From NCBI RefSeq assembly GCF_039542385.1, contig NZ_BAABIA010000001.1, forward strand, positions 434,001 to 498,000: a stretch of 64,000 bases of DNA. The letters run 5' to 3'. The translations under genes were made by a program, and so were the position numbers. The notes below the pieces were generated by a model that made no database searches, was not told the origin of the DNA, and saw only the letters and a list, made by a program, of their open reading frames with translations. The DNA comes from Prosthecobacter algae. Its GTDB lineage: Bacteria; Verrucomicrobiota; Verrucomicrobiia; Verrucomicrobiales; Verrucomicrobiaceae. Of the stretch, positions 1 through 64,000 are shown piece by piece (position 1 is the stretch's first letter; each line of letters opens with the position of its first letter).

Positions 1-148
1 AGTCTGGCTGATCACCCGTGACAGTCTCGATCGTCTGCACACCGCCAATCCGAAGGTGGCTTACCGGCTGCTCAGCCGCATTGCCACCTGCCTGTCCAAA
101 AGGCTGCGCCAGATGAATGACAAGGTGGTGGACTTGGTGAACCGCTAA
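1..148 (+). CDS. Cyclic-nucleotide-binding domain protein, 3' end only
   Basis: An open frame enters from the window edge (first full codon at base 2) and stops with TAA at 146-148, giving the last 48 residues. The pattern of a short strand-like stretch (WLITRDSLDRL), then P-x-V-A-Y-R-L-L and a basic helix ending LSKRLRQMN, resembles the C-terminal helix of cyclic-nucleotide-binding domains as found in Crp-like sensors and in SulP/STAS-cNMP fusions. Too little is visible to say whether this is a transporter fusion, a regulator or a stand-alone sensor. The family call is an inference from a short tail. Confidence 0.5.
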   Translation, partial: VWLITRDSLDRLHTANPKVAYRLLSRIATCLSKRLRQMNDKVVDLVNR

Positions 149-164
149 GTCTGGGAGGAATGTC

Positions 165-199
165 AGCTGTGGATTTTTCCTCGCTGAAGTTCCACAGCT
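165..199. repeat. Inverted repeat downstream of the partial gene
   Basis: AGCTGTGGA at 165-173 is matched by TCCACAGCT at 191-199, a perfect 9-bp stem with a 17-base loop lying just after the stop codon at 148. No T-run follows on either strand, so it is not a classical intrinsic terminator. It may still be an RNA stem between the partial gene and the convergent hydrolase gene. Confidence 0.4.
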
Positions 200-247
200 A
201 CATGATCAATGGTTAGGTGGATTTGCTGTGTGTTTGTTTGGCAACTT

Positions 248-1012
248 CTAGTCTGCGTGGGCAGTTGGGAGCTGCTTATTGAAGAACACAAGAGTGCGTG
301 ACATGGCATCGGCGATAGCTTCACTTGAGAGGACGTGGCCCTCTTGATCGTAGAGCTTCAGGATGTGCGGAGTCCCCAACCGGCGGGCCGTGGCCGCTAG
401 TTCGAGGGCCTGCGTGGCCGGTACTCTCTCGTCATCGCGGCCATGGAGGATCAGGAGGCGAGGTAGGTGTGTGAGGGTGGGTTTTTGGCGGTCAAAAAGA
501 CCGCCTGCCAGCTCGGCCACCGCCTTCACGCGTGTATCATCGGCAGCTTCGGAGACGGCCAGATAGGCCCCGAGAGAAAACCCGAAGAGGCCGATGGAAT
601 CGGGATGAACGGAGGGATGGGCACCGGCGTAATCCACCGCCGCCCGGATGGTTTCCACCCAGACGGGCCAGTGCTGATGGATGGATTTGTCCCCACTCCA
701 GACCGTTCCTGTACGGTCAAAGTAATGCACAAGAATGGCCACTTGGCCCTGAGCTGCAAGCTGGTGGCAGAGCTTCACTAGTGGACCTTTGCCCACCAGG
801 GTGCCAGACGAGCCATGAAGCACCAGGACAGCGGGGAAACGGCCCGAGGCTTTTGGGAGGAAGGTTTCCACTTTGATTTTACGGCCTTGTGTGGTGAAAG
901 AATCGGTCTGGCGCACAGGCCCGGGGGTGGAGGCTGGCCGGGTGGTACAGCCTGTGTGGATCTGGGCACAAAGGCCTAACAAGAAGCCTGCGTAGAGGGT
1001 GCGTCGGTTCAT
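248..1012 (-). CDS. Dienelactone hydrolase family alpha/beta hydrolase, exported
   Basis: A 254-residue alpha/beta hydrolase of the dienelactone hydrolase (DLH) type. The nucleophile elbow GFSLG places the serine at residue 146; the acid is Asp193 or Asp194 in HGRDDERVP and the histidine is His226 in EGHVL, so the Ser-Asp-His triad is complete. DLH proper uses cysteine, so an esterase or peptidase-like role on small substrates is more likely than true dienelactone cleavage. The N-terminus is hydrophobic and ends in HTGC near residue 22, a poor lipobox, so the protein is probably exported and possibly a lipoprotein. It stands alone, with its promoter region in 1013-1207. Substrate unknown. Confidence 0.8.
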   Translation of the reverse strand: MNRRTLYAGFLLGLCAQIHTGCTTRPASTPGPVRQTDSFTTQGRKIKVETFLPKASGRFPAVLVLHGSSGTLVGKGPLVKLCHQLAAQGQVAILVHYFDRTGTVWSGDKSIHQHWPVWVETIRAAVDYAGAHPSVHPDSIGLFGFSLGAYLAVSEAADDTRVKAVAELAGGLFDRQKPTLTHLPRLLILHGRDDERVPATQALELAATARRLGTPHILKLYDQEGHVLSSEAIADAMSRTLVFFNKQLPTAHAD

Positions 1013-1207
1013 AAGCTACCTCTTAAACGGCTGTCCTGCCTGGAGAGGATGGCTTGGTTTTCGCTCCAGCTCTGAGATGGGCAGCTTGAGCCAACTGGTT
1101 TTTTTGAAGCGTGCACAGCCAGTTGTCTCCGTTCATGCGAAATAGGAATGTCCCGGTTTGATTGCCGGGAGGCTGGTCACACCAGCTTTAACGCAACCTC
1201 ACATCCC

Positions 1208-1351
1208 ATGAAAACATCCTTCAAACGTCTGTCTCTCCTTGTGCTCGTCTCCGGGCTTTTTGCTGTGCTTGGCACTAGCTGCAACACCACCCGCGGCCTG
1301 GGTCGCGATGTGAAAAAAGCGGGCGACAAAATCGAAAGAGCCGCCAGCTAG
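1208..1351 (+). CDS. Entericidin-like small lipoprotein
   Basis: A 47-residue protein starting at the ATG at 1208; an in-frame extension back to 1148 reads through unlikely N-terminal sequence. A basic N-terminus (MKTSFKR) and a hydrophobic stretch lead to a cysteine (GTSCNTT), followed by GLGRDVKKAGDKIERAA, which matches the short amphipathic tail of the entericidin A/B family. Entericidins are small membrane lipoproteins linked to envelope stress and programmed lysis in E. coli; the role here is unknown. It is monocistronic, followed at once by a strong terminator, which suggests an abundant transcript. Confidence 0.8.
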   Translation: MKTSFKRLSLLVLVSGLFAVLGTSCNTTRGLGRDVKKAGDKIERAAS

Positions 1352-1368
1352 CAGAAACCTGCTTGTTC

Positions 1369-1415
1369 AGAGCGTTGCTCGCAGGTCCGGGAGGCCTGCG
1401 ACAGCGCTCTTTTTG
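1369..1415 (+). terminator. Rho-independent terminator after the entericidin-like gene
   Basis: A long stem starting AGAGCG at 1369 pairs with a half ending CGCTCT at 1410 (about 17 positions with few mismatches, including CGCAGG with CCTGCG), closed by a small G/C loop and followed directly by a run of Ts at 1410-1414. This is a textbook intrinsic terminator for the gene ending at 1351. Confidence 0.85.
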
Positions 1416-1513
1416 TATCTATAGGGCATCCCCAGGGCGTAGCATCGCCAGAATGAGCCTATTTTGGAGAAATTAACTGATTGGGTCCTGCAATTAAAAC
1501 AGGAGCAAACGTC

Positions 1514-1543
1514 ATGAAATATTCCGATGACAGGACCACCTGA
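1514..1543 (+). other. Possible 9-codon leader ORF with a good ribosome-binding site
   Basis: AGGAG at 1501-1505 sits 8 bases before an ATG at 1514 that opens a nine-codon frame (MKYSDDRTT) ending in TGA at 1541-1543. The same site is badly spaced for either candidate start of the kinase frame (1527 or 1578). It may be a translated leader coupled to the kinase gene, or chance. There is no amino-acid run suggesting attenuation. Confidence 0.25.
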
Positions 1544-3719
1544 GGAACCTAAACTAAAGCACGTTATTTTCGTTGTTATGGATACCCCCACTCCATCTGG
1601 TTCTGGCCCAGTGGTCGCCCCGCAGTCTGCGGCGGTCACCTCCCATACGCTGTATCCAGGTGGTGCCCCTGAAGTGGACTATGACCAGACGATCAAATTC
1701 AAGACGCCGGGTTCAGGGATGACTGTTTTTAATCGTTACAAGCTGGAGCGGGTTTTGGGCCGTGGGGGCATGGGTGTGGTATGGCTGGCGGATGACCTGA
1801 AGCTAGAGCGCCCAGTGGCCCTGAAATTCCTGCCGAGTCTGATCGGACTTGATCCCGCTGCGGTGAAGGAACTGAAGACGGAAACCCGCCGTGGGCTTGA
1901 ACTTTCGCACCCGCACATCGTGCGCATCTATGACTTTGTGGATGATGAAGATGCTGCGGCCATCTCGATGGAATTTGTGGATGGCAAAACGCTGTCTGAG
2001 CTGCGGATGGGCACAGAGTTTGGCGTCTTCACGGTGGACGATATTTCGAGATGGCTGCTAGGCGTCTGCGATGCGCTGGATTACGCGCATTTCCAGCGGA
2101 AGCTGATCCATCGTGACCTGAAGCCCGCGAACATCATGCTGACCTCCAAAGAGTCGGTGGCCAAGATCGCGGACTTTGGGATTGCGCGCAGCCTGTCTGA
2201 TACAATGAGCCGCCTCTCCGTGGCCAATCTGGGCACCAGCGGCACTCTCCCCTACATGAGCCCACAGCAGGCCATGGGCGAGCGCCCGCAACCGACGGAT
2301 GACGTTTACTCCCTGGGTGCGACGATTTACGAACTGCTCACGGGCAAGCCCCCTTTCTATCGTGGAGACCTGCCCACGCAGATCAATTCGAAGATCCCGC
2401 CTTCCGTGCAGGAACGACGTACGGAACTGGAAATCCTCTCAAAGGAATCTATTCCCAAAGCCTGGGAAGAGGCCATCGCCGCCTGCCTGCACAAGGAGCC
2501 GACTCTGCGGCCTAGCTGTGCCGGTGCCCTGGCCGAAATGCTGGGCCTGCGGCCAGCTACGGTGACCATTCGCACGGGATCCTATGCGGCAACAGCGGCT
2601 GCGGCTCACTCGCGCAGCCTTTCCCAAAAGGCCAGCAGCCGCGCACCTCTCATCGCCGCCGCGGCGACGGTGATCCTGGGGGCGGGTGCTGCCGCCTATT
2701 TCTTTGTCAATTCACCGACTGAAGCCAAAAAGCCTTCGGAGACAAAACCGGCAGGCACGGTGGCTACAGCATCTCAGCCCAAAAAAGACACGGTAGAAAA
2801 AGGTGATGAAGGGGAGCCCAAAAAGGCCGCTTCCAGTCCTGAGCCTACTCTGGCCAAAGTGCCGCGTGTTACGCCAGCCACTCCGGAGCTGCCAAAGGCT
2901 GATAACCCAGCAGCCACGCCGCCCGAAGGTTCGGTGCCAGGGACTCCGCTAGGCTACAAGTCGCCAACGCTGACCACGGTCCCGTCTCCTGCAAGCCCTT
3001 TGCCAAATCCCGCTCCAGGAATGCCCACCCAGCCAGATCCCCTGGCCCTGCCTGGAGTTACGGCACCTGCGCCCTCACTTCCAGCGATGACGGCCCAGCC
3101 TGGTGCCATTCCTGGGACAACTGCAGCACAACCGCCTGTTCTCGTGGCAAGTTCCCAGATGCCTGTGGGCGGACTTTCGCTGACGCCTGATCCTGCCGGT
3201 GCTACCCAGGGTGCCTTGACCGGGGCTATGCCTCCGGCAACGACAACACCGCCACTACCGCCCGGATTTGTAGTTCCTCCGACCGGTCTAGTGCTGACCC
3301 AGCCGACGGTGCCCGAGCCTACCACAGGCTACTGGACCCTGGAGCAGGTGTTTCCTGTGTTGCCACACGCGACCTATTCACCGAAGGGCAAACGCTACTT
3401 GCTTTATCGGACCCAGTCATTGCTGAAGGAGAAAGGTCTTTATACGGCGACGGTGGACGGAGCCGAGGGCAAAAGCACTCACAATGCCATCGTGCTTTTC
3501 CAGGTACGCAGCGGCTTGCTGCCGAATGGCCTTCTGGATCTGCCGACTCTGGCGGCCTTGAACCTATCTGCTGAAGAGGATAAAGCGGACTGGAATTCTC
3601 CTTCGGGCAGTGGTTCATCTGGCAATGGGCCCCGTCGCCGCACGACGACCAAGGAGGAGCCAGGGTTCCTTCAGAAGACGGGAGACACCCTTAAGCGTCT
3701 GAATCCGTTCGGGAAGTAA
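1527..3719 (+). CDS. Transmembrane Ser/Thr kinase with peptidoglycan-binding domain
   Basis: A 730-residue PknB/Hanks-type kinase. The kinase domain spans about residues 68-340: glycine loop GRGGMGVVW, lysine in VALKFL, catalytic loop HRDLKPAN, DFG in KIADFGIARS and a GTLPYMSPQQ activation segment, so all catalytic residues are present. A membrane helix at about 373-395 is followed by a Pro/Ala/Thr-rich linker of about 200 residues and a peptidoglycan-binding type 1 domain (about 618-682). The domain order suggests a cytoplasmic kinase sensing cell-wall material in the periplasm. It converges on the secretion-like operon ending at 3798. The start is uncertain: 1527 or an in-frame ATG at 1578. 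Confidence 0.9.
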   Translation: MTGPPEEPKLKHVIFVVMDTPTPSGSGPVVAPQSAAVTSHTLYPGGAPEVDYDQTIKFKTPGSGMTVFNRYKLERVLGRGGMGVVWLADDLKLERPVALKFLPSLIGLDPAAVKELKTETRRGLELSHPHIVRIYDFVDDEDAAAISMEFVDGKTLSELRMGTEFGVFTVDDISRWLLGVCDALDYAHFQRKLIHRDLKPANIMLTSKESVAKIADFGIARSLSDTMSRLSVANLGTSGTLPYMSPQQAMGERPQPTDDVYSLGATIYELLTGKPPFYRGDLPTQINSKIPPSVQERRTELEILSKESIPKAWEEAIAACLHKEPTLRPSCAGALAEMLGLRPATVTIRTGSYAATAAAAHSRSLSQKASSRAPLIAAAATVILGAGAAAYFFVNSPTEAKKPSETKPAGTVATASQPKKDTVEKGDEGEPKKAASSPEPTLAKVPRVTPATPELPKADNPAATPPEGSVPGTPLGYKSPTLTTVPSPASPLPNPAPGMPTQPDPLALPGVTAPAPSLPAMTAQPGAIPGTTAAQPPVLVASSQMPVGGLSLTPDPAGATQGALTGAMPPATTTPPLPPGFVVPPTGLVLTQPTVPEPTTGYWTLEQVFPVLPHATYSPKGKRYLLYRTQSLLKEKGLYTATVDGAEGKSTHNAIVLFQVRSGLLPNGLLDLPTLAALNLSAEEDKADWNSPSGSGSSGNGPRRRTTTKEEPGFLQKTGDTLKRLNPFGK

Positions 3720-3797
3720 CAGAGTTTGGGTGAAAACTAAGGCTCCTGAAGTAGGGTGCAATAAACCCCAGGGTTGGGTCTTGTGGCTATGCACAGC

Positions 3798-4121
3798 TCA
3801 ACCCACTTTGGGGCCTTGCTGCGGCAGGGCGGGAGCGTTGGCTTTTTGCCATTTGCCCTCTGAGTCCTTCGTCTTACCAAGGGCGGCTCCGACGCTCTCT
3901 TTTTGCTCTTGGGCAGCTTCTTCTAGCTGCTCGTTTTTGAGTTCGCGGTCGCGGGCATCGATGTCGTTGTCGCGGTCTAGGTCCTCGCTCTCACGGTCTG
4001 CCGCATCAATGCGGCCATCGCGGTCCAGATCATGGGTGGGATCATCCGCCAAGTCCACATCGCCATCCCCGTCGAGGTCACGAAGGGAATTGTTCTTGGG
4101 GCGGGATGGCAGGGGAGGCAT
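3798..4121 (-). CDS. Small protein with three Asp-rich calcium-loop-like repeats
   Basis: A 107-residue hydrophilic protein, last gene of the secretion-like operon. Residues about 15-60 hold three repeats: DLDGDGDVDLADD, DLDRDGRIDAADR and DLDRDNDIDARDR. Asp at alternating positions followed by I/V-D-x-x-D is the pattern of dockerin/EF-hand-like or thrombospondin type 3 calcium loops. The rest is charged and probably helical, then Pro/Gln-rich. There is no signal peptide, so if it acts outside the cell it would need another route, such as the adjacent machine. Calcium binding is inferred from the pattern only; it could be an effector, a structural subunit or a regulator. Confidence 0.65.
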   Translation of the reverse strand: MPPLPSRPKNNSLRDLDGDGDVDLADDPTHDLDRDGRIDAADRESEDLDRDNDIDARDRELKNEQLEEAAQEQKESVGAALGKTKDSEGKWQKANAPALPQQGPKVG

Positions 4122-4126
4122 GAGAA

Positions 4127-4498
4127 TTATTTGCCGATTTTCACGCTTTTGAGTGCCTGCTGCATGCCCTGGGTATTGGCGGCGGGATTGACGTGCTTAC
4201 CTTCAATGTTGAGTTTGCGACCGATGGCCTGGCCTGTTTTGGGGCTGAGGTCGTTCATCTTGTCGAGGGCAAGATCGATCTTCTTGTTCAGCTCGTCCAT
4301 CTGCGGGCCTTTGGGGCCGTTTTCAGCGCTTTTGCTGATGCTTTTCAACTCCTTCATCATGGAGTCGAACCGCTCGCCGTCGAGTTTGGCCTTTCCAGCA
4401 GCCATTTTGTCGGACTCCATTTTGGAGAGGATTTTTTCGAGGGTTTCGAGCCATTTTTTCAGCTCTTCGGCGGCGGTGGCAATGACATTGTCAGACAT
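4127..4498 (-). CDS. Hypothetical helical cytoplasmic protein of the secretion-like operon
   Basis: A 123-residue protein rich in Lys, Glu, Met and Leu with no signal peptide or membrane segment. Heptad-like spacing (EELKKWLETLEKILSKME) suggests amphipathic helices or a coiled coil over the first half, and the tail (GKHVNPAANTQGMQQAL) looks flexible. I recognise no family. It lies 5 bases upstream of the Asp-repeat gene and 21 bases downstream of a lipoprotein gene, so it is co-transcribed with the operon. Its size, solubility and position would fit a chaperone or a secreted substrate, but that is speculation. Confidence 0.6.
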   Translation of the reverse strand: MSDNVIATAAEELKKWLETLEKILSKMESDKMAAGKAKLDGERFDSMMKELKSISKSAENGPKGPQMDELNKKIDLALDKMNDLSPKTGQAIGRKLNIEGKHVNPAANTQGMQQALKSVKIGK

Positions 4499-4519
4499 GA
4501 TGATGAAGGCTTGAGGGGG

Positions 4520-4921
4520 TTAGCGGGAGGCGTGCCCAGCGGGGTGGCTGGTCATTTCATAGGGCTGGGCGCGCAAAGGATGAACGGAACTGCGATAGGT
4601 TTTCTTTTCGTGGCCTGGATGAGTGACGAGGAGGTAATAACGAGTCCAATGCAGCCCGGCATCGCGGCTGCCGATGCCTTCGGCCCAGCGGCGTGCTTCG
4701 GCACCTGTCATTTCACGCGGAAGAAAGGCGATGTGGAGGTTGGAATTGCGCCAGCCACGGTCGTCATGATCCACCCAGAATTCGATGCGGCTGCCTACGG
4801 GAATGACATCGGTATCCGCAAGGAAGGATGGCGGTGTGGCGCAGGCCCCGAGGAGGAGCAGGGTGAACAAGCCAAGCAGAAGGCGAAGTGGATGGGAGGT
4901 GCTGGATGAGGAAGGCTGCAT
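4520..4921 (-). CDS. Operon lipoprotein, hypothetical
   Basis: A 133-residue predicted lipoprotein: a Ser-rich start, a hydrophobic stretch (LLLGLFTLLLLG) and the lipobox LGAC with the cysteine near residue 27. The mature part is short and polar, with several Trp, Arg and His residues and the phrase SRIEFWVDHDDRGW; no known domain is recognised. It is one of three lipoproteins in the operon and would sit in the outer membrane or periplasm. It might be a late-acting accessory of the VirB7/9/10-like core, but nothing in the sequence proves it. Confidence 0.65.
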   Translation of the reverse strand: MQPSSSSTSHPLRLLLGLFTLLLLGACATPPSFLADTDVIPVGSRIEFWVDHDDRGWRNSNLHIAFLPREMTGAEARRWAEGIGSRDAGLHWTRYYLLVTHPGHEKKTYRSSVHPLRAQPYEMTSHPAGHASR

Positions 4922-4946
4922 GTGCGCTCAGAGGATAATTAGCCAG

Positions 4947-5384
4947 TCAGGTCTCGTGTGTGACAGGCGGGGGGATAATGACAGGGGGCCTGTCCGGGAG
5001 CATGGGGCTGCCAGGGCTCTCGGGCGGGTCTTCCCCATCTCGGCCGGGACGTGGGATGAGATGAGTGACAGGCGCCATGGCGGCAGGTGAGGGCGAGGCT
5101 GGGGGTTCCTGGTATTGGCGGCCAAACCATTGGCCAAAACGGTCGTCCCAATAAGCTTTGCTGGCCCGTCGCTTGAGTTCCATCTCCTCTTTGCCAATCT
5201 GGAGGTAGGGCTCCCCCCAGCGACGCACGGCTGCGGTCAGAAGGACGAGCACGAGGATAAGGCCGGCTGCCTTGTGCCTTTCGGTCGCGATGGCGCTAGC
5301 GAAAAGCAGAAAGCCGACGCCATAGAGATCAATCTGGGGCTTCCACCGGCGGTAGAATTCAAGAATGGATGACCAGATGCCCAT
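4947..5384 (-). CDS. Small membrane protein with Pro-rich tail
   Basis: A 145-residue protein taken from the ATG at 5384; a longer frame to 5486 overlaps the upstream ATPase gene and reads as unlikely sequence. The N-terminal third has two hydrophobic segments (about residues 17-33 and 37-53), followed by a charged stretch (KEEMELKRRASKAYWDDRFG) and a Pro-rich C-terminus. The start overlaps the end of the ATPase gene by 26 bases, implying coupled translation. No family is recognised. The coupling makes a membrane anchor or partner for the AAA+ ATPase a reasonable guess. Confidence 0.6.
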   Translation of the reverse strand: MGIWSSILEFYRRWKPQIDLYGVGFLLFASAIATERHKAAGLILVLVLLTAAVRRWGEPYLQIGKEEMELKRRASKAYWDDRFGQWFGRQYQEPPASPSPAAMAPVTHLIPRPGRDGEDPPESPGSPMLPDRPPVIIPPPVTHET

Positions 5385-6255
5385 TTTCGGCGACGAGGAT
5401 TCCTGATGTGGGTTTGCCTGCCATGAGGGCCTCGCGCACGGCGTGGCGGCACTGGCTTTCGGCGGTGGTCCGCATCCGGCGCACACCCAGGCGGGGTTCC
5501 ACGCCCTGTGACACCAGAAGGTCGATCACCCCTTGTCCGGCGGTCAGTTCATAGCCTTTGTTACGCAGGTTTTTCAGCTCCTTATTGAGCATGATGCTGG
5601 CGATTTGTTTTTGGGCGGCATAGCCCAGCTTTTGGAAGACGCAGCGGACATTGAAACGGGCCAGGACTTCGGGGCGGAGTTCTGCCGCGGCGAGATCTTC
5701 AATGAACCTTTCGATGGTGGCCATGGGGCTGTTCTTCAGCTCCATGAGGGCATCGGCTCCGATGTTGGAGGTGGCGACGATGTAGAAGTTGCAGAGGTTC
5801 AGCGTCTCGCCATTGGCAACGGTGATACGGCCGGCATCGAGCACCTGCAGGAAGATGTCGAGCACGCGCGGATGGGCCTTTTCAATTTCGTCAAAGAGGA
5901 TGATGCCACGGCCCTCGGCCCGGTCATAAAAGCGGCCCATGTTGCCTCGGCTTGTTTCGCCCTGGCCTAACAATAAGCCCAGGGATTCCTGGTTCTGGTA
6001 CTCGGACATGTCCAGGCGGATGCAATGCTTGCCAACGTCCTTGTAAAGATACTCGCAGAGCAAGAGGGTGATTTCCGTCTTGCCCACGCCCGTGGGCCCC
6101 AGAAAAAGGAAGGTGCCTTTGGGCCGGCTGGGATCGCTGAGGCCCAGCTCCCCATTTTGAACGATGGGGACGACTCGCGGAATGACATGATCCTGCCCGA
6201 TGATGCGCTCGTGAAGAAAGGGCGGCAGGCCGCGAATGTGCTCTAGGTCAACCAT
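5359..6255 (-). CDS. Single-domain ClpB-D2-like AAA+ ATPase
   Basis: A 298-residue AAA+ protein corresponding to the second ATPase module plus small domain of ClpA/ClpB/ClpV. Visible motifs are the entry IIGQDHVI, Walker A GPTGVGKT (53-60), LDMSEY (81-86), Walker B IILFDE (118-123) followed by IEKAHP, sensor 1 ATSN (161-164), arginine finger R200 in LRPEVLARF, and a sensor-2-like EPRLGVRR near the end. It lacks the Clp N-domain, the first ring and the M-domain. The pore-loop-1 GYVGYEEGG of ClpB is missing and replaced by GQGETSRGNMG (97-107). It occupies the place of VirB11 after the VirB10-like gene, so it may power assembly or substrate handling of the machine, by a mechanism different from VirB11. 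Confidence 0.85.
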   Translation of the reverse strand: MVDLEHIRGLPPFLHERIIGQDHVIPRVVPIVQNGELGLSDPSRPKGTFLFLGPTGVGKTEITLLLCEYLYKDVGKHCIRLDMSEYQNQESLGLLLGQGETSRGNMGRFYDRAEGRGIILFDEIEKAHPRVLDIFLQVLDAGRITVANGETLNLCNFYIVATSNIGADALMELKNSPMATIERFIEDLAAAELRPEVLARFNVRCVFQKLGYAAQKQIASIMLNKELKNLRNKGYELTAGQGVIDLLVSQGVEPRLGVRRMRTTAESQCRHAVREALMAGKPTSGILVAENGHLVIHS

Positions 6256-6285
6256 GCTTGTGTTCGAGAAGGCGGTGTGCAGGGT

Positions 6286-6981
6286 TCACTTTTTCTTTCC
6301 GCCGCTGAAGCCCTGAGAGGAGGTGCGGATGCGGATGCGCTCCGCCTCTTCGAGTTCCGTGATGCGCTCTTTGGCTTTTTCCAGTTGGGAGCTGGCTTGG
6401 TCGCGTTCTTGGATGGTTTTGGCGAGGTAGAGTTGGATTTCCTGGGCCTCTTCTTCAGCTTCCTTGAACTCAAGCCGCTTCTTTTCCAGGTCTTTCTGGA
6501 GGTTGGTGAGCTTGGTCATGGTCAGTTGCAGCGACTGTGTCTTGGCCACGAGGCTTTGGCGCTCCTGATCAAGGAGGCTGCTTTTGGGAACCTCACTGCG
6601 GGAGGGCTCGACGACGCCGAGCACGACACCGCGCGACTCCATTGGCGTAGCGGGCAGCCGGGTGTCCCAGCGGGCATCCTGTTCCACTCGGTAAACGGTG
6701 TGCGCTTCATGCATTTCACGGCGGTCCTTGCTGGGAAGCCTGCCGACATGATAGGCATGTACTTCTTCGTTCAGCCGCACGCGGGAGCTGTCGTGCGGAT
6801 CCAGGGCCCGGCCTTTGGGCCAGCCGCCGACGACGGTTTTGGAGTAGGTGGGGATGTAGGCCAGCTCCTGCTGGTCCGGCGGCAGGGCAAACGGATCATC
6901 CGAGAGGGGGACTTCCTTGGTGGCACAGGAGGCGAGCAGGGCACCGGTGGCGGCGAGGGCAAATCGAGTGAAGGGTGTCAT
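6286..6981 (-). CDS. Coiled-coil lipoprotein of the secretion-like operon
   Basis: A 231-residue predicted lipoprotein with signal sequence and lipobox LASC (cysteine near residue 19). The first 130 mature residues have no recognisable fold. From about residue 137 to 215 there is a strong coiled coil (many Glu, Lys, Gln and Leu in heptads; KAKERITELEEAERIRIR), and the tail is basic (SGGKKK). Its start overlaps the VirB10-like stop by 4 bases (ATGA), implying translational coupling and a shared complex. A periplasm-spanning stalk is one possibility. No family is recognised. Confidence 0.65.
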   Translation of the reverse strand: MTPFTRFALAATGALLASCATKEVPLSDDPFALPPDQQELAYIPTYSKTVVGGWPKGRALDPHDSSRVRLNEEVHAYHVGRLPSKDRREMHEAHTVYRVEQDARWDTRLPATPMESRGVVLGVVEPSRSEVPKSSLLDQERQSLVAKTQSLQLTMTKLTNLQKDLEKKRLEFKEAEEEAQEIQLYLAKTIQERDQASSQLEKAKERITELEEAERIRIRTSSQGFSGGKKK

Positions 6982-8183
6982 GGCGTGGTGCTGGGAGGAG
7001 TGGTGGTGTCGTCGGCATCAGAGTCCTCTGACACCAGGCTGCTGACGCGGGCGGCGCGTTCAGCCGTGCGTTTTTGTTCTTCGGCTTTGCGGGTGGCTTC
7101 GGCGACTTTGGTGGCCTGCTCGGAGGCGGCAGCCGTCTCGGTCTGGGCGCGGTTGTAGGCTTCCTCAGCCAGTTGCCAACTGGAGGTGGCCTTGTTGCCC
7201 TGCTTGAGTCCGGCGATGCTGGCCATCTCGGGTTCGAAGACGTCCTGAGTGTAGATGTAAAACTGGGTGCCGGCACCGACTCGGACGAAGTCCAGATCCT
7301 GCTCCAGTTTTTTGGTGAGGAGGCCTGAGTAGGCGGAGGCGGCCTGGGAGCCACCTCCTAGGGCGGCATTGCGACTGTTGTTTTGTGGGACCAGGCCGTA
7401 GACGGACTGGAACTGGTCCTGCTTGTTGTTCATGATGCCTTCGAGGGCTTCGGCCACGAGGATTTTAAGCTCGGCATATTGGTCGTTTTTGATGATCTGG
7501 CCACGGATGCCGGCAGAGCCGTCGGTGATGGCGTAGGTGCCGTCGGAAAGACGTTCGTGGTCCAGCGCGACTGCGCTGATGTTGTATTCCCGGCCATCGG
7601 CCCAGACAAAGGTAAAGCTGCCTGAGACTTCGATGCGGTCACGGGATCTGCCTTTGCCCGCCTTAGCCTGCACTTGGGTGCCTGCGGGGACGATGAGGCG
7701 CTTATTCCAGTAGATGTCTTCTGTCACCAGCGCGAGCACGGGAGTGTCCAGAGAAGAGGAATCCACGGTAATGACGAGAGCGGCTTTGATGAGCAGGCCA
7801 CGTGGGGCGAAAAGCTTGGGCTCCTTGGCGACGTAAGGCTCGGGCGCAGTGTTGGAGATGTGTACGAGCTTGGGGAAAGGGGGAGCCTTTTGGGGTTTCT
7901 TTTGGCTGCTGGTTGTGGGGATAAAGGTGGGGGCTGGTGGCTTTTTGGGCGCGACGACGAGTTTGTCCACCTGCTGGCCGCTGCCGACCGTGGCGGTGCG
8001 TTTTTCACCGAGTGCGACGGTCTTTTCCTCCAGGGCGACCTGTGCCTGGGGGCCAGCGGAGGCTGGTGCGGCATTGACTGGTAGCGGCTGCTTTTTGGTG
8101 AGATAAAAGGCCCCGCCGGCGATACCGACGACGACGACCAGAAGGCCCATCTGCACGCCGGTTTTTTGGAGATACTTGGTCAT
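6978..8183 (-). CDS. VirB10/TrbI-like secretion channel protein
   Basis: A 401-residue bitopic protein. A short cytoplasmic start and one membrane helix (about 13-30) are followed by a Pro/Lys-rich periplasmic linker and a beta-rich domain beginning near residue 128. That domain contains LIVPAGTQVQAKAG, a VRVGAGTQFYIYTQD strand near residue 310 and other features of VirB10/TrbI C-terminal domains, which span the periplasm and reach the outer-membrane pore in type IV secretion systems. A charged, probably helical extension (about 340-401, with KAEEQKRTAERAA) follows the usual end of the domain. It sits after the VirB9-like gene, as in virB operons. Confidence 0.75.
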   Translation of the reverse strand: MTKYLQKTGVQMGLLVVVVGIAGGAFYLTKKQPLPVNAAPASAGPQAQVALEEKTVALGEKRTATVGSGQQVDKLVVAPKKPPAPTFIPTTSSQKKPQKAPPFPKLVHISNTAPEPYVAKEPKLFAPRGLLIKAALVITVDSSSLDTPVLALVTEDIYWNKRLIVPAGTQVQAKAGKGRSRDRIEVSGSFTFVWADGREYNISAVALDHERLSDGTYAITDGSAGIRGQIIKNDQYAELKILVAEALEGIMNNKQDQFQSVYGLVPQNNSRNAALGGGSQAASAYSGLLTKKLEQDLDFVRVGAGTQFYIYTQDVFEPEMASIAGLKQGNKATSSWQLAEEAYNRAQTETAAASEQATKVAEATRKAEEQKRTAERAARVSSLVSEDSDADDTTTPPSTTP

Positions 8184-8198
8184 GGCAGGAATGGGAGG

Positions 8199-9131
8199 CT
8201 ATTTGCTGTTGTCCGCCGTGGCATCGCCGAAAAGGGCAGGGGAGATCTGGCTGCGGCCGGCTTCAGGCAGCTCGATGCGGAAGTCCTGATTGATGGAGAG
8301 GCCCTCACGCCCGCCTCCTGGGCCGCCCTGGAGTAGGACATCCATGAGAACCTTTTGGCCGGGAGGGGCGACGCCGCTGCAATCCACCATCTGGGCATTG
8401 TAGCTGCGTTCCCCCACGCGGACTTTCACGCCGCTGGGGTCGAACTCGTAGGTTTCCGTTCCGGTGTTGACGAGGTGGCAGCGGAAGGCGGTGATGTCTT
8501 TGGACGGATTCCGTTGGATCTCATAGATGGTCGCGGTGACGCCTTTGTAGGTGGAGGTCATGTCCAGTCCATTGCGCTCCAGCCAGCCCTGGAAAAGACC
8601 GGGATTGAGTGACTGGAGTGCCTTGCGGCTCTTGATCTTGCTGAGCATGCCGACGAGTTCTTCCGAGCTGAAATCGATGCGGTTTTTGACCACCTGTTCA
8701 GGGGTGGTGGGGGCGGCAGCATCCTTTTCCTGCGGGGGGGAGACGATGACGGCGAGGTTGGCCTCATCGGAAGGGACGAAGCGCAGCAGATGGATGTGGC
8801 GGGAGGTGCGAACGGTCGCGTGGCAGGGCTCGCCAGGTTTTACTAAACGGACGACAAGGGTGTCTCCGATGACGTTTTCATAGTGGACGATGGCGACTTT
8901 GGCCTGGGTCATTTGTGCGGCCGCATTGGGGTCCGTCACCAGTCCGAAACCTGTCAGTAGCGTGATCTTTTCCGGGAAGGTGATGGTGGTGGCAACGGTG
9001 GCATTGATAGAGATGTCATGGACCAGTTTTTTGGAGTCCAGCATGACGAGCTCACGCCCCTGCTGCACCTGTGCCTGTGTGGTGAAGGCGGAGAGGAGAG
9101 TGAGGGAAAGGAAGCAAAGGAAGGGTCTCAT
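8199..9131 (-). CDS. VirB9/TraK-like periplasmic core protein
   Basis: A 310-residue protein with a cleavable signal peptide (about 1-20, ending TTQAQ). The N-terminal mature region has the pattern LVHDISINATVATTITFP, like the first beta domain of VirB9/TrbG/TraK core proteins. A linker of about 60 residues follows, then a second beta-rich domain (about 195-295) with YEFDPSGVKVRVGERSY. VirB9 homologues form the periplasmic ring with VirB7 and VirB10. The start overlaps the upstream VirB8-like gene by 4 bases. The homology is remote, so position in the operon carries much of the call. Confidence 0.6.
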   Translation of the reverse strand: MRPFLCFLSLTLLSAFTTQAQVQQGRELVMLDSKKLVHDISINATVATTITFPEKITLLTGFGLVTDPNAAAQMTQAKVAIVHYENVIGDTLVVRLVKPGEPCHATVRTSRHIHLLRFVPSDEANLAVIVSPPQEKDAAAPTTPEQVVKNRIDFSSEELVGMLSKIKSRKALQSLNPGLFQGWLERNGLDMTSTYKGVTATIYEIQRNPSKDITAFRCHLVNTGTETYEFDPSGVKVRVGERSYNAQMVDCSGVAPPGQKVLMDVLLQGGPGGGREGLSINQDFRIELPEAGRSQISPALFGDATADNSK

Positions 9132-9760
9132 GAGTCGCTGATTTTCTCCAATTCGTACTTCACCATCTGATCAATGACGGAGGGGAAGGCTTTATTGCGG
9201 CGGATATCCGGGTTCAGGCGCCAGAAGAGCTGCAGGCGGAAGCGATAGGTCTCGTTCTGTTCCTTGTTGTTGAATCGGCTGCGACGATAGACAAAGCCAG
9301 TCGCCTCCGTGATGCATACGGTGTCAGCCGTGCCCAGGAGGGCGTTGGTTTCGATGCTGAAGGTCTGGTGCACATCTTGGTTCCTGAAGTAGAGGCTTTC
9401 GGTTTCCAGCTTTTTGCGTATGAGGCTGTAGCTCTTTTTGGTGCACAAAAGGGGCAGCCTTTGGGCGTGGGTGATGCCCTCAGGTCCCCGGTCGAAAATG
9501 GCCTCCACCGCCATTTCGGAGAGGTTCAGGTGCATGGGCTTCATCTTGTTGTAATTCACACCAGGGGCGATGTAGTAGCCGCCGCCGGTGTCCATGACGA
9601 CGAAGGGGGGGCGGGCCTTCAGCTCCTCGGACATGAGGACGAGGTACCAAGCACAGGTGGAGGCGACGATGCAGGCGACGACGAACCAGAACACCGCCGT
9701 TTGGTCACGCGCAATGAGCGTGTCTATGGCACTTTTTTTCTTGGGTAGGGCAGTGGCCAT
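9128..9760 (-). CDS. VirB8-like inner-membrane protein, second copy
   Basis: A 210-residue bitopic protein: basic N-terminus (MATALPKKKSA), one membrane helix (about 22-42) and a mixed alpha/beta periplasmic domain. The layout and size match VirB8/TraE/TrbF subunits, which bridge inner and outer parts of type IV secretion systems. It shares with its upstream neighbour the sequence around the helix (LIARDQTAVFWFVVAC here, FIAKDKLAIFWFLVSC there), the motif NRGP or DRGPEG near residue 100, and a C-terminal W-R-NP pattern (FWRLNPDIRRNKAF), so the two are tandem paralogues. One base separates them. Confidence 0.65.
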   Translation of the reverse strand: MATALPKKKSAIDTLIARDQTAVFWFVVACIVASTCAWYLVLMSEELKARPPFVVMDTGGGYYIAPGVNYNKMKPMHLNLSEMAVEAIFDRGPEGITHAQRLPLLCTKKSYSLIRKKLETESLYFRNQDVHQTFSIETNALLGTADTVCITEATGFVYRRSRFNNKEQNETYRFRLQLFWRLNPDIRRNKAFPSVIDQMVKYELEKISDS

Positions 9761-9761
9761 G

Positions 9762-10388
9762 TCAGGGTTTCTTTTCAGAACTGGAGAACTCTTCCAGGGT
9801 GTAGTTGATGTCTGAGCAGACGAACATGAAGCGTTTGTTGGCCCTCAGGCTGGGGTTGCGCTGCCATTGCATGGTGGCACTGACCAGGAAGGACTGGACG
9901 ACGGTCTCCTTCAGCGTGGGATCGAAGCTGACGCGGATGAGCTGGCCTTCGGTGCTGGTGATGGCGCTGCCGTCGTCAGGATTGTGGACGATGTCCACAC
10001 GGCCAAGTTCGACCATCTGGTGAATTTTGCGTTTGTCGAAGTCGAAGCTGTTGTCGCGGATGTCGAGGCGGGCTTGATCTAGCCCGTTGCCGATGAAAAG
10101 CTGTTCGAGACGGCCTGTGTTCACGGGGCCCTGAGGGCCACGGTTGAGCAAGGTTTCCATCAGCAGCCGGGTATGGAAGTCTGCGGCTTCGTTGAGGTCC
10201 TGAGGCTTCATGTCCCGGGCCATGAAAACATCGTACTGCTCAATGGGTACAAAGAGCATGCGCCCACGGCCAAGGAGGGCCTGCCCGTGGAGATACCAGC
10301 CCGTGCCGATGATGCAGCCGCAGGAAACAAGAAACCAAAAAATGGCCAGCTTGTCCTTGGCTATGAACATGTCAGTGACGCCTTTCAT
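9762..10388 (-). CDS. VirB8-like inner-membrane protein, first copy
   Basis: A 208-residue bitopic protein with a membrane helix at about 15-33 and a periplasmic domain of about 170 residues. The C-terminal region contains MQWQRNPSLRANKRFMF, matching the corresponding part of the downstream paralogue. Known VirB8-like proteins dimerise through the periplasmic domain and contact VirB9 and VirB10. Two adjacent copies suggest an obligate heteromer or two rings of different radius. The start could also be the internal Met 18 bases downstream. Confidence 0.65.
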   Translation of the reverse strand: MKGVTDMFIAKDKLAIFWFLVSCGCIIGTGWYLHGQALLGRGRMLFVPIEQYDVFMARDMKPQDLNEAADFHTRLLMETLLNRGPQGPVNTGRLEQLFIGNGLDQARLDIRDNSFDFDKRKIHQMVELGRVDIVHNPDDGSAITSTEGQLIRVSFDPTLKETVVQSFLVSATMQWQRNPSLRANKRFMFVCSDINYTLEEFSSSEKKP

Positions 10389-10406
10389 GAAAATCGAAGT
10401 CTGCTC

Positions 10407-11417
10407 TTAACTGCCTGCTTTTGATGCGGTGGAGGCTGCCCCGCCCATGGCACCTGCCCCTCCGGCCATCATGCCCACGCCCACAGCGGCCCCCGCTCCG
10501 GTAGCGGTGAGGGCGGCCCCGCCGGCGGCCATCGCGGCCCCAGAGGCTGCCTGTACCCCCGCACTGGCCATGCTGGAAGAGCCGGAGATCAAGCCCATGC
10601 CGATCTGTGCGCCAGTGGTGACGGCTTTGCTCACCACTTTGGGGGCGACGAAAAGGGTGACGAGCATCCAGAGAATGCCCAAGATGATGGGCAGGGTGCT
10701 GGTGAACATTGTGAGCAAGGTGGCGATCTGTCCGACGCCTGCTACTGGACCGAGGATGGAATCAAACAAGTCCGGGCCAGATTCCATGACGGCAATGCCG
10801 AAGAGCATGCCTAGCCCCCAGCCCAGTGGCCAGAAGCAGATGCCGATCATACCAATGTGGTATTTCACGGCGGTGTCGCGTGTCTGCTCAAAAACGAGCA
10901 TACCGAGAAAGAGGGGGCCTGCGGCGCTGCCCAGGTAAAGGGCGATGATCTGGATCTGGAATCCAATCCAGAAAAAGACATACATGATCATGGCCACCAG
11001 GGCCATTGCCCAGGCGATGACGACCTTGATGTAATACTCCACCCAGGTGAGGGGATTGAAGATGCCAAGGACGATCTCCGGGGCGCTGCCAGTATCAAAA
11101 GGGGCGGAGGCAAAGCTGTCACCCACATTGGTCAGCATGGAGATGGGATCCACGCCCAGTTCCACAAGAAGGTCATTGCCCAAGGTGGCCTGGGTGGAAA
11201 GCATCCAAGGGCCGTAGAACGGCATGATGGTGACCAGGAGACCCGAGACGATGATATGCCTAACGATGCCTGAGAGATCTCCGCCGATGATTCCCTTGTA
11301 GCTTTGGATCAGCAGTCCCGCGAAGACCAGCACAAACATCAGCAACTGCAGGACCTCGCTGCAACGTGCACAGACATCCGCCAAGTTGTCATAAAAAAAC
11401 GACATGTCGAAGTCCAT
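10407..11417 (-). CDS. VirB6/TrbL-like polytopic membrane protein
   Basis: A 336-residue protein with about six to seven hydrophobic segments (for example LMFVLVFAGLLI, IIVSGLLVTIMPF, AWAMALVAMIMYVFFWIGF, LPIILGILWMLVTLFV). It ends in an Ala/Gly-rich, low-complexity tail (about 280-336: AAMAAGGAALTATGAGAA). This is the typical build of VirB6/TrbL subunits of the inner-membrane channel, including the small-residue C-terminus of TrbL. It lies between the VirB5-like and VirB8-like genes, as expected for a virB operon. Confidence 0.75.
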   Translation of the reverse strand: MDFDMSFFYDNLADVCARCSEVLQLLMFVLVFAGLLIQSYKGIIGGDLSGIVRHIIVSGLLVTIMPFYGPWMLSTQATLGNDLLVELGVDPISMLTNVGDSFASAPFDTGSAPEIVLGIFNPLTWVEYYIKVVIAWAMALVAMIMYVFFWIGFQIQIIALYLGSAAGPLFLGMLVFEQTRDTAVKYHIGMIGICFWPLGWGLGMLFGIAVMESGPDLFDSILGPVAGVGQIATLLTMFTSTLPIILGILWMLVTLFVAPKVVSKAVTTGAQIGMGLISGSSSMASAGVQAASGAAMAAGGAALTATGAGAAVGVGMMAGGAGAMGGAASTASKAGS

Positions 11418-11482
11418 GGTGCGTCTGGGTAAGCGGTGACTGTTGTGGTAGGGTGGAAAAAGGCGGGCGGTATCCTTTTACA

Positions 11483-12379
11483 TCAGTTGGCGTCTCCGCC
11501 GGATGCTTCAGGATTTTCAGCCCCTGCGCCTCCGCCCGCATCGCGGCGGCCCCAGGTGAGATTCGGGATGAGAGGTCTGGCAGTGCCTCCGGGGGCTACA
11601 CCGCCAAAGGGGATGGGCGTGTAGGTGCCTACAGGTGTGGGGGGCGCGTCGGGATCTCCCGTCTGGTTCATGTGCTGGGCTTCTTCTTGTTTGCCCTTGG
11701 CGATGATTTGGGCCTGGGTGGTCAGCTCTTTGTGAGTCATGTCCGCATCAGCCTGGGCCACCAGGATGGTCTGGTTGCACTCTTCAATCTGGCCTCTCAG
11801 CACGGTGAGCATGGCATTGAGCTTGTGGATGGAGGCCAGATCCGTGGCTTCCTCGATTTCCTGAACGACCTGGGCCACTTCGTCGTTGAGCGTCTTCTTT
11901 CGGGCCAAGGCCTTTTCCCGCACTTCTTTGAATTCTTTGAACTGGGCCATGACGGCGGATTCCAGGCGGTATTTTGCCGGATCGCGGTCCACCTCGGCTC
12001 CATCCTTGCGGGTGACTGTGGCACCGATGGGTTCCATGAGCCCGAAAGCGTCATCAGCGAAGACCTCGGCTCCGGTCAGGGCGCCCAGCATCGCACGCTG
12101 CTCATCTTTAGTTTTGAGCGTGGTGGCGGAGGAGATGACATCATTTTTGATGATCTGGACAGACCCCAGATTGATGGTGGACGGCTCACCCATGCGATCC
12201 AGGCTGGTCTGCAGCTTTTCATTCTGAAGCTGGGCTTCGTTGAGGATCTGGGTGAGTTTCGCTGAAAGCTCTGACTGACCCATTTCCAGCGTGGGTGCGC
12301 TGGAGACGACGACGGCACCCTGGGCGAAAGCGCCCGAGGCGACCAGGAAGGAAGCAAGGATGAGGGCAGATGTTTTCAT
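11483..12379 (-). CDS. VirB5/TrbJ-like exported coiled-coil protein
   Basis: A 298-residue protein with a clear signal peptide (about 1-20, ending GAFAQG). The mature part is mostly helical, with two long coiled-coil-prone stretches (about 35-65 and 145-235: FKEFKEVREKALARKKTLND, and the QIEECNQTILVAQAD region). The Pro/Gly-rich tail is probably disordered. VirB5/TrbJ proteins are exported, helical, minor pilus components of similar size, and the gene sits in the virB5 position between VirB4-like and VirB6-like genes. Sequence alone does not prove homology. Confidence 0.55.
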   Translation of the reverse strand: MKTSALILASFLVASGAFAQGAVVVSSAPTLEMGQSELSAKLTQILNEAQLQNEKLQTSLDRMGEPSTINLGSVQIIKNDVISSATTLKTKDEQRAMLGALTGAEVFADDAFGLMEPIGATVTRKDGAEVDRDPAKYRLESAVMAQFKEFKEVREKALARKKTLNDEVAQVVQEIEEATDLASIHKLNAMLTVLRGQIEECNQTILVAQADADMTHKELTTQAQIIAKGKQEEAQHMNQTGDPDAPPTPVGTYTPIPFGGVAPGGTARPLIPNLTWGRRDAGGGAGAENPEASGGDAN

Positions 12380-12409
12380 GATGTGCGCGAGTGAGGGATG
12401 TGGCCGGTG

Positions 12410-12919
12410 TTATTCGACGACTTCGATGACCACCTTGCGGGGTTCGACGAGCACGCCGTCAGTCGTCACGTGCTCAGGGACAGGAACTTCATAATAGCGA
12501 CGCTGGATGGAGGAATCCTCGCTGGGCCGTTCGGCATCGCGCTTCACCCAATAAAGTTCCTTGATGGCATCGCTACGGCCTTTGTTGTATCCGTCGAGAT
12601 ACTTTTGACGGACTTCGTTTTTCGCAAAGCTGTCGCTGATAGCCCCGGCTGCATAGCCTGCGGCGGCACCGGTGATGAGTCCGGAATTGTCTTCGAGAAA
12701 GCTGCCATCACTGCCACCACCGGAGCTGCCACTGCCGCTGCCGCCAGAGCTGCCCGATGAGGAATCGTCGTCGCCATTGAGGAGGTTGTCGCCGATGAGG
12801 GCCCCGATGAGTCCGCCCGAGGCGGCGCCGAGCAGGCCTTTGTTCATGGTGCCGTCACTGCTGGTGCAGGAGGCCAGCGCGATGCTGAGACCGCTGAGGA
12901 GGATGAAGTGTCGTTTCAT
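12410..12919 (-). CDS. Glycine-zipper lipoprotein, possible VirB7 counterpart
   Basis: A 169-residue lipoprotein with lipobox LASC (cysteine near 18). Two glycine-zipper segments (GLLGAASGGLIGALIGDNLL and SGLITGAAAGYAAGAISDSF) flank a Ser/Gly-rich linker, and a charged C-terminal region with several Val-rich strands follows (YYEVPVPEHV). Glycine zippers often insert into or oligomerise at membranes. The start overlaps the VirB4-like stop by 4 bases. VirB7 is a small outer-membrane lipoprotein of the core complex; this protein could fill that role, but it is larger than VirB7 and sits earlier in the operon. Confidence 0.6.
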   Translation of the reverse strand: MKRHFILLSGLSIALASCTSSDGTMNKGLLGAASGGLIGALIGDNLLNGDDDSSSGSSGGSGSGSSGGGSDGSFLEDNSGLITGAAAGYAAGAISDSFAKNEVRQKYLDGYNKGRSDAIKELYWVKRDAERPSEDSSIQRRYYEVPVPEHVTTDGVLVEPRKVVIEVVE

Positions 12920-15615
12920 GCTTTGGACTTGGCTTGGCTGAGGATCATTTTGTAGGCGTCACCGCCGAATTCTTTGAGCTCTTCGTTCTGGCGCTCAAAG
13001 GCCTCCCCGGAAGTGGCGGAGGCGAGGATCATTTCCTTGGAGGCCTGATGGCGGCCGATGGCGATGCGGGGGCGGCCGGTGGCCTCGTGATAGTAAACAA
13101 AGGACCCGTAGGGGTCGGTCTTCATTTCCGATGGGTCGGGGAAGCTGGTGACCTGCTTTTTCGTGATGGATGGGATGCGGAAGCCCTCGCTCATGCTGTC
13201 CACATCGCGCTGGTCCGGCTGCTTTAGCATGAACATGATGCGGGAGTTCCCCACGACTGAGGAGCGCACAGGGTGGTCCTTGATGCGCTGGAACTGCTGG
13301 ATGATGGAGAAGACCCAGCAGGAATACTTGCGCATACGCTCGTAGTATTCGCGTGTGATACGGTCACCATCCGGCATGGCGAGGAAGGCGGAGAGCTCCT
13401 CGAGAATCACGCGTTTGCGGGTAGAGCGCGGGCGGCTCATGATCTCCTTCCTCAGGTCATTGGTAATGAGGAATGCGGCGACGGTGCGCAGCTCTTTCGC
13501 GGATTCAGGGATGTAGGACAGCTCAAAGTGGACCACCTTGCCGCTCAAATCCACGTTGTTGACGCCGTCAAGAATGGCACCGTAGCGGCCTGTTCGGCTC
13601 CAGGGTTCTAACAACATGCGTAACAGGCCGAGATCCTCATGGGCACGGCGCTGGCGGCTTTCCAGATTCAGCAATTCCACGAACTGGCTGTGGGTGGGCA
13701 TGTCCTCAGCCTTCATGAGGGTGTAGGCGAGGCTCATCAGGTCCCACTGGTTGCCGGGGTTGTTGAGGTAGTCCTCGACGATTCCCGGATCAATGGCCAG
13801 TCGGTTCAGCTCATGGGCCTCCGCGTTGCCTTCTAGCATCTCCGCGCTGAAGTCCAGCCAGGCATCGGCCAGGACGGTGCCCTGGGGCATTTTGCGCCGG
13901 CGCCATTCCTCGGCGACGTTGACCCGGCGTGCGGCCTCAAAGCGGCCTTCGGGACTGCGGCTGGCCCAGGTTTCAAACTGGTCCACATAGATGCGTTCGA
14001 TCTGCTTAGAGAGCAGCGCCTGGCGGATACGGTCCTTGTCAATGTCGGGCGGTGGGCCCGCCATCAGGTGGGCGATGGCGGTGGCTCCGCCAAGTTGGTC
14101 GGAGGTCAGCGGCAGGCCGCGGGTGTCGAAGTAGTTGAAGGTGAGGTTGCCATTGGGCTGCACGATGATCGGCTTGCAGCCATAGAGGCGGGTGAAGAGG
14201 TTGTAAGATAGGCCTTCCTCCACAATTGCGGTGTAGTCATAGTAAGGGGCGGTCTGGGTGAGGAGGTCGATGGTGAAGACCGACTTGCCCGCGCCAGAGG
14301 CCCCGAACATGATGCCGTGCTCCGGTCGCATGGATCCTTTGTTGCCCACGAAGGTGGTGGTGCCGACGAGAGCCCCGCGCGGGCCGTCATAGATGGCTTC
14401 GGCCTCGGCTAGATCTCCTGTCGGCGTGCTGGAGACGGGCAGTAGATCGGCCAGGTTGACGTCCTCGACGTAAAGCTTGAAATCGTTGTAGTTGGCCCAC
14501 GTCCAGCCGGGCATGCAGAGCTGCCAGTAGTTGCGTACGCTGGTCGGCAGGGTGGGCTCATAGGCCTGGGCACCGCCAAGTTTCAGGATGGAATTTTTGA
14601 TGGCGGAAAGCTTGCTGGCGCAGTTGTCCGGATTGCGGTCCCACACACGCACGATGAGGTGCATGCGGTAGGGCACGACCTCGTTGGTGGTGAGGCGGCG
14701 GATGCGGGTGCGCAGCTTCATCAGCGTGGCTTCCAGCGAGGGGGTGATCTTGCCACGCTCCAGCCTCGCTACTTTTCCTTCGGTGGCGACACGGTCTTTT
14801 TCGACATCGCCGGCCTCGATGTTGGCGACGATCTGGTAATCCAGAATGTCCATCTGCGTGAGCAGCCGCATCATGCCGATGTAGGTGAACTTGGGCAGCG
14901 TCTTCATGACGCAGATGCCCTGGTAAAAGCCGTCCATCTTGAAGGTGGATGTGCCCATGCGGTAAGGGGCCGCATCGCTGTTGAAGCACATTTCGCAGAC
15001 GGTCTTGGAGGGGTCGTAAATGTCCTCCAGCTTCAGGGCTTCGTTCTCAAAGGCGCTGGGATTGAAGTAACGGTAGAAAGCCTCAAAGTGCTCCATGTTG
15101 TCCATGGGGGCGATGCGGCCGCCGAGGCCACCCAGTTGCTGGCGGAGTGTTTCTTCCAGCTCGGACTGCTCGCGTTTGGCGGCTTGCAGCAGCTCCTCGT
15201 AATAGGCCCTGCCGCCACCCATGGACTTGCCCTGGATTTTGGAGGTGAAGTAAAATTGCAGATGCTCGCGTCGCAGTTGGTGGTCGCGGATCTTTTTGTC
15301 GTAGCGGTTGTAGCGTTCTTCACGCTGGCGGGTGGACCAGCGGTCCTGCGGCAGTTCCTCGGTGTTTTGGCGGTAGCGCTCCAGTTCCTTCCGGTAGTCG
15401 CTGTCCACACTCCAGGAGACCTGCATGCGCAGTTCTGGGCGGATCATGCGCAGGAGCACCCGTAGGTTGTCCTCCAGGGACATGAGCCAGGAGGCATCCG
15501 TGTTTTCCGTGTCGGGCATCTCCACGTTGTACCCTTTGCCGATGGCACCTCCACGGGCGAGGCCGCGATAGATGATGAGGTCCTCGTCGAGGTAAGAATT
15601 CACGAATTTCGCCAT
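12916..15615 (-). CDS. VirB4/TraC-like secretion ATPase
   Basis: An 899-residue protein taken from the ATG at 15615 (MAKFVNSYL), four bases after the upstream stop; the open frame to 15738 overlaps that gene and reads as nonsense. The N-terminal half fits the VirB4/TrbE/CagE N-domain. The C-terminal half is a RecA-like ATPase with Walker A GASGAGKS (438-445) and the typical following segment (TAIVEEGLSYN). The Walker B region reads RVILEELSAF (EE at 739-740), where VirB4 proteins usually have DE. VirB4 ATPases drive pilus biogenesis and substrate transfer in all type IV secretion systems. This is the most securely recognised subunit of the operon. Confidence 0.85.
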   Translation of the reverse strand: MAKFVNSYLDEDLIIYRGLARGGAIGKGYNVEMPDTENTDASWLMSLEDNLRVLLRMIRPELRMQVSWSVDSDYRKELERYRQNTEELPQDRWSTRQREERYNRYDKKIRDHQLRREHLQFYFTSKIQGKSMGGGRAYYEELLQAAKREQSELEETLRQQLGGLGGRIAPMDNMEHFEAFYRYFNPSAFENEALKLEDIYDPSKTVCEMCFNSDAAPYRMGTSTFKMDGFYQGICVMKTLPKFTYIGMMRLLTQMDILDYQIVANIEAGDVEKDRVATEGKVARLERGKITPSLEATLMKLRTRIRRLTTNEVVPYRMHLIVRVWDRNPDNCASKLSAIKNSILKLGGAQAYEPTLPTSVRNYWQLCMPGWTWANYNDFKLYVEDVNLADLLPVSSTPTGDLAEAEAIYDGPRGALVGTTTFVGNKGSMRPEHGIMFGASGAGKSVFTIDLLTQTAPYYDYTAIVEEGLSYNLFTRLYGCKPIIVQPNGNLTFNYFDTRGLPLTSDQLGGATAIAHLMAGPPPDIDKDRIRQALLSKQIERIYVDQFETWASRSPEGRFEAARRVNVAEEWRRRKMPQGTVLADAWLDFSAEMLEGNAEAHELNRLAIDPGIVEDYLNNPGNQWDLMSLAYTLMKAEDMPTHSQFVELLNLESRQRRAHEDLGLLRMLLEPWSRTGRYGAILDGVNNVDLSGKVVHFELSYIPESAKELRTVAAFLITNDLRKEIMSRPRSTRKRVILEELSAFLAMPDGDRITREYYERMRKYSCWVFSIIQQFQRIKDHPVRSSVVGNSRIMFMLKQPDQRDVDSMSEGFRIPSITKKQVTSFPDPSEMKTDPYGSFVYYHEATGRPRIAIGRHQASKEMILASATSGEAFERQNEELKEFGGDAYKMILSQAKSKA

Positions 15616-15619
15616 CGCT

Positions 15620-15991
15620 TTAAATGTCTTTCTCCTTGGTCGGATCATCCACCCAAGGCAGGGAGATCGGCTCGACCTGTTTGGGGGAGAAATAGGGGTT
15701 GTTGCTGGCCTTGATGATGAGCCACTCTCCCAGTTCAACGTCGTAGGAGGGGGGCTTGCCCTGCTTCAGGCCGAAGCAGTAGGCTGAGACGACAATGAGG
15801 GGAATGGAGGCAAAGATGATGGCCAGCAGCATATTCGGATTGGCCTCACCCGCGAATTTGCGAAAGATGAGCATGGACAGCCCGAGGGCGAGCATGAAGA
15901 AAAGGGCGTTGAGACCCTCGAAGCCGGCGATGCCCTGCTGGGTTTCGCGGCCTTCATTGGTTTCGTGAAGCCGTACGGACTGCTGTTCCAT
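15620..15991 (-). CDS. VirB3-like membrane protein
   Basis: A small protein between the VirB2-like and VirB4-like genes. From the ATG at 15991 it has 123 residues; a GTG at 16039 would add 16. Two hydrophobic segments lie close together (NALFFMLALGLSMLIF and MLLAIIFASIPLIVVSAYCF), followed by a cytoplasmic C-terminal part of about 50 residues ending DDPTKEKDI. VirB3 has the same two-helix build and genetic position and works with VirB4. The call rests on layout more than sequence. Confidence 0.6.
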   Translation of the reverse strand: MEQQSVRLHETNEGRETQQGIAGFEGLNALFFMLALGLSMLIFRKFAGEANPNMLLAIIFASIPLIVVSAYCFGLKQGKPPSYDVELGEWLIIKASNNPYFSPKQVEPISLPWVDDPTKEKDI

Positions 15992-16077
15992 GACAGTGGG
16001 CAGTTGTGCCAGAGTTCCCCTTGGATAAGCGAGAGCCACTTACCCAAGGGGTTCGGGAGGAGAGAACCGTCTAACGA

Positions 16078-16398
16078 TTACGGAGCCTCGCCCATGTTGA
16101 CGTTTTCGATGTTTTGGCCACCGCCGGAAGCATTGAACATGACCTTCACAATGATGAAGGAAAGACCGCCGATACCGGCACCCACCAGGCCGTAAAGCAC
16201 ACGCTCAGTCTGGCCCATCATGAACATGACGGCAGAGAAAAGCAGGCCGCCGAAGGCGAGGACCAGACCAACCATGTTGAGGATGCTGACGACGCCGCTC
16301 ATGCTGCCGGCGAGAGATTCTTCTGTGCCTGCCTGGGCAAGCGGCATGGTGAAGCGGAGGATGTTGACTCCTGCCATTGTGATTGCGACTGGGCTCAT
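16078..16398 (-). CDS. VirB2/TrbC-like pilin
   Basis: A 106-residue protein, first gene of the operon. The N-terminal region ends in PLAQAG, a plausible signal peptidase site after residue 23 or so. Two long hydrophobic helices follow (about 32-58 and 68-88) separated by a short polar turn (GQTERVLYG), then a Gly/Asn-rich tail. This is the standard build of VirB2/TrbC major pilins. There is no clear Shine-Dalgarno sequence before the ATG. The 211 bases upstream (16399-16609) hold no gene and should contain the operon promoter; I saw no convincing -35/-10 pair there. Confidence 0.7.
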   Translation of the reverse strand: MSPVAITMAGVNILRFTMPLAQAGTEESLAGSMSGVVSILNMVGLVLAFGGLLFSAVMFMMGQTERVLYGLVGAGIGGLSFIIVKVMFNASGGGQNIENVNMGEAP

Positions 16399-16609
16399 AG
16401 TATTGCGATGGTGTTTGTTGTGTTTGGGTTAGCTTGCGGGCACGGCGGCCTTCTGCTGGCAGTGGTTATGCTTTCTGTTTCCGGGTGTGACAGACTTTTT
16501 TTATAAAGTACGGCCGCCGCAGTCCGCCCACACGAAGAGGGGGCCTCGCACGCGTTCGTGGCGGCAGTTTTTCGGTGGCTCGGCGGGCTGTCACCCGGGA
16601 TGGCAAACC

Positions 16610-17350
16610 TCAGCCCACCAGCGCATTGCGCAGGGCGGCGAGTTCTTCCTGCACGGACTCGTCCGTAGGATCGGCAAGGGTGGCAGCGACGAGGTCCCGC
16701 ATGATTTCCCGGAAGCGCTTGCGCAGCCGTGAAATGGATTGGCGCACGGCATCATGGCTGATGCCGAGTTGGGCGGCCATCTCGGCATCATTGCCAGAGC
16801 CTGCCTGCGAAGGGTCCAGGCGGCTACGGAGGAGGCGGAAGTGCTCTTCTTTGCCGGCCGCCGCCTGTTCTTTGGCCAGTTGATCCACAGCGGCCTCAAT
16901 GATGCGCAGGGCACAAAGACGCTGGTAGATGGATTCTGGGGTGCGGTGGTCTGCCGGATCAATGGTGATTTCGTCTTCGGCCTGGGAGGCTTCGATGGAG
17001 ACGATTTCGCGCCCGCCGCCGCGTTTTTGGGCGTTGGCCTGGCGCTGCCAGTGCTTGATGTGGCGACTGAAGGCCGTAAGCAGGTAGTTACGCATTTTCC
17101 CCATCGATGAGTCGGCCATGGAGAAGAGGTCCTTCTCAAGCGCAAAGCTGAAGAAACTCTGCGTCAGATCTTCAGCATCAGCCGGGGGGAGGCCCTGATA
17201 ACGGGCATAAGAGTAGATGGGGCGCCAATAGATCTGACAGAGTTCATCCAGGGCCAGCCGTCCACGGCGAGAATCATCCACGTCACGCAGGGCTAAAACG
17301 ACGCTCCACCGGGTCGCGGGAAAACCTCCATGATGTGTGTGTGAATTCAT
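16610..17350 (-). CDS. ECF RNA polymerase sigma factor
   Basis: About 246 residues from the ATG at 17350; a GTG at 17434 gives a longer alternative. Region 2 is recognisable (LCQIYWRPIYSYAR, then DAEDLTQSFF), and region 4 near the C-terminus contains the helix-turn-helix LGISHDAVRQSISRLRKRF. The N-terminal GGFPATRWSVV is typical of the ECF group found in Planctomycetes and Verrucomicrobia, often near Ser/Thr kinases. It lies upstream of the secretion-like operon in the same direction and diverges from a kinase gene. A plausible model is kinase control of this sigma factor, which then drives the operon; this is inference from layout. Confidence 0.85.
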   Translation of the reverse strand: MNSHTHHGGFPATRWSVVLALRDVDDSRRGRLALDELCQIYWRPIYSYARYQGLPPADAEDLTQSFFSFALEKDLFSMADSSMGKMRNYLLTAFSRHIKHWQRQANAQKRGGGREIVSIEASQAEDEITIDPADHRTPESIYQRLCALRIIEAAVDQLAKEQAAAGKEEHFRLLRSRLDPSQAGSGNDAEMAAQLGISHDAVRQSISRLRKRFREIMRDLVAATLADPTDESVQEELAALRNALVG

Positions 17351-17556
17351 GTGCAGTGGGAGTCTGAGGAATTTTCCTGTGAAAGCCGCATTTGGCAACT
17401 TGTGAGCTGCAACTTCTGAAGAAAAATCCGTCACAAAAGCTTGGTTATGTGGCTAATAACGCCGTTGTCCACGCTTTTTGACAATCTGGGGTCCTAGACG
17501 AGGACGCTGGTTTTTTCTAAAAAAACAATCATCTAAAATCCACATTCAACTGCATC

Positions 17557-19527
17557 ATGGGAAGAAAGCCCGCTCACAAAAAACCTACAGCCACCTTGAA
17601 CGGACTCAATCCGTTAGGACTGCTGGACGGAGTTTTGGGTGGGCAGGCAACGGACTGGGAGCCGCCCATGGCGGAGGAGCTGGAGCCGCTGTTTCCGGGT
17701 TACCATGATTTCCAGTTCATTGACCGTGGTGGTATGGGGGCGGTGTATGCAGCCACACAAAAGTCTTTGGAACGGCGGGTGGCCATCAAGATCCTGCCGC
17801 CGGAGATGGGTCAGGATATGGCCTTTGTGGACCGCTTCCATCAGGAGGCCCGTCTTCTGGCTCGCCTGCAGCATCCGCACATCGTGGCCGTGTATGACTT
17901 TGGGCGCAATGCATCGGGGCATCTCTTCATCGTCATGGAGTATGTGGAGGGGACCTCGCTGCTGGACGTGATGAAGCAGGGGCAGATGCCTTTGAGCAAG
18001 GTGCTGGAAGTCATCACCCAGGTGTGTGAGGCGCTGCAGTTTGCCCATGATCATGGGGTGATCCACCGTGACATCAAGCCGACGAATATCCTCCTGGATG
18101 TGTGGGGGCGAGCAAGGGTGGCAGACTTTGGCCTGGCCAAACTGGCTGCAAGCTCCCAGCATGCGACGACGCAGAGCCGGTCTGGCATGGTGATGGGCAC
18201 ACCAGGATATGCCGCGCCAGAACAGCGCCGTGCTGAGGCGGACTTGGACCATCGGGCCGATATCTTTAGTGTGGGGGTGACTCTGTATGAACTGCTGACG
18301 GGGCACCTGCCGGTGGGCGTGTTTGAGCCACCTTCCAAAAAATCTGAGGCCCCGGTGGTTTTGGACAAAGTGGTGACGCGGGCGCTGCGTGAGCGCCCTG
18401 CGGACCGATACCAGCGCGCCAGCGACATGCGGCAGGCGCTCGCCAAAGTGGCTGAGCAAATGGAGCGGTCCGTGATGCACCGAGCCATCGCGAAACGGCC
18501 CATGGTTTCCATGATGACCTCGGTGATCGTGGGGGCAGGTTTTATCTATTTACTGGATGCTTTGAATAATGAACTGTTGCTAAAGCCGCAGCCCGTCAGC
18601 GCCACCTATGTGGACAGCGAGCATGGCCCCACAGTGGTGAGACTGAACGATCAGTTTTCTCTGGTGCGGCTGAAGCTGAGCTGGGAGGAGGCGCGGCGGC
18701 GAATTCAGGTGACATCAGGGGTGGAAATGGCCAGTTTTCACTCCCAGAAGGAAGTGGATGAGGTGACTGAAAAATTGCGGGAAATGGGCGTGAATTCTCC
18801 GGTGTGGACGGGGGGCAAAGTGGAGCCGGAAACTGGCCGTGTGAGCTGGGATGATGGCAGTGCCTTTGACTTTGAAGCCTGGATGCCGCGTGCGGAGACT
18901 CCGCCTCTGCGGATTACGGAGATTCAGGCAAAAAACCGCACTACTCTGAAGGATGCGCAGGGCAATACGCCGGACTGGATCGAGGTGCACAATTCTGGAT
19001 CGAAGCCAATGAACATCACCGGATGGCACCTCAGACATCTCACGGGCAGGTATGCTTTTGAGGGTAGGCTGGGTGGTGTGCGCAGCCAGATCCCTACCGA
19101 CAATCTGGTCATCCAGCCGGGGGAATACAAAGTGATCTATTGCATTGAATCTGAAACGCCCCAGGACGGCGGGCTGATGTTTGGTTTCCAATTGGAGGCG
19201 CAGGTGGGGCGGTTGCGTTGGTGCGATCCTTATGGCCAGGTTATCCAATCCATTGAGACGGATTGGGAACTCTTTCCGGCAGATGGCAGCCTAGTGTGTG
19301 ATGCCGAAGGGCAAAACTGGGCTTGGGCTACAAAGCCAACCCCTGGAGCAGAGAACCCACCTTTTGAGGAGAATCAAGGTTTCCACAGTGGGCCATCCAC
19401 GTCATCCACGCCTATGGCAGTCCTGTTACTGCCAGACTTTGACGGGAGATGGACGCTGGATGTCCAGCGGCGCACAGCGTGGTCCCTCATTCGTCGTGCA
19501 CCCACAGGGCCTGCGGCCAGGCGCTGA
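17557..19527 (+). CDS. Ser/Thr kinase with C-type-lectin-like and lamin-tail domains
   Basis: A 656-residue protein. The Hanks-type kinase domain (about 50-305) has DRGGMGAVY, VAIKILP, HRDIKPTN and ADFGLAKL, so it should be active. A membrane helix (about 318-336) is followed by a region resembling a C-type lectin domain (about 361-447: LSWEEARRRI, VWTGGKV, WDDGSAFDFEAW), which lacks the usual disulphide cysteines. A lamin-tail domain follows (about 449-600: ITEIQAKN, DWIEVHNSG, NITGWHLRH). The outer part could bind glycans or surface proteins. The 206 bases upstream are shared with the divergent sigma factor gene. Confidence 0.9.
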   Translation: MGRKPAHKKPTATLNGLNPLGLLDGVLGGQATDWEPPMAEELEPLFPGYHDFQFIDRGGMGAVYAATQKSLERRVAIKILPPEMGQDMAFVDRFHQEARLLARLQHPHIVAVYDFGRNASGHLFIVMEYVEGTSLLDVMKQGQMPLSKVLEVITQVCEALQFAHDHGVIHRDIKPTNILLDVWGRARVADFGLAKLAASSQHATTQSRSGMVMGTPGYAAPEQRRAEADLDHRADIFSVGVTLYELLTGHLPVGVFEPPSKKSEAPVVLDKVVTRALRERPADRYQRASDMRQALAKVAEQMERSVMHRAIAKRPMVSMMTSVIVGAGFIYLLDALNNELLLKPQPVSATYVDSEHGPTVVRLNDQFSLVRLKLSWEEARRRIQVTSGVEMASFHSQKEVDEVTEKLREMGVNSPVWTGGKVEPETGRVSWDDGSAFDFEAWMPRAETPPLRITEIQAKNRTTLKDAQGNTPDWIEVHNSGSKPMNITGWHLRHLTGRYAFEGRLGGVRSQIPTDNLVIQPGEYKVIYCIESETPQDGGLMFGFQLEAQVGRLRWCDPYGQVIQSIETDWELFPADGSLVCDAEGQNWAWATKPTPGAENPPFEENQGFHSGPSTSSTPMAVLLLPDFDGRWTLDVQRRTAWSLIRRAPTGPAARR

Positions 19528-19558
19528 AAAACGTGCAGCGACAGGTTTTGCTAGAGGC

Positions 19559-20176
19559 CTATTTTTTGAAGAGCTTTTTGAAGAAATTGGCTTTCGGCTT
19601 TTCTTCTTTTGCCTCCGGTACTGCCGCAGGCGCGGTCGGCTGAGCGCCGTCTGCGGGGATCTGAATGGGGGCAAAGCGTGAGGAATTGCCAGCCGGGGGG
19701 GCGGTTGCGCCGCTGCCCGTGTAGTCCACTGCGGCGGGCTTGATCATGGGCTCGGCAGCCGTGTCCACATTGACCACTTTGGGGGTCAGGGCCTTACCGT
19801 CCTTGCTGTATTCATGGATGACCTGCTGGAAGAGCTGGCCTTTGAGGTTGGTGAGGCGGTCCTCCTTGCGGCGGCCAAATTCGTCATAAACGGACTGGCA
19901 GCGGGCCACGAGATTGCCGCGCCCGTCATAGACATTGCCCTGGAGGGGTTCTCCCTTGTCATTCAGAAGAAAGACCTTTTTGACCGTCAGTTGCCCAGCG
20001 GTGTTGTAGGTCATCTCGGTCATTTCCCGGTTGTTGGGATCGCGCACGGATTCAGTGCGCGAGTCATCGGTATGGTAAATGGTGCGGCCTACGACAGGCT
20101 GGCCACCGGCTGTGCCCTGAGAGAGGGCCGCTAGGGGGAGGGAACAAATGCCAAGAATGACGGCGCAGTTTTTCAT
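19559..20176 (-). CDS. Secreted protein with YD-like repeats
   Basis: A 205-residue protein from the ATG at 20176 (MKNCAVILGICSLPLAALSQ, a clear signal peptide). The frame continues to 20227, but the signal peptide decides the start. Residues about 45-130 have repeated turns such as YNTAGQLTVKKVF, YDGRGNLVAR and YDEFGRRKEDR, which resemble YD/RHS-type strands. A Pro/Ala-rich region follows and the tail is basic (FFKKLFKK). Function is unknown. It converges on the kinase gene 32 bases away and diverges from the GAF gene. Confidence 0.65.
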   Translation of the reverse strand: MKNCAVILGICSLPLAALSQGTAGGQPVVGRTIYHTDDSRTESVRDPNNREMTEMTYNTAGQLTVKKVFLLNDKGEPLQGNVYDGRGNLVARCQSVYDEFGRRKEDRLTNLKGQLFQQVIHEYSKDGKALTPKVVNVDTAAEPMIKPAAVDYTGSGATAPPAGNSSRFAPIQIPADGAQPTAPAAVPEAKEEKPKANFFKKLFKK

Positions 20177-20242
20177 GGTTTCCAGGAAACGTTGAGCCAG
20201 ACTAGCCTGACACGCCTTTTTCGACAATCACGTTTTCTGCCT

Positions 20243-20686
20243 ATGATCCTTCCTTCCAACCCTTCCTCCGATGACTGGAGCCGCTTCCTTGAATCCACGG
20301 CTGCCGAATTTGGCTGCGTGACTGGTACCCTGCACCGCTTTGACCCGGCGGACCAGCATCTGAAACTGGTGGCACAGATGGGCATCCCTCCGCAGCTTAT
20401 GCCGGTGATCCAATCCATCCCGATTGGCAAGGGTATCGCGGGAGCGGCGGCAGAACGGCGGCAGCCCGTGGAACTCTGCAACCTGCAGACGGACACCAGC
20501 GGGGTGGCACGTGAAGGCGCCAAGCAGACGCAGGTGCAGGGCAGCCTGGCGGTGCCCGTGCTGGATGGGGAGCGTCTGTGCGGGGCGCTAGGCATCGGCA
20601 AACGCGAGGCCTATGATTTTAACGAAGCTGAAAAACAGCGCCTCATGGCCCTGGCTGCGGAAATAGCGTCTGCCCTGGTTCCTTAA
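20243..20686 (+). CDS. GAF domain protein
   Basis: A 147-residue stand-alone GAF domain from the ATG at 20243; an upstream in-frame ATG at 20192 is possible. Visible features are an N-terminal helix, GTLHRFDPADQHLKLVAQ, PIGKGIAGAAAERRQPV, a central SLAVPVLDGERLCGALGIG strand pair and a C-terminal helix (NEAEKQRLMALAAEIA). GAF domains bind small molecules or serve as redox sensors; the free methionine sulfoxide reductase family is similar in size, but I cannot see its cysteine set. No output domain is attached, so it probably acts on a partner. It converges with the pseudouridine synthase gene. Confidence 0.8.
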   Translation: MILPSNPSSDDWSRFLESTAAEFGCVTGTLHRFDPADQHLKLVAQMGIPPQLMPVIQSIPIGKGIAGAAAERRQPVELCNLQTDTSGVAREGAKQTQVQGSLAVPVLDGERLCGALGIGKREAYDFNEAEKQRLMALAAEIASALVP

Positions 20687-20699
20687 AAAGGGTTGGTGG

Positions 20700-21605
20700 T
20701 CACTTGGCCAGCCAGGGCCCATATTCCACCGGCACCGTCGCCTCGAAGTTCATGGGCTGGTCATGGATGGGGTGATGAAGGCTGAGTTTCCAGGCGTGCA
20801 GCATGAGCCGTGGGGTGGGGATCTTTTGGCGATTGGGGTGGCCGTAGATCGGGTCGCCCAAAATGGGGAAGCCAAGTCCCTCCTTCATGTGGACGCGGAT
20901 CTGGTGCGTGCGGCCAGTGAGGAGCTTGCAGCGGATGAGCGCGGTGTCCTTGTAAACGGAGAGCTGTTCCCACTCGGTGATGGCGTCTTTGCCGGCTCCG
21001 TCGTAGAGGATGGCCATGCGCTTGCGGTCCACGGGGTGGCGGCCAATGAGGTTCTGGATGCGGCCGCTTTTTTCCTTGGGCACGCCATTGATGGCGGCGA
21101 GGTAGATTTTGCTCATGCGTCGCTCCGCAAAGGCTTCTGAGAGGCGGCGATGGGCGATGTCGTTCTTGGCCACGACCATGCAGCCGCTGGTGTCCTTGTC
21201 GAGACGGTGGACGATGCCGGGGCGCATTTCACCGCCGATGCCGCTGAGGTCGTCGCAGTGGTGGAGGAGGGCGTTGACGAGGGTGCCGTCGGGATTGCCT
21301 GCGGCGGGGTGGACGACGAGTCCGGGGGGCTTGTTCAGCACCAGGATGTCTTTGTCCTCAAACAAGATTTCGAGAGGGATGTCCTGCGCAACCACGGCCA
21401 CCGGCGTGGCGTCCGGGATGGTGACGGAAATGGCATCTCCGGGCTTCAGTGAGATGCTGGCTTTTGTGGCGCGGCCATTGAGTGTGATGTGCCCGTCACG
21501 AATCAAATCTTGCAACCGTGAGCGTGACAGGTCAGTAAGACGTCCCGTGAGATGCTTGTCCAATCGTTGCCCAATATCGCTCTGCTCAGTGATGATCCAG
21601 TCCAC
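20700..21605 (-). CDS. RluA/RluD-family 23S rRNA pseudouridine synthase
   Basis: A 301-residue protein of normal family length. The N-terminal S4 RNA-binding domain (about 12-60: RLDKHLTGRLTDLSRSRLQ) is followed by the catalytic domain with LVLNKPPGLVVHP (88-100) and the signature HRLDKDTSG (133-141) containing the catalytic Asp136. The GRTHQIRVH motif is near residue 235. RluD makes pseudouridines in helix 69 of 23S rRNA. The architecture fits RluD best, but RluC and related paralogues cannot be excluded. Confidence 0.9.
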   Translation of the reverse strand: MDWIITEQSDIGQRLDKHLTGRLTDLSRSRLQDLIRDGHITLNGRATKASISLKPGDAISVTIPDATPVAVVAQDIPLEILFEDKDILVLNKPPGLVVHPAAGNPDGTLVNALLHHCDDLSGIGGEMRPGIVHRLDKDTSGCMVVAKNDIAHRRLSEAFAERRMSKIYLAAINGVPKEKSGRIQNLIGRHPVDRKRMAILYDGAGKDAITEWEQLSVYKDTALIRCKLLTGRTHQIRVHMKEGLGFPILGDPIYGHPNRQKIPTPRLMLHAWKLSLHHPIHDQPMNFEATVPVEYGPWLAK

Positions 21606-21682
21606 GTCACATAGTCATGATTCGAATAAATTAGGCAATCTGTAATTTCTGGCATTTCCTGTGCGATGGAAGTAAACAGCCT

Positions 21683-24103
21683 GTGAAAGGCATTAATTCC
21701 TCAGTGATCCCCACCCCCGAACAGTCTTACCTCAGCACCTGTCCCGTCTGTCAGAACCAGATTGATGTGACATCGCTGGAGCCGTTCACCAAGCTGAAGT
21801 GCCCTTTTTGCGGGCAGATGGTGCGGGTGCGGCGGAAGTTCGACCACTTCATGATCGTGCGCCAGATCGGCGAAGGCGGGATGAGTCGGGTTTTCGAGGC
21901 CGAAGATGAAACACTGGGCCGGCGGGTGGCCCTGAAAATTCTGAACCGTCAGTATTCCCGTGATGCAGCCCGGGTGGAGCAGTTTCGCCAAGAGGCGCTG
22001 ATCACAGCGAATGTGAACCATCCCAACGTGATCAAGCTGTATTCCGTGGGCTATGACCAGGGGTATTTCTACATTGCGATGGAGCTGGTGAACGGTGGCA
22101 GCCTGGAGCAGCGCATCCGCCGTGAAGGGACCATCCAAGAGGAAGAGGGCCTGCGCATCGGGCGCGAGGTGGCGGAGGGCCTGCGCGCGGCGCAGCAGTT
22201 AGGCCTGATCCACCGCGACGTGAAGCCAGCGAACATTCTTTTCACCGAGACGGGCACTTCCAAGGTGGTGGACTTCGGTCTGGCCTTGTTCGTGGAGCGT
22301 GGGCCAGATTCCTCCAGCGAGATCTGGGCCACGCCTTACTACGTGGCCCCGGAGAAGATCATCGATAACCGCGAGGATTACCGGAGCGACATTTTCAGCC
22401 TGGGCGCGACGCTTTTTCACGCCCTGACCGGGCGCCCGCCTCACAAGGCGGAATCAAACAACATCCAGGAGCTGCGCATGATCAAATGCAAGCGTGTGGC
22501 CCTGGAGGACAGCGGTCTGCGCTTTGCCCCCCGCACCATTCACGTCATCAACCGCATGGTGGCCTTTCGCCCGCAGGAGCGCTGTGCCAACTACGATGAA
22601 ACGGTGGAAGAACTGCGCCTGGCCGAGGGGCTGGTGGGGCAAAATTACAAGACCCGCTTCAGCAGCCGCAAGCTGCGCTGGCTGGCCGGTGCGGCGGCTG
22701 CGGTGGTGGCGACTTTTGTGGTGGGCTGGCTGGTGCGCAGCACGGGCGACCGCGCCGCTGTGGCCATCACAGAAACGGTGGACACTTCCCACAATGACTT
22801 GAGCGGGGATGGGGTGACCCTCCAGGCCGGGCGCAAGACGGTGGGCGAAAAGTTTTTGGAAGCTCGTGAAACCATGCTGCAAAAGAAGCGGTTTGCCGAA
22901 GCGCGGCAGCAGTTTCAGCGGCTGATCGAATCAGGCGAAGCGCGGCAGCCGACGCTGAACTGGGCGCGCTTCAATGCGGCGTTGTGCAGCATCGTGATCG
23001 GCAGGAAGGAGGATGCGGCAGCGCATCTTAAAAACATGGCCGAGGATACGGGGGAAGGCAGCAGTCTGGTATCTGCCGAGCTGGCCGCATTTTTCAAGTC
23101 TCTGGGCACCCGAATGGGCGAGAATCTGGGGCTGGGCACGGTGCCGGGCGACCTGGGTTACGCCACCACCCAGGAACCTGTGCTGGGCTACCTGCTGCAG
23201 GGACTGGCGGAGTGGCATTTTGGCGATGCCTCCCTCGGGGTGGAAGAACTGGAGTTTTTCGACCAGCATTTGGCGGATGTGAAGACGGGAGCGGGTGCCT
23301 CATCGCTGGATTGGGTGCAGAGCTACGCCTCCATTTCTGAACTATATAAAAAGGATTTGGCTGTGGCAAAGAGCGTGCAAAATCTGGCGGCTCCCCAGGA
23401 CCTGAAAAGCTGCCAGACGGCTTTGGCCGTGGTCAAAAAGGCCCGCGACAGTCTGCGCACAGGCGGCACCCTGAAACAATCGCTGACCAAGCGCGAGGAC
23501 GAGCTCAAGCATGAGCTGGTGCGTCTGCGCCTGGGGGTGCAGAGAGAAAAAATGGCCGGAGATCGCGTGCTGCGGGAACGGGAGCTGGCGCAGCTTTCCG
23601 AGATGATTGCGGTGCTGCCTTCCCTCGTCCAGGGGTATGACTACAGCCGGGTGATGGAACTGCTGAAGGATGTGCGTTTTGAGTCTCCGGAAGTACAATC
23701 CGCGCTGGAAGGGCGACGTTATTTGTATACGCAGGGGCAGGCTTTCCTGGACCAGCTTTTTGCCGACATTGCGGCGCAGGGATACCAGGGGAAACTGCAG
23801 CGGGTGGCTGGTAGCACGGTCGAGGGGAAAGTCACGGAGGCCAACATGACGCAGGTCACGGTGACGCTGGAGCGTGGTGTGCTGACCCTGCCTCTGGACA
23901 GCCTAGCCCCCGAGACATTGCTGGAGGCGGCACAGTTCTTTGCGGCGCAGACGACCGACAGCACGGACTACTACCAGCGGCAGGAGCGCATCGCCGTTTT
24001 TGCTAGGGTCACCGGGCTGCACAATCTTTCCGCCACGGTGGCAGCGCAGTTGATGGAGGAGAACCGCAGCTTCCGCTCCCGCTGGATGAAAGTGGTGCAG
24101 TGA
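21683..24103 (+). CDS. Ser/Thr kinase with N-terminal zinc ribbon
   Basis: An 806-residue protein with a GTG start at 21683. Residues about 20-45 hold a CPVC...CPFC zinc-ribbon-like motif, then a Hanks-type kinase domain (about 57-310) with GEGGMSRVF, VALKIL, HRDVKPAN and VDFGLAL. A membrane helix (about 331-351) precedes a 450-residue outer region that is mostly helical, with TPR-like patterns (FAEARQQFQRLIESG) and a C-terminal beta-rich part (VTVTLERGVLTLPLDSLAP). Its external ligand is unknown. It diverges from the pseudouridine synthase gene. Confidence 0.85.
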   Translation: MKGINSSVIPTPEQSYLSTCPVCQNQIDVTSLEPFTKLKCPFCGQMVRVRRKFDHFMIVRQIGEGGMSRVFEAEDETLGRRVALKILNRQYSRDAARVEQFRQEALITANVNHPNVIKLYSVGYDQGYFYIAMELVNGGSLEQRIRREGTIQEEEGLRIGREVAEGLRAAQQLGLIHRDVKPANILFTETGTSKVVDFGLALFVERGPDSSSEIWATPYYVAPEKIIDNREDYRSDIFSLGATLFHALTGRPPHKAESNNIQELRMIKCKRVALEDSGLRFAPRTIHVINRMVAFRPQERCANYDETVEELRLAEGLVGQNYKTRFSSRKLRWLAGAAAAVVATFVVGWLVRSTGDRAAVAITETVDTSHNDLSGDGVTLQAGRKTVGEKFLEARETMLQKKRFAEARQQFQRLIESGEARQPTLNWARFNAALCSIVIGRKEDAAAHLKNMAEDTGEGSSLVSAELAAFFKSLGTRMGENLGLGTVPGDLGYATTQEPVLGYLLQGLAEWHFGDASLGVEELEFFDQHLADVKTGAGASSLDWVQSYASISELYKKDLAVAKSVQNLAAPQDLKSCQTALAVVKKARDSLRTGGTLKQSLTKREDELKHELVRLRLGVQREKMAGDRVLRERELAQLSEMIAVLPSLVQGYDYSRVMELLKDVRFESPEVQSALEGRRYLYTQGQAFLDQLFADIAAQGYQGKLQRVAGSTVEGKVTEANMTQVTVTLERGVLTLPLDSLAPETLLEAAQFFAAQTTDSTDYYQRQERIAVFARVTGLHNLSATVAAQLMEENRSFRSRWMKVVQ

Positions 24104-24109
24104 TGGCGG

Positions 24110-25843
24110 TTACAGCGCTCGTTTGAGAAAGCGTATTTCTTCTGGCAGCAAAAGCAGAGCAGGGATGCTTTCGGCCAGCCGATAGGCTGGGCCAGTTTGG
24201 CCGATGCTGGCCATCAGACCTGCGCAGGTGGCGCGCTGCCCTGCGGCGAGATCCTGCGTTGCCGACAGTCCAGCCAGATGTTCCCGGACCTGGGCCATAT
24301 CCCCCATGCGGTAGGCAGCCAGTGCCTGGAGCAGGGAGACCGAAGGAGTGCGATCCTGGGAACTGGGACCTAAAGCTACGATGGCCTGGAGAGTGGTCTC
24401 GATCTTGTCCCCGGCGATGAGGGCTAGGTAAAGAGAGCGTGTGGTATAAACGAGGTTTTCGGGTTGGAGCTGGGCCAGCTTGCGTGCCGAGGCGAGGGCG
24501 GCGGAGGTGTCCCGGCCACGCAGGGCCATCTCATGCACTTTTTCCCATAGCGGGAGCTGGCGGTAAGGCTGCTGGGTGGCGACTTCGGCATAGAAGTGGT
24601 GGGCGAGGTCCCAGAGGCCCATCTTTTCGGCCGTCTCGGCGGTAAGGCGGGCGGCGGTGTCATCCTGTCCGCGACCTGTCTGGGCAAAGGCGGCTTCGAG
24701 GTGGTGACGCACGGTCTGGATGCCGGAATCAAGCTTTTCCGCTGTTCGTGCCTTCCATAGATGCAGGTAGGTTTCTGGGATGGGCAGCGTTTTCTGCGTG
24801 CGTAAAAGGGCATCGATGTCGCTCCAGCGGCCGAGTGAACTGAGGGCGGCCAGATGGGCCTGCAAAAGTTGGCCGGACTTGAGGTGAAGGCCGTCGGGCA
24901 GGAGATCGAGGACACTTTCGGCCTGCTGTTCCTGCAACAGCCAGCTCAATGCGGGGGTGAGAATTTCGACTCCTTGCCCACGAACTGCGGCCACCTCGGC
25001 TGCGAGGATGGCGGTGCGGTCTTGGGGGCGGGCGCGCATGCGGGCCGAAAGAGCTGCAAAACGGGTGGCTGGCGGGGCGGTGGGGTGGGCCTCGACGAGG
25101 GTGATAAGCTCGGCGGCCTCTTCGCCATTCAGTTGCACCTGAGTGGCCAAAAAATCGAGGGCGCTGAGTCCGGTGGAATCTGTTTGCCTGGCGATTTCCC
25201 AGACTTCTTGCCGGGCGCGTGCCTGGACTTCGGGGAAGCTGTTGCGATGATCCAGGATGGCCAGGCGCAGGCGGGAGTCGGGGTTGGCCGGTGCCTGGGA
25301 CAAGGCGTGGCGCAGGAGTTTTTCTGCCTCGTCGGGTCGCCCTTCGGCGTGGAGAAGCTGGGCCTGGAGCTCAAGCCCTTCCAAGTTTTGCCGTTCGGCT
25401 TCGGTCAGCTTTTCATATTCGGCCCGGGCCGCCCCCACATGGCCAAGGGAAATGAGGATCTGCCCCATTTTGAGACGGTCTTCAGCGGTGGCTAGGTGTT
25501 GAGATTCCAGCAGCCTCAGCACCTGAAGTAGGGATGGATCGTCGCTGCGGCTGGCGATCAGTAGATCGGCATAGGCTCGTAGGACTTGGGGGGCATTGAC
25601 CTGCCAGGAGCGGGCTTTGGCCAAGTTTTGCCAGGCGGCGGGCCAGTCCTTTTCCCGGCGCTTTTCCTGTGCCTTTTTGGCATAGACCCCGGCCACTGTG
25701 GCACGTGCTGCCGAGATGCCGCGTGCCCCGCCCCACCAGTAAAGAACCGCGACCAGGAACAACGCCCCGAGGATCCACGTCAGCCAGGGTCGGCGGCGGG
25801 GCCGATGATCTGTGGGGGATGGGGCGGGGGCGGACATCGGCAC
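24110..25843 (-). CDS. Membrane-anchored TPR-rich protein
   Basis: A 577-residue protein with a Pro/Arg-rich start, one membrane helix (about 20-36) and a long alpha-helical body with TPR-like pairs (AWQNLAKARSWQVNAPQVL, then the RPDEAEKLLRHALSQAPANP stretch). No catalytic motif is visible. It is probably an inner-membrane-anchored periplasmic scaffold. It lies 23 bases downstream of the FGE-like gene in the same direction, so the two probably form an operon. The C-terminus ends 6 bases from the convergent kinase gene. Confidence 0.75.
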   Translation of the reverse strand: MPMSAPAPSPTDHRPRRRPWLTWILGALFLVAVLYWWGGARGISAARATVAGVYAKKAQEKRREKDWPAAWQNLAKARSWQVNAPQVLRAYADLLIASRSDDPSLLQVLRLLESQHLATAEDRLKMGQILISLGHVGAARAEYEKLTEAERQNLEGLELQAQLLHAEGRPDEAEKLLRHALSQAPANPDSRLRLAILDHRNSFPEVQARARQEVWEIARQTDSTGLSALDFLATQVQLNGEEAAELITLVEAHPTAPPATRFAALSARMRARPQDRTAILAAEVAAVRGQGVEILTPALSWLLQEQQAESVLDLLPDGLHLKSGQLLQAHLAALSSLGRWSDIDALLRTQKTLPIPETYLHLWKARTAEKLDSGIQTVRHHLEAAFAQTGRGQDDTAARLTAETAEKMGLWDLAHHFYAEVATQQPYRQLPLWEKVHEMALRGRDTSAALASARKLAQLQPENLVYTTRSLYLALIAGDKIETTLQAIVALGPSSQDRTPSVSLLQALAAYRMGDMAQVREHLAGLSATQDLAAGQRATCAGLMASIGQTGPAYRLAESIPALLLLPEEIRFLKRAL

Positions 25844-25866
25844 TAGGCAAAGGGAATCGCTATCGC

Positions 25867-27519
25867 CTAAGGGGCAGGCAGCTCAAGCACCAGACGGAAG
25901 CCAATGCTGTTGTTCCGGCTGTCCTGCGGGGCGTGCTGGCGGTGACCGGTGCGGAGCTGGTCCTGATCGCGGCTGAGCCAGGAACCACCACGAATGACCC
26001 GCTCGGACTTAGCACCGGGCCAGGGATCCTGGCACCATTCGGACGCATTGCCACCCAGGCCCTGGATGCCCTTGGCATTGGCCACCTCCGTGGTCACGGG
26101 GGCGGTGTAGGAATAGCTGTCGCGGTAACCTTCGATGCGGGTGGCATCCAGGTTAGTGCTGGAGGACGGAGGCGGGAAGGTGCCTTCGGCAGACCAGGGG
26201 AAGTGGCGGCTGGCCTTTTCATGCCGCTGGGAGGGATCGGCCCCGGTTTCATCGGTCAGACCGGCCGCCTGGCTCCACTCCAGGTCGGTGGGCAGGCGGT
26301 AGGAGGCGTTGACGGAGATGAGTTTGCTCGCGCGGTCCTGCTCCGTCAGCCAGTTGCAAAAAGCCGTCGCTTCTTCCCAGGTCACACCCACAGCGGGATG
26401 ATCGAGGCTGAGGAAGGGGGCTTTGTTTTCCCAGGTGCCTCCCTTGGTCTTCAGCCAGGCTTCGTAATCCTGCACGCGTACTTCCGTGCTCCCTAACAGG
26501 ATGCTGGAACCGGGGAGGGGGACAAAGGTCAGTCCGAGGGCGTTGACAAAGGCTTGTCCTGCCTCGGCAGGCTTCAGAGGGGCACTGGAAGTCGCCGCAG
26601 TGGCAGGTGCGTTTTTCAGTTTTTCCTTCATGGCCGCGAGGTCGTCTTTGGTCACGGCTCCTCCCATGATCTCTTCCCGGCGCTGGCTGCGGATCTCGGC
26701 TTTGATTTTTTCGGCAGCGGCTAGCATGGTGGCGGTGCGCTGCTTGTCCTCAAAGACACAGCGAAAGCCGATGGTGGGCATGCGCATGTCCACAGGGACG
26801 GCATAGACATAATCTGAGCGCAGGCACTCGGGCCGGAAATAGGCCCAGGAGCCGCCCCGCAAAACGCCGACCTGTTCCGCCCGGATCTCAGGATCCCAGC
26901 ACCACTCCCAGACGTTCCCGGCCAGGTCGTAAAGGCCCTCGGCGCTGGGTTTGAACTGGCCCACGGGGGCGGTGAAGGGAAAGGAGTCGTCGTACCCTGG
27001 GATTTCGCCGTTGGCGAGATTGGCCACACCCGCAGGTGGCGGCCAGGCCATGCCCCAGGGGAACACCTGTTCATCTGCCACTTTTTCCTCGACGGTCAGG
27101 TCGGGCTTCCGCGTCCGCAGCAGCCCGGCGGCGGCATCCCAGTCGGCCCGGCCAGGGAGGCGGTAGCTCTGGGCGGCATTGAGTTTGCCCTCGGCCCTCT
27201 CTTTTTCAGTCAGCCAGGTGCAAAAAGCGCGTGCATCCTCCAGAGTGATGCCGACAACAGGGTGGTCGGGCCCCTGCTCAAAGTGCGGCTTGTAGGACCA
27301 TTCGCGACCGCTAGCGGAGATGAAGGCCTGCCAGTCTGAAACACGCGTCTCATGGGTCGCCAGCAGGGCCGGGGTGCCGGGGATGGAGACAAAATGCAAT
27401 CCCAGGGAGCTGTCGTGTTCGCGCTTCTCATCAGGAATCTGACCGGAAAGGGGGATGAAGCCGGACGAGAGTAGGAGCGCGGGGGCAAGCAGGCTGAATG
27501 GGAAGAAACGCACAATCAC
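25867..27519 (-). CDS. Secreted protein with two FGE-sulfatase (SUMF1-like) domains
   Basis: A 550-residue protein with a signal peptide (about 1-27) and two tandem formylglycine-generating-enzyme-like domains, about 38-262 and 325-548. Each has the typical ETRVSDWQAF or EVRVQDYEAW start, HPVVGIT or HPAVGVT with a nearby AFC-WLT, YRLP, GN-x-EWC, RGGSW and a final IGFR. The catalytic cysteine pair of true FGE is not complete in either domain: the first keeps a Cys in PECLRSDYVY but no second one nearby, and the second has neither. It is therefore probably a binding or structural relative, not a sulfatase activator. Confidence 0.85.
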   Translation of the reverse strand: MIVRFFPFSLLAPALLLSSGFIPLSGQIPDEKREHDSSLGLHFVSIPGTPALLATHETRVSDWQAFISASGREWSYKPHFEQGPDHPVVGITLEDARAFCTWLTEKERAEGKLNAAQSYRLPGRADWDAAAGLLRTRKPDLTVEEKVADEQVFPWGMAWPPPAGVANLANGEIPGYDDSFPFTAPVGQFKPSAEGLYDLAGNVWEWCWDPEIRAEQVGVLRGGSWAYFRPECLRSDYVYAVPVDMRMPTIGFRCVFEDKQRTATMLAAAEKIKAEIRSQRREEIMGGAVTKDDLAAMKEKLKNAPATAATSSAPLKPAEAGQAFVNALGLTFVPLPGSSILLGSTEVRVQDYEAWLKTKGGTWENKAPFLSLDHPAVGVTWEEATAFCNWLTEQDRASKLISVNASYRLPTDLEWSQAAGLTDETGADPSQRHEKASRHFPWSAEGTFPPPSSSTNLDATRIEGYRDSYSYTAPVTTEVANAKGIQGLGGNASEWCQDPWPGAKSERVIRGGSWLSRDQDQLRTGHRQHAPQDSRNNSIGFRLVLELPAP

Positions 27520-27661
27520 AGTTCATTGATATAACACTCACGGTCCGCCTTCATTCAAAAAGATTCCCCGGGCTGGGCGGGAAGGGGGTGGGACGGTCTT
27601 TGAACAGGCGGCTGCCGGGCCGCGTATTTTAAAGGAGAGGCTTGTGCTCTGCGCTGATAAT

Positions 27662-27678
27662 GAGCATGGTACATGCTC
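27662..27678. promoter_or_regulatory. Palindrome between the divergent FGE-like and polysaccharide genes
   Basis: GAGCATG at 27662-27668 and CATGCTC at 27672-27678 form a perfect 7-bp inverted repeat with a 3-base centre. It lies 122 bases before rmlA and 143 bases before the divergent FGE-like gene, inside the only sizeable gap (27520-27799) upstream of the cluster. The symmetry suits a dimeric repressor or activator. A GATAAT immediately before it (27656-27661) could be a -10 element for the plus strand, but I saw no matching -35. Confidence 0.4.
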
Positions 27679-27799
27679 TGTCTTTCCTCATGTCCGGTGA
27701 GGCTGAAAACCTCCATTTACCCTCGCTGAACGGTGCCCCGCCAGGGACGACCAAGGGCGGCAGCGTGGCTGAAAAGCTAGTGCAAACGGCTTTCCTATC

Positions 27800-28699
27800 A
27801 TGAAGGGCATCCTACTGGCGGGTGGCAGCGGATCGCGGCTTTATCCGCTGAGTCTGGTGGCCAACAAGCAACTGCAGCCGGTTTATGACAAACCCATGGT
27901 GTATTACCCGCTGACGGTGCTGATCGCAGGGGGTATCCGTGAGATCTGCCTCATCGCCGCCCCGGAGGATCTGCCGCGTTTTCAACAGTTGCTGGGAGAT
28001 GGCAGCCAGTGGGGCATCCACCTGGAATATCGCTTGCAGGCGCGGCCAGAGGGAATCGCTCAGACCTTCCTGATCGCGGCAGACTTTATTGGAGATGGGC
28101 CAGTGACCCTCATTCTAGGCGACAACCTGTTTTTTGGCGGGGATGCCCTGCCACGTGCCCTGGCGGCTTTTCAAGGCGGGGCCTCCATTTTTGCCTATCA
28201 CGTGACGAATCCTTCGAGCTACGGAGTGGTGGAGTTGGATGCTTCCGGGCAGGCACGTTCGCTGGAGGAAAAACCGGCGTCTCCCCGCAGCCCCTTCGCT
28301 GTTCCAGGCGTCTATCTTTACGATGGGCAGGTGGTGGAGATCGCACGGAGCCTAAAACCTTCTTCCCGAGGGGAATTGGAGGTGACGGACGTGAATCGCG
28401 AATACCTGCGCCGGGGGCAGCTTCAGGTGACGCGGCTTAGTCGGGGTTTTGCCTGGCTGGATGCCGGGACGAGCACAAGCCTGTTTGATGCGGCGGCCTT
28501 TGTGCAGACCATTGAGAAACGGCAGGGCATCAAACTGGGCTGCCCCGAAGAGGCGGCTCTGCGCCGCGGATTCCTGTCGCTGGAACAGTTCGAAAATCTC
28601 ATTCAGAAGATGCCCGACTGCGAGTATCGCCACTACCTTCAGGGCATCGGGACCGATTTCCGTCGTGCGGAGTCTGCCCAGATGTCCATGCCTGCATGA
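27800..28699 (+). CDS. rmlA: Glucose-1-phosphate thymidylyltransferase
   Basis: A 299-residue nucleotidyltransferase that makes dTDP-glucose from dTTP and glucose-1-phosphate. The N-terminal signature LAGGSGSRLYPLS is followed by KQLQPVYDKPMVYYPL, LGDNLFFG (metal and nucleotide site), SYGVVELD, EEKP, GVYLYD and LDAGTSTSLFDAA. Length and motifs match RmlA/RfbA throughout. It is the first gene of the polysaccharide cluster and overlaps rmlB by 4 bases (ATGA). Confidence 0.95.
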   Translation: MKGILLAGGSGSRLYPLSLVANKQLQPVYDKPMVYYPLTVLIAGGIREICLIAAPEDLPRFQQLLGDGSQWGIHLEYRLQARPEGIAQTFLIAADFIGDGPVTLILGDNLFFGGDALPRALAAFQGGASIFAYHVTNPSSYGVVELDASGQARSLEEKPASPRSPFAVPGVYLYDGQVVEIARSLKPSSRGELEVTDVNREYLRRGQLQVTRLSRGFAWLDAGTSTSLFDAAAFVQTIEKRQGIKLGCPEEAALRRGFLSLEQFENLIQKMPDCEYRHYLQGIGTDFRRAESAQMSMPA

Positions 28700-29670
28700 A
28701 CCTTCTCATCACAGGAGGCGCAGGCTTCATTGGCTCCAACCTCATCCGTCACATCATTGACCGGCCTGAAGTCGCCCAGTTGATCAATCTCGATACCCTC
28801 ACTTACGCGGGGAATTTGGGCAACCTGGAGGGCATCCATGACCAGCATCCCAAGTATGCTTTTGAGCAAGTGGACCTTCGAAACGTCCCCGAAGTGCATC
28901 GGGTGGTGCAAATGCACGGCATCACCCACGTGATCCATCTGGCGGCGGAATCCCATGTGGACCGCTCCATCGCCAGCGCCGGTGTTTTTATGGAGACGAA
29001 TGTGCTGGGCACGCTGCATCTGCTGGACGCCTGCCGCAGCCAGTGGGGAGAAAAAACGCAGGAGAAAGAACATCGTTTTATCCAAGTCTCCACCGATGAA
29101 GTCTATGGCAGCTTGGCCATGGATGAAGCCCCCTTCACCGAAGACAGTCCACTGCTGCCAAACTCCCCTTACGCGGCCAGCAAAGCCGCAGCCGATTGTC
29201 TCGTCCGAAGTTACATCAAGACCCACGGCTTTCCTGCCATCATCACCCGCTGCTGCAACAACTACGGCCCAAACCAGCACGAAGAAAAACTCATCCCCAC
29301 CGTGCTAAAGTGCCTCCGTGATCGCTGCCTCATCCCTGTTTATGGCGATGGCCAGCAGATGCGCGAATGGATCCACGTCACCGACCATGCCGAAGCCCTG
29401 TGGCAGGTGCTGATGAATGGCGAGACAGGGGAGATCTATAACGTCGGCACCGGAGAGGAGCGGACAAACTTGGATCTGGTGAATTGGCTGTGTGATGCGT
29501 TTGACGCCCAGTTACCTGGATCAGGTGGAAATTCCCGTGCCCTTGTCTCATTGGTCACTGACCGCCCAGGCCATGATTCACGCTATGCGGTGAATGTGTC
29601 GAAGATCAGGGCTGCGGTTGGCTGGGAGGCTTCCATTCCGCTTTCACGTAAATTCACCACTTTTTGTTAG
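28696..29670 (+). CDS. rmlB: dTDP-glucose 4,6-dehydratase, short C-terminus
   Basis: A 324-residue extended short-chain dehydrogenase that converts dTDP-glucose to dTDP-4-keto-6-deoxyglucose. It shows the NAD-binding GGAGFIGSN, TYAGNL, HLAAESHVDRSI, STDEVYG with the catalytic Asp-Glu pair, YAASKAAAD (Tyr and Lys), NNYGP and the REWIHV site. The family usually ends with a GW-x-P-...-GL-x-x-TV-x-WY segment; here the frame ends at GWEASIPLSRKFTTFC, some 20-30 residues early. This may be a natural variant or an old frameshift. No rmlC or rmlD follows in the window. Confidence 0.9.
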   Translation: MNLLITGGAGFIGSNLIRHIIDRPEVAQLINLDTLTYAGNLGNLEGIHDQHPKYAFEQVDLRNVPEVHRVVQMHGITHVIHLAAESHVDRSIASAGVFMETNVLGTLHLLDACRSQWGEKTQEKEHRFIQVSTDEVYGSLAMDEAPFTEDSPLLPNSPYAASKAAADCLVRSYIKTHGFPAIITRCCNNYGPNQHEEKLIPTVLKCLRDRCLIPVYGDGQQMREWIHVTDHAEALWQVLMNGETGEIYNVGTGEERTNLDLVNWLCDAFDAQLPGSGGNSRALVSLVTDRPGHDSRYAVNVSKIRAAVGWEASIPLSRKFTTFC

Positions 29671-29680
29671 GCAAAACCGA

Positions 29681-30658
29681 ATGAGTCAGAAAACGGCACT
29701 GATCTGCGGCGTGTCCGGCCAGGACGGCTCCTTCCTGGCGCGTCTGCTTCTTGAGAAAGGCTACAGGGTGGTGGGCACTTCAAGAGATGCCTACACGCAT
29801 TCTTTTTCCAACCTGCATCGCCTGGGAATTCGCGAACGCGTGGAGACACGTTCGCTGGCACCCAATGATTTTCGCAGCGTGCTGCAGGTGCTGACCAGTG
29901 TGGAGCCCGCTGAGATCTATTACTTAGCCGGCCAGTCTTCTGTGGGCCTGTCCTTTGACCAGCCTATCGAGACCATGCAAAGCATCTCGGAAGGCGTGAT
30001 GAATCTGCTGGAGGCGATGAGGTTTTTGAAGATGCCCGCCCGGCTGTTTCACGCGGCTTCTTCGGAAGCTTTTGGCGAAACTCCCGAGCCTGCGGATGAA
30101 CAGACGCCGTTTCGTCCTCGCAGCCCTTATGGCATTGCCAAAGCCACAGCCTATTGGCTCGTTTCCTCCTACCGGGAGGCCTATGGCTTGCATGCCTGCA
30201 ATGGCATCCTCTTCAATCATGAATCACCCTTTCGCCCAGACCGCTTTGTGACGATGAAAATCGTTGCCGCTGCGGCCCGGATTGCTGCCGGCAGCGGGGA
30301 GACCTTGCGATTGGGTAACCTTGAGATTGAGAGGGACTGGGGCTGGGCCCCCGAATACGTGGATGCCATGTGGCGGGTGCTTCAGCAGCCTGTGCCTGGG
30401 GACTTTGTTCTCGGTTCTGGAACGACCCACCGGCTGCGGGATTTTGTGGAGAAGGCTTTTGCATTGGCGGGGTTGGACTGGAATGATCACGTGGTGGCAG
30501 ATTCCACGTTGTTTCGCCCCTATGACATCGGAGTCAGCCGGGCCAATCCGAGCAAGGCAGCCCGTGTGCTGGGGTGGCGTGCCACCACCTCATTCGATGA
30601 GATGATGAAACTGCTTTTTGAATCCGCATGCAGTTCCCTGGGGCATAAAACTGCCTGA
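29681..30658 (+). CDS. gmd: GDP-mannose 4,6-dehydratase-like enzyme
   Basis: A 325-residue short-chain dehydrogenase from the ATG at 29681, since the frame upstream overlaps rmlB. The start CGVSGQDGSFLARLLLEKGY is characteristic of Gmd, as are YYLAGQSSVGLSFDQP, AASSEAFGE, YGIAKATAYW (catalytic Tyr and Lys) and ILFNHESPFR with FVTMKI. Gmd makes GDP-4-keto-6-deoxymannose, the precursor of GDP-fucose, GDP-rhamnose and related sugars. The family is usually 340-370 residues, so this is a little short. A downstream reductase or epimerase is not seen nearby, and a related substrate cannot be excluded. Confidence 0.8.
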   Translation: MSQKTALICGVSGQDGSFLARLLLEKGYRVVGTSRDAYTHSFSNLHRLGIRERVETRSLAPNDFRSVLQVLTSVEPAEIYYLAGQSSVGLSFDQPIETMQSISEGVMNLLEAMRFLKMPARLFHAASSEAFGETPEPADEQTPFRPRSPYGIAKATAYWLVSSYREAYGLHACNGILFNHESPFRPDRFVTMKIVAAAARIAAGSGETLRLGNLEIERDWGWAPEYVDAMWRVLQQPVPGDFVLGSGTTHRLRDFVEKAFALAGLDWNDHVVADSTLFRPYDIGVSRANPSKAARVLGWRATTSFDEMMKLLFESACSSLGHKTA

Positions 30659-30684
30659 TCTAAGTTGGGGGTTTCTTTATCCGC

Positions 30685-32253
30685 ATGTCCACCACCCGTC
30701 GCATTGCTTTCGGTGCCGCTGCCCAGTGGATCAGCCGTGGAATGTCCATCGTGCTGGGGCTGGTGCTCATGCCAGTGTTGCTGGGGAATCTTTCCAAAGA
30801 GGAGGTGGGCCTGTGGCTGCTGTTAGGTCAAAGCTGGGCAGTGCTGGGCATTTTGGATTTGGGCTTTGGGGCTGTTCTCACTCGTCGCATTGCCTTGGCC
30901 AAAGGGAAAAGTGGGGGGGCTCCTGATGCGCAGCTCACGCAAGAATCGCTGGCCGAAATTGCCGATCTCATCGCTACGGGTCGTCGCATTTATCGATTTA
31001 TGGCGGCGGGGGTGTTCTTGGTGGCCTGGGGACTGGGATTCTTTTATCTCCGCAATCTGGAACTGCAAACCACCAGCCACAGCGTTGTCTGGATGGCCTG
31101 GACCATTCTCTGTGTCTGTCAGGCCCTGACAGTGTGGTCTTCCATCTGGCTCGCCGTGTTGCAGGGCATGGGCCATGTGGGTTGGGATGCCTTGCTGGCC
31201 ACCCTTTTGAGTGGACTGACTTTGCTGGCCCAGATCGTCGCGGTGATCTGCGGTTCGGGAGTGGGTGGACTGGCGGCCATCGCCGCTGTGGGCGCGATCG
31301 TCCAGAGAGTGGTGATTCGCCGTTTCAGCGTGCGACGGAGCCCGGAGCTTTTTAACCTCAGCGGAAGCTGGAATCCGGCGGTTCTCAAAGGTGTTCCTGG
31401 GCTGGCTCTACGTGCGTGGCTTTCTTCCTTGGGCACAGTGCTGGTGTTTAATACAGACGGTTTTTTCATCGCTTCAGCGGAAGGGGCCGGCAACATCCCC
31501 GCCTATCGGGGTGCCTTTCTGGCTATCATCAATGTTCATATTTTGGCGTCTGTATTTGCCCAGTCTTCCACAGTTTTCATCAGCCAGCTCTGGCAGGCGG
31601 GGCAGCAAGATGAGGTGCGCCGCATCGTGATGCGCAATCTTCGCCTGGGCCTCTGCTTCATGCTGTGTGGAGGGGCGGGTATTTTTTTTGCAGGTGAGTC
31701 CTTGTTCAATGTGTGGTTAGGTCAGGGGAACTACGTCGGGCCCTTCACTGTGGCAGTGCTGGTCCTGGTCTTTTTGCTGGAGCAGCAATCTTTCATCATT
31801 TCCAGTAGCAGCCGTGCTACGGATCATGAGCCCTTCGCCGTTTTGATGATGACGGGCGGGCTTTTGAAATTGGCCTTGGCTCTGCCGATGATTCGCTGGC
31901 TGGGAGTGCTGGGGTTGGCCTTGTCAACCTTGGTGGCACAACTTTTGACCGCGCACTGGTTTGTTGTGTGGCAGGGCCTGAAACGCCTGGCCATTCCCTT
32001 GAAAGACTATCTGCGCCTCGTTTTTCTGCCTGCCACAGCCGTCTTGGCTGCCGCCTCAAGTGCTTGCTACGCCGCCCAGTTTGTGGCGGCAACCCGTCCC
32101 GACTGGGTGATTCTTTTGGCCGTGGTGGCTGCTTCCGGGCTGGTATTGGGAGTGTCTTTTTGGGTGCTGGTGCTGACTCCTCCTCAGAGAAGCAGGCTGC
32201 TGTCCCGTCTGGCGTCCTGCTGTCATTTGTCATGGCGGGGAAGTGCTGTCTGA
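30685..32253 (+). CDS. Wzx-like polysaccharide flippase
   Basis: A 522-residue polytopic membrane protein with about twelve to fourteen hydrophobic segments. The start (RIAFGAAAQWISRGMSIVLG) and LVLMPVLLGNLSKEEVGLW match the polysaccharide transporter (PST/MATE-like) family, as does LDLGFGAVLTRRIA. Wzx proteins move undecaprenyl-diphosphate-linked repeat units across the inner membrane. It lies among the glycosyltransferase genes. A gap of 117 bases follows it, the longest within the cluster. Confidence 0.85.
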   Translation: MSTTRRIAFGAAAQWISRGMSIVLGLVLMPVLLGNLSKEEVGLWLLLGQSWAVLGILDLGFGAVLTRRIALAKGKSGGAPDAQLTQESLAEIADLIATGRRIYRFMAAGVFLVAWGLGFFYLRNLELQTTSHSVVWMAWTILCVCQALTVWSSIWLAVLQGMGHVGWDALLATLLSGLTLLAQIVAVICGSGVGGLAAIAAVGAIVQRVVIRRFSVRRSPELFNLSGSWNPAVLKGVPGLALRAWLSSLGTVLVFNTDGFFIASAEGAGNIPAYRGAFLAIINVHILASVFAQSSTVFISQLWQAGQQDEVRRIVMRNLRLGLCFMLCGGAGIFFAGESLFNVWLGQGNYVGPFTVAVLVLVFLLEQQSFIISSSSRATDHEPFAVLMMTGGLLKLALALPMIRWLGVLGLALSTLVAQLLTAHWFVVWQGLKRLAIPLKDYLRLVFLPATAVLAAASSACYAAQFVAATRPDWVILLAVVAASGLVLGVSFWVLVLTPPQRSRLLSRLASCCHLSWRGSAV

Positions 32254-32370
32254 AGGATGTGCGTTCTCATCGTCTGTATTATCCCAAAAATTAGATCCGC
32301 AGGCAGACCGTGGATGTCTTATCGAAAAGTCTCCACCAAGCATGCAGAGGCGATTTGAATTGTTTATAAA

Positions 32371-33549
32371 ATGAGAGTTGTTCTAGCAGGAACTTTTGGC
32401 GGGCAGGGCGGCATCCAGACGCACTACTACTGGCTTGCTCGAGCCTTGCTTGAGGCGGGACATGAGGTTCATATCGTCTCTCTTGGAGTACTGCTTTCTT
32501 CTGAAGATAGAGACCGTGTGGCCACGTTAAGTGCGCTGGGAAAATTCAAGGTTTTCTGCCCGCAGGCCGGGCCGGACAATGCTCCAGAAGGAACACTTAA
32601 AACGGCCTGGAACTTGATCTGCCAACTGCGCCGAATTCGGCCGCAAGTCTATGTGGCCTGTGGGACTGGATGGAACTTGTTTCTCCCAGCCATTCTGAGC
32701 GGGGCCTGCCCTCGTCGTGTGTTTCATGAGGTGATGTCTGGGGATTCTTGCGGGCCGCGTGATTCCCGCCACTCCATCCGGTTTGGCTTTCATCAGGTGG
32801 TGGCACAGGCGTCGCCCGTGGCTCGCACGTTTAGACGCGTCTTTGGCTGGAAAGCGGAGGTCCCGGTGCTTCCGGCTTTTCCGGAGCCTTTGGAAGTTAC
32901 AGCTACGATCCCGACCGTCCGTCGGCGCCAAATCACCGCTGGTCTGCGGGCCGGTTTTTTTAGCCGTCTGGTTCCCCATAAAGGTGCTCTATGGCTGGTT
33001 CGGCAGTGGCCAGTCTTGGCGGATTGTTTGGCTGAACTGCACATCTATGGCAGTGGCCCAGAGGCAGAACCGATCCGTGATTTGATCCGTGAAAATCAAT
33101 GGCAGGACCGTGTCTTTTGCCACGGACGATACCCAGATGGGCAAGCCTATGCGGACCTGCTTTCAACGTTTGATTTGACGCTGCTCCCTACCCTGGGGGC
33201 GGAAGGTGCGCCGCTGGTGTTGCTGGAGTCCATGGCCTGCGGGGTGCCTTTTGTATCGTATGGAGTCGGGGGCATTCCTGATTACGAGAATCCTGACTGC
33301 TTCATTGTCGATCCAGGTTCCCCAACAACTTTTCTGGATGCCGTGAAACAGGCGGCCCTGCGGCTGACTGAAGGAACTCTGGACCAAGAACGGTTGCAGC
33401 AGTTCTATTTCGAGAAGTTTTCATATTCCAGGCTGGCGGCTCTTTGGAGGTCATTCATTGCCGATGACTCCCAATCGATTTCTTCCATCCCCTCACATTC
33501 AATAAAACCAGAGGCCGCAGGTTCGGGCCAAGGTTTGCTTTCAATGTAG
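32371..33549 (+). CDS. GT4-family glycosyltransferase
   Basis: A 392-residue GT-B fold transferase. The N-terminal GGQGGIQTHYYWLARALLEAG is the usual acceptor-side glycine loop and helix of GT4 enzymes. The donor-side motif is LPTLGAEGAPLVLLESMACG (the E-x7-E pattern), followed by VPFVSYGVGGIPDYE. It probably adds a sugar from a nucleotide donor to the lipid-linked repeat unit on the cytoplasmic face. Donor and linkage cannot be told from sequence. Confidence 0.85.
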   Translation: MRVVLAGTFGGQGGIQTHYYWLARALLEAGHEVHIVSLGVLLSSEDRDRVATLSALGKFKVFCPQAGPDNAPEGTLKTAWNLICQLRRIRPQVYVACGTGWNLFLPAILSGACPRRVFHEVMSGDSCGPRDSRHSIRFGFHQVVAQASPVARTFRRVFGWKAEVPVLPAFPEPLEVTATIPTVRRRQITAGLRAGFFSRLVPHKGALWLVRQWPVLADCLAELHIYGSGPEAEPIRDLIRENQWQDRVFCHGRYPDGQAYADLLSTFDLTLLPTLGAEGAPLVLLESMACGVPFVSYGVGGIPDYENPDCFIVDPGSPTTFLDAVKQAALRLTEGTLDQERLQQFYFEKFSYSRLAALWRSFIADDSQSISSIPSHSIKPEAAGSGQGLLSM

Positions 33550-33561
33550 GCCGTAACCATA

Positions 33562-34803
33562 ATGACTCGTACATCCCCCCCCGATTGTCGCGTCTTGGTT
33601 TTGCAAAATGGTGCACGTCACAATTATGCAGTACCTCTCGCGTTGGCGAAAAGTGGCATGCTTTCCGGATTCTTTACGGATGCCTGCGGAAATCAAGGAA
33701 CTGGTCGTACGCTCTCGGCATTTGCGGGCATTCCTGGTTTGCGGCACACGCTGGGGCTGCTGGCGAACCGGAAGGTTCCTGAAGAGGTCTTGCCCCTCAC
33801 CCAATCTTTCCCGTTCGCATCATGGATAGACAGAGTGTGTTCTGGAAAGATGGATGCGGTGGACAGTTCTTGCTTTCTTGGGCATTGCATGAAAACTCAG
33901 GATGGGGGCGATGCCAGTTTGATATACTCGTCCATGGGGTGGTCCCCTTGGTTTTTGAGAGAAGCCCGGAAGCGTGGAGTGCGTGTGGTGACCGAATTTT
34001 TTGTTAAGCCGTCTTTGTGGCGAGTTCATCAAAATGAACACCGCCTGTTTCCTGGATGGGAATGCGAGATGCCCTATGCCCGTCTGCTGAAGTCTGAAAA
34101 GTTGCGGAGGGGGCCTTGTGACATTTCCGATGAACTGGTCGTTCCCACGCAGGCCGTCAAACAAGACATTGTCGATGAAGGGCTGTTCCCGGAAGACCGA
34201 ATCCACGTTGTGCCTTACGGGATCAGTGAGTCATTCTTTGAAATTGAGAACCGCCCAATTGAAGGGCAGGTGCTTTTTGTCGGAAGCTGCACCCTTGTGA
34301 AAGGGATCCATTACCTAGCTATGGCCGCTTCGCAGATCATCCGTGATGCCAGCGGTCGGCAGCCTCATTTTATCGCCGCAGGTGGGGTTACGGACTTGGT
34401 GCGTAAAAATCCGCTGTGTTCGTCCTTGCAGTTTCTTGGCCGGGTGCCGAGAGGAAGGGTTAACAAACTGTATGAAAATGCCGATGTGCTGGTTTTCCCC
34501 ACGCTGTCGGATTCTTTTGGGGCCGTGATTCTGGAAGCTATGGCTGCGGGCATTCCTGTGGTTGCCTCACCTCACTGCGCTGAAATAGTCGAGCATGGTG
34601 TGAGCGGGTTTGTGGTGGAACCGAGGGACACCGAGGCGCTGGCGAGAGCTGTTTCAACCATCATTAATGACAGGGCCTTGAGAGAAAAGATGGGAGCTGC
34701 TGCGCGCCTGAGAGCCCGTGAATACACCTGGGAAAAACATGGCGCTACGCTCACTCGGACACTGCAATCTATCCAGCAACGGCCTGATGCTGCCAGGGGA
34801 TGA
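33562..34803 (+). CDS. GT4-family glycosyltransferase, paralogue of the one at 38721
   Basis: A 413-residue GT-B transferase. The unusual N-terminus (LQNGARHNYAVPLALAKSG, then FFTDACGN) matches that of the transferase at 38721-39965, as do the central FPGWE and FVGSCTLVKGIHYLAMAA segments. The donor site reads PTLSDSFGAVILEAMAAGIP, where the first Glu of the usual E-x7-E pair is replaced by Asp-Ser. The C-terminal AREYTWEKHG also matches the paralogue. The shared N-terminus suggests a similar acceptor. Confidence 0.85.
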   Translation: MTRTSPPDCRVLVLQNGARHNYAVPLALAKSGMLSGFFTDACGNQGTGRTLSAFAGIPGLRHTLGLLANRKVPEEVLPLTQSFPFASWIDRVCSGKMDAVDSSCFLGHCMKTQDGGDASLIYSSMGWSPWFLREARKRGVRVVTEFFVKPSLWRVHQNEHRLFPGWECEMPYARLLKSEKLRRGPCDISDELVVPTQAVKQDIVDEGLFPEDRIHVVPYGISESFFEIENRPIEGQVLFVGSCTLVKGIHYLAMAASQIIRDASGRQPHFIAAGGVTDLVRKNPLCSSLQFLGRVPRGRVNKLYENADVLVFPTLSDSFGAVILEAMAAGIPVVASPHCAEIVEHGVSGFVVEPRDTEALARAVSTIINDRALREKMGAAARLRAREYTWEKHGATLTRTLQSIQQRPDAARG

Positions 34804-34854
34804 TGAGACTACGTCTTCCACAAACCCGGTTAGCCTGAATGATTTGACCGTTGC

Positions 34855-35808
34855 ATGCAAATCTCGGTGATGATTACAACGCGCAATCGCTGCGCGAACC
34901 TGCGGCAGACCCTTTGCCGTCTGGCTTTGATGAACCCTCCTGCTTTAGAAATTTTGGTGACTGCTGATGGCTGCACGGATGGGACGGTTGCCCTCGTGCA
35001 GGAAGAGTTCCGTCATTGCCGCCTCACGGTGAACGATGCTTGCCAGGGATCCATCCGCTCACGGGATCGTATGCTGCGCGAGGCCATCGGAGATGTGGTG
35101 ATGTGCCTGGACGATGACAGCTATCCCTTGGAAGATGATTTTTTCGCCAAGCTGCCCGCGTTGTTTTTGGCTCACCCCGAGGTTTCCGTCCTCACCTTTC
35201 CTGAGTTGCGAGATGATGGCAGCTTTGTTCCGGCGTCAAAATCTCCATCGAGTCCAGGGCACTACGTTTCGGCTTATCCGAACGGGGCGGCTGCCATGCG
35301 GCGCAGTGACTACCTGAAAACCACGGGCTATCCCGCAAGCTTTTTTCATGCTTACGAAGAGCCTGACTATGCCCTGCAAATCTATGCCCTTGGAAAAGCG
35401 GTTTGGTTCGATCCCTCGTTGGTGATCCGGCACCACTTTTCACCCACGAATCGGAACAATCTGCGCACGCACCACTTCAATGCACGCAATGAACTCTGGA
35501 GTGTCTGGATGCGGTGCCCCTGGCCATGGCTGCCGTTTGTGTCTTTGTTTCGCATCCTCCGGCAGTTCACGTATGCCTGTTCAAACGGGGGGCGTTGGGT
35601 GATTCAGGAGCCACGATGGTGGCTGTCTGCCCTCAAAGGGTGGAACGAGTGTTGGAAAAACCGCTGGCCAGTGCCTTGGAAAACTTACCTTGCCTGGATG
35701 CAACTGGCACGCTGGCCGCTGTATCAGGCGAATGACTTTAAACGTATTTTTGTTTCTGGAGACACAGCCCAAGCCGCAGAGCCGGAGAAACGCCCTTACT
35801 GTTCCTGA
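34855..35808 (+). CDS. GT2-family glycosyltransferase
   Basis: A 317-residue GT-A fold transferase. It begins with ISVMITTRNRCANLRQTL, has TADGCTDGT in the nucleotide site and the metal-binding LDDDSYPLEDDF in place of the common DADD. A later GYPASFFHAYEEPDYALQI holds the acidic residues (ED-like) of the catalytic base region. Like other GT2 enzymes it would invert the anomeric configuration using a nucleotide sugar. It sits 12 bases before the beta-helix gene, so the two are probably co-transcribed. Confidence 0.85.
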   Translation: MQISVMITTRNRCANLRQTLCRLALMNPPALEILVTADGCTDGTVALVQEEFRHCRLTVNDACQGSIRSRDRMLREAIGDVVMCLDDDSYPLEDDFFAKLPALFLAHPEVSVLTFPELRDDGSFVPASKSPSSPGHYVSAYPNGAAAMRRSDYLKTTGYPASFFHAYEEPDYALQIYALGKAVWFDPSLVIRHHFSPTNRNNLRTHHFNARNELWSVWMRCPWPWLPFVSLFRILRQFTYACSNGGRWVIQEPRWWLSALKGWNECWKNRWPVPWKTYLAWMQLARWPLYQANDFKRIFVSGDTAQAAEPEKRPYCS

Positions 35809-35820
35809 TATAGGTTTCTG

Positions 35821-38673
35821 ATGCCTTCACCTTTTGTCATCACCAAAAGCTTCTGCTGCCAGACAGTTCTCTGTCTAGCTATGTGGGCTGCTGGCTTGAC
35901 GGGGGCTTCGGCGGAGATGCACCTACAGCAGCGTGAAATGTTCAATCCTACGGAGGATTTGACTGCGGAAGAGCCGGGGGCCAATTTTCAGGAGGTGCGC
36001 GGCATTTTGGTGGGGCGGCCAGGAGGCCCGCATCTTGTCAACGAGCTTCCAGCAAGTGCGGATCTGCGTGAGCAGGGACTCCCGGCCATTGGCAGATTTG
36101 AAATCCCATCGTCTCCTTCGAAGGTCTTCATCGGGGGGTGGTTTTTCTTCAAGGATGTCCAGGGAGAGCAGGTGGATCTTCTGAGCCTGTGTGACATTCA
36201 TGGAAATGCATCTCCCACCCTTTCGATTACAGACGGTGTTTTGGGCGGGGGCATCAAGTACAACTCGTTTTATCCGTCCAATATCGAGTGGAAAAATCGA
36301 TGGATCTATCTGGGGATTGCGACGCACTTGAAGTCTGGCAGCACGGCCGATGTGCGCTTTTACTGCAAGCTGCCAGGTCAGCCCATGCAGTCCTGGAGTC
36401 CTCTGAACGATGTGCAGACCGGCATCGCTGAAATTGGACAAATGGTGGCCGGAAGCTGGACTTTTGGAACTTTGTTTAAGGGCCGCCTGGGAGCTGCTTC
36501 GGTCTATACTTTCGATAACAATGACTTCTCCGACATCGTCTACCCTGCCGATGTCATCGAGCCAGTAACGAGACTGACTTGGTATTGTGATCCCCTCAAC
36601 GGAGATGACTCGGCCGATGGAACCTCGCCCATGACTGCGTGGAAAACGGCAGCCAAAATCAACCTGGAAAGCAACTATGCCGGCATGTTCTCTGCAAACA
36701 GTCAGGAATCAGGGGACACCCTGGTGATCCATACTGGAGGGCTTCCACTGGATCTGGAAGGGCAGGCTCTGGCATTTTCAACGAATGGCTTGAACGTCAA
36801 AGCTGCCGAAGGCCAGGAGTGGGTGCGGGTGAAAAGCTATCGCAGCCTGCCCAACCCGATGTGGCAGGTGACCTCGACTCCCAATGTGTTTTCCACTGCG
36901 GATACCCAGGCGGACATCGTTCTCTGGGAAGACGACAAGTTTATGCATCACCCGATGGGCGGGACTTTTTCTGCCGTCGCAGGACAACTGTCATCCACCC
37001 CAGGTTCCTTTTGGACGGATGGAACCACACTGTATGTTCACCCGTTTGGCAGCACAGATCCTCGCCAGGATGGCAAACGCTACGAGCGCAGCTACCGCTT
37101 TGTGGAAGGAAGCGCCATCCTGTTAAACGCGGCGAATTTGAACATACAGGATATTCATGCTGGGAAAACGTGCCTTGCGGATGCGACCAATAACGATCCC
37201 ATCGGTGGTTACTGCATGGGTTTCACAGGCACCTCCGGTTACACGACGGTCAAGCACTGCTATCTGTATTACGGCTCCAAGCACAACATTGGGATTGTTC
37301 AGGGGAATGCAGGGGATGAGGTGTTGCTGGAAGATGTGCAGTGCGAGCAAGGATCCCCCTATGCGAATTCCGGCGGGCAGACATTGTTTGTCTCTTTCAA
37401 CCACCAGCCTCTCGATCTGAACATCCGTCATCGTTTTATCCGCTGCCGCAGTGTGGCGAATGCGGGGCTCATCGGCTCGGCCTCCGGGACGATGACTCAG
37501 TCCTATCCCGTGTTTTATTCTCATAATATGGGGCATCCGGGAGAGCCTGCGCAGTTTGGGGCATTTGAGTTCATCGACTGTGATTTTGGCATCGGCAATA
37601 TCCAGGGCCTCTCCGTCAAGCGCGTGCGAGTGGAGGGGACACGATGCGGTTCCTTGTCATTTGAGTCGGATGTCATAGCGGACCGATGTACTTTTCAGGG
37701 AATGAACATTGCCACTGCTGGCTGGCGGCTGACGGAGCGTAACTGCGTGCATAGGATCAAGGGCGAACTCCGCCGCAATCCTGCGGCTGGCTACGTGGAC
37801 ATTCAGGCCTGCACCATTGATGCCCGTGAGGTGACTGGCATTCAGGGAGGGGTGCCCCAATCGTCTTTGTTCACCCGGGAAGGACCTCTGGATCTGCTGT
37901 TTAAAAACAACCTGGTCCTCATGCCAAGCCATGTGCCTGCGGCGAATGTTTTCAGTCATGTCCGCAACACTGACTCTCTTCAGTTGGATCATAATGCTTA
38001 TCAATTGGGTGGCTCCACCCTGTTTTACCGTTTTCAGGATGGCGCAAGCATTGAAGATCTGAATCTAGCCCAGTGGCAGGAACGTGGGCAGGATCTTCAC
38101 AGCCTTACCTCTCCCAGCTTTAGCCTGAACGGGTTGAAGCCTGTGCCAGGCAGCCCCTTGATTGATGCGGGCATTGAACTGGGCGTCATGAAAGACCGGA
38201 GTGGCCGATTGTTCTATCGCCGCAATGACATGGGCGCTTATGAAGCACCGCCAGCCACCTACGAGTCGTGGATGAATGAAAAATTCACTCTGGCTGAACT
38301 GGCAGATCCTGAAGTGTCCGGCCCGGAGACCGACTATCTGGCAGATGGGCAGCCGAATTTGTTGAAGTATGCTCTGGGCATCGAGCCTTCAACCGTCGCT
38401 CATGCACCCTTGCAGATGTCATTGGCCACCACGGCTGAGCAGACACCTTTTTTGTTAACCGTGAGTTATGAGCGTTCTATCTGGCCTTCGGATCTGAGCT
38501 TTGAGCTGCAAATCAGTGGTGATCTGGCGCAGTGGCAAACGGCGGAGATCGTTCAGCAGGAGGTGACGAGCCAAGCTGGAGATCGTGAGCTTGTTCAGGT
38601 CGTCGTACGCAGTCCTTTTCTGCACACCGGATTTGTGAAGCTGCAGATCATGCAGGTTTCTCCTCAACCGTGA
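35821..38673 (+). CDS. Secreted right-handed parallel beta-helix protein
   Basis: A 950-residue protein with a signal peptide (about 1-32, ending GASAEM). Residues about 75-235 resemble a LamG/concanavalin-like domain. From about 258 the sequence YCDPLNGDDSADGTSPMTAW is the usual start of right-handed beta-helix proteins, and short repeating strands with Asn and Gly turns continue to about 800. The C-terminal part (about 815-950) has WMNEKFTLAELADPE and QPNLLKYALGIEP, a degenerate form of a repeat-like tail often seen in verrucomicrobial exported proteins. It may cut, modify or bind the polysaccharide made by the surrounding genes. No catalytic residues can be assigned. Confidence 0.75.
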   Translation: MPSPFVITKSFCCQTVLCLAMWAAGLTGASAEMHLQQREMFNPTEDLTAEEPGANFQEVRGILVGRPGGPHLVNELPASADLREQGLPAIGRFEIPSSPSKVFIGGWFFFKDVQGEQVDLLSLCDIHGNASPTLSITDGVLGGGIKYNSFYPSNIEWKNRWIYLGIATHLKSGSTADVRFYCKLPGQPMQSWSPLNDVQTGIAEIGQMVAGSWTFGTLFKGRLGAASVYTFDNNDFSDIVYPADVIEPVTRLTWYCDPLNGDDSADGTSPMTAWKTAAKINLESNYAGMFSANSQESGDTLVIHTGGLPLDLEGQALAFSTNGLNVKAAEGQEWVRVKSYRSLPNPMWQVTSTPNVFSTADTQADIVLWEDDKFMHHPMGGTFSAVAGQLSSTPGSFWTDGTTLYVHPFGSTDPRQDGKRYERSYRFVEGSAILLNAANLNIQDIHAGKTCLADATNNDPIGGYCMGFTGTSGYTTVKHCYLYYGSKHNIGIVQGNAGDEVLLEDVQCEQGSPYANSGGQTLFVSFNHQPLDLNIRHRFIRCRSVANAGLIGSASGTMTQSYPVFYSHNMGHPGEPAQFGAFEFIDCDFGIGNIQGLSVKRVRVEGTRCGSLSFESDVIADRCTFQGMNIATAGWRLTERNCVHRIKGELRRNPAAGYVDIQACTIDAREVTGIQGGVPQSSLFTREGPLDLLFKNNLVLMPSHVPAANVFSHVRNTDSLQLDHNAYQLGGSTLFYRFQDGASIEDLNLAQWQERGQDLHSLTSPSFSLNGLKPVPGSPLIDAGIELGVMKDRSGRLFYRRNDMGAYEAPPATYESWMNEKFTLAELADPEVSGPETDYLADGQPNLLKYALGIEPSTVAHAPLQMSLATTAEQTPFLLTVSYERSIWPSDLSFELQISGDLAQWQTAEIVQQEVTSQAGDRELVQVVVRSPFLHTGFVKLQIMQVSPQP

Positions 38674-38720
38674 ACGGTGGATCCCCAGATAGGGCGGATT
38701 TCTGATTTCTTATTTTTCGC

Positions 38721-39965
38721 ATGTCCAGGCAGACATCTTCCAAGCATCGGTACATCGTGGCCCAAAGTGGGGCTCGACGCAGTTACGCGGTGCCTTTCAT
38801 TCTCCATCAGGCCGGTCTATTGGAGCGTTTTTACACGGACGTTTGCGGCAATGTGGGCTGGGGCCGCTGGCTGTCTGCCGGGGGGAGACTGCCCTGGATC
38901 GGGACAAAGCTCCGCCGACTGGCCAACCGGCGTGTGCAGGAAGTGATCCGAGAAAAAACGGTGACCTTTGTCTGGCCTAACTTACGATGGTTCTGGCGGT
39001 CTGTGTGGGCATCCAAGGAGCCAACAAACGTGTTCCGGCAGGATGTGCGGCGGCATCAGGAGTTGGGCGAGGCTGTGGCCGGGTGTGACTTTGGCAGGGC
39101 TACTCACTTGTATCTCATGTTCAGTGAATTTACCCCGCTGATGTGGCTGGCGCGGGAGCGAGGGCTGAAGGTGGTTTCAGAAATTTACATCCTCATCAGC
39201 ACCAACCGACTGGTTGCTGAGGAGCGCCGCCTGTTTCCAGGATGGGAAGCGGAGCCACCTGACTGGGAGGGAGTGCTGCGTGAGTTTAACCACCAAGACG
39301 CCCTTCTTAGCCAGGCTGATTTTTACATCTGCCCGTCTGAAAGTGTTGCGCAGGATCTGGTGAAAAATTGGAACATCGCCCAGGATTGCACGGCGGTCGT
39401 CCCTTACGGCATGAGCCCGACTTGGCTGCAGCTCGTGCCGGAAACGAAGCCGGGACGGATTCTTTTTGTCGGGACGGCGGATCTCCGCAAAGGCATCCAT
39501 TATTTGGCCATGGCAGCAGAAGAATTGGTTAGGCGCGGCCGTAAGTATGAGTTCCGCGTGGCCGGGCATGTGGAAGAGCTGGTGCGCAACCAGCCCGCGT
39601 GCCGTCACCTGACATTTTTGGGGCGCGTGCCCCGGGAGCGTATCCATGAGGAATTTCAGCAGGCGGATGTTTTTACGCTACCGTCTTTGGCGGAGGGATC
39701 GGCTGAGGTGACTTACGAAGCCCTGGCCGCCGCCTTGCCCCTGGTGGTCACCGCCTCCGCAGGTTCCGTTGCCAGGGATGGCATCGAGGGGATCCTCATT
39801 CCCGAGCGCGATCCCATCGCCTTGGCAGATGCCATCGAATCCATCGTCGAAAACCGGGCGTTGCGCACCCAGTTTGCCACGGCTGCACGTCAAAGGGCCG
39901 CAGAATACACCTGGGACCGCTATGGCGAGCGGCTCATCAGCGCGCTGGAGTCCATACCCGCATGA
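38721..39965 (+). CDS. GT4-family glycosyltransferase, paralogue of the one at 33562
   Basis: A 414-residue GT-B transferase. N-terminal VAQSGARRSYAVPFILHQAG and FYTDVCGN match the transferase at 33562, with the same FPGWE and FVGTADLRKGIHYLAMAA segments later. The donor site is LPSLAEGSAEVTYEALAAA, with both Glu residues of E-x7-E. The end AAEYTWDRYGERL is again shared. It overlaps the next gene by 4 bases (ATGA). The two paralogues are separated by a GT2 gene and the beta-helix gene. Confidence 0.85.
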   Translation: MSRQTSSKHRYIVAQSGARRSYAVPFILHQAGLLERFYTDVCGNVGWGRWLSAGGRLPWIGTKLRRLANRRVQEVIREKTVTFVWPNLRWFWRSVWASKEPTNVFRQDVRRHQELGEAVAGCDFGRATHLYLMFSEFTPLMWLARERGLKVVSEIYILISTNRLVAEERRLFPGWEAEPPDWEGVLREFNHQDALLSQADFYICPSESVAQDLVKNWNIAQDCTAVVPYGMSPTWLQLVPETKPGRILFVGTADLRKGIHYLAMAAEELVRRGRKYEFRVAGHVEELVRNQPACRHLTFLGRVPRERIHEEFQQADVFTLPSLAEGSAEVTYEALAAALPLVVTASAGSVARDGIEGILIPERDPIALADAIESIVENRALRTQFATAARQRAAEYTWDRYGERLISALESIPA

Positions 39966-40732
39966 GTCTTATTACCAATACCCTTCGTTCCCTTGCCCCT
40001 CATGTGCTCATTGAGCAGCATCGGCGAAAGTTTCAAATGGGCCGTCTGGGCCTGCCTGGATCCAAGGCCATCGCAGAGGCGGTGGCGACATGCCGGTTTG
40101 ACCTTTGGCCACCGGCTTTGAGACAGCCGGGCCAGCCCTGGACTCTGCTGGATGTGGGGGCAAACACGGGCGAATTCACACGTGCCGTTTCTTCCCTCAT
40201 CGCATTGGCTGGTGTGCATGCGTTTGAGCCTCAGCCGTCTTGTCATACAGAGTTGAAGCAGGCATTGGCGGGGCTTTCAAACAGCCATTTGCACCCGGTC
40301 GCCGTTGGGGCCGAAGCTGGGGAGATTGAACTGCTGTGCACTGCCAATTCGAAACTGGCCAGCGTCCTGAAACCGACGGCGAATGTGGCGGACGGTTATG
40401 GCGGGGGGGATTTCAATGTCCAGCAGCACCTGAAAGTTCCCTTGGTGAGGCTGGATGATGTGATTCCGGCAGGGACTCCGATCGGCCTTTTGAAAATTGA
40501 CGTTCAAGGCTATGAACTGCCTGTGCTGGAAGGCGCCCGCGAGACCTTGCGCTCGACGGCTGCTCTGCTGATGGAAGTGAACTATGTGCCCCACTATGAA
40601 GGTGGTGCTACCTTTGACGATCTTTGTGAAGCTGTGCGTGCGCATGGCTTTCGTACCTTTGGCATCTCTGCCCCTTACGGCGGTCCCAAAGGCCCGCTGT
40701 GGGCCGATGCACTTTTTGTGCGTGCGGACTGA
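39962..40732 (+). CDS. FkbM-family methyltransferase
   Basis: A 256-residue SAM-dependent methyltransferase. The SAM site is LLDVGANTGEFTRAV, followed by HAFEPQPSCH and, near the end, GLLKIDVQGYELPVLEGA, which is the strongest FkbM signature, then LLMEVNYVPHYEG. FkbM enzymes O-methylate sugars and polyketides. In this cluster a sugar of the repeat unit is the likely target. Tandem with a second FkbM gene. Confidence 0.85.
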   Translation: MSLITNTLRSLAPHVLIEQHRRKFQMGRLGLPGSKAIAEAVATCRFDLWPPALRQPGQPWTLLDVGANTGEFTRAVSSLIALAGVHAFEPQPSCHTELKQALAGLSNSHLHPVAVGAEAGEIELLCTANSKLASVLKPTANVADGYGGGDFNVQQHLKVPLVRLDDVIPAGTPIGLLKIDVQGYELPVLEGARETLRSTAALLMEVNYVPHYEGGATFDDLCEAVRAHGFRTFGISAPYGGPKGPLWADALFVRAD

Positions 40733-40734
40733 GT

Positions 40735-41613
40735 TTGTCGTCCTTTTCCCGACTTTTTGCTTTGAACAACGATCTTCCTCACCTGCCCAGATTCCGGATC
40801 TTGCCGCGTCTCTATCGGTTCATTCTCGGCCTTAGCCGAAAACATGGCCTGTTTACTCTGGCTAGATTCCACGAGCGATTCTTTGGCGGGGACCAGTATG
40901 TGGATATTCCTACCGGAGCCCGGCTGTTCATTCCTGGCGATCCTCACTACTTTGGCTTTCTTGCTGGTGTGCATGAGTCCCACGTCACCTCAGTCATTGC
41001 CTCTTCTGTGAGGGCCGGGGATGTGTGCGTGGACATCGGCGCGAACATTGGTTATTTTTCCATGATCATGGCCCGGGCCGCAGGGCCAACCGGCACCGTG
41101 TTTGCCTTTGAACCCGTGCCGGACACCTTTGCTGCGCTGAAGATCAATGCAGGCCTAGCCAGGGAAGATGGCTTGAACATCGCCCCACATCAGGCGGCGA
41201 TTTCCGCTGATGAAGGGGAGCTGGTGATCGAGCGCCAGCTCCATAGCACCCTCAATCAGGTGCGCTTGATTGAGTCAGATCTTGATGCTCCAGACAGTCG
41301 GGTGAAGTGCGTCACTTTGGAAAATTTCCTGCGGCGCGAAAAAGTGACGGGCCCGATTGCTTTCCTGAAAATTGACGTCGAGGGGCATGAAGTGTCCGTC
41401 ATGAAAGGGGCGATCTCGCTTCTCAAATCTGGTCAGGTGCGGCAGATGATCATTGAGGTGACCCCTGGAGATGATGCCATTCAGCTTGATCAAATCTTTA
41501 CCGAATGCGCCGCCAAGACCCTCGTTTGGGCGGAGGGCCGCTGGCAGGACATCCCTGTGCGTGAGTTGCAAAGCCGGACGGATGTGATGGTTTCATTCGC
41601 ATCTGCCAAATAG
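40735..41613 (+). CDS. FkbM-family methyltransferase, second copy
   Basis: About 292 residues from a TTG at 40735, two bases after the previous stop; an ATG at 40699 gives a 304-residue version overlapping the previous gene. The SAM motif VDIGANIGYFSMIMARAAG, VFAFEPVPDTFAAL and FLKIDVEGHEVSVMKGA are all typical FkbM. It is diverged from its upstream neighbour, so the pair probably methylates different positions and is not a recent duplication. The start codon remains uncertain. Confidence 0.85.
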   Translation: MSSFSRLFALNNDLPHLPRFRILPRLYRFILGLSRKHGLFTLARFHERFFGGDQYVDIPTGARLFIPGDPHYFGFLAGVHESHVTSVIASSVRAGDVCVDIGANIGYFSMIMARAAGPTGTVFAFEPVPDTFAALKINAGLAREDGLNIAPHQAAISADEGELVIERQLHSTLNQVRLIESDLDAPDSRVKCVTLENFLRREKVTGPIAFLKIDVEGHEVSVMKGAISLLKSGQVRQMIIEVTPGDDAIQLDQIFTECAAKTLVWAEGRWQDIPVRELQSRTDVMVSFASAK

Positions 41614-41640
41614 TGTCCCTGTTGTTGCCCGTTCCTGCCT

Positions 41641-42330
41641 ATGACCCCTGTTGATCCCTTTTCTTTCAAGCGGTATTCCAAGCTGAATCCTGCGCGTCTC
41701 TGGTTTACGGCCAAAGCCCGAATCGCTGAGAAATCGGCATTCCGGAACTTTGATCAGTTCCCGATTCCTCGGCTGCTCCCGGCTTTGGAAATTCCGAATC
41801 TTCAGCCCTATGAAACGGCTGACACGGCGGTGACCCCGCAGCAGATGCAGGTGCTGATCCAGGCTTTGCTGGTGACGGAAACGCTTGAAGCATCCCGTGT
41901 AGAGATTGGCGTTTACCGTGGGGTGACGACTTCCATTCTGGCTGCACACACGACGCGTGACTATGTGGCGGTGGATCCCTACATCGGCTACGGGGGTGCC
42001 CAATCAGACTTTGAAAAAATGCAGCAGAGAGTGGGATGCTTGCCTCACGTGAGGCACCTTCGCATGACCTCGGGTGAGGCCGCTGCATCCAGCGAGGTCA
42101 CAAAGGTTTCCATGGTTTTCATTGATGCCGTGCATGACTATGTGAACGCCTCCTTTGACGGCTTTATTTGGGGCCGCAAGCTTGTGCGAGGCGGTCTGCT
42201 GGCCTTCCACGATACGGACAACATCGGCTTTGCGGGAGTGCAGCGGGCCGTCTGGGAACTGCTGCATCAATCCGGCGAATATGCCCTGTTCGCTCATGTG
42301 GATGGATTGGTCGTGCTGCAACGAATTTGA
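41641..42330 (+). CDS. Class I SAM-dependent methyltransferase (TylF/Methyltransf_24-like)
   Basis: A 229-residue methyltransferase. The nucleotide-binding region reads VEIGVYRGVTTSILAAHT, followed by YVAVDPYIGYGG and the metal-site-like VFIDAVHDYVNASFD, then GGLLAFHDTDN. The Asp-His pattern resembles metal-dependent sugar O-methyltransferases of the TylF group and the wider Methyltransf_24 family. It is the third methyltransferase in a row, which points to a heavily methylated glycan. Target unknown. Confidence 0.8.
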   Translation: MTPVDPFSFKRYSKLNPARLWFTAKARIAEKSAFRNFDQFPIPRLLPALEIPNLQPYETADTAVTPQQMQVLIQALLVTETLEASRVEIGVYRGVTTSILAAHTTRDYVAVDPYIGYGGAQSDFEKMQQRVGCLPHVRHLRMTSGEAAASSEVTKVSMVFIDAVHDYVNASFDGFIWGRKLVRGGLLAFHDTDNIGFAGVQRAVWELLHQSGEYALFAHVDGLVVLQRI

Positions 42331-42342
42331 ACGGATGGCTCA

Positions 42343-43470
42343 TTGATCGCCGTTGCCGACATCAACACACTTTGGCGGAGAAAACCTTTCGAGGCGCTTT
42401 CTTTGCACACCCCGGTCCTGGGCCTCATGCCGCAGGATGTGGTGGCGGCTTGGCGAAATAAGGACGCGAAGCCTGCCCCTGAAACGGCTAGGAAACTGAC
42501 AACCTTGCCTCTGACGCTTCCGCCTGGCTGGGCCTCCCGGCTGGCCGGTATCGTCGCCCCCTACCTGGGGTGGAAGATCCAGCAGCAGGCCCGCAGGTCA
42601 GGAGAAAAAATTCAGGGGCTAGTCGTCACTTCGCCTCATTATTTGGAATTGGTCAAAAGGACAGCCCCGCACATGCGGACCTTCTATTACTGCTCGGATG
42701 ACTACGCCCAGTATGCCGACTGGGGAGGGACGGCCATTTTGCAAAAGGAGGCCGAACTGGCCCGACGGGTGGATCACTGTTTTTTTGTTTCGCGACCCCT
42801 CGCAGATCGGGCCGTTTCTGAATACGGTCTGGAAGAAGGTTGTGTCAGCGTGTCTCCCAATGCGACGGATTCTACCTTTTTGCAGCGTAGCACGGACGAG
42901 CAGCGGGCTGCCTTGCACCGTGCTTTCCCAGCACTCCGGCACCCTTGGGTGGGCGTGGTGGGGGCTATTAATTCGCGGCTGGATTTTGATTTGATCGAGG
43001 CCTGCTGCAGTCTGCCTTCCGTCGGCAGTGTGGTGATGGTGGGCCCGGTGGACCCAACGTGTCAGGACGAAGGACTTCGGAGGCTGCGGCAAAATCCGAA
43101 ATGTGTCTTCGTCGGCCCACGACCGCATGGGGAGTTGCCTGCATGGATGCAGGCTCTCGATGTGGCGCTGATTCCATATCGGGATACGCCTCTGAACCGT
43201 GCCTGTTCTCCCATGCGCCTGTTTGATCATCTCGCCTCTGGTAAGCCTGTGGTGGGCACTGCATTCAATGCACAGATGGCCAGTTTCGAACCTTTGATCA
43301 GCATCGGGCACACTGCCCGTGAAGTCTGCGAACGGGTGGAATTGGTGTTGAAACGCCCGTCCGAGGATTTCTCTCCGGCGCAGATCGCGGCGGCAAAGTT
43401 AGAAACGTGGGACCACCGTGCAACTCGGATGCTGAAGACGATGGGAGTGTCCTTGCTGAATGGGCAGTGA
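42343..43470 (+). CDS. Glycosyltransferase, GT-B fold (TuaH-like)
   Basis: A 375-residue protein with a TTG start at 42343. It lacks the classical N-terminal glycine loop. Features are a YYCSDDYAQYADWGG segment, FFVSRPLADRA, the domain linker SPNATDSTF, VGVVGAINSRLDFDL, VGPRPHGELPAWMQALDVALIP and NRACSPMRLFDHLASGKPVV. The last pattern is common in TuaH-like and related group 1 transferases. It probably adds a sugar to the repeat unit; donor unknown. Confidence 0.75.
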   Translation: MIAVADINTLWRRKPFEALSLHTPVLGLMPQDVVAAWRNKDAKPAPETARKLTTLPLTLPPGWASRLAGIVAPYLGWKIQQQARRSGEKIQGLVVTSPHYLELVKRTAPHMRTFYYCSDDYAQYADWGGTAILQKEAELARRVDHCFFVSRPLADRAVSEYGLEEGCVSVSPNATDSTFLQRSTDEQRAALHRAFPALRHPWVGVVGAINSRLDFDLIEACCSLPSVGSVVMVGPVDPTCQDEGLRRLRQNPKCVFVGPRPHGELPAWMQALDVALIPYRDTPLNRACSPMRLFDHLASGKPVVGTAFNAQMASFEPLISIGHTAREVCERVELVLKRPSEDFSPAQIAAAKLETWDHRATRMLKTMGVSLLNGQ

Positions 43471-43524
43471 TTTAAACAGTGGCTGTATCGGCAGCGACGA
43501 AAACGCCGGGGTAAATCTGGAATC

Positions 43525-44631
43525 ATGAAGGTCCTGCATATTTGCCAACAGGATGATGCCGCCGGTGGTGGTGCTGTGCGAGTGGCTGTGGAACTGGCCA
43601 AGCGACAGGTTGCCCGGCAAGTGGATGCAAAATGTGTTTTTGCCTATGGCGGTGCGGGAGTCTTTGGCGAGGGGCTGGCAGGGAAGGCGCTCTATTTGCA
43701 GCAAGGGCCATCTTCCCACCGCGTCTCGGCTGCCTGGAATCTCTACCGTCTGCTGAAGGAGGAAAAACCTGACATCATTCACCATCATGACGGCTTGATC
43801 TGGACACACTTGGTCACTCGGACAGCCTCCGCCGGCAAGTGCATCGGGCACGGGCATCTAGGTACGCCGCTGCCCACCGCGCATTGGAAACACCGGCTGG
43901 CAGGGTATGTCCACCGCAGGACCTATGATCATCTCTTTTGTGTTTCTGAAGATGCGGCGCAATCTTGGCGGCGCAGCGGCTATCCTGGAAACAGGATTGA
44001 AGTGATTCCGAATGGAGTGGATACAGAAGTTTTTGCACCAGCTACTGAGGAGCAACGGCAAGCTGCGCGTTTGCGTTTTGACATCCCTTCAGAGGCCACC
44101 GTTTTTAGTTTTGTTGGCAGACTGCACAATGAGATGAAGCGGTGTGATGATTTTATCCGCACGGTGGCGGCGATGCCTGGGCATGTCTGGGGCCTCATTG
44201 CGGGCACTGGTGTGGATGACCTCAGTCTTCGCCAGTTGGCAGTCGAATTAAAAGTCTCAGATCGGGTCCACTTTACAGGTCTGCTGAATCCTGCCACAGC
44301 GTGTTATCATGCCAGTGATGTGTTTTTGATGACGTCCTCTTATGAGCCTTTTGGGCTGGTGGTGCTGGAGGCTGCGGCCTGCGGGTTGCCTGTGGCCGGG
44401 TTTAAGGCAGAGGGAGGCGTCAATGATCTGATGAAGTTTATCCAGGCTCCCATTCTGGAATTCCGTGACCCTGTCGATTTGGGGAATCTTGCCTTGTCGT
44501 TGCTCTTGAAACCAGCGTCAAAATTTGCTGAGATCAGGGAAGCACTTTGTGAAAATTTTTCTTGGGACCGATCTGTGGATAAGATCCTTCACACATATTC
44601 GGAGATATTAACCGGCCATCCATCATGCTAG
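43525..44631 (+). CDS. GT4-family glycosyltransferase
   Basis: A 368-residue GT-B transferase. It starts MKVLHICQQDDAAGGGAVRV with the glycine-rich acceptor loop, then IIHHHDGLIWTH, VIPNGVDTEVFAP, FSFVGRLHNEMKR and the donor-site EPFGLVVLEAAACGLPV, a perfect E-x7-E motif. It is a retaining transferase by family. Its stop overlaps the start of the Wzy-like gene by 7 bases. Confidence 0.9.
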   Translation: MKVLHICQQDDAAGGGAVRVAVELAKRQVARQVDAKCVFAYGGAGVFGEGLAGKALYLQQGPSSHRVSAAWNLYRLLKEEKPDIIHHHDGLIWTHLVTRTASAGKCIGHGHLGTPLPTAHWKHRLAGYVHRRTYDHLFCVSEDAAQSWRRSGYPGNRIEVIPNGVDTEVFAPATEEQRQAARLRFDIPSEATVFSFVGRLHNEMKRCDDFIRTVAAMPGHVWGLIAGTGVDDLSLRQLAVELKVSDRVHFTGLLNPATACYHASDVFLMTSSYEPFGLVVLEAAACGLPVAGFKAEGGVNDLMKFIQAPILEFRDPVDLGNLALSLLLKPASKFAEIREALCENFSWDRSVDKILHTYSEILTGHPSC

Positions 44632-45938
44632 ATTTTTTGTTCTATTTGTTAATCATTGCGGTGGTCATTCCCCTGGTTCTGGCGGCCAATAAACCTGCGA
44701 GAATTTTCGAGTACCCCTATTTCATGGCGGCGGTTTTTGCCGTCTTCATTCTTCCTCAGGCTTACTCGCTCATACGTTTTCCGGGGGGCGTCAAAATCGG
44801 CGAGATAGGTGATATACTGCTGATCTGCACCCTTTGTATCGTCTGCTGCTTTCTCGGCTATAAGCTCACTCCCTCGTTTACCATGGTTCGGTTCATTTCC
44901 AAACCAGCGGACCCGACTCGAATGTTCCATGTTGGACTGGCGCTCACTTTGGTTGGTATTGCCTCCATTGTTCTTATCCCCATGCAGCAGATCCAGTTTG
45001 GTAGCCGTGGTGGCATGACGGGTGTCGGGACCATCTATCTGTTCTTTGCGGGGCTCTCATTTCCGGGATTTGCAGTGTTCCTGCAATTAATACGCCAGAA
45101 GTTTACTACTTTGCGTCTGGCTGGGCTGCTGCTCAGCTCTCTTTCGCCTATCCTGTCAGTTTATACGGGGCGGCGTGAGGCTGCCGTGATCTTTTTTCTT
45201 TCGATTGCGATGACGGCCTACTTCAGCAAACGGAAGGCTCCCAGCCGCATTATCATTTTCAGTTCCCTGTTGTTTGCCACTCTCGCGATTCCGGCCACGG
45301 GGGCGTATCGGAGCTTGGTCCAGACCGGTGAAGTGCGTCGGATCAACCGCTTGGACATAGTCCAGAACTTCAAAAACTTCATCAATCAGGAGTCCATTCT
45401 TGAGCTGAGAAACGCCGCAGCCATTCTCGAGTCAACGCGCATGGAAGGAAAGTATGGCTTGGGGGCGGGATATTGGAATCAGATCGTCTACCGCTTCATC
45501 CCTGCGCAGGTCATTGGGAAGGATGCAAAGGATGCGATGTTGATCGGTGCCACGGTGGACAGGATGTATGTGGGAAAGCTGGTGGGGCGTTATGAAATCC
45601 CGGCAGGCTCGACCCGAACGGGCATGGCCGATTCCTATGAACAGTTTGGCTGGCTGGGCTGCCTGTTCTTTGCCGGGGTGGGGATGCTGTTTCGTTCCAT
45701 CTGGACGGCGGCGCTGTATCCTCACGCCTTGTTTGCGCAGTTGTTTTACATCATGATTTGCACCTCGGCGATGCGGTCGGTCACCCATCAGACGGTGGAC
45801 TTTCTTCCGGGTGTCTTTTATCAGCTTATCTTCCTGGGCGCGGCCTATCTGTATGCGAGGGCACCCGAGCCAAGAGCCCAACCGCCAAGAGGCAGCCGAT
45901 ACATGCAAAGGCCGGTGCGTGGAAGCCAGGGCGTGTGA
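44625..45938 (+). CDS. Wzy-like O-antigen polymerase
   Basis: A 437-residue polytopic protein with ten or more hydrophobic segments (FLFYLLIIAVVIPLVLAA, DILLICTLCIVCCFLGY and others) and a large polar loop near residues 225-345 rich in Arg (TGAYRSLVQTGEVRRINR, then RFIPAQVIGKDAKDA). That arrangement fits Wzy-type polymerases, which join flipped repeat units in the periplasm. Sequence conservation in the family is low, so the call rests on topology and context. The stop overlaps the following frame. Confidence 0.7.
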   Translation: MLDFLFYLLIIAVVIPLVLAANKPARIFEYPYFMAAVFAVFILPQAYSLIRFPGGVKIGEIGDILLICTLCIVCCFLGYKLTPSFTMVRFISKPADPTRMFHVGLALTLVGIASIVLIPMQQIQFGSRGGMTGVGTIYLFFAGLSFPGFAVFLQLIRQKFTTLRLAGLLLSSLSPILSVYTGRREAAVIFFLSIAMTAYFSKRKAPSRIIIFSSLLFATLAIPATGAYRSLVQTGEVRRINRLDIVQNFKNFINQESILELRNAAAILESTRMEGKYGLGAGYWNQIVYRFIPAQVIGKDAKDAMLIGATVDRMYVGKLVGRYEIPAGSTRTGMADSYEQFGWLGCLFFAGVGMLFRSIWTAALYPHALFAQLFYIMICTSAMRSVTHQTVDFLPGVFYQLIFLGAAYLYARAPEPRAQPPRGSRYMQRPVRGSQGV

Positions 45939-45976
45939 GCCCCGTCCGATTTTTGAAGGAAGCCTCCGTTTTTGCC

Positions 45977-47152
45977 GTGAAAGCAGCCTTATTATTTGAT
46001 CACTTTGGTCCCTATCATCAAGCGCGCCTGCGTGCGGCTGCGGAGGGGATGGAAGTGGTCGGGGTGGAGTTTCATCCGCGCAGCAGGGACTACGCCTGGG
46101 AGCCTGCCCGGCTGGGCGTGTTACCCCTGGTTTCGGTGCCCCCCACAAAAAGCGAAGGTCCGGAGGCCGCGCGTGAGTTTCAAGGGGTGCTCGAAAAGAC
46201 CCTGGAGGAGATCCAGCCTGAGGTGGTGGCGATTCCTGGGTGGGCCTCACGCGAAGCTCTGGTGGCGCTGAGCTGGTGCCTGAGGCAGGGAGTGCCGACG
46301 ATATTGATGTCTGAAAGCTGTGCTCATGACGAGGTGCGTGTGGGCTGGAAGGAGTGGGTGAAGCGGCGGATCATCGATTGTCATTCTGCGGCTCTGGCCG
46401 GGGGGACTTTGCATGCCCGGTATCTGAAGCTGCTAGGCATGGGGGAAGATCAAATTTCACTGGGTTATGATGCGGTAGACAATGCCTGGTTTGCGGAGCA
46501 GGGCCCCCGCCTGCGACGCTCTTTGGATTCATCTCAAGAGCCTTGTTTTTTGGCCAGTGCGCGGTTTATCCCGAAGAAAAATATCAGTCGTCTGCTGACG
46601 GCCTATGCTGCCTACCGTCAGGTCTGCGGTGATGCCAAGCCTTGGCGGCTGGTATTGCTGGGCGATGGTGAATTGCGTGGGGAAGTGGAAAAGCAAGTGC
46701 ATGAACTGGGGCTGCGGCCTTTCGTTTCCATGCCGGGGTTCCTCCAGTATGAGGAGCTGCCGTGCTACTATGCGCGGGCGTCGGCCTTCATCCATGCGAG
46801 CACGACGGAGCAGTGGGGCCTGGTGGTCAATGAGGCAATGGCGAGTGGTCTGCCGGTGCTCGTTTCCAACCGATGCGGCTGTGCCGAGGATCTGGTGGAG
46901 GAGGGGATCAACGGATTCACCTTTGATCCTGAGGATGTGCAAGGCATGACGGCGGTGATGGGGCGGATGGCGGCGCTGCCTGAAGATAAGCTGCGGCAGA
47001 TGGGCCGTGAGAGCGAGCGGATCATTGCTGACTGGGGGCCGGCCCGCTTTGCGGAAGGGATGCGGCAGGCGGCCATCACTGCCCTGAAGACAGGTGCGAA
47101 GAAGCCTTCGCTTGTGGATCGTGTGCTTCTGAAAATTTTGATGTCACGGTGA
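45977..47152 (+). CDS. GT4-family glycosyltransferase
   Basis: 391 residues from a GTG at 45977, giving the expected start MKAALLFDHFGPYHQARLRA. The frame is open back to 45758, and another GTG at 45935 overlaps the previous stop (GTGA), so the start is not certain. The linker has LGYDAVDNAWF and FLASARFIPKKNISRLL; the donor site is TEQWGLVVNEAMASGLPVLV with E-x7-E. It overlaps the next gene by 4 bases (GTGA). Donor unknown. Confidence 0.85.
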   Translation: MKAALLFDHFGPYHQARLRAAAEGMEVVGVEFHPRSRDYAWEPARLGVLPLVSVPPTKSEGPEAAREFQGVLEKTLEEIQPEVVAIPGWASREALVALSWCLRQGVPTILMSESCAHDEVRVGWKEWVKRRIIDCHSAALAGGTLHARYLKLLGMGEDQISLGYDAVDNAWFAEQGPRLRRSLDSSQEPCFLASARFIPKKNISRLLTAYAAYRQVCGDAKPWRLVLLGDGELRGEVEKQVHELGLRPFVSMPGFLQYEELPCYYARASAFIHASTTEQWGLVVNEAMASGLPVLVSNRCGCAEDLVEEGINGFTFDPEDVQGMTAVMGRMAALPEDKLRQMGRESERIIADWGPARFAEGMRQAAITALKTGAKKPSLVDRVLLKILMSR

Positions 47153-48339
47153 GAACTGCCTTTGTCATGGACTCCATTTCCCGCAATGCGGGGGGGATGT
47201 TTGATGCCGGACGCCGTCTGGCGCAGGGCCTGTGCGGGCTGGGCGAGGAGGTGCGTGTCTTTGGCGTGGAGGATGGTCATTCGCAGGCTGATATGGGAGC
47301 CTGGGCACCTGCGGCGGCTGAGCTGCATCGCTGCCGGTTTGACCGTCGTTTGGGGTATGCCCCGACACTAGGTGCCGGCCTGCATCATTTTGATGCCGAT
47401 GTAGTGCATACGCAGGGTTTGTGGACTTACACTTCGGCGGCTGCAGGCGGGTGGAGTCGGCGGGCCGGACGGCCAGAATGCATCCACCCGCATGGGATGC
47501 TGGATCCCTGGGCGCTGAAGAATTCAGCCTGGAAAAAACGGCTGGTGCTGCGCCTGTTTGAGCGGCGTCATTTGCAGCGTGCCTCCTGTCTGCGGGCTTT
47601 GTGTGAGTCGGAACTGGAATCCATCCGTGCCCTGGGGCTGGTGAATCCTGTCTGCATCATTCCCAATGGGGTGGACCTACCCGAGCCCTCGGCAGCATCT
47701 GTACGCGAACCCTGGATGCAGGGACAAAAAGTGCTGCTTTATCTGGGGCGCCTACATCCGAAGAAAGGTCTGCTGCCACTGCTCCAAGCCTGGGCGGATC
47801 TCTACAGGGCAGGGGGCCTGGAGGGCTGGGTGCTGGCTGTGGCGGGCTGGGACCAGGGGGGGCATGAGGAGGAACTCAAATCACAAGCGGATGCTCTTGC
47901 GCTGCCGTGGCTGGATGTGCGCCAGATGCCAAAGGGATCTGCACCGCTGGTTTTTACGGGGCCTCGTTTTGGGGAGGAGAAAGACCGGCTGTATGCGGCG
48001 AGTGAAGCCTTTGTTTTACCCAGCCTCAGCGAAGGGCTGCCCATGGTCATCCTGGATGCCTGGGCGCACGGCAAGCCGGTGGTGATGACTGCCGCCTGCA
48101 ACCTGCCTGAAGGTTTTGCGGCGGGGGCTGCCATTGAGGCGAAGCTGGAGGCGGATGATCTGACTGTAGGAATCCGAACTTTGTTGGCGGCCAGTGACGT
48201 TGATCGGCTTGAGATGGGGGCCAAGGGGCGGCAGCTTGTCCGGGACAAGTTTACCTGGGGGCGCGTGGCGCAGCAGATGCACCAAGTGAATGAATGGCTG
48301 GTGCACGGCGGAGCAGTCCCAGACTGCGTGCAAAGGTAA
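47149..48339 (+). CDS. GT4-family glycosyltransferase
   Basis: A 396-residue GT-B transferase with a GTG start inside the previous stop. The N-terminus MDSISRNAGGMFDAGRRLAQ has the acceptor glycine loop; DVVHTQGLWTYTSAA, HPHGMLDPWALKNSAWKK and IPNGVDLPEP follow. The donor site is SLSEGLPMVILDAWAHGKPV, with Asp in place of the second Glu. The HPHGML-DPWAL segment is typical of a group of exopolysaccharide transferases acting late in repeat assembly, but the acceptor is unknown. Confidence 0.85.
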   Translation: MRTAFVMDSISRNAGGMFDAGRRLAQGLCGLGEEVRVFGVEDGHSQADMGAWAPAAAELHRCRFDRRLGYAPTLGAGLHHFDADVVHTQGLWTYTSAAAGGWSRRAGRPECIHPHGMLDPWALKNSAWKKRLVLRLFERRHLQRASCLRALCESELESIRALGLVNPVCIIPNGVDLPEPSAASVREPWMQGQKVLLYLGRLHPKKGLLPLLQAWADLYRAGGLEGWVLAVAGWDQGGHEEELKSQADALALPWLDVRQMPKGSAPLVFTGPRFGEEKDRLYAASEAFVLPSLSEGLPMVILDAWAHGKPVVMTAACNLPEGFAAGAAIEAKLEADDLTVGIRTLLAASDVDRLEMGAKGRQLVRDKFTWGRVAQQMHQVNEWLVHGGAVPDCVQR

Positions 48340-48410
48340 ATTCTACTTGGAGAATAGGTGCGGCCTCGTGTTTGATGGAGTCAAGGGTGATGGCCTGCGG
48401 GTCTAACCAA

Positions 48411-48986
48411 ATGAATGATATGAACATTCCTGCCACAGGTGAAAACCGATCTTCGACGAAGTATAGCCGTCGTGAGATGGGGCTGCGCCTGCTTTGGTCG
48501 GTGGGGCGTGTGATCTTTCAGTGCAGCCCCCGGCCTTTGTTCGGCTTTCGCTCCTGGCTGTTGCGGCTGTTTGGCGCAAAGGTGGGCCGTGAGGTGCACA
48601 TCTATCCTTCGGCACTCATTTATTATCCCTGGAATCTGGAGATCGGTGACTGGTCCTGCATCGGCGAGTGGGCGCTGGTTTATAACCTGGGTGAGGTGAC
48701 TATCGGGGAGCGGGTGACGATCTCTCAGCGGGTACACCTGTGTGCGGGAACGCATGATTACCGGGATGCGGCGATGCCTTTGATCAGGCTGCCGATCACG
48801 GTCGGATCATCGGCCTGGATCTGTGCCGATGCTTTTGTCGGCCCTGGCGTGAAGGTGGGGGAGGGGGCGGTGGTCGGGGCTCGCGCGGTGGTGGTCAAAG
48901 ATGTGCCCGAATGGATGGTGGTGGGCGGCAATCCGGCGAAGATCTTGAAGCGCCGGGAAATAAATGGTCAGGGACCCGAATCATGA
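48411..48986 (+). CDS. WcaF-like hexapeptide-repeat acetyltransferase
   Basis: About 191 residues from the ATG at 48411 (another in-frame ATG lies at 48420). The C-terminal half is a left-handed beta-helix with hexapeptide repeats (LEIGDWSCIGEWALVYN, VTIGERVTISQRVHL, VKVGEGAVVGARAVV) and the catalytic-type CAGTHDYRD histidine region. The ending VVGGNPAKILKRRE is typical of sugar O-acetyltransferases such as WcaF of colanic acid synthesis. It would acetylate a sugar of the repeat unit. It overlaps the next gene by 4 bases. Confidence 0.8.
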   Translation: MNDMNIPATGENRSSTKYSRREMGLRLLWSVGRVIFQCSPRPLFGFRSWLLRLFGAKVGREVHIYPSALIYYPWNLEIGDWSCIGEWALVYNLGEVTIGERVTISQRVHLCAGTHDYRDAAMPLIRLPITVGSSAWICADAFVGPGVKVGEGAVVGARAVVVKDVPEWMVVGGNPAKILKRREINGQGPES

Positions 48987-49636
48987 GTTCGAACAACAGC
49001 ATTGATGGTTATAATTATGCCGATAGCGAGTGTGGGCACATGCATGGACTGCTGATGCCGGCCTTGCTGGACGAGCTTGCGAAGACAACGGGCGGAGGTT
49101 CGGCCCGGCCCGTCTTTGATTTGGGGTGTGGCAATGGCAGTGTGACTGCCGCTGTGGCGGCCGCAGGTTATGAAGTTTTGGGCTGTGATCCCTCCGTTAC
49201 GGGCATTGAAAAGGCCGGGCGAGCTTGGCCTCATTTAAAGTTGGCCGAGGGATCTGGTTACGATGATCTAGCTGCGAAGTATGGCCGTTTCCCCGCAGTG
49301 TATTCGCTGGAGGTGATTGAGCACGTCTATGATCCACGCCTGGTGGTGCGGCGGGTAAATGATCTTTTGGAGCCCGGTGGGCATTTCATTCTCAGCACTC
49401 CCTATCATGGTTATTGGAAGAACCTGATGCTTGCCTTGACTGGCAAGATGGACACGCATTTCACGGCGCTGTGGGATCATGGGCACATCAAATTTTGGTC
49501 CCCAAGAACGATCACACGTCTGTTGGAAGAAGCGGGATTCCGAGTGCTGAGGATTCGTCGGCTGGGCCGGGTGCCTGCGCTGGCCATGACGATGATGGTG
49601 GTGGCGCAGAAAATCCAGGACCACCAGGAGAAGTGA
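48983..49636 (+). CDS. Class I SAM-dependent methyltransferase (UbiG-like)
   Basis: 217 residues from the ATG at 48983 (ATGA overlap with the acetyltransferase). Motif I is VFDLGCGNGSVTAAVAAAG, followed by LGCDPSVTGIEKA, then AVYSLEVIEHVYDPRLVVRR and LLEPGGHFILSTPYHGYW, the usual post-I, II and III motifs of UbiG-like enzymes. In this setting the substrate is probably a sugar or lipid-linked intermediate. The stop and the next start share one base (TGATG). Confidence 0.8.
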   Translation: MSSNNSIDGYNYADSECGHMHGLLMPALLDELAKTTGGGSARPVFDLGCGNGSVTAAVAAAGYEVLGCDPSVTGIEKAGRAWPHLKLAEGSGYDDLAAKYGRFPAVYSLEVIEHVYDPRLVVRRVNDLLEPGGHFILSTPYHGYWKNLMLALTGKMDTHFTALWDHGHIKFWSPRTITRLLEEAGFRVLRIRRLGRVPALAMTMMVVAQKIQDHQEK

Positions 49637-50475
49637 TGAAGCCGCTGCCAGTCTCCATTTGCATCCCGGTCAAGAACGAGGCCGTGAATCTGCCTGCCTG
49701 TCTTGCCGCCTTGAGCGACTTTGATGAGGTGGTGGTGGTGGATTCCGGGAGCACGGACGACACCGTGAAGCTGGCCCAGGAGGCGGGTGCGACGGTGCTG
49801 AGTTTTGAGTGGAACGGGCAGTTTCCGAAGAAGCGAAACTGGGCTCTGCGGAACCATGCTTTCAAACATCCCTGGGTGCTCTTTCTGGATGCAGATGAGC
49901 GGATGAACGACGGCTTTGTGGCGGAACTCCGCGAGGTGTTGGCTGGAACATCGCATGTTGGATTTTGGATCTCGTTTACCAATTGGTTCATGGGCGCGCC
50001 GTTGCATCATGGGGATGTGTTTCACAAGTTGGCGCTACTGAAGGTCGGGGCGGGCGAGTATGAACGCTTTCCTGAAGATGCCTGGAGCAAACTGGACATG
50101 GAGGTGCATGAGCACCCTGTGCTGCAAGGCAGCACAGGCGAGCTGAAGACCAGGCTGGAACATCAGGACTACCGGGGGCTGAAAAGCTACCTCGGGAAAC
50201 ACAATGAGTATTCATCCTGGGAGGCCAACCGCTATGTGTGGCTGGAAACTGCCGGGCCCGATGCCTGGGCGGCACTGAACGGGCGGCAACGGTTTAAATA
50301 CCGGGCACTGGACCGCTGGTGGCTGGCCTGGCTCTACTGGGCTGTTTCCTTGTGGCTGAAGAAGGGCTTTCTGGATGGGCGGAATGGGTTTCGTTTTGCC
50401 CAGATGAAACGGCGCTATTTTCAGGAGATCCGCCTGAAGATTCAAGAAATACGAAGAACCGGAAATCCTGCCTGA
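49636..50475 (+). CDS. GT2-family glycosyltransferase (WaaE/KdtX-like)
   Basis: 279 residues from the ATG at 49636. It has VSICIPVKNEAVNLPACL, VVVVDSGSTDDTVKLA, FEWNGQFPKKRNWAL, FLDADERM and a later HEHPVL with the EHQDYRGL segment. The combination of DSGSTDDT, PKKRNWAL and DADER is typical of the WaaE/KdtX group, which adds glucose to LPS core heptose. A similar step on a lipid-linked glycan is likely here. It shares one base with the next start. Confidence 0.85.
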   Translation: MKPLPVSICIPVKNEAVNLPACLAALSDFDEVVVVDSGSTDDTVKLAQEAGATVLSFEWNGQFPKKRNWALRNHAFKHPWVLFLDADERMNDGFVAELREVLAGTSHVGFWISFTNWFMGAPLHHGDVFHKLALLKVGAGEYERFPEDAWSKLDMEVHEHPVLQGSTGELKTRLEHQDYRGLKSYLGKHNEYSSWEANRYVWLETAGPDAWAALNGRQRFKYRALDRWWLAWLYWAVSLWLKKGFLDGRNGFRFAQMKRRYFQEIRLKIQEIRRTGNPA

Positions 50476-51212
50476 TGGAAATGCTCCTTGTCGTTCCCTG
50501 CTTCCGTGAAAGTGCGCGCATCGGCCACTTTCTGCCGGAGCTGTGCGCCGAGATGGACCGCCTGGGCGGCATTCGCGTGCTGGTGGTGGAAGATGGCTCC
50601 GGCGATGAGGAGCAGGCCAAAATGACGGCCCTACTGTCGGGCTGGCGTCGGCAATACGCTTGTCTGGCGGAGCCACTGCTGCTGGCGGAGAATCTGGGCA
50701 AGGGCGGTGCCGTCTATGCCGGGTGGGCACAGGCGGGAGAGGCGGGCTGGGTGGCCTTTGTAGATGCAGACGGCGCCTCGCCGGTGGCTGAGGTGTCGCG
50801 GCTGGTGCAACTGGCCCGTGCTCAGGGGCAGCCGCACCGGGCCTTGTTTGCTTCGCGGGTGAAAATGCTGGGGAGGAAGGTGCAGAGGTTATTGAAGCGT
50901 CATTTGTTAGGTCGGATCTATGCCACGCTGGTGTCGGAGATGCTGGGCATTCCGGTGTATGATTCCCAGTGCGGCCTGAAGTTGGTGCCGCGAGCGGCTT
51001 TTGAGAAGGTGGCGGGCTCTTTGCAGATCATGGGCTTCGCCTTTGATGTGGAGCTGCTGGTGGCTTTGCTGAAAAGTGGCTGCGAGGTCGAGGAGGTGCC
51101 GACCGATTGGCAAGAGATACCGGGTGGTAAGGTGAGCCTGATTCACGACTCCGTGCGGATGGCAAAGGATGTGTGGAACATCCGCGCAGGGAGGGGCAAG
51201 GTGACCAACTGA
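50475..51212 (+). CDS. Dolichyl-phosphate-sugar synthase-like GT2
   Basis: 245 residues from the ATG at 50475. It has LLVVPCFRESARIGHFL, VLVVEDGSGDEEQAK, ENLGKGGAVYAGW, AFVDADGASP, YDSQCGLKLVPRAAF and MGFAFDVELLVALLKSG. This is the pattern of dolichyl-phosphate glucose/mannose synthases (ALG5/DPM1-like) and their bacterial undecaprenyl-phosphate relatives. It could make a polyprenyl-phosphate sugar used outside the membrane, rather than adding directly to the repeat unit. No membrane helix is visible. Confidence 0.8.
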   Translation: MEMLLVVPCFRESARIGHFLPELCAEMDRLGGIRVLVVEDGSGDEEQAKMTALLSGWRRQYACLAEPLLLAENLGKGGAVYAGWAQAGEAGWVAFVDADGASPVAEVSRLVQLARAQGQPHRALFASRVKMLGRKVQRLLKRHLLGRIYATLVSEMLGIPVYDSQCGLKLVPRAAFEKVAGSLQIMGFAFDVELLVALLKSGCEVEEVPTDWQEIPGGKVSLIHDSVRMAKDVWNIRAGRGKVTN

Positions 51213-51216
51213 GACC

Positions 51217-52431
51217 ATGCGTATTCTGCTACTAAACCAATGCTTTTATCCCGACCATGTGGCGACCGCGCAACATCTGACTGATCTTGCCCTGGGGCTG
51301 AAGGCCGCCGGGCACGAGGTGACGGTTGTGGCTTCATCACGGGGATATGACAATCCTCTCAATCGCTATCCTGCCCAGGAAACCTGGCAGGGCATCGAGA
51401 TCCGCCGCATCTGGACGCCGGGCCTGGGCAAGAGTGCGAAGTGGCGGCGTTATGTGAATTTCGCGGGCTTTTGGCTGAGCGCGAGCCTGATCCTGCTGCG
51501 GCTGCCGAGGTTTGATGTGACGGTGTGCCTGACTTCACCGCCGCTGATTTCGACCTTGGGAACCTTGGTGGTAATGCTGAAAGGCGGGGTGGTGGTGCCG
51601 TGGATCATGGATCTGAATCCCGATGAGGCGGTGGCCGCAGGCTGGCTGCGCCAAGGTGGAGTGATGGAAAGGGTGATGACGCTTCTTCAAAAATGGAGTT
51701 TCCGGCATGCTGCGCGCATCATTGCGCTGGATCGTTTTATGGCCGGACGCCTGATGGCCAAGGGCGTCCCGGCATCGGTGATCCATACCGATCCTCCGTG
51801 GTCCCACGATGATGCGGTTCGTTATGATGAAGCGGGTAGGGAAGCCTTCCGAGCTGAGCACGGACTGTCGGGGAAATTTGTGGTGATGTATTCTGGAAAC
51901 CACAGCCCATGCCATCCCCTGGACACACTCTTGACGGCTGCGCAGGAACTCCGAGGTGAGGGAGATCTGCATTTTCTCTTCGTAGGCGGGGGCAGTGAGT
52001 TTGAGAAGGTCAAAGGCTTTCGCGAACGTCACGGGCTGGGAAACATCACGACGTTACCTTACCAGCCGATGGCCAAACTGGCGGGTTCACTCTCGTCCGC
52101 CGATCTACATGTGGTGGTTCTTGGGGCACCGTTTGTGGGCATCGTGCATCCCTGCAAAATCTACAACATCCTGACTCTGGGCATCCCCTTCTTGGCCATC
52201 GGGCCTGAGGAAAGTCACCTCACAGATCTCGCCAGCCGACTGCCCGCCCATGCCAGCTATTGTGCAGGTGCAGGGGAAGTGAGTGCGGTGGTGAACTGCC
52301 TGAGGGAGGCGGTGGCATCTGGCAGCCGTCATGAGATGCCTGAGGCTAGGCAATTGGCCCGGGAATTTGCGATGGAAGTCTTGCGTTCCAGGCTGATTCG
52401 CGTGATTGAAGGGGCCTGCCAAGAAAAGTGA
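51217..52431 (+). CDS. GT4-family glycosyltransferase (WbuB/WcaI-like)
   Basis: A 404-residue GT-B transferase. It starts MRILLLNQCFYPDHVATAQH, typical of WbuB/WcaI-like enzymes, with DLALGLKAAGHEVTVVAS next. A hydrophobic stretch near 85-125 may hold it at the membrane. MYSGNHSPCHPLDTLL opens the donor half, and instead of E-x7-E the site reads GIVHPCKIYNILTLGIPFL, the variant seen in WbuB-like proteins. Four bases separate its stop from the WecA-like start, so the two may act in sequence on the first sugars. Confidence 0.85.
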   Translation: MRILLLNQCFYPDHVATAQHLTDLALGLKAAGHEVTVVASSRGYDNPLNRYPAQETWQGIEIRRIWTPGLGKSAKWRRYVNFAGFWLSASLILLRLPRFDVTVCLTSPPLISTLGTLVVMLKGGVVVPWIMDLNPDEAVAAGWLRQGGVMERVMTLLQKWSFRHAARIIALDRFMAGRLMAKGVPASVIHTDPPWSHDDAVRYDEAGREAFRAEHGLSGKFVVMYSGNHSPCHPLDTLLTAAQELRGEGDLHFLFVGGGSEFEKVKGFRERHGLGNITTLPYQPMAKLAGSLSSADLHVVVLGAPFVGIVHPCKIYNILTLGIPFLAIGPEESHLTDLASRLPAHASYCAGAGEVSAVVNCLREAVASGSRHEMPEARQLAREFAMEVLRSRLIRVIEGACQEK

Positions 52432-52435
52432 TCTG

Positions 52436-53908
52436 ATGGATTCGCGAACCGCCATGCTGGCTTTAGCTGCAGAAGCCTCTGAATTTGTAGGCCCGCTGCG
52501 ACCCCAGCTTTTTAGCTGGCATGAAATGCTGACCTTCTTTCTCGGTGCTTTGGCACTGAGCTGGGTGGGGACCTTGATGGTCGTAAAGCGGCAAGGAAGG
52601 CTGGGAATGGACAAGCCGGATGGCCGCCGGAAATTGCATGAGCGGCCCGTATCTCGACTGGGCGGGGCACCGATTTATTTGGTGTTGATCCTGGGCATCG
52701 GGGCGGCTTTTTGGTTCCGCGGTGTGGCCTTTGACGGGTGGCTGCCTTTGATCCTCTGCAATTCGCTGATGTTTTCCGTCGGGCTGGTGGATGATCTGAA
52801 GCCGCTGGGAGCGAGGGTGAAATTAGTGGGGCAGATTGGTGCCGCGCTGATCCTTTACTCGTTTGGTTTGTCCATTGATGTGCTGAGCAATCCGTTCGGA
52901 TCGGGTGGCGTGGTGCTTGGCTGGTGGAGCCTGCCCTTGACGTTGCTCTGGCTGGTGGCCATCCCGAACGTCATCAACCTCATTGATGGGATGGATGGTC
53001 TGGCGGGTGGCTTTGGGTTGTTCCTGTCCCTGACCCTGGCCTTCGTGGGTTATATTTCCGGCTTTTCCGATGTGATGATTGTATCCATCGTGATGGCGGG
53101 TGCGCTTTCAGGATTCCTGTTTTTCAACTTTCCTCCCGCGAAGATTTTCCTGGGGGATGGAGGGGCCTATCTGATCGGCTTTTTTGTGGCTTCCGTGTCA
53201 CTGAAATGCTCGAACAAAGGTTCCATCATCGCGGCGTTGCTGGTGATTGTGATTGCCCTGGGAGTGCCCATTTTGGACACGGCGTTTGCGATTCTGCGCC
53301 GTTCCATCCGTGGCGTGCCGATTTTCCGCGCGGATGCGGAGCACATCCACCACCGTTTGATTCTTCTGGGCTACAGCAAGGGGCGTGCGCTGGTGGCGAT
53401 GTATTCGGTCTGCGTGGTGCTGAGCTTGGTGGGCATCAGCATCCTGCTGACGAAAGGCGTGGCCCTGCCAGTGGCGGGTGCAGTGCTGTTTTTGCTGGCG
53501 ATCGGTGCGGCGCGTTACCTGGGCTATGTGCGGAGCTGGTCCAATCTGAGGCAACAGATCGACATTGCGATGGAGCGCAGGCACCGCCTGGAGCATGCGC
53601 GGGCCCATGCGCGGGTGCTGGATTTTGACATCGAAATGTGCGGAAGCCTGAAGGAGTTTGAAAGTCTGTTCAAGCATCGGATGCGCTGGATGGGGTTCCT
53701 GCCTGAGGAAGTCCCTGGCGGGATGCCTTTGAAGATCTCGCTAAGCGAAGGCCGCTCTTTGCTGGTTCGTCGGCCGGCCGGTCTGTATGATGAGGATGAG
53801 TGGCAGCGCCGGGCCGAGGAACTGGTGACGGTGCTGGAACGCTGCCTGGAGAGATGGCAGGGCCTGCCCGTGCTGAATGAAAACACCGAAGTGCCTGAAG
53901 TGCGTTAA
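52436..53908 (+). CDS. WecA/TagO-like undecaprenyl-phosphate sugar-1-phosphate transferase
   Basis: A 490-residue membrane protein of the MraY/WecA family, which starts repeat-unit synthesis by moving a HexNAc-1-phosphate onto undecaprenyl phosphate. Motifs are KPDGRRKLHERPVSRLGG, LVDDLKPLGA (acidic pair), NVINLIDGMDGLAGG, FFNFPPAKIFLGDGGAYLIG and RADAEHIHHRL, with about eleven membrane segments. A cytoplasmic extension of about 130 residues follows the usual end (from about residue 365); I recognise no domain in it. It is one of the last genes of the cluster. Confidence 0.9.
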   Translation: MDSRTAMLALAAEASEFVGPLRPQLFSWHEMLTFFLGALALSWVGTLMVVKRQGRLGMDKPDGRRKLHERPVSRLGGAPIYLVLILGIGAAFWFRGVAFDGWLPLILCNSLMFSVGLVDDLKPLGARVKLVGQIGAALILYSFGLSIDVLSNPFGSGGVVLGWWSLPLTLLWLVAIPNVINLIDGMDGLAGGFGLFLSLTLAFVGYISGFSDVMIVSIVMAGALSGFLFFNFPPAKIFLGDGGAYLIGFFVASVSLKCSNKGSIIAALLVIVIALGVPILDTAFAILRRSIRGVPIFRADAEHIHHRLILLGYSKGRALVAMYSVCVVLSLVGISILLTKGVALPVAGAVLFLLAIGAARYLGYVRSWSNLRQQIDIAMERRHRLEHARAHARVLDFDIEMCGSLKEFESLFKHRMRWMGFLPEEVPGGMPLKISLSEGRSLLVRRPAGLYDEDEWQRRAEELVTVLERCLERWQGLPVLNENTEVPEVR

Positions 53909-53940
53909 GCCTGCGCTCCTTGCTCCACCTTTTTAATCTG

Positions 53941-56433
53941 ATGTCGTTGAACCAGCCCAGCTCAAGCCACCCTGAGACAGAGTTGCCTCCCGAAAAGGTT
54001 AAAATATTCAAGAGGAGAAGGGTTTCTTCCGAAAGCCGCGGACCGGATGAGGCCGTCGCAGGCTGGCGAGGTGTGTTGCTGGCGCTGGTGGTGACGGCTT
54101 CGTTCTTGCTCGGATCCGGATCGGGGACGTGGTCTCTGGGGGCTGTTTGTTGCCTGATGGGTGCCGCTGTGTTTTTGGCCCCACCTGGATTTCGCCTGCC
54201 CACGGTCGCTACGCTGAGTTTGGTGGTGTTTGGCCTGGTACCTCTGGTGGGGTTGCTACCGAGTTCCTGGTTTGGCATTCATTCCACGTGGAGGGAGATG
54301 TTGCGGGAGTCTTGGGGGATCCCGGTGGCTAGCACCATTTCACCCGATCCGCGTGCGAGTTTTGAATCGTGGCTGGTGGTGGCTGCCGGGGTGGTATGGC
54401 TGTGGACCTGCCTGGGGCAGAAGATTTCGGATGATGGGAGGCGGTGGTGCCTTTACACCCTGGCTGCGGGTGGTGCGCTCGTGGCTGCGGCGTCGTGGAT
54501 AGACAAGTCCATGCATCCGTTTTCATGGTGGCCTCAGGATGCCTATGGAGGCAGCTTTGGCCCGTTCGCCAATCGCAATCATACCTCCAGCCTGAATGCG
54601 ATTAGCTGCATCCTATGTGCTGCGGCGACTTATGACACTTACCGGCGGAAGTCATATCTGGGGTGGATTTTTGCGGTGCTTTTTTTCCTGCCTTTAGGGG
54701 CTATTTTCATGAATACATCGCGGGGTGGCCTGCTGATTTTTTTCGCAGGTATGGTGGCCTGGATCACCACGGCCGCGATGAAACAAGGGTTCTTCCGCAA
54801 GGTCGTGGTGGGGGTAGCCATTCTCCTGGCTGTGTTCTCTGTGGCGCTGGTTTCCACCGGCAAGCTGGGGGAACGACTGAGAAGCCTGGTGAAGGAGGAG
54901 AAGGTGTCGGTGCTGACCTCCTCCATGCGCATAGACCTTGCGCGGGAAACCTTGTCGCTGATGGTGGAGCGGCCATGGATAGGCCGTGGCTTTGACACCT
55001 TCAGCACGATTTTTCCGATCGTTTCGGATCTGGACGTTTCGGACGTGCGTTTTTTGCACCCGGAGAGTGATGTCCTGCTGCTGGTCTTTGAGGGCGGGCT
55101 GCTGGCGTTGGTGCCGTGCGGGCTGTTGCTGGTTTGGCTGTTGAACTCTTCCGGTCCCTGGAAAAAAGGGGGAGGGGAACAGAAGTCGCATGAGCGCTCT
55201 GCCAGGCGCTGGCGCCAGACTGCGGCGATTGGTGCAGGCATGGCGCTGGTGCATTCGATCTTTGATGTTCCCAACCATGGGGTGGCGTATGGGATGCATA
55301 CAGCCCTGCTGCTGGGACTGGCGATCCGGCCCCGGCGGCTGAAGACGGCCACGGGTGGGCTTGAGCAAGTTTGCTTTCGTAGTGCAGGCGTTGGCATCAT
55401 TGCCCTGGGGATCATGTGGCTAGGTATTGCTTCAGCCCGGTGGTCGCCCAATCTTCCTACCACAGTGCCCGTTCTGCGGGAGCAGGCGGTTGGCGAAACG
55501 CAGCAAGGTCGTTATCGTGAAGCCTTGGCGCTGGTGGACCGTGCCATTTGGCTGGCTCCCCTAAATTACGAGCTTTACTATTTTCGGGCGCAGTTGCTGC
55601 TGCAATTGAGGCAGCGGCCTGAACGGGCGCTGCTGGACTTTGGGCGCTCGCGGACACTGGAACCTCACTATGCGAGCACGTGTTTTGAAGAGGGCGATTA
55701 CTGGCTGCCATTTGCCCCGGAGATGGCCATCATTCCCTGGCGCGAATGCCTGCGACGGCACCCCCGTGAGTCATCGGCCCTGAACGGGGCCTACGATGGC
55801 ATGCTGAGCCGCACGGGGCTCTATCCAGAGCTGAGGCCGCCTCTGTGGGCCATGGCCGACAGCCCTGAAATGCAGATCATCTTCCTGAAAGCGACCGAGC
55901 GAGGGGCTGAGTGGGAGGCGTATCTGGCCAAGTTCTTGGCGGAGCATGCCAAACTGGAGATGCTGGAGCCTGAGCAATTGCAGATCTTTTTTAAACTCTG
56001 GCATGACAAGGGAGACCCGGTGGCCTTGGTCAAATGGATGCTGGAGCATCCCCGACTGATGGCCTATGGGTGGCGGGTGGTGGCGCAGACCTATGCACGC
56101 GAAGGCCGGTATAAGGAAGCTGTACTGCTGGCGGCCAAGTACCTGAAACGCCCTGACAGGCCCGCCACCTCCAGGGCGATCGATCTGGTGAGGCTGGAAA
56201 AAGCCTTTGTATTTAATCCTACGGACGCACGTCCAGGCATTGAGCTGTTTTATGCTCAGCGTGCTGCCGGGGATGCCAGCGCGGCCAAGGCGACGGCGGA
56301 GAAGGTGGTGGCCCTGCCGGAATCCCCTGCCTACATGAAGCTGGAACTGGCCTCCATTTACGCAGACCTCCTTGAGATGAGACGTGCCTGGGAACTGATG
56401 GAGCAGGTCATGCTGACCAACCCTGAGGGTTGA
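53941..56433 (+). CDS. O-antigen ligase/Wzy-like membrane protein with C-terminal TPRs
   Basis: 830 residues from the ATG at 53941; a TTG at 53920 is possible. The N-terminal 500 residues have ten to twelve membrane segments and a periplasmic loop with FANRNHTSSLNAISC, then NTSRGGLLIFFAG and the RPWIGRGFDTFSTIFP motif near residue 345, typical of WaaL/O-antigen ligase family proteins. After about residue 510 the soluble part has TPR-like helices (GRYREALALVDRAIWLAP). TPR-ligase fusions of this type occur in exopolysaccharide systems. It may polymerise or ligate the glycan, alongside the Wzy-like protein at 44625. Confidence 0.85.
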   Translation: MSLNQPSSSHPETELPPEKVKIFKRRRVSSESRGPDEAVAGWRGVLLALVVTASFLLGSGSGTWSLGAVCCLMGAAVFLAPPGFRLPTVATLSLVVFGLVPLVGLLPSSWFGIHSTWREMLRESWGIPVASTISPDPRASFESWLVVAAGVVWLWTCLGQKISDDGRRWCLYTLAAGGALVAAASWIDKSMHPFSWWPQDAYGGSFGPFANRNHTSSLNAISCILCAAATYDTYRRKSYLGWIFAVLFFLPLGAIFMNTSRGGLLIFFAGMVAWITTAAMKQGFFRKVVVGVAILLAVFSVALVSTGKLGERLRSLVKEEKVSVLTSSMRIDLARETLSLMVERPWIGRGFDTFSTIFPIVSDLDVSDVRFLHPESDVLLLVFEGGLLALVPCGLLLVWLLNSSGPWKKGGGEQKSHERSARRWRQTAAIGAGMALVHSIFDVPNHGVAYGMHTALLLGLAIRPRRLKTATGGLEQVCFRSAGVGIIALGIMWLGIASARWSPNLPTTVPVLREQAVGETQQGRYREALALVDRAIWLAPLNYELYYFRAQLLLQLRQRPERALLDFGRSRTLEPHYASTCFEEGDYWLPFAPEMAIIPWRECLRRHPRESSALNGAYDGMLSRTGLYPELRPPLWAMADSPEMQIIFLKATERGAEWEAYLAKFLAEHAKLEMLEPEQLQIFFKLWHDKGDPVALVKWMLEHPRLMAYGWRVVAQTYAREGRYKEAVLLAAKYLKRPDRPATSRAIDLVRLEKAFVFNPTDARPGIELFYAQRAAGDASAAKATAEKVVALPESPAYMKLELASIYADLLEMRRAWELMEQVMLTNPEG

Positions 56434-56452
56434 GATGCCTTGCGGGCGGATT

Positions 56453-57157
56453 TCAGGCGAGTCGCCAAACTCTGGCGGGTGCACAGGCCCAGGTGGCCAG
56501 AGGTTCATATTCAGAAGTGTACTCGCCGCCAGAGGCCCAGGGGGAAAAGGCGGGTAGAATCCAGTTCTGCATCTCGGGGCGGATTCGCTGCTGAACAAAG
56601 GCGGGCAGCTTCAGCTTAAAGCCAGCCCCATCCCGCAGAGAGACTGCCGGGTGCTCGTGACCGGTGACAAGAGTCACCTGCGGGTGGGTGGCAAACAGGT
56701 CCTCGACCAATAATGGCGGAGCTATGCCGTGATGGCCGTGATGGAAAAGGATGTCCTGTTCACGATGAGCCTTTTGCAGATTCCAGCCTTTTTTGAGGCC
56801 TGAGCGATCATGGTTTCCTTCGATGAGGATTAGATCCGGCACATAGGTGCGGAGGTTGTCCAGAAAAGCTCCGGTTTGGGCGACGGATCCGCTGCCGTCC
56901 ATGATATCGCCGACGATGATTAGCCTCTCCGGGCGGTGATCGTGAATCAAAGCGAGTAGGGTGGCACGGCACTGGCCCATGCCCCAGTTGGGTAAGAGGG
57001 CCCCCTGACGGCTGCGGTGGACTTCGTAGCCGTAGTGGAGATCTGCCACGGCCATCCAACCCTGAGTCTGATGCACCAATGCGCGCCGCGAATCCAGCAG
57101 GATGCCGGGCGCGATTTCAGCGGTGATGGCAGGTGGAGGGGCAGCGGTCACGCCCAT
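56453..57157 (-). CDS. PdeM-like metallophosphoesterase
   Basis: A 234-residue calcineurin-type phosphoesterase. Metal-site motifs are ADLHYGYE (about 38-45), IIVGDIMDGSG, EGNHDRSG, FHHGHHG and TGHEHPA, so the set of Asp/His/Asn ligands is complete. Order and length match the PdeM-type group (COG1407), often found near DNA repair helicases and ligases, though none are next to it here. The call is a phosphoesterase of unknown substrate. It lies 19 bases from the convergent ligase-like gene. Confidence 0.8.
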   Translation of the reverse strand: MGVTAAPPPAITAEIAPGILLDSRRALVHQTQGWMAVADLHYGYEVHRSRQGALLPNWGMGQCRATLLALIHDHRPERLIIVGDIMDGSGSVAQTGAFLDNLRTYVPDLILIEGNHDRSGLKKGWNLQKAHREQDILFHHGHHGIAPPLLVEDLFATHPQVTLVTGHEHPAVSLRDGAGFKLKLPAFVQQRIRPEMQNWILPAFSPWASGGEYTSEYEPLATWACAPARVWRLA

Positions 57158-57201
57158 TGATACGTCCGAATGAAGCCTCTGAAACTGGAGATTGCGGCGG
57201 T

Positions 57202-57240
57202 AAAGAAAACAGCCCGGACTGAGGTGACCAGTCCGGGCTG
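57202..57240 (-). terminator. Rho-independent terminator after the giant cytochrome protein gene
   Basis: CAGCCCGGACT at 57210-57220 and AGTCCGGGCTG at 57230-57240 form a perfect 11-bp stem with a 9-base loop. Read on the minus strand it follows the stop at 57259 and is trailed by TTTTCTTT (57202-57209), the layout of an intrinsic terminator. It ends the transcript of the gene that stops at 57259, before the phosphoesterase gene that starts at 57157. Confidence 0.9.
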
Positions 57241-57258
57241 TGGCGTGAGGGACGATGA

Positions 57259-60200
57259 TTATTCCAGCTCTTCGAGGTAGTCGAGAAGTTCGGCCTGTTG
57301 AGGGGCGGTCAACTCACGGAAGCGAGCGTGGTTGGTGGTGCCGGGTGCGTTGGTCGTGTTGAAGATGACATCCAGCGTGGCAGCCTGCCCTCGATGCAGG
57401 TAAGGCGGCGTGCTCCACACGGCCCTCAGTGTCGGCGTATCGAGACCCGTCAGGGTGCCGAAGATGCGCTGCCCGCTGGAGGTGTTTTGGGTGCCCACAT
57501 TGTGCAGGGGGAAGGTGGTGGCGTTGCTGTCTGTCATCGGCGTACCGGTGTGGCAGGTGGCGCAGCCTTTGCTGGTGAAGTGGGCCGCCCCGGCCACTGC
57601 CCCCGTGGTGAAGCTACCATCCTGATTCCGGTAAGGGCTGACGTGGAAGGTGTTCAGGGAAGTGACATAGGCGGCGAGGGCATCCAGGTCTGTGCTCAGG
57701 CCTGCATTGGTGGTGCCAAGTGGGGGATTCACGGCCCCATTGATCAGGCCGGAGCCGCCGCTCAGCTCGCGGATCTGGTTCTCAAAATCCTGCACTTCAT
57801 TGAAGTTGGCGCTCCAATGCAGGGCTCCATGGCCCATGCCGGCGTGACCGCGCAGATCAATGGTGTTGCGCAGGCCTTCGCCAAACTGGGTGAGGTCCCA
57901 CACGCGGCCGTCCTGGTCACCGCCGAGATGGCAGGAAGCGCAGGAGATGTAGCCTTCGGAGGCCAGACGGGTGTCTTCGGAGTTGTAGAAGAGCTTTTTC
58001 CCCTGAAGCACGGTGGCGGTGAGAGGTTCTGTGGTGGTGAGATCCACCGAACCTTCGAGCGTGGTCCCGGAGCCAGTGCCGGCGGTGAGCGCGGTGATGC
58101 TAAAGACACGCACTTTGCGTTCCAGGAAGTTGTGCACATACAGCCGGGTGCCATCCGGGCTGGTGCAGAGCCCGCTGGGGCCATAACCGAGGACCTGGGT
58201 GCCAGTCGCCGTTGAGATGGCAGGCAAGGTGTTGCGTGAGTTGGCATCGATCACTACCACCTGCTCGTTGCCGATGGCGGCGGCGAAGAGGAGATCTCCC
58301 CGGGGGGAGAAGCAGCTCGCCACGGTGAGGCCGGTGTTATCAACGTCGATACGGTTGGCGGTCAATTCGGCATTGGTGGTTAGGCTGAGCTGGGCGATCA
58401 ATGAACGGACGGTGTTTTCGTGGTTCAGCGGATTGCCATCCCGCACGGTGGATTCACCTCGGGAGATGTTGTCCTTTTTGGCATTGATCCAGGCTTTGAG
58501 CCCATCCGGGGAGATGACGACCTGGGACAGGTAGTTGGCCACGCCGCGAGCGGCATTGGGGGCATCCACGGTGGTGGTGTCGCGGTTGATGGCAAAGGTG
58601 CGCACGGGGGTGGCATTGCCGGTGAGCACGATGGAGGCCGGGGTGTATTCCCAAACTTCGCCTCGGTTGTCAGGGGAGCGGAAGCGGCTGACGAGGACAC
58701 GGGTGGAGTCGGCGGTGACGGCGATCCCCCGTGGTGCGGCGCCCGTGTCCACGGCACCTGTCTGGGCACGAGTGGCGGGGTTGTATTTCAGCACGCCTTC
58801 CAGGCCTTCACAGGCGATGAAGGCGGCGGTGCCATCAGGAGCAAAGGCCACGCCCACAGGCAAGGAGCCGCGACCTGTGTTGAGGGTGGTGAGGAGGGCT
58901 CCGGTGTCCGCATTGATGATGCTGACGTTGCCAGCCTGTTTGTTAGCCACCCACACTTCGGCATTGCCGGGGCGCATGGCCAAGGCCACGGGCTCGCTGT
59001 TGGCACCGAGGTTGATGCGGTTGTTGACGGTGCGAGTGACGGCATCAAAGCGAACAACGATCCCCTGCGCCGGGGTGCCGGCATTGTTGTCGTGGTCATT
59101 GCCATCTGGCACCACGACCCAGACCTTGTTCCGGCTGGTGTCATAGGCCATTTCTGCTGAGATGGAGGGAGGCGATGCGGTAGGCGCATTGTAGATGATC
59201 TGGGTCATCGTGGTGCTGACGTCGGCACTGCCATCGCTGACAAAGACGGTCACCACATAGCGGCCTGGCGTGCTGTAGGTGTGGCCCACGGCGGGATTGG
59301 TGGTCCAGGAGGTGCTGGTGCCATCGCCAAAGTCATAGCGGTAAAAGAGCTCGGTGCCGACATTCGGATCACTCGCGGTGGCAGTGAAGGTGACGGCGGT
59401 ACCGGTGGTGGTGGCGCTTGCGGTGGAGGCCAGCGTACTGAGGACGGGCGTGGCATTGGGACTGCCCTCTCCCAAGGCCCCGATGTCGGAGTTGCTAAGG
59501 AGTTTGTTATACAGCCGCAGGTCATCTATCTGGCCGTGGAAGTTGCCGCTGGTGACGAGCCTGCCGATGTAGAGGGCGAGGTTGTTGGCAAAGTCCGTGC
59601 GGATGGTGCTGTCCGTGCTGACGAGTCGGCGGTTGCAGTAGATGCTGGCAGTGCCTGCGCTGCGGTTCACCACCACGGCCAGATGGTTCCATTGATTGAA
59701 GGGGAAAGCACCAGTGGCGCTGGAGGCGGAGTCGCCCAATGTGCCATTGCCAGTTTCAAAAAGCAGCCGACCATCGGCTGTCGCCCAGGTGTTGATGAAG
59801 AAGCGGAAGCCGTTGCCCATGCTGCCACCAGCGGCATTGGAAAGCAGGGTGCGGGAGCCTAGGGCTGAACTGGTGACCTTGGCCCAGAGGGAAATACTGA
59901 ACTGGTTCCCAAGGTCCAGGGCGGCTGCGGTGGCATGGTCGTCCAGGCCATTGGCAATGCCGTCGAGATTCAGCGACTCGGTGCCGCGGGCGTGGTCGGA
60001 GGCATAGCCTGCGCCATTGAGCAGGGTGGCATTGCGGGCAAATCCGGATTCGTCATTGCCGCTGCTGTCGAAGCGCCAATGGGCCAGGAGTTTGCTGATG
60101 GCCAGCACCCGGATCTCCGTCTCGGTGAGCCAGCGGGGATGGATGCGGAAGTCATCGAGCTGGCCATTGAGCAGGCTGCTGCCATTGGCGGTGCGGCCGA

Positions 60201-62844
60201 GTTGCAGGACTCCGGTGGTGGTGAAGTCGGTGCGGGCCGTCCCGGCGGGTGTGCGGTCTATGCCATTGACATAGATGCGGGAAAGGCCGCGGGTGCGGTC
60301 GATCATGAGCGTGACGTGCGTCCACGCATTGTAAGGCAGCACATTGCTGGCGGTCTGCACCTGGGTGCCGTTGGTGCCATTGCCCGTTTCCAGAATGAGG
60401 CGGCCTGGGGTGGTGTGGGTGGAGCCGGTCGCATAGAGCCTCCAGCCTGCGGTGTTGAGCCCGGAGTTGGAGTTCGAGGTGATGGTTTCCAGTGTGTTGG
60501 TGCCGGAGGCGACACGCACCCAGGTGGCCACGGCAAAGCTGTTGCCCAGGTCACTGGCCGGGGCTGTGGCATATCCGCTGCTGCCATCCAGGCTGAGTGA
60601 GGCGGAGCCTTCGGCTGAATCGGTGGTGTTGTAGGTGGCCCCAGTGCTGCTGAGGGTGAGCGCGGCACCGTTGGGTGCCGAGCTGGCGTTGGAGCTGTTC
60701 ACCCGCCAATGGGCCACGGGATTTTCACAAAGGCTGCGCAACTGGTCAAAGTCTGCCGCATTGAGCACCCGGTTATACAGCCGGAAGTCGTCCAGATGGC
60801 CGCCCATGTAGTAGGGTCCGCTGCCCATGCGCCCCAGGGCCAAAACGGCGCTGGTGGTGAAGTCCGTGGTGATGCTGCTATCCGTCGTGCGGTCGGTTCC
60901 ATTCACATAGATGCGGGCAGTGCCGGTGCTGCGGTTCACGGTGAGGCCGATGTGCACCCATTGGTCAAAAGGCATGACGCCGATGGCTGTGGTTGCGGCA
61001 TTGCCCAGAGTGCCATTGCCTGTTTCTAACTGAATGCGCCCGGCCGTGGTGGCATGGGCGGAGCCATAGACGAAAAGCTTGAATCCGGCGGTGGCAAAGC
61101 CGCCAGCGCAATTGCCTGCGAGGGTTTGCAGCCCGGTGTTCCCAGAATTCACGCGTGCCCAGGTGCTGAAGGAAAAGGTGTTGCCCACGTCCAGGCTGGC
61201 GGTGGTGATGTGGTCGTCCGTGCCGTCCAAGGCCACGGCGCTGCGGCCCACTAGGCCTGGGGTCCATGGATTTGGAGCAAAGTTAGTTAGAGTGCCGTCA
61301 TTGCTGCCGGCCACATCTTCGGCTACGGTTCCAGAGGTTTCATTCAGCGGATAGTGCAGCACTAGGCCGGCACCTGTGGTATCCACGCTGGCTCCGGTGG
61401 AAAAGCGGAACACGCGCTCGGCTGAAACGGCATTTCCCTGGGTGTCTTTGACTCCACCTAAGGCCACTACGATCTCATAGGTGGTGTTGGAAGCGAGAGC
61501 TGAGGCAGGGGTGAAATTGACAATGCCGCCCATGTTTGAGTACGTGCCGGAGATCGCGCTGCCGCCGAAGGGACGGACGATGATGCTGCTGCTGCCGATG
61601 GAGGGGGTGTCCAGTTGGTCGGTGAAGGAGACGCCGATCATGCTGGTGGTGGCTACGCTGGTTTCGCCATCCAGGGGGCGCACGGCATTCACTTCAGGGG
61701 CACGTGTATCGGGCACGGTATCATGCGGCAGGATCCACCCGGCGGAATTGTCCACGGAAGTGCCGGTGTTGGAGCCGTTGACACATCCGATGAAGACGAG
61801 GTTGCCGATGGGGATGGCCACCTCAGGCTTGGGCGTGGGGCTGCCCGCCTCAATGCGACCTGGGAGGGCGACATTGGCCACGATCTGTGCCGGGACGGTA
61901 TCCACACGGATTTTCTGGTAGCGTCCGTTGCCGACATTGCCCAGATGGACAAATTCATCCTGCACGACCGGGTAACGAGGGGCACCGCCGAGGGTGGTCA
62001 CCTGATCCACAAGCTGGATGTTTTCCGGATTCTGGATGTCGTAGATGTAGAGGCCGCCTGCTTGGCCGCCGCCGTAAAGGCGATGACCGCTGAGGTAGGA
62101 GGTGTAGGTGTTGGCCCCGGTATCGCCCCGATAGACGCTGATGAGGAGTGGGTTGGTGGGGTCGCTCAGGTCAAAGGTGGCGATACCATTGGTTAGGCTG
62201 GCGGAGACGACGAGGACATTGCCCAGCACATACACCGAGGCGCAGCGAAAGCCGGTAAGGGTGGGAATGTCTACGGAGCGGACCAGGGTGGGGGCGGCGG
62301 GATTGCTGACATTGAAGATGTCGATCCAGCCGCTGGCGGTGCCGTAGCCTTCGCCGCCGGTGTAGAGGTACTTGCCGGCCCAGCAGGAAGAGTGGCTGGA
62401 CGATTTGCCTCCGGAACCCTGGACAGTCACAGAAGGGGCTGCCGGGTTGCTGATGTTATAGATGGCAAATTTCCCGGCACGAACCTGGGTGAGGTCCCCT
62501 GAGAAACCCATGTTGTGACTTTTGAAGATGTTGTCATTCAGGTGGGTTCCGACCACACTGGGATTCACCACGGCGGGGGAGGCTGCCTGTGAAAGCCGCC
62601 AGGTGGTGAGCCGTGCGTAGCCTGTCGGATCGGCGGCACCGCTGCGCCCGCCTGCGATGACCAGGTGCCCCTTGTGCATGAGGGCATAGGTGGGAGTGAT
62701 GCCGATCTCCAGTGAGGTGAACGTTCGCAACGGCACGTAAAGCTGGCCGGTGGTGTAGGTGGACTGGGGAACAGGCACCTGGGCCTGAAGGGCGGCGGCA
62801 GACGCCAGGGCGAGAACTCCGCGGGTAACAAGGGAGCGAATCAT
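57259..62844 (-). CDS. Giant secreted beta-propeller/LamG/PKD protein with di-haem cytochrome end
   Basis: A 1861-residue protein with a signal peptide (about 1-22, ending LQAQ). Apparent order: LVIVD-like propeller repeats (about 45-365; IYNISNPAAPSV, IFNVSNPAAPTL, TFDLSDPTNPLL); an Ig-like domain (about 385-490); three LamG-like repeats (about 497-1130, each with DLGN or DVGN-x-F, ATWVRV or similar, and LDDFR or IDDLRLY); a PKD domain (about 1145-1245; YRYDFGDGTSTSW); a YVTN-like propeller (about 1250-1590); and a cytochrome c part with haem sites CASCH (about 1634) and CATCH (about 1763). The last part resembles di-haem peroxidase/MauG-type proteins. Outer-surface redox enzyme or adhesin; substrate unknown. 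Confidence 0.85.
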   Translation of the reverse strand: MIRSLVTRGVLALASAAALQAQVPVPQSTYTTGQLYVPLRTFTSLEIGITPTYALMHKGHLVIAGGRSGAADPTGYARLTTWRLSQAASPAVVNPSVVGTHLNDNIFKSHNMGFSGDLTQVRAGKFAIYNISNPAAPSVTVQGSGGKSSSHSSCWAGKYLYTGGEGYGTASGWIDIFNVSNPAAPTLVRSVDIPTLTGFRCASVYVLGNVLVVSASLTNGIATFDLSDPTNPLLISVYRGDTGANTYTSYLSGHRLYGGGQAGGLYIYDIQNPENIQLVDQVTTLGGAPRYPVVQDEFVHLGNVGNGRYQKIRVDTVPAQIVANVALPGRIEAGSPTPKPEVAIPIGNLVFIGCVNGSNTGTSVDNSAGWILPHDTVPDTRAPEVNAVRPLDGETSVATTSMIGVSFTDQLDTPSIGSSSIIVRPFGGSAISGTYSNMGGIVNFTPASALASNTTYEIVVALGGVKDTQGNAVSAERVFRFSTGASVDTTGAGLVLHYPLNETSGTVAEDVAGSNDGTLTNFAPNPWTPGLVGRSAVALDGTDDHITTASLDVGNTFSFSTWARVNSGNTGLQTLAGNCAGGFATAGFKLFVYGSAHATTAGRIQLETGNGTLGNAATTAIGVMPFDQWVHIGLTVNRSTGTARIYVNGTDRTTDSSITTDFTTSAVLALGRMGSGPYYMGGHLDDFRLYNRVLNAADFDQLRSLCENPVAHWRVNSSNASSAPNGAALTLSSTGATYNTTDSAEGSASLSLDGSSGYATAPASDLGNSFAVATWVRVASGTNTLETITSNSNSGLNTAGWRLYATGSTHTTPGRLILETGNGTNGTQVQTASNVLPYNAWTHVTLMIDRTRGLSRIYVNGIDRTPAGTARTDFTTTGVLQLGRTANGSSLLNGQLDDFRIHPRWLTETEIRVLAISKLLAHWRFDSSGNDESGFARNATLLNGAGYASDHARGTESLNLDGIANGLDDHATAAALDLGNQFSISLWAKVTSSALGSRTLLSNAAGGSMGNGFRFFINTWATADGRLLFETGNGTLGDSASSATGAFPFNQWNHLAVVVNRSAGTASIYCNRRLVSTDSTIRTDFANNLALYIGRLVTSGNFHGQIDDLRLYNKLLSNSDIGALGEGSPNATPVLSTLASTASATTTGTAVTFTATASDPNVGTELFYRYDFGDGTSTSWTTNPAVGHTYSTPGRYVVTVFVSDGSADVSTTMTQIIYNAPTASPPSISAEMAYDTSRNKVWVVVPDGNDHDNNAGTPAQGIVVRFDAVTRTVNNRINLGANSEPVALAMRPGNAEVWVANKQAGNVSIINADTGALLTTLNTGRGSLPVGVAFAPDGTAAFIACEGLEGVLKYNPATRAQTGAVDTGAAPRGIAVTADSTRVLVSRFRSPDNRGEVWEYTPASIVLTGNATPVRTFAINRDTTTVDAPNAARGVANYLSQVVISPDGLKAWINAKKDNISRGESTVRDGNPLNHENTVRSLIAQLSLTTNAELTANRIDVDNTGLTVASCFSPRGDLLFAAAIGNEQVVVIDANSRNTLPAISTATGTQVLGYGPSGLCTSPDGTRLYVHNFLERKVRVFSITALTAGTGSGTTLEGSVDLTTTEPLTATVLQGKKLFYNSEDTRLASEGYISCASCHLGGDQDGRVWDLTQFGEGLRNTIDLRGHAGMGHGALHWSANFNEVQDFENQIRELSGGSGLINGAVNPPLGTTNAGLSTDLDALAAYVTSLNTFHVSPYRNQDGSFTTGAVAGAAHFTSKGCATCHTGTPMTDSNATTFPLHNVGTQNTSSGQRIFGTLTGLDTPTLRAVWSTPPYLHRGQAATLDVIFNTTNAPGTTNHARFRELTAPQQAELLDYLEELE

Positions 62845-62895
62845 GGTTGGGTGTCGGGTTGGCTGACACCCATGGATCTATCAGAATTGGCCTAA

Positions 62896-63993
62896 CTAAC
62901 GCTTGGACTTCGTGACGGATTTTTTGGACAATCTGACGGGTGCTGCCATTTGCTCTCTTTGACGGTAGGCGAGCGGCGTGCAGTGATAACGACGTGCAAA
63001 GCAGCGGTTGAGGTAGCTTTGATCGCAGAAGCCTGCTGCTGCGGCGACGTCTGCCACCGGGTTGTCTGTTTCTCTGAGGAGCTGTGCGGCTCGGGCCAGC
63101 CGGAGGTCCCTCACATAGTCCACCAGGGTGTGGCCGGTGGTGTGCTTGAAGAAGGTGCGGAAGACGGTGCCGCCCATGCCGGCCGCTGCCGCAACTTCGG
63201 TTAGGCTGAGAGGTTGGGTGAAGCGCTCAGCCAGCAGTTTGAAGACGCGCCGCAACTGTTCACGTCGGGTCTCCTCACGGGCCAGTGCACGCGGGTCCGC
63301 CTGCCGCACGCCAAAGGCTTCTCGCAGGTGATGCAGCACCGTCAGCAGGTGCAGCTTGCAGGCGGGGTAGTGCTCCCGTGCGCTGCCGGGTGCCGTAGCG
63401 GCCTCATGCAGAGCGAGGAGGGATTCATGCACACGATGGGCCAGAGGGTGGCTGCTTTTCAGCAACGGGGGCACGCCTGAGGGACGGGCGCGCAAGGGAT
63501 CGAGGAAGGCGGCATCGCCTGACAAGTGGCCGTTGCTGGTGATGAAGTCTGCGGGAAATAAAATGACCAGCGAACGATGAGGTCCGCTGAGCCGGGAAAC
63601 GCCATGCAGGCGCAGGGTATCCACAATGAGCAGATCTCCGGGAGCAAAATCCACATCCCAACTGCCCATACTAAAGCGGCCAGCCCCATCCACCGGCAGG
63701 ATCATTTCATGATAGTCATGCCAGTGCATCCAGTTTTCCCCCACCATGCCCTGATAGGTGGGGAAGGAGTACAGCTTGGTCTGGAGGGGAAGATCGGGAT
63801 CAAAGTCCCGGCGCAAGTAACGGCGGTCGTCAATTAGCGGGTGGATCTCAAAAGGCTGCGGATCGGTGGTCGCCAGGGTGGCGAGTGCAGAGGGGACGGA
63901 GGAGGACGGGAGCTTCGGAGTGCGGACCACGAAGAGTGAGGCTAGCGAAAGGCCGGGGGGGAGGTCCAGTGTAAAACAACGGGACGGCGGCAC
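62896..63993 (-). CDS. AraC-family transcription regulator, possibly partial at 5' end
   Basis: A 365-residue frame whose first recognised start is a GTG at 63993; the frame stays open to the window edge, so the true start may lie outside. The N-terminal half has a cupin-like sensor domain (MHWHDYHEMILPVDGAGRF, FAPGDLLIVDTLRLHGVSRL). The C-terminal half has the two helix-turn-helix units of AraC proteins (SLTEVAAAAGMGGTVFRTFF and DVAAAAGFCDQSYLNRCF, then HCTPLAYRQ). It lies 51 bases upstream of the giant cytochrome protein gene in the same direction and may regulate it; carbohydrate-responsive control is typical of the family. Confidence 0.85.
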   Translation of the reverse strand: MPPSRCFTLDLPPGLSLASLFVVRTPKLPSSSVPSALATLATTDPQPFEIHPLIDDRRYLRRDFDPDLPLQTKLYSFPTYQGMVGENWMHWHDYHEMILPVDGAGRFSMGSWDVDFAPGDLLIVDTLRLHGVSRLSGPHRSLVILFPADFITSNGHLSGDAAFLDPLRARPSGVPPLLKSSHPLAHRVHESLLALHEAATAPGSAREHYPACKLHLLTVLHHLREAFGVRQADPRALAREETRREQLRRVFKLLAERFTQPLSLTEVAAAAGMGGTVFRTFFKHTTGHTLVDYVRDLRLARAAQLLRETDNPVADVAAAAGFCDQSYLNRCFARRYHCTPLAYRQREQMAAPVRLSKKSVTKSKR

Positions 63994-64000
63994 TTCAGCA

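Follow-up and report, generated by a model that had tools for sequence, protein, structure and literature searches.

To our knowledge, the ATPases in models of type IV secretion systems (T4SSs) number two or three, each of them a VirB4, a VirD4 or a VirB11. In the window, a stretch of 64,000 nucleotides of Prosthecobacter algae contig NZ_BAABIA010000001.1 (positions 434,001 to 498,000), a run of VirB-like genes is followed, behind VirB10 and a lipoprotein gene, by a gene for a ClpB-like AAA+ ATPase, which the initial annotation described as standing in the place of VirB11. Is this Clp-like ring part of the secretion machine, and what would it do there? The answer we consider somewhat probable, judging from the sequence comparisons below, is that the AAA+ protein would serve as the dedicated ring ATPase of a VirB11-less Verrucomicrobiota T4SS and remodel the VirB4/VirD4 base without threading substrates.

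The AAA+ protein is a single Clp-type module encoded in a VirB-like gene run

The AAA+ open reading frame, which extends from an ATG at 6255 to a TGA at 5359 and encodes 298 residues, is confirmed as a real gene; its start is 30 nt beyond the stop of the lipoprotein gene before it, and its end overlaps the next gene, whose ATG lies at 5384 (Table 1). The product is one ClpB NBD2-type AAA+ module, consisting of a large AAA_2 domain (Pfam E 2.4e-31, 109 bits against a cut-off of 27) and a C-terminal ClpB_D2-small domain (7.7e-7). Among NCBIfam models, ClpB scores highest (200 bits), followed by ClpK (154), ClpA (153) and ClpV (142), with no score close to a whole-protein cut-off. ClpB also leads the solved structures that resemble the AlphaFold2 model (mean pLDDT 95), and ClpB/Hsp104 NBD2 (PDB 4fd2; TM-score 0.90, 33% identity) shares with it the whole fold and the Walker, sensor and arginine-finger residues.

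Specifically, in a numbering that counts from V2 (add 1 for numbering from the ATG), the protein has Walker A GPTGVGKT (K58), Walker B DE (121-122), sensor 1 N163, arginine finger R199 and sensor 2 R258, so that its domains and active site are those of a Clp/HSP100 D2-type AAA+ module. The earlier description of a ClpB-type single ring subunit with intact Walker A, Walker B, sensor 1 and arginine finger is thus borne out by residues, Pfam domains and fold alike. Walker A and B, both sensors and the arginine finger do not vary in an alignment of 61 relatives, from which we expect the protein to hydrolyse ATP as a homo-oligomer; with an arginine finger and a C-terminal small domain of its own, it would form a self-sufficient ring.

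The AAA+ gene is the twelfth of a minus-strand run in the order VirB2, VirB3, VirB4, lipoprotein, VirB5, VirB6, VirB8, VirB8, VirB9, VirB10, lipoprotein and AAA+, in which short gaps and several 4-nt overlaps suggest that the run is probably a single transcript. VirB2, VirB3 and VirB9 owe their names to other family members with matches, not to matches of the window proteins themselves, and VirB5 and VirB8 are named mainly by position. The best NCBIfam match of the window VirB4 is F-type TraC (TraC-F-type 4e-22), and the glycine-rich lipoprotein behind VirB4 is a possible VirB7 counterpart. Genes downstream of the AAA+ gene (4947-3798) recur in close relatives only.

Table 1. Genes of the VirB-AAA+ run in the window, in the order of the minus strand.
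Feature	Position	Strand	Remarks
VirB2-like pilin, 106 aa	16078..16398	(-)	TrbC/VirB2 in 7/14 family members, best 2e-5; position
VirB3-like membrane protein	15620..15991	(-)	ATG 15991, ORF opens 16039; PrgI in 2/12 members, best 2e-5
VirB4-like ATPase, ~899 aa	12916..15615	(-)	ATG 15615, ORF opens 15738; P-loop_TraG 2e-12
Glycine-rich lipoprotein	12410..12919	(-)	59/62 loci; 4-nt overlap with VirB4 stop
VirB5-like exported protein	11483..12379	(-)	position and conservation; no meaningful Pfam match
VirB6-like polytopic membrane protein	10407..11417	(-)	TrbL 2.4e-5, 24.7 bits, just under cut-off 25.9
VirB8-like protein, copy 1	9762..10388	(-)	mainly position; weak TraE 0.005 in 2/15 members
VirB8-like protein, copy 2	9128..9760	(-)	mainly position; VirB8 assignment weak
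VirB9-like protein	8199..9131	(-)	CagX in 6/16 family members, best 5e-7
VirB10-like protein	6978..8183	(-)	TrbI (VirB10/TrbI) 3.6e-11
Lipoprotein lipB behind VirB10	6286..6981	(-)	41/62 loci; 4-nt overlap with VirB10 stop
Single-ring ClpB-NBD2-like AAA+ ATPase	5359..6255	(-)	298 aa; intact active-site residues; no Clp-type pore loop 1
Small hydrophobic protein, probably with a membrane segment	4947..5384	(-)	genus-specific; 26-nt overlap with AAA+ gene
Lipoprotein behind AAA+ gene	4520..4921	(-)	genus-specific

The VirD4-like coupling protein of this system is encoded just outside the window, 10 kb away (~C1:428397-429932; TrwB_AAD_bind 3e-13). With VirB4, VirB10, VirB6, VirB9, VirB2 and this coupling protein, the cluster has the gene content of a T4SS. 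Behind the VirD4-like gene lies a gene for a 1112-aa protein (L014 4203-7541, ~C1:430203-433541) with a weak PI3/PI4-kinase-like stretch (1.3e-4, below the cut-off; motif DYITGQIDRHSGN ... IDND), which is a candidate substrate of the system. A domain search of that locus recognised no relaxase next to the VirD4-like gene. A second, divergent cluster in the same genome, on contig C6, contains VirB2-10, a single-ring AAA+ gene adjoining VirB2, a coupling protein and a TrwC/MOBF relaxase, and is therefore most likely conjugative. The VirB4s of the two clusters are 38% identical and the AAA+ proteins, of which each cluster has its own, 48%.

Other genes of the window are recorded here for completeness. 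A small protein with repeated DLDxDGDxD calcium-binding-like motifs (3798-4121, minus strand) is encoded at the end of the gene run and was not found in the other neighbourhoods searched; a Ser/Thr kinase with a C-terminal peptidoglycan-binding domain (1527-3719, plus strand) is convergent with the run, and additional kinases are located at 17557 and 21683.

The substrate-gripping elements of ClpB are replaced in the AAA+ family

ClpB NBD2 grips its substrate through Y653/V654 and E639-K640-H641 (PMC6546751). In the window protein, the Clp pore-loop-1 motif GYVG is missing (GQGETSRGNMGRF in the window against GAPPGYVGYEEGGQL in ClpB), and the E-K-H residues beside the loop read N-Q-E. From DMSE[YF] to the Walker B DE, members of the AAA+ family typically have 41-42 residues where ClpB has 46, and their pore loop 1 is about 5 residues shorter. 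Across the family this shortened loop is not conserved, mostly reading G-x-L-G with T, L, M, N or R at x, and the conserved aromatic-hydrophobic GYVG loop of a threading translocase is not found. Because the Tyr-Val clamp and the neighbouring grip loop are both replaced, the ring probably does not thread substrates. In four members (L114, L117, L119 and L142) the shortened loop reads GYLG, with a Tyr, and threading may be possible in these.

A precedent is provided by the Torsins, single-ring Clp relatives that also lack an aromatic pore loop, an absence that has been used as an argument against threading (PMC5425593). Torsins need active-site complementation by cofactors (PMC5425593), whereas the AAA+ family has its own arginine finger. 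This precedent and the loss of the pore loop favour a ring that would act on its partners by conformational change. Another single-ring Clp relative, human CLPB/Skd3, is a disaggregase with an ankyrin domain and, like the Torsins, differs from the AAA+ family in being eukaryotic.

These changes bear on the alternative that the ring is a substrate unfoldase behind the coupling protein, which would unfold relaxase or other protein substrates or strip chaperones from them and feed VirD4 by threading. Such a role would suit the AAA+ fold, which is that of an unfoldase ring, the frequent overlap of the AAA+ gene with the end of a VirD4-like gene and the presence of relaxase genes (TrwC/MOBF and a weakly MobL-like one) on these elements. 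We nevertheless regard it as unlikely, since both gripping elements are changed and the protein has no N-terminal or middle domain for binding substrates or adaptors.

The single-ring family forms its own clade and occupies several positions in the loci

ClpB disaggregases possess an N-domain, NBD1 and an M-domain and are about 860 aa long, whereas the AAA+ protein has none of these domains; at 298 aa, with D2 only and 200 bits against a cut-off of 1232, its identity as a ClpB disaggregase was rejected. In an unrooted tree, in which some single-ring rows are long-branched, 51 single-ring AAA+ proteins are split from 19 Clp D2 domains (ClpA, ClpB, ClpK, ClpL, ClpV and others) by a branch with support of 100/100. 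The single-ring family is thus a clade of its own and by descent neither ClpV-type nor ClpB-type. The suggestion of a ClpB-type subunit, for which a phylogeny against ClpA, ClpB and ClpV had been proposed as a check, gives way at the level of descent; ClpV branches elsewhere, and the threading loop is lost.

ClpV/TssH of type VI secretion resembles the AAA+ family in being a Clp-type ring that serves a secretion machine. ClpV has two AAA+ rings. In the tree it groups by itself within the Clp proteins, which rules out a ClpV origin of the family; the ClpV proteins compared keep GYVG and serve a different machine. The window protein itself is excluded as ClpV/TssH by its score (142 bits), its other branch and its VirB-like neighbourhoods. 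Assignment to a defence system was likewise rejected, as the PADLOC matches of the AAA+ protein (at most 81 bits) look like general AAA+ similarity. Sixty plasmid homologues sampled down the ranking reach at most about 41% identity; the majority are annotated as full-length Clp proteins, and a few are short or unannotated. Separately, genomes G016 and G034 encode a tandem pair of divergent ClpB-D2-like proteins (L263 962-3168 and L264 5509-7595), one with an N-terminal hydrophobic segment and the other keeping GYVG, whose T4SS association is putative.

We compared 62 neighbourhoods, comprising the window, the C6 cluster and 60 others, in which the VirB gene order is nearly fixed. A full-length AAA+ gene is present in 41 of them, most commonly adjoining the VirB2 gene and divergent from it; it lies at the lipB/VirB10 end in the window genus and in L065, L084, L104, L109, L110 and L118. 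The divergent copy of G015 lies between VirB6 and VirB8. Of 20 loci fetched around AAA+ copies away from the first-found VirB4s, 16 have the copy adjoining a VirD4-like gene and four are further VirB clusters. Of 21 same-strand VirD4-AAA+ pairs, 11 have a start codon that overlaps the end of the VirD4 frame by exactly 4 nt. The proposed location in place of VirB11 therefore holds positionally for the window genus and a few other clusters, but not for most copies, which are divergent from VirB2 or behind VirD4.

Additional arrangements were seen in single loci. L085 contains an AAA+ remnant, its C-terminal part only, beside VirB2 (12297-12653), while two complete copies are present next to VirD4-like genes in the same genome, G218, which looks like a trace of AAA+ relocation. 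Genome G291 (L128-L132, L234) has seven single-ring AAA+ genes, which suggests several related mobile elements; the six that were fetched each adjoin a VirD4-like gene, two of these being cut by a contig end. In L102, the gene for a 1231-aa NTPase-like protein (GDPGAGKS; 11464-15156) separates the VirB run from the AAA+/VirD4 pair.

The position beside VirB2 would be in keeping with a recycling or pilin-handling factor in a ClpV-like role, which would take apart the pilus or the whole machine, or extract VirB2 pilin from the membrane. We consider this alternative quite improbable: many AAA+ copies lie beside VirD4 instead, the family is unrelated to ClpV within the Clp tree, and the ClpV proteins compared have retained the loop that the family has lost.

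The AAA+ gene is inherited together with VirB4 and VirD4

Relatives of the window VirB4 occur in 57 of 335 genomes of the class. Single-ring AAA+ genes are present in 46 of these 57 genomes and in 2 of the 278 VirB4-free ones (Fisher p 1.9e-43), where single-ring proteins were separated from full-length ClpB by score: among the matches listed, those of at least 172 bits are open frames of 218-528 aa, and full-length ClpB-like frames score about 170 bits or less. Divergent copies in G080 and G015, missed by this first search and recovered with a profile, are left out of the count. In one of the two VirB4-free genomes, G086, the copy lies beside a VirD4-like gene. Among loci longer than 15 kb from named genomes, 48 of 53 contain the AAA+ gene, the carriers including Prosthecobacter, Brevifollis, Opitutaceae, Limisphaerales and Chthoniobacteraceae; other families of Verrucomicrobiota also have it, beside VirB2 or VirD4. 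Two further loci, L185 and L193, bear the labels Planctomycetota and Caldisericales, possibly through misbinning.

In line with this distribution, evolutionary distances of the AAA+ proteins correlate with those of VirB4 (r 0.89) and VirD4 (0.86), the value for VirB4 and VirB10 being 0.83, although these correlations partly reflect shared host descent. The ring is not strictly required, because two genomes (G180 and G185) have VirB4 and VirD4 and no single-ring AAA+ protein recognisable by profile search. By linkage and co-inheritance with VirB4 and VirD4, there is a strong case that the AAA+ protein is a component of the Verrucomicrobiota T4SS. The single ClpB-D2-like ring is accordingly a stable partner of the VirB-like genes, as first suspected, and its orthologues, rather than lying mostly outside such operons, are found beside VirB genes or VirD4-like genes.

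That the protein is a passenger, a stress chaperone or regulator carried on the same mobile elements without belonging to the machine, in the way that many enterobacterial plasmids carry clpK, is very improbable even though Clp genes are common plasmid cargo and some AAA+ copies lie far from VirB genes, because the copies fetched there adjoin VirD4, the gene tracks VirB4 as closely as VirB10 does, and it is nearly confined to VirB4-bearing genomes.

VirB11 is not found in the genomes searched

The VirB11 family (VirB11/TrbB/DotB) consists of RecA-type traffic ATPases and is not homologous to the AAA+ protein, from which it differs in fold and family; the two are alike as cytosolic T4SS ATPases encoded, in some clusters, behind VirB10. 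The AAA+ protein has no match to the T2SSE/VirB11 domain models (TIGR02788, PF00437). No gene exceeds the TIGR02788 cut-off in the 41 genomes searched, and the best score of the VirB11 model in the window's own genome is 59 bits against a cut-off of 250. A hidden VirB11 was sought with PF00437 in the own genome and TIGR02788 in the 41 genomes and rejected, as all hits fall below the cut-off and their frame lengths fit PilB, PilT or TadA. Among the places listed, no VirB11-model hit adjoins a VirB cluster, and a phmmer search of the neighbourhoods with the genome's own GspE/PilT-type proteins, several of whose query frames were on the wrong strand, found none. A VirB11 gene elsewhere that co-occurs with the operon, which would have spoken against the initial annotation, is thus not seen above the cut-off in these 41 genomes.

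F-type T4SSs also lack VirB11 (PMC12624023). The window system resembles them in a VirB4 nearest TraC, a coupling protein nearest TraD and TraK_C in two VirB9 members, and the C6 sister system in its MOBF relaxase (TraI in the F type), whereas the gene order of the window is VirB-like. Since F-type systems do without VirB11, and a few relatives such as G180 and G185 have neither VirB11 nor a recognisable AAA+ protein of this kind, the lack of VirB11 is not unique, and functional replacement of VirB11 by the AAA+ protein is no more than a possibility. In a T4SS review the term 'Clp' never occurs, and no Clp-type ring is given for the F or any other T4SS (PMC12624023). Full texts of open-licence papers likewise yielded no earlier account of a T4SS with a Clp-type ATPase, consistent with the initial statement that no such system is known.

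A proposed role at the VirB4/VirD4 base

Because the AAA+ gene is close to VirD4 and inherited with VirB4, the site of action would be the cytosolic base of the machine. We propose that the remodelling ring would dock on the cytosolic side of the VirD4-like coupling protein, of VirB4 or of both, as either partner fits, and that its ATP turnover would alter their conformation. The resulting change could be assembly, gating or a switch between pilus making and transfer, work akin to that of VirB11 elsewhere and done by a non-homologous ring. The original idea of a hybrid energising module stays plausible on these comparisons, with its Clp analogy corrected for the missing threading loop and for a ClpV that is not the nearest relative. 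As a wider and more tentative extension, which we hold to be possible but doubtful, a Clp-derived, non-threading ring would be the third T4SS ATPase throughout the phylum, replacing VirB11 function on the VirB4/VirD4 base.

As an example of annotation in this phylum, the MOBF plasmid CP007054.1 of Opitutaceae bacterium TAV5 (L240) carries VirB4-, VirB5- and VirB6-like genes of the same kind, all annotated hypothetical. The AAA+ gene is a marker for conjugative or secretion elements where annotation can be hypothetical only. The family is also a second case, after the Torsins, of a Clp-family ring without its substrate grip. If the proposed role is true, a non-homologous ring inherited with VirB4 would mean that the third motor slot of a T4SS can be filled by another fold, and it would open the question of what VirB11 itself adds.
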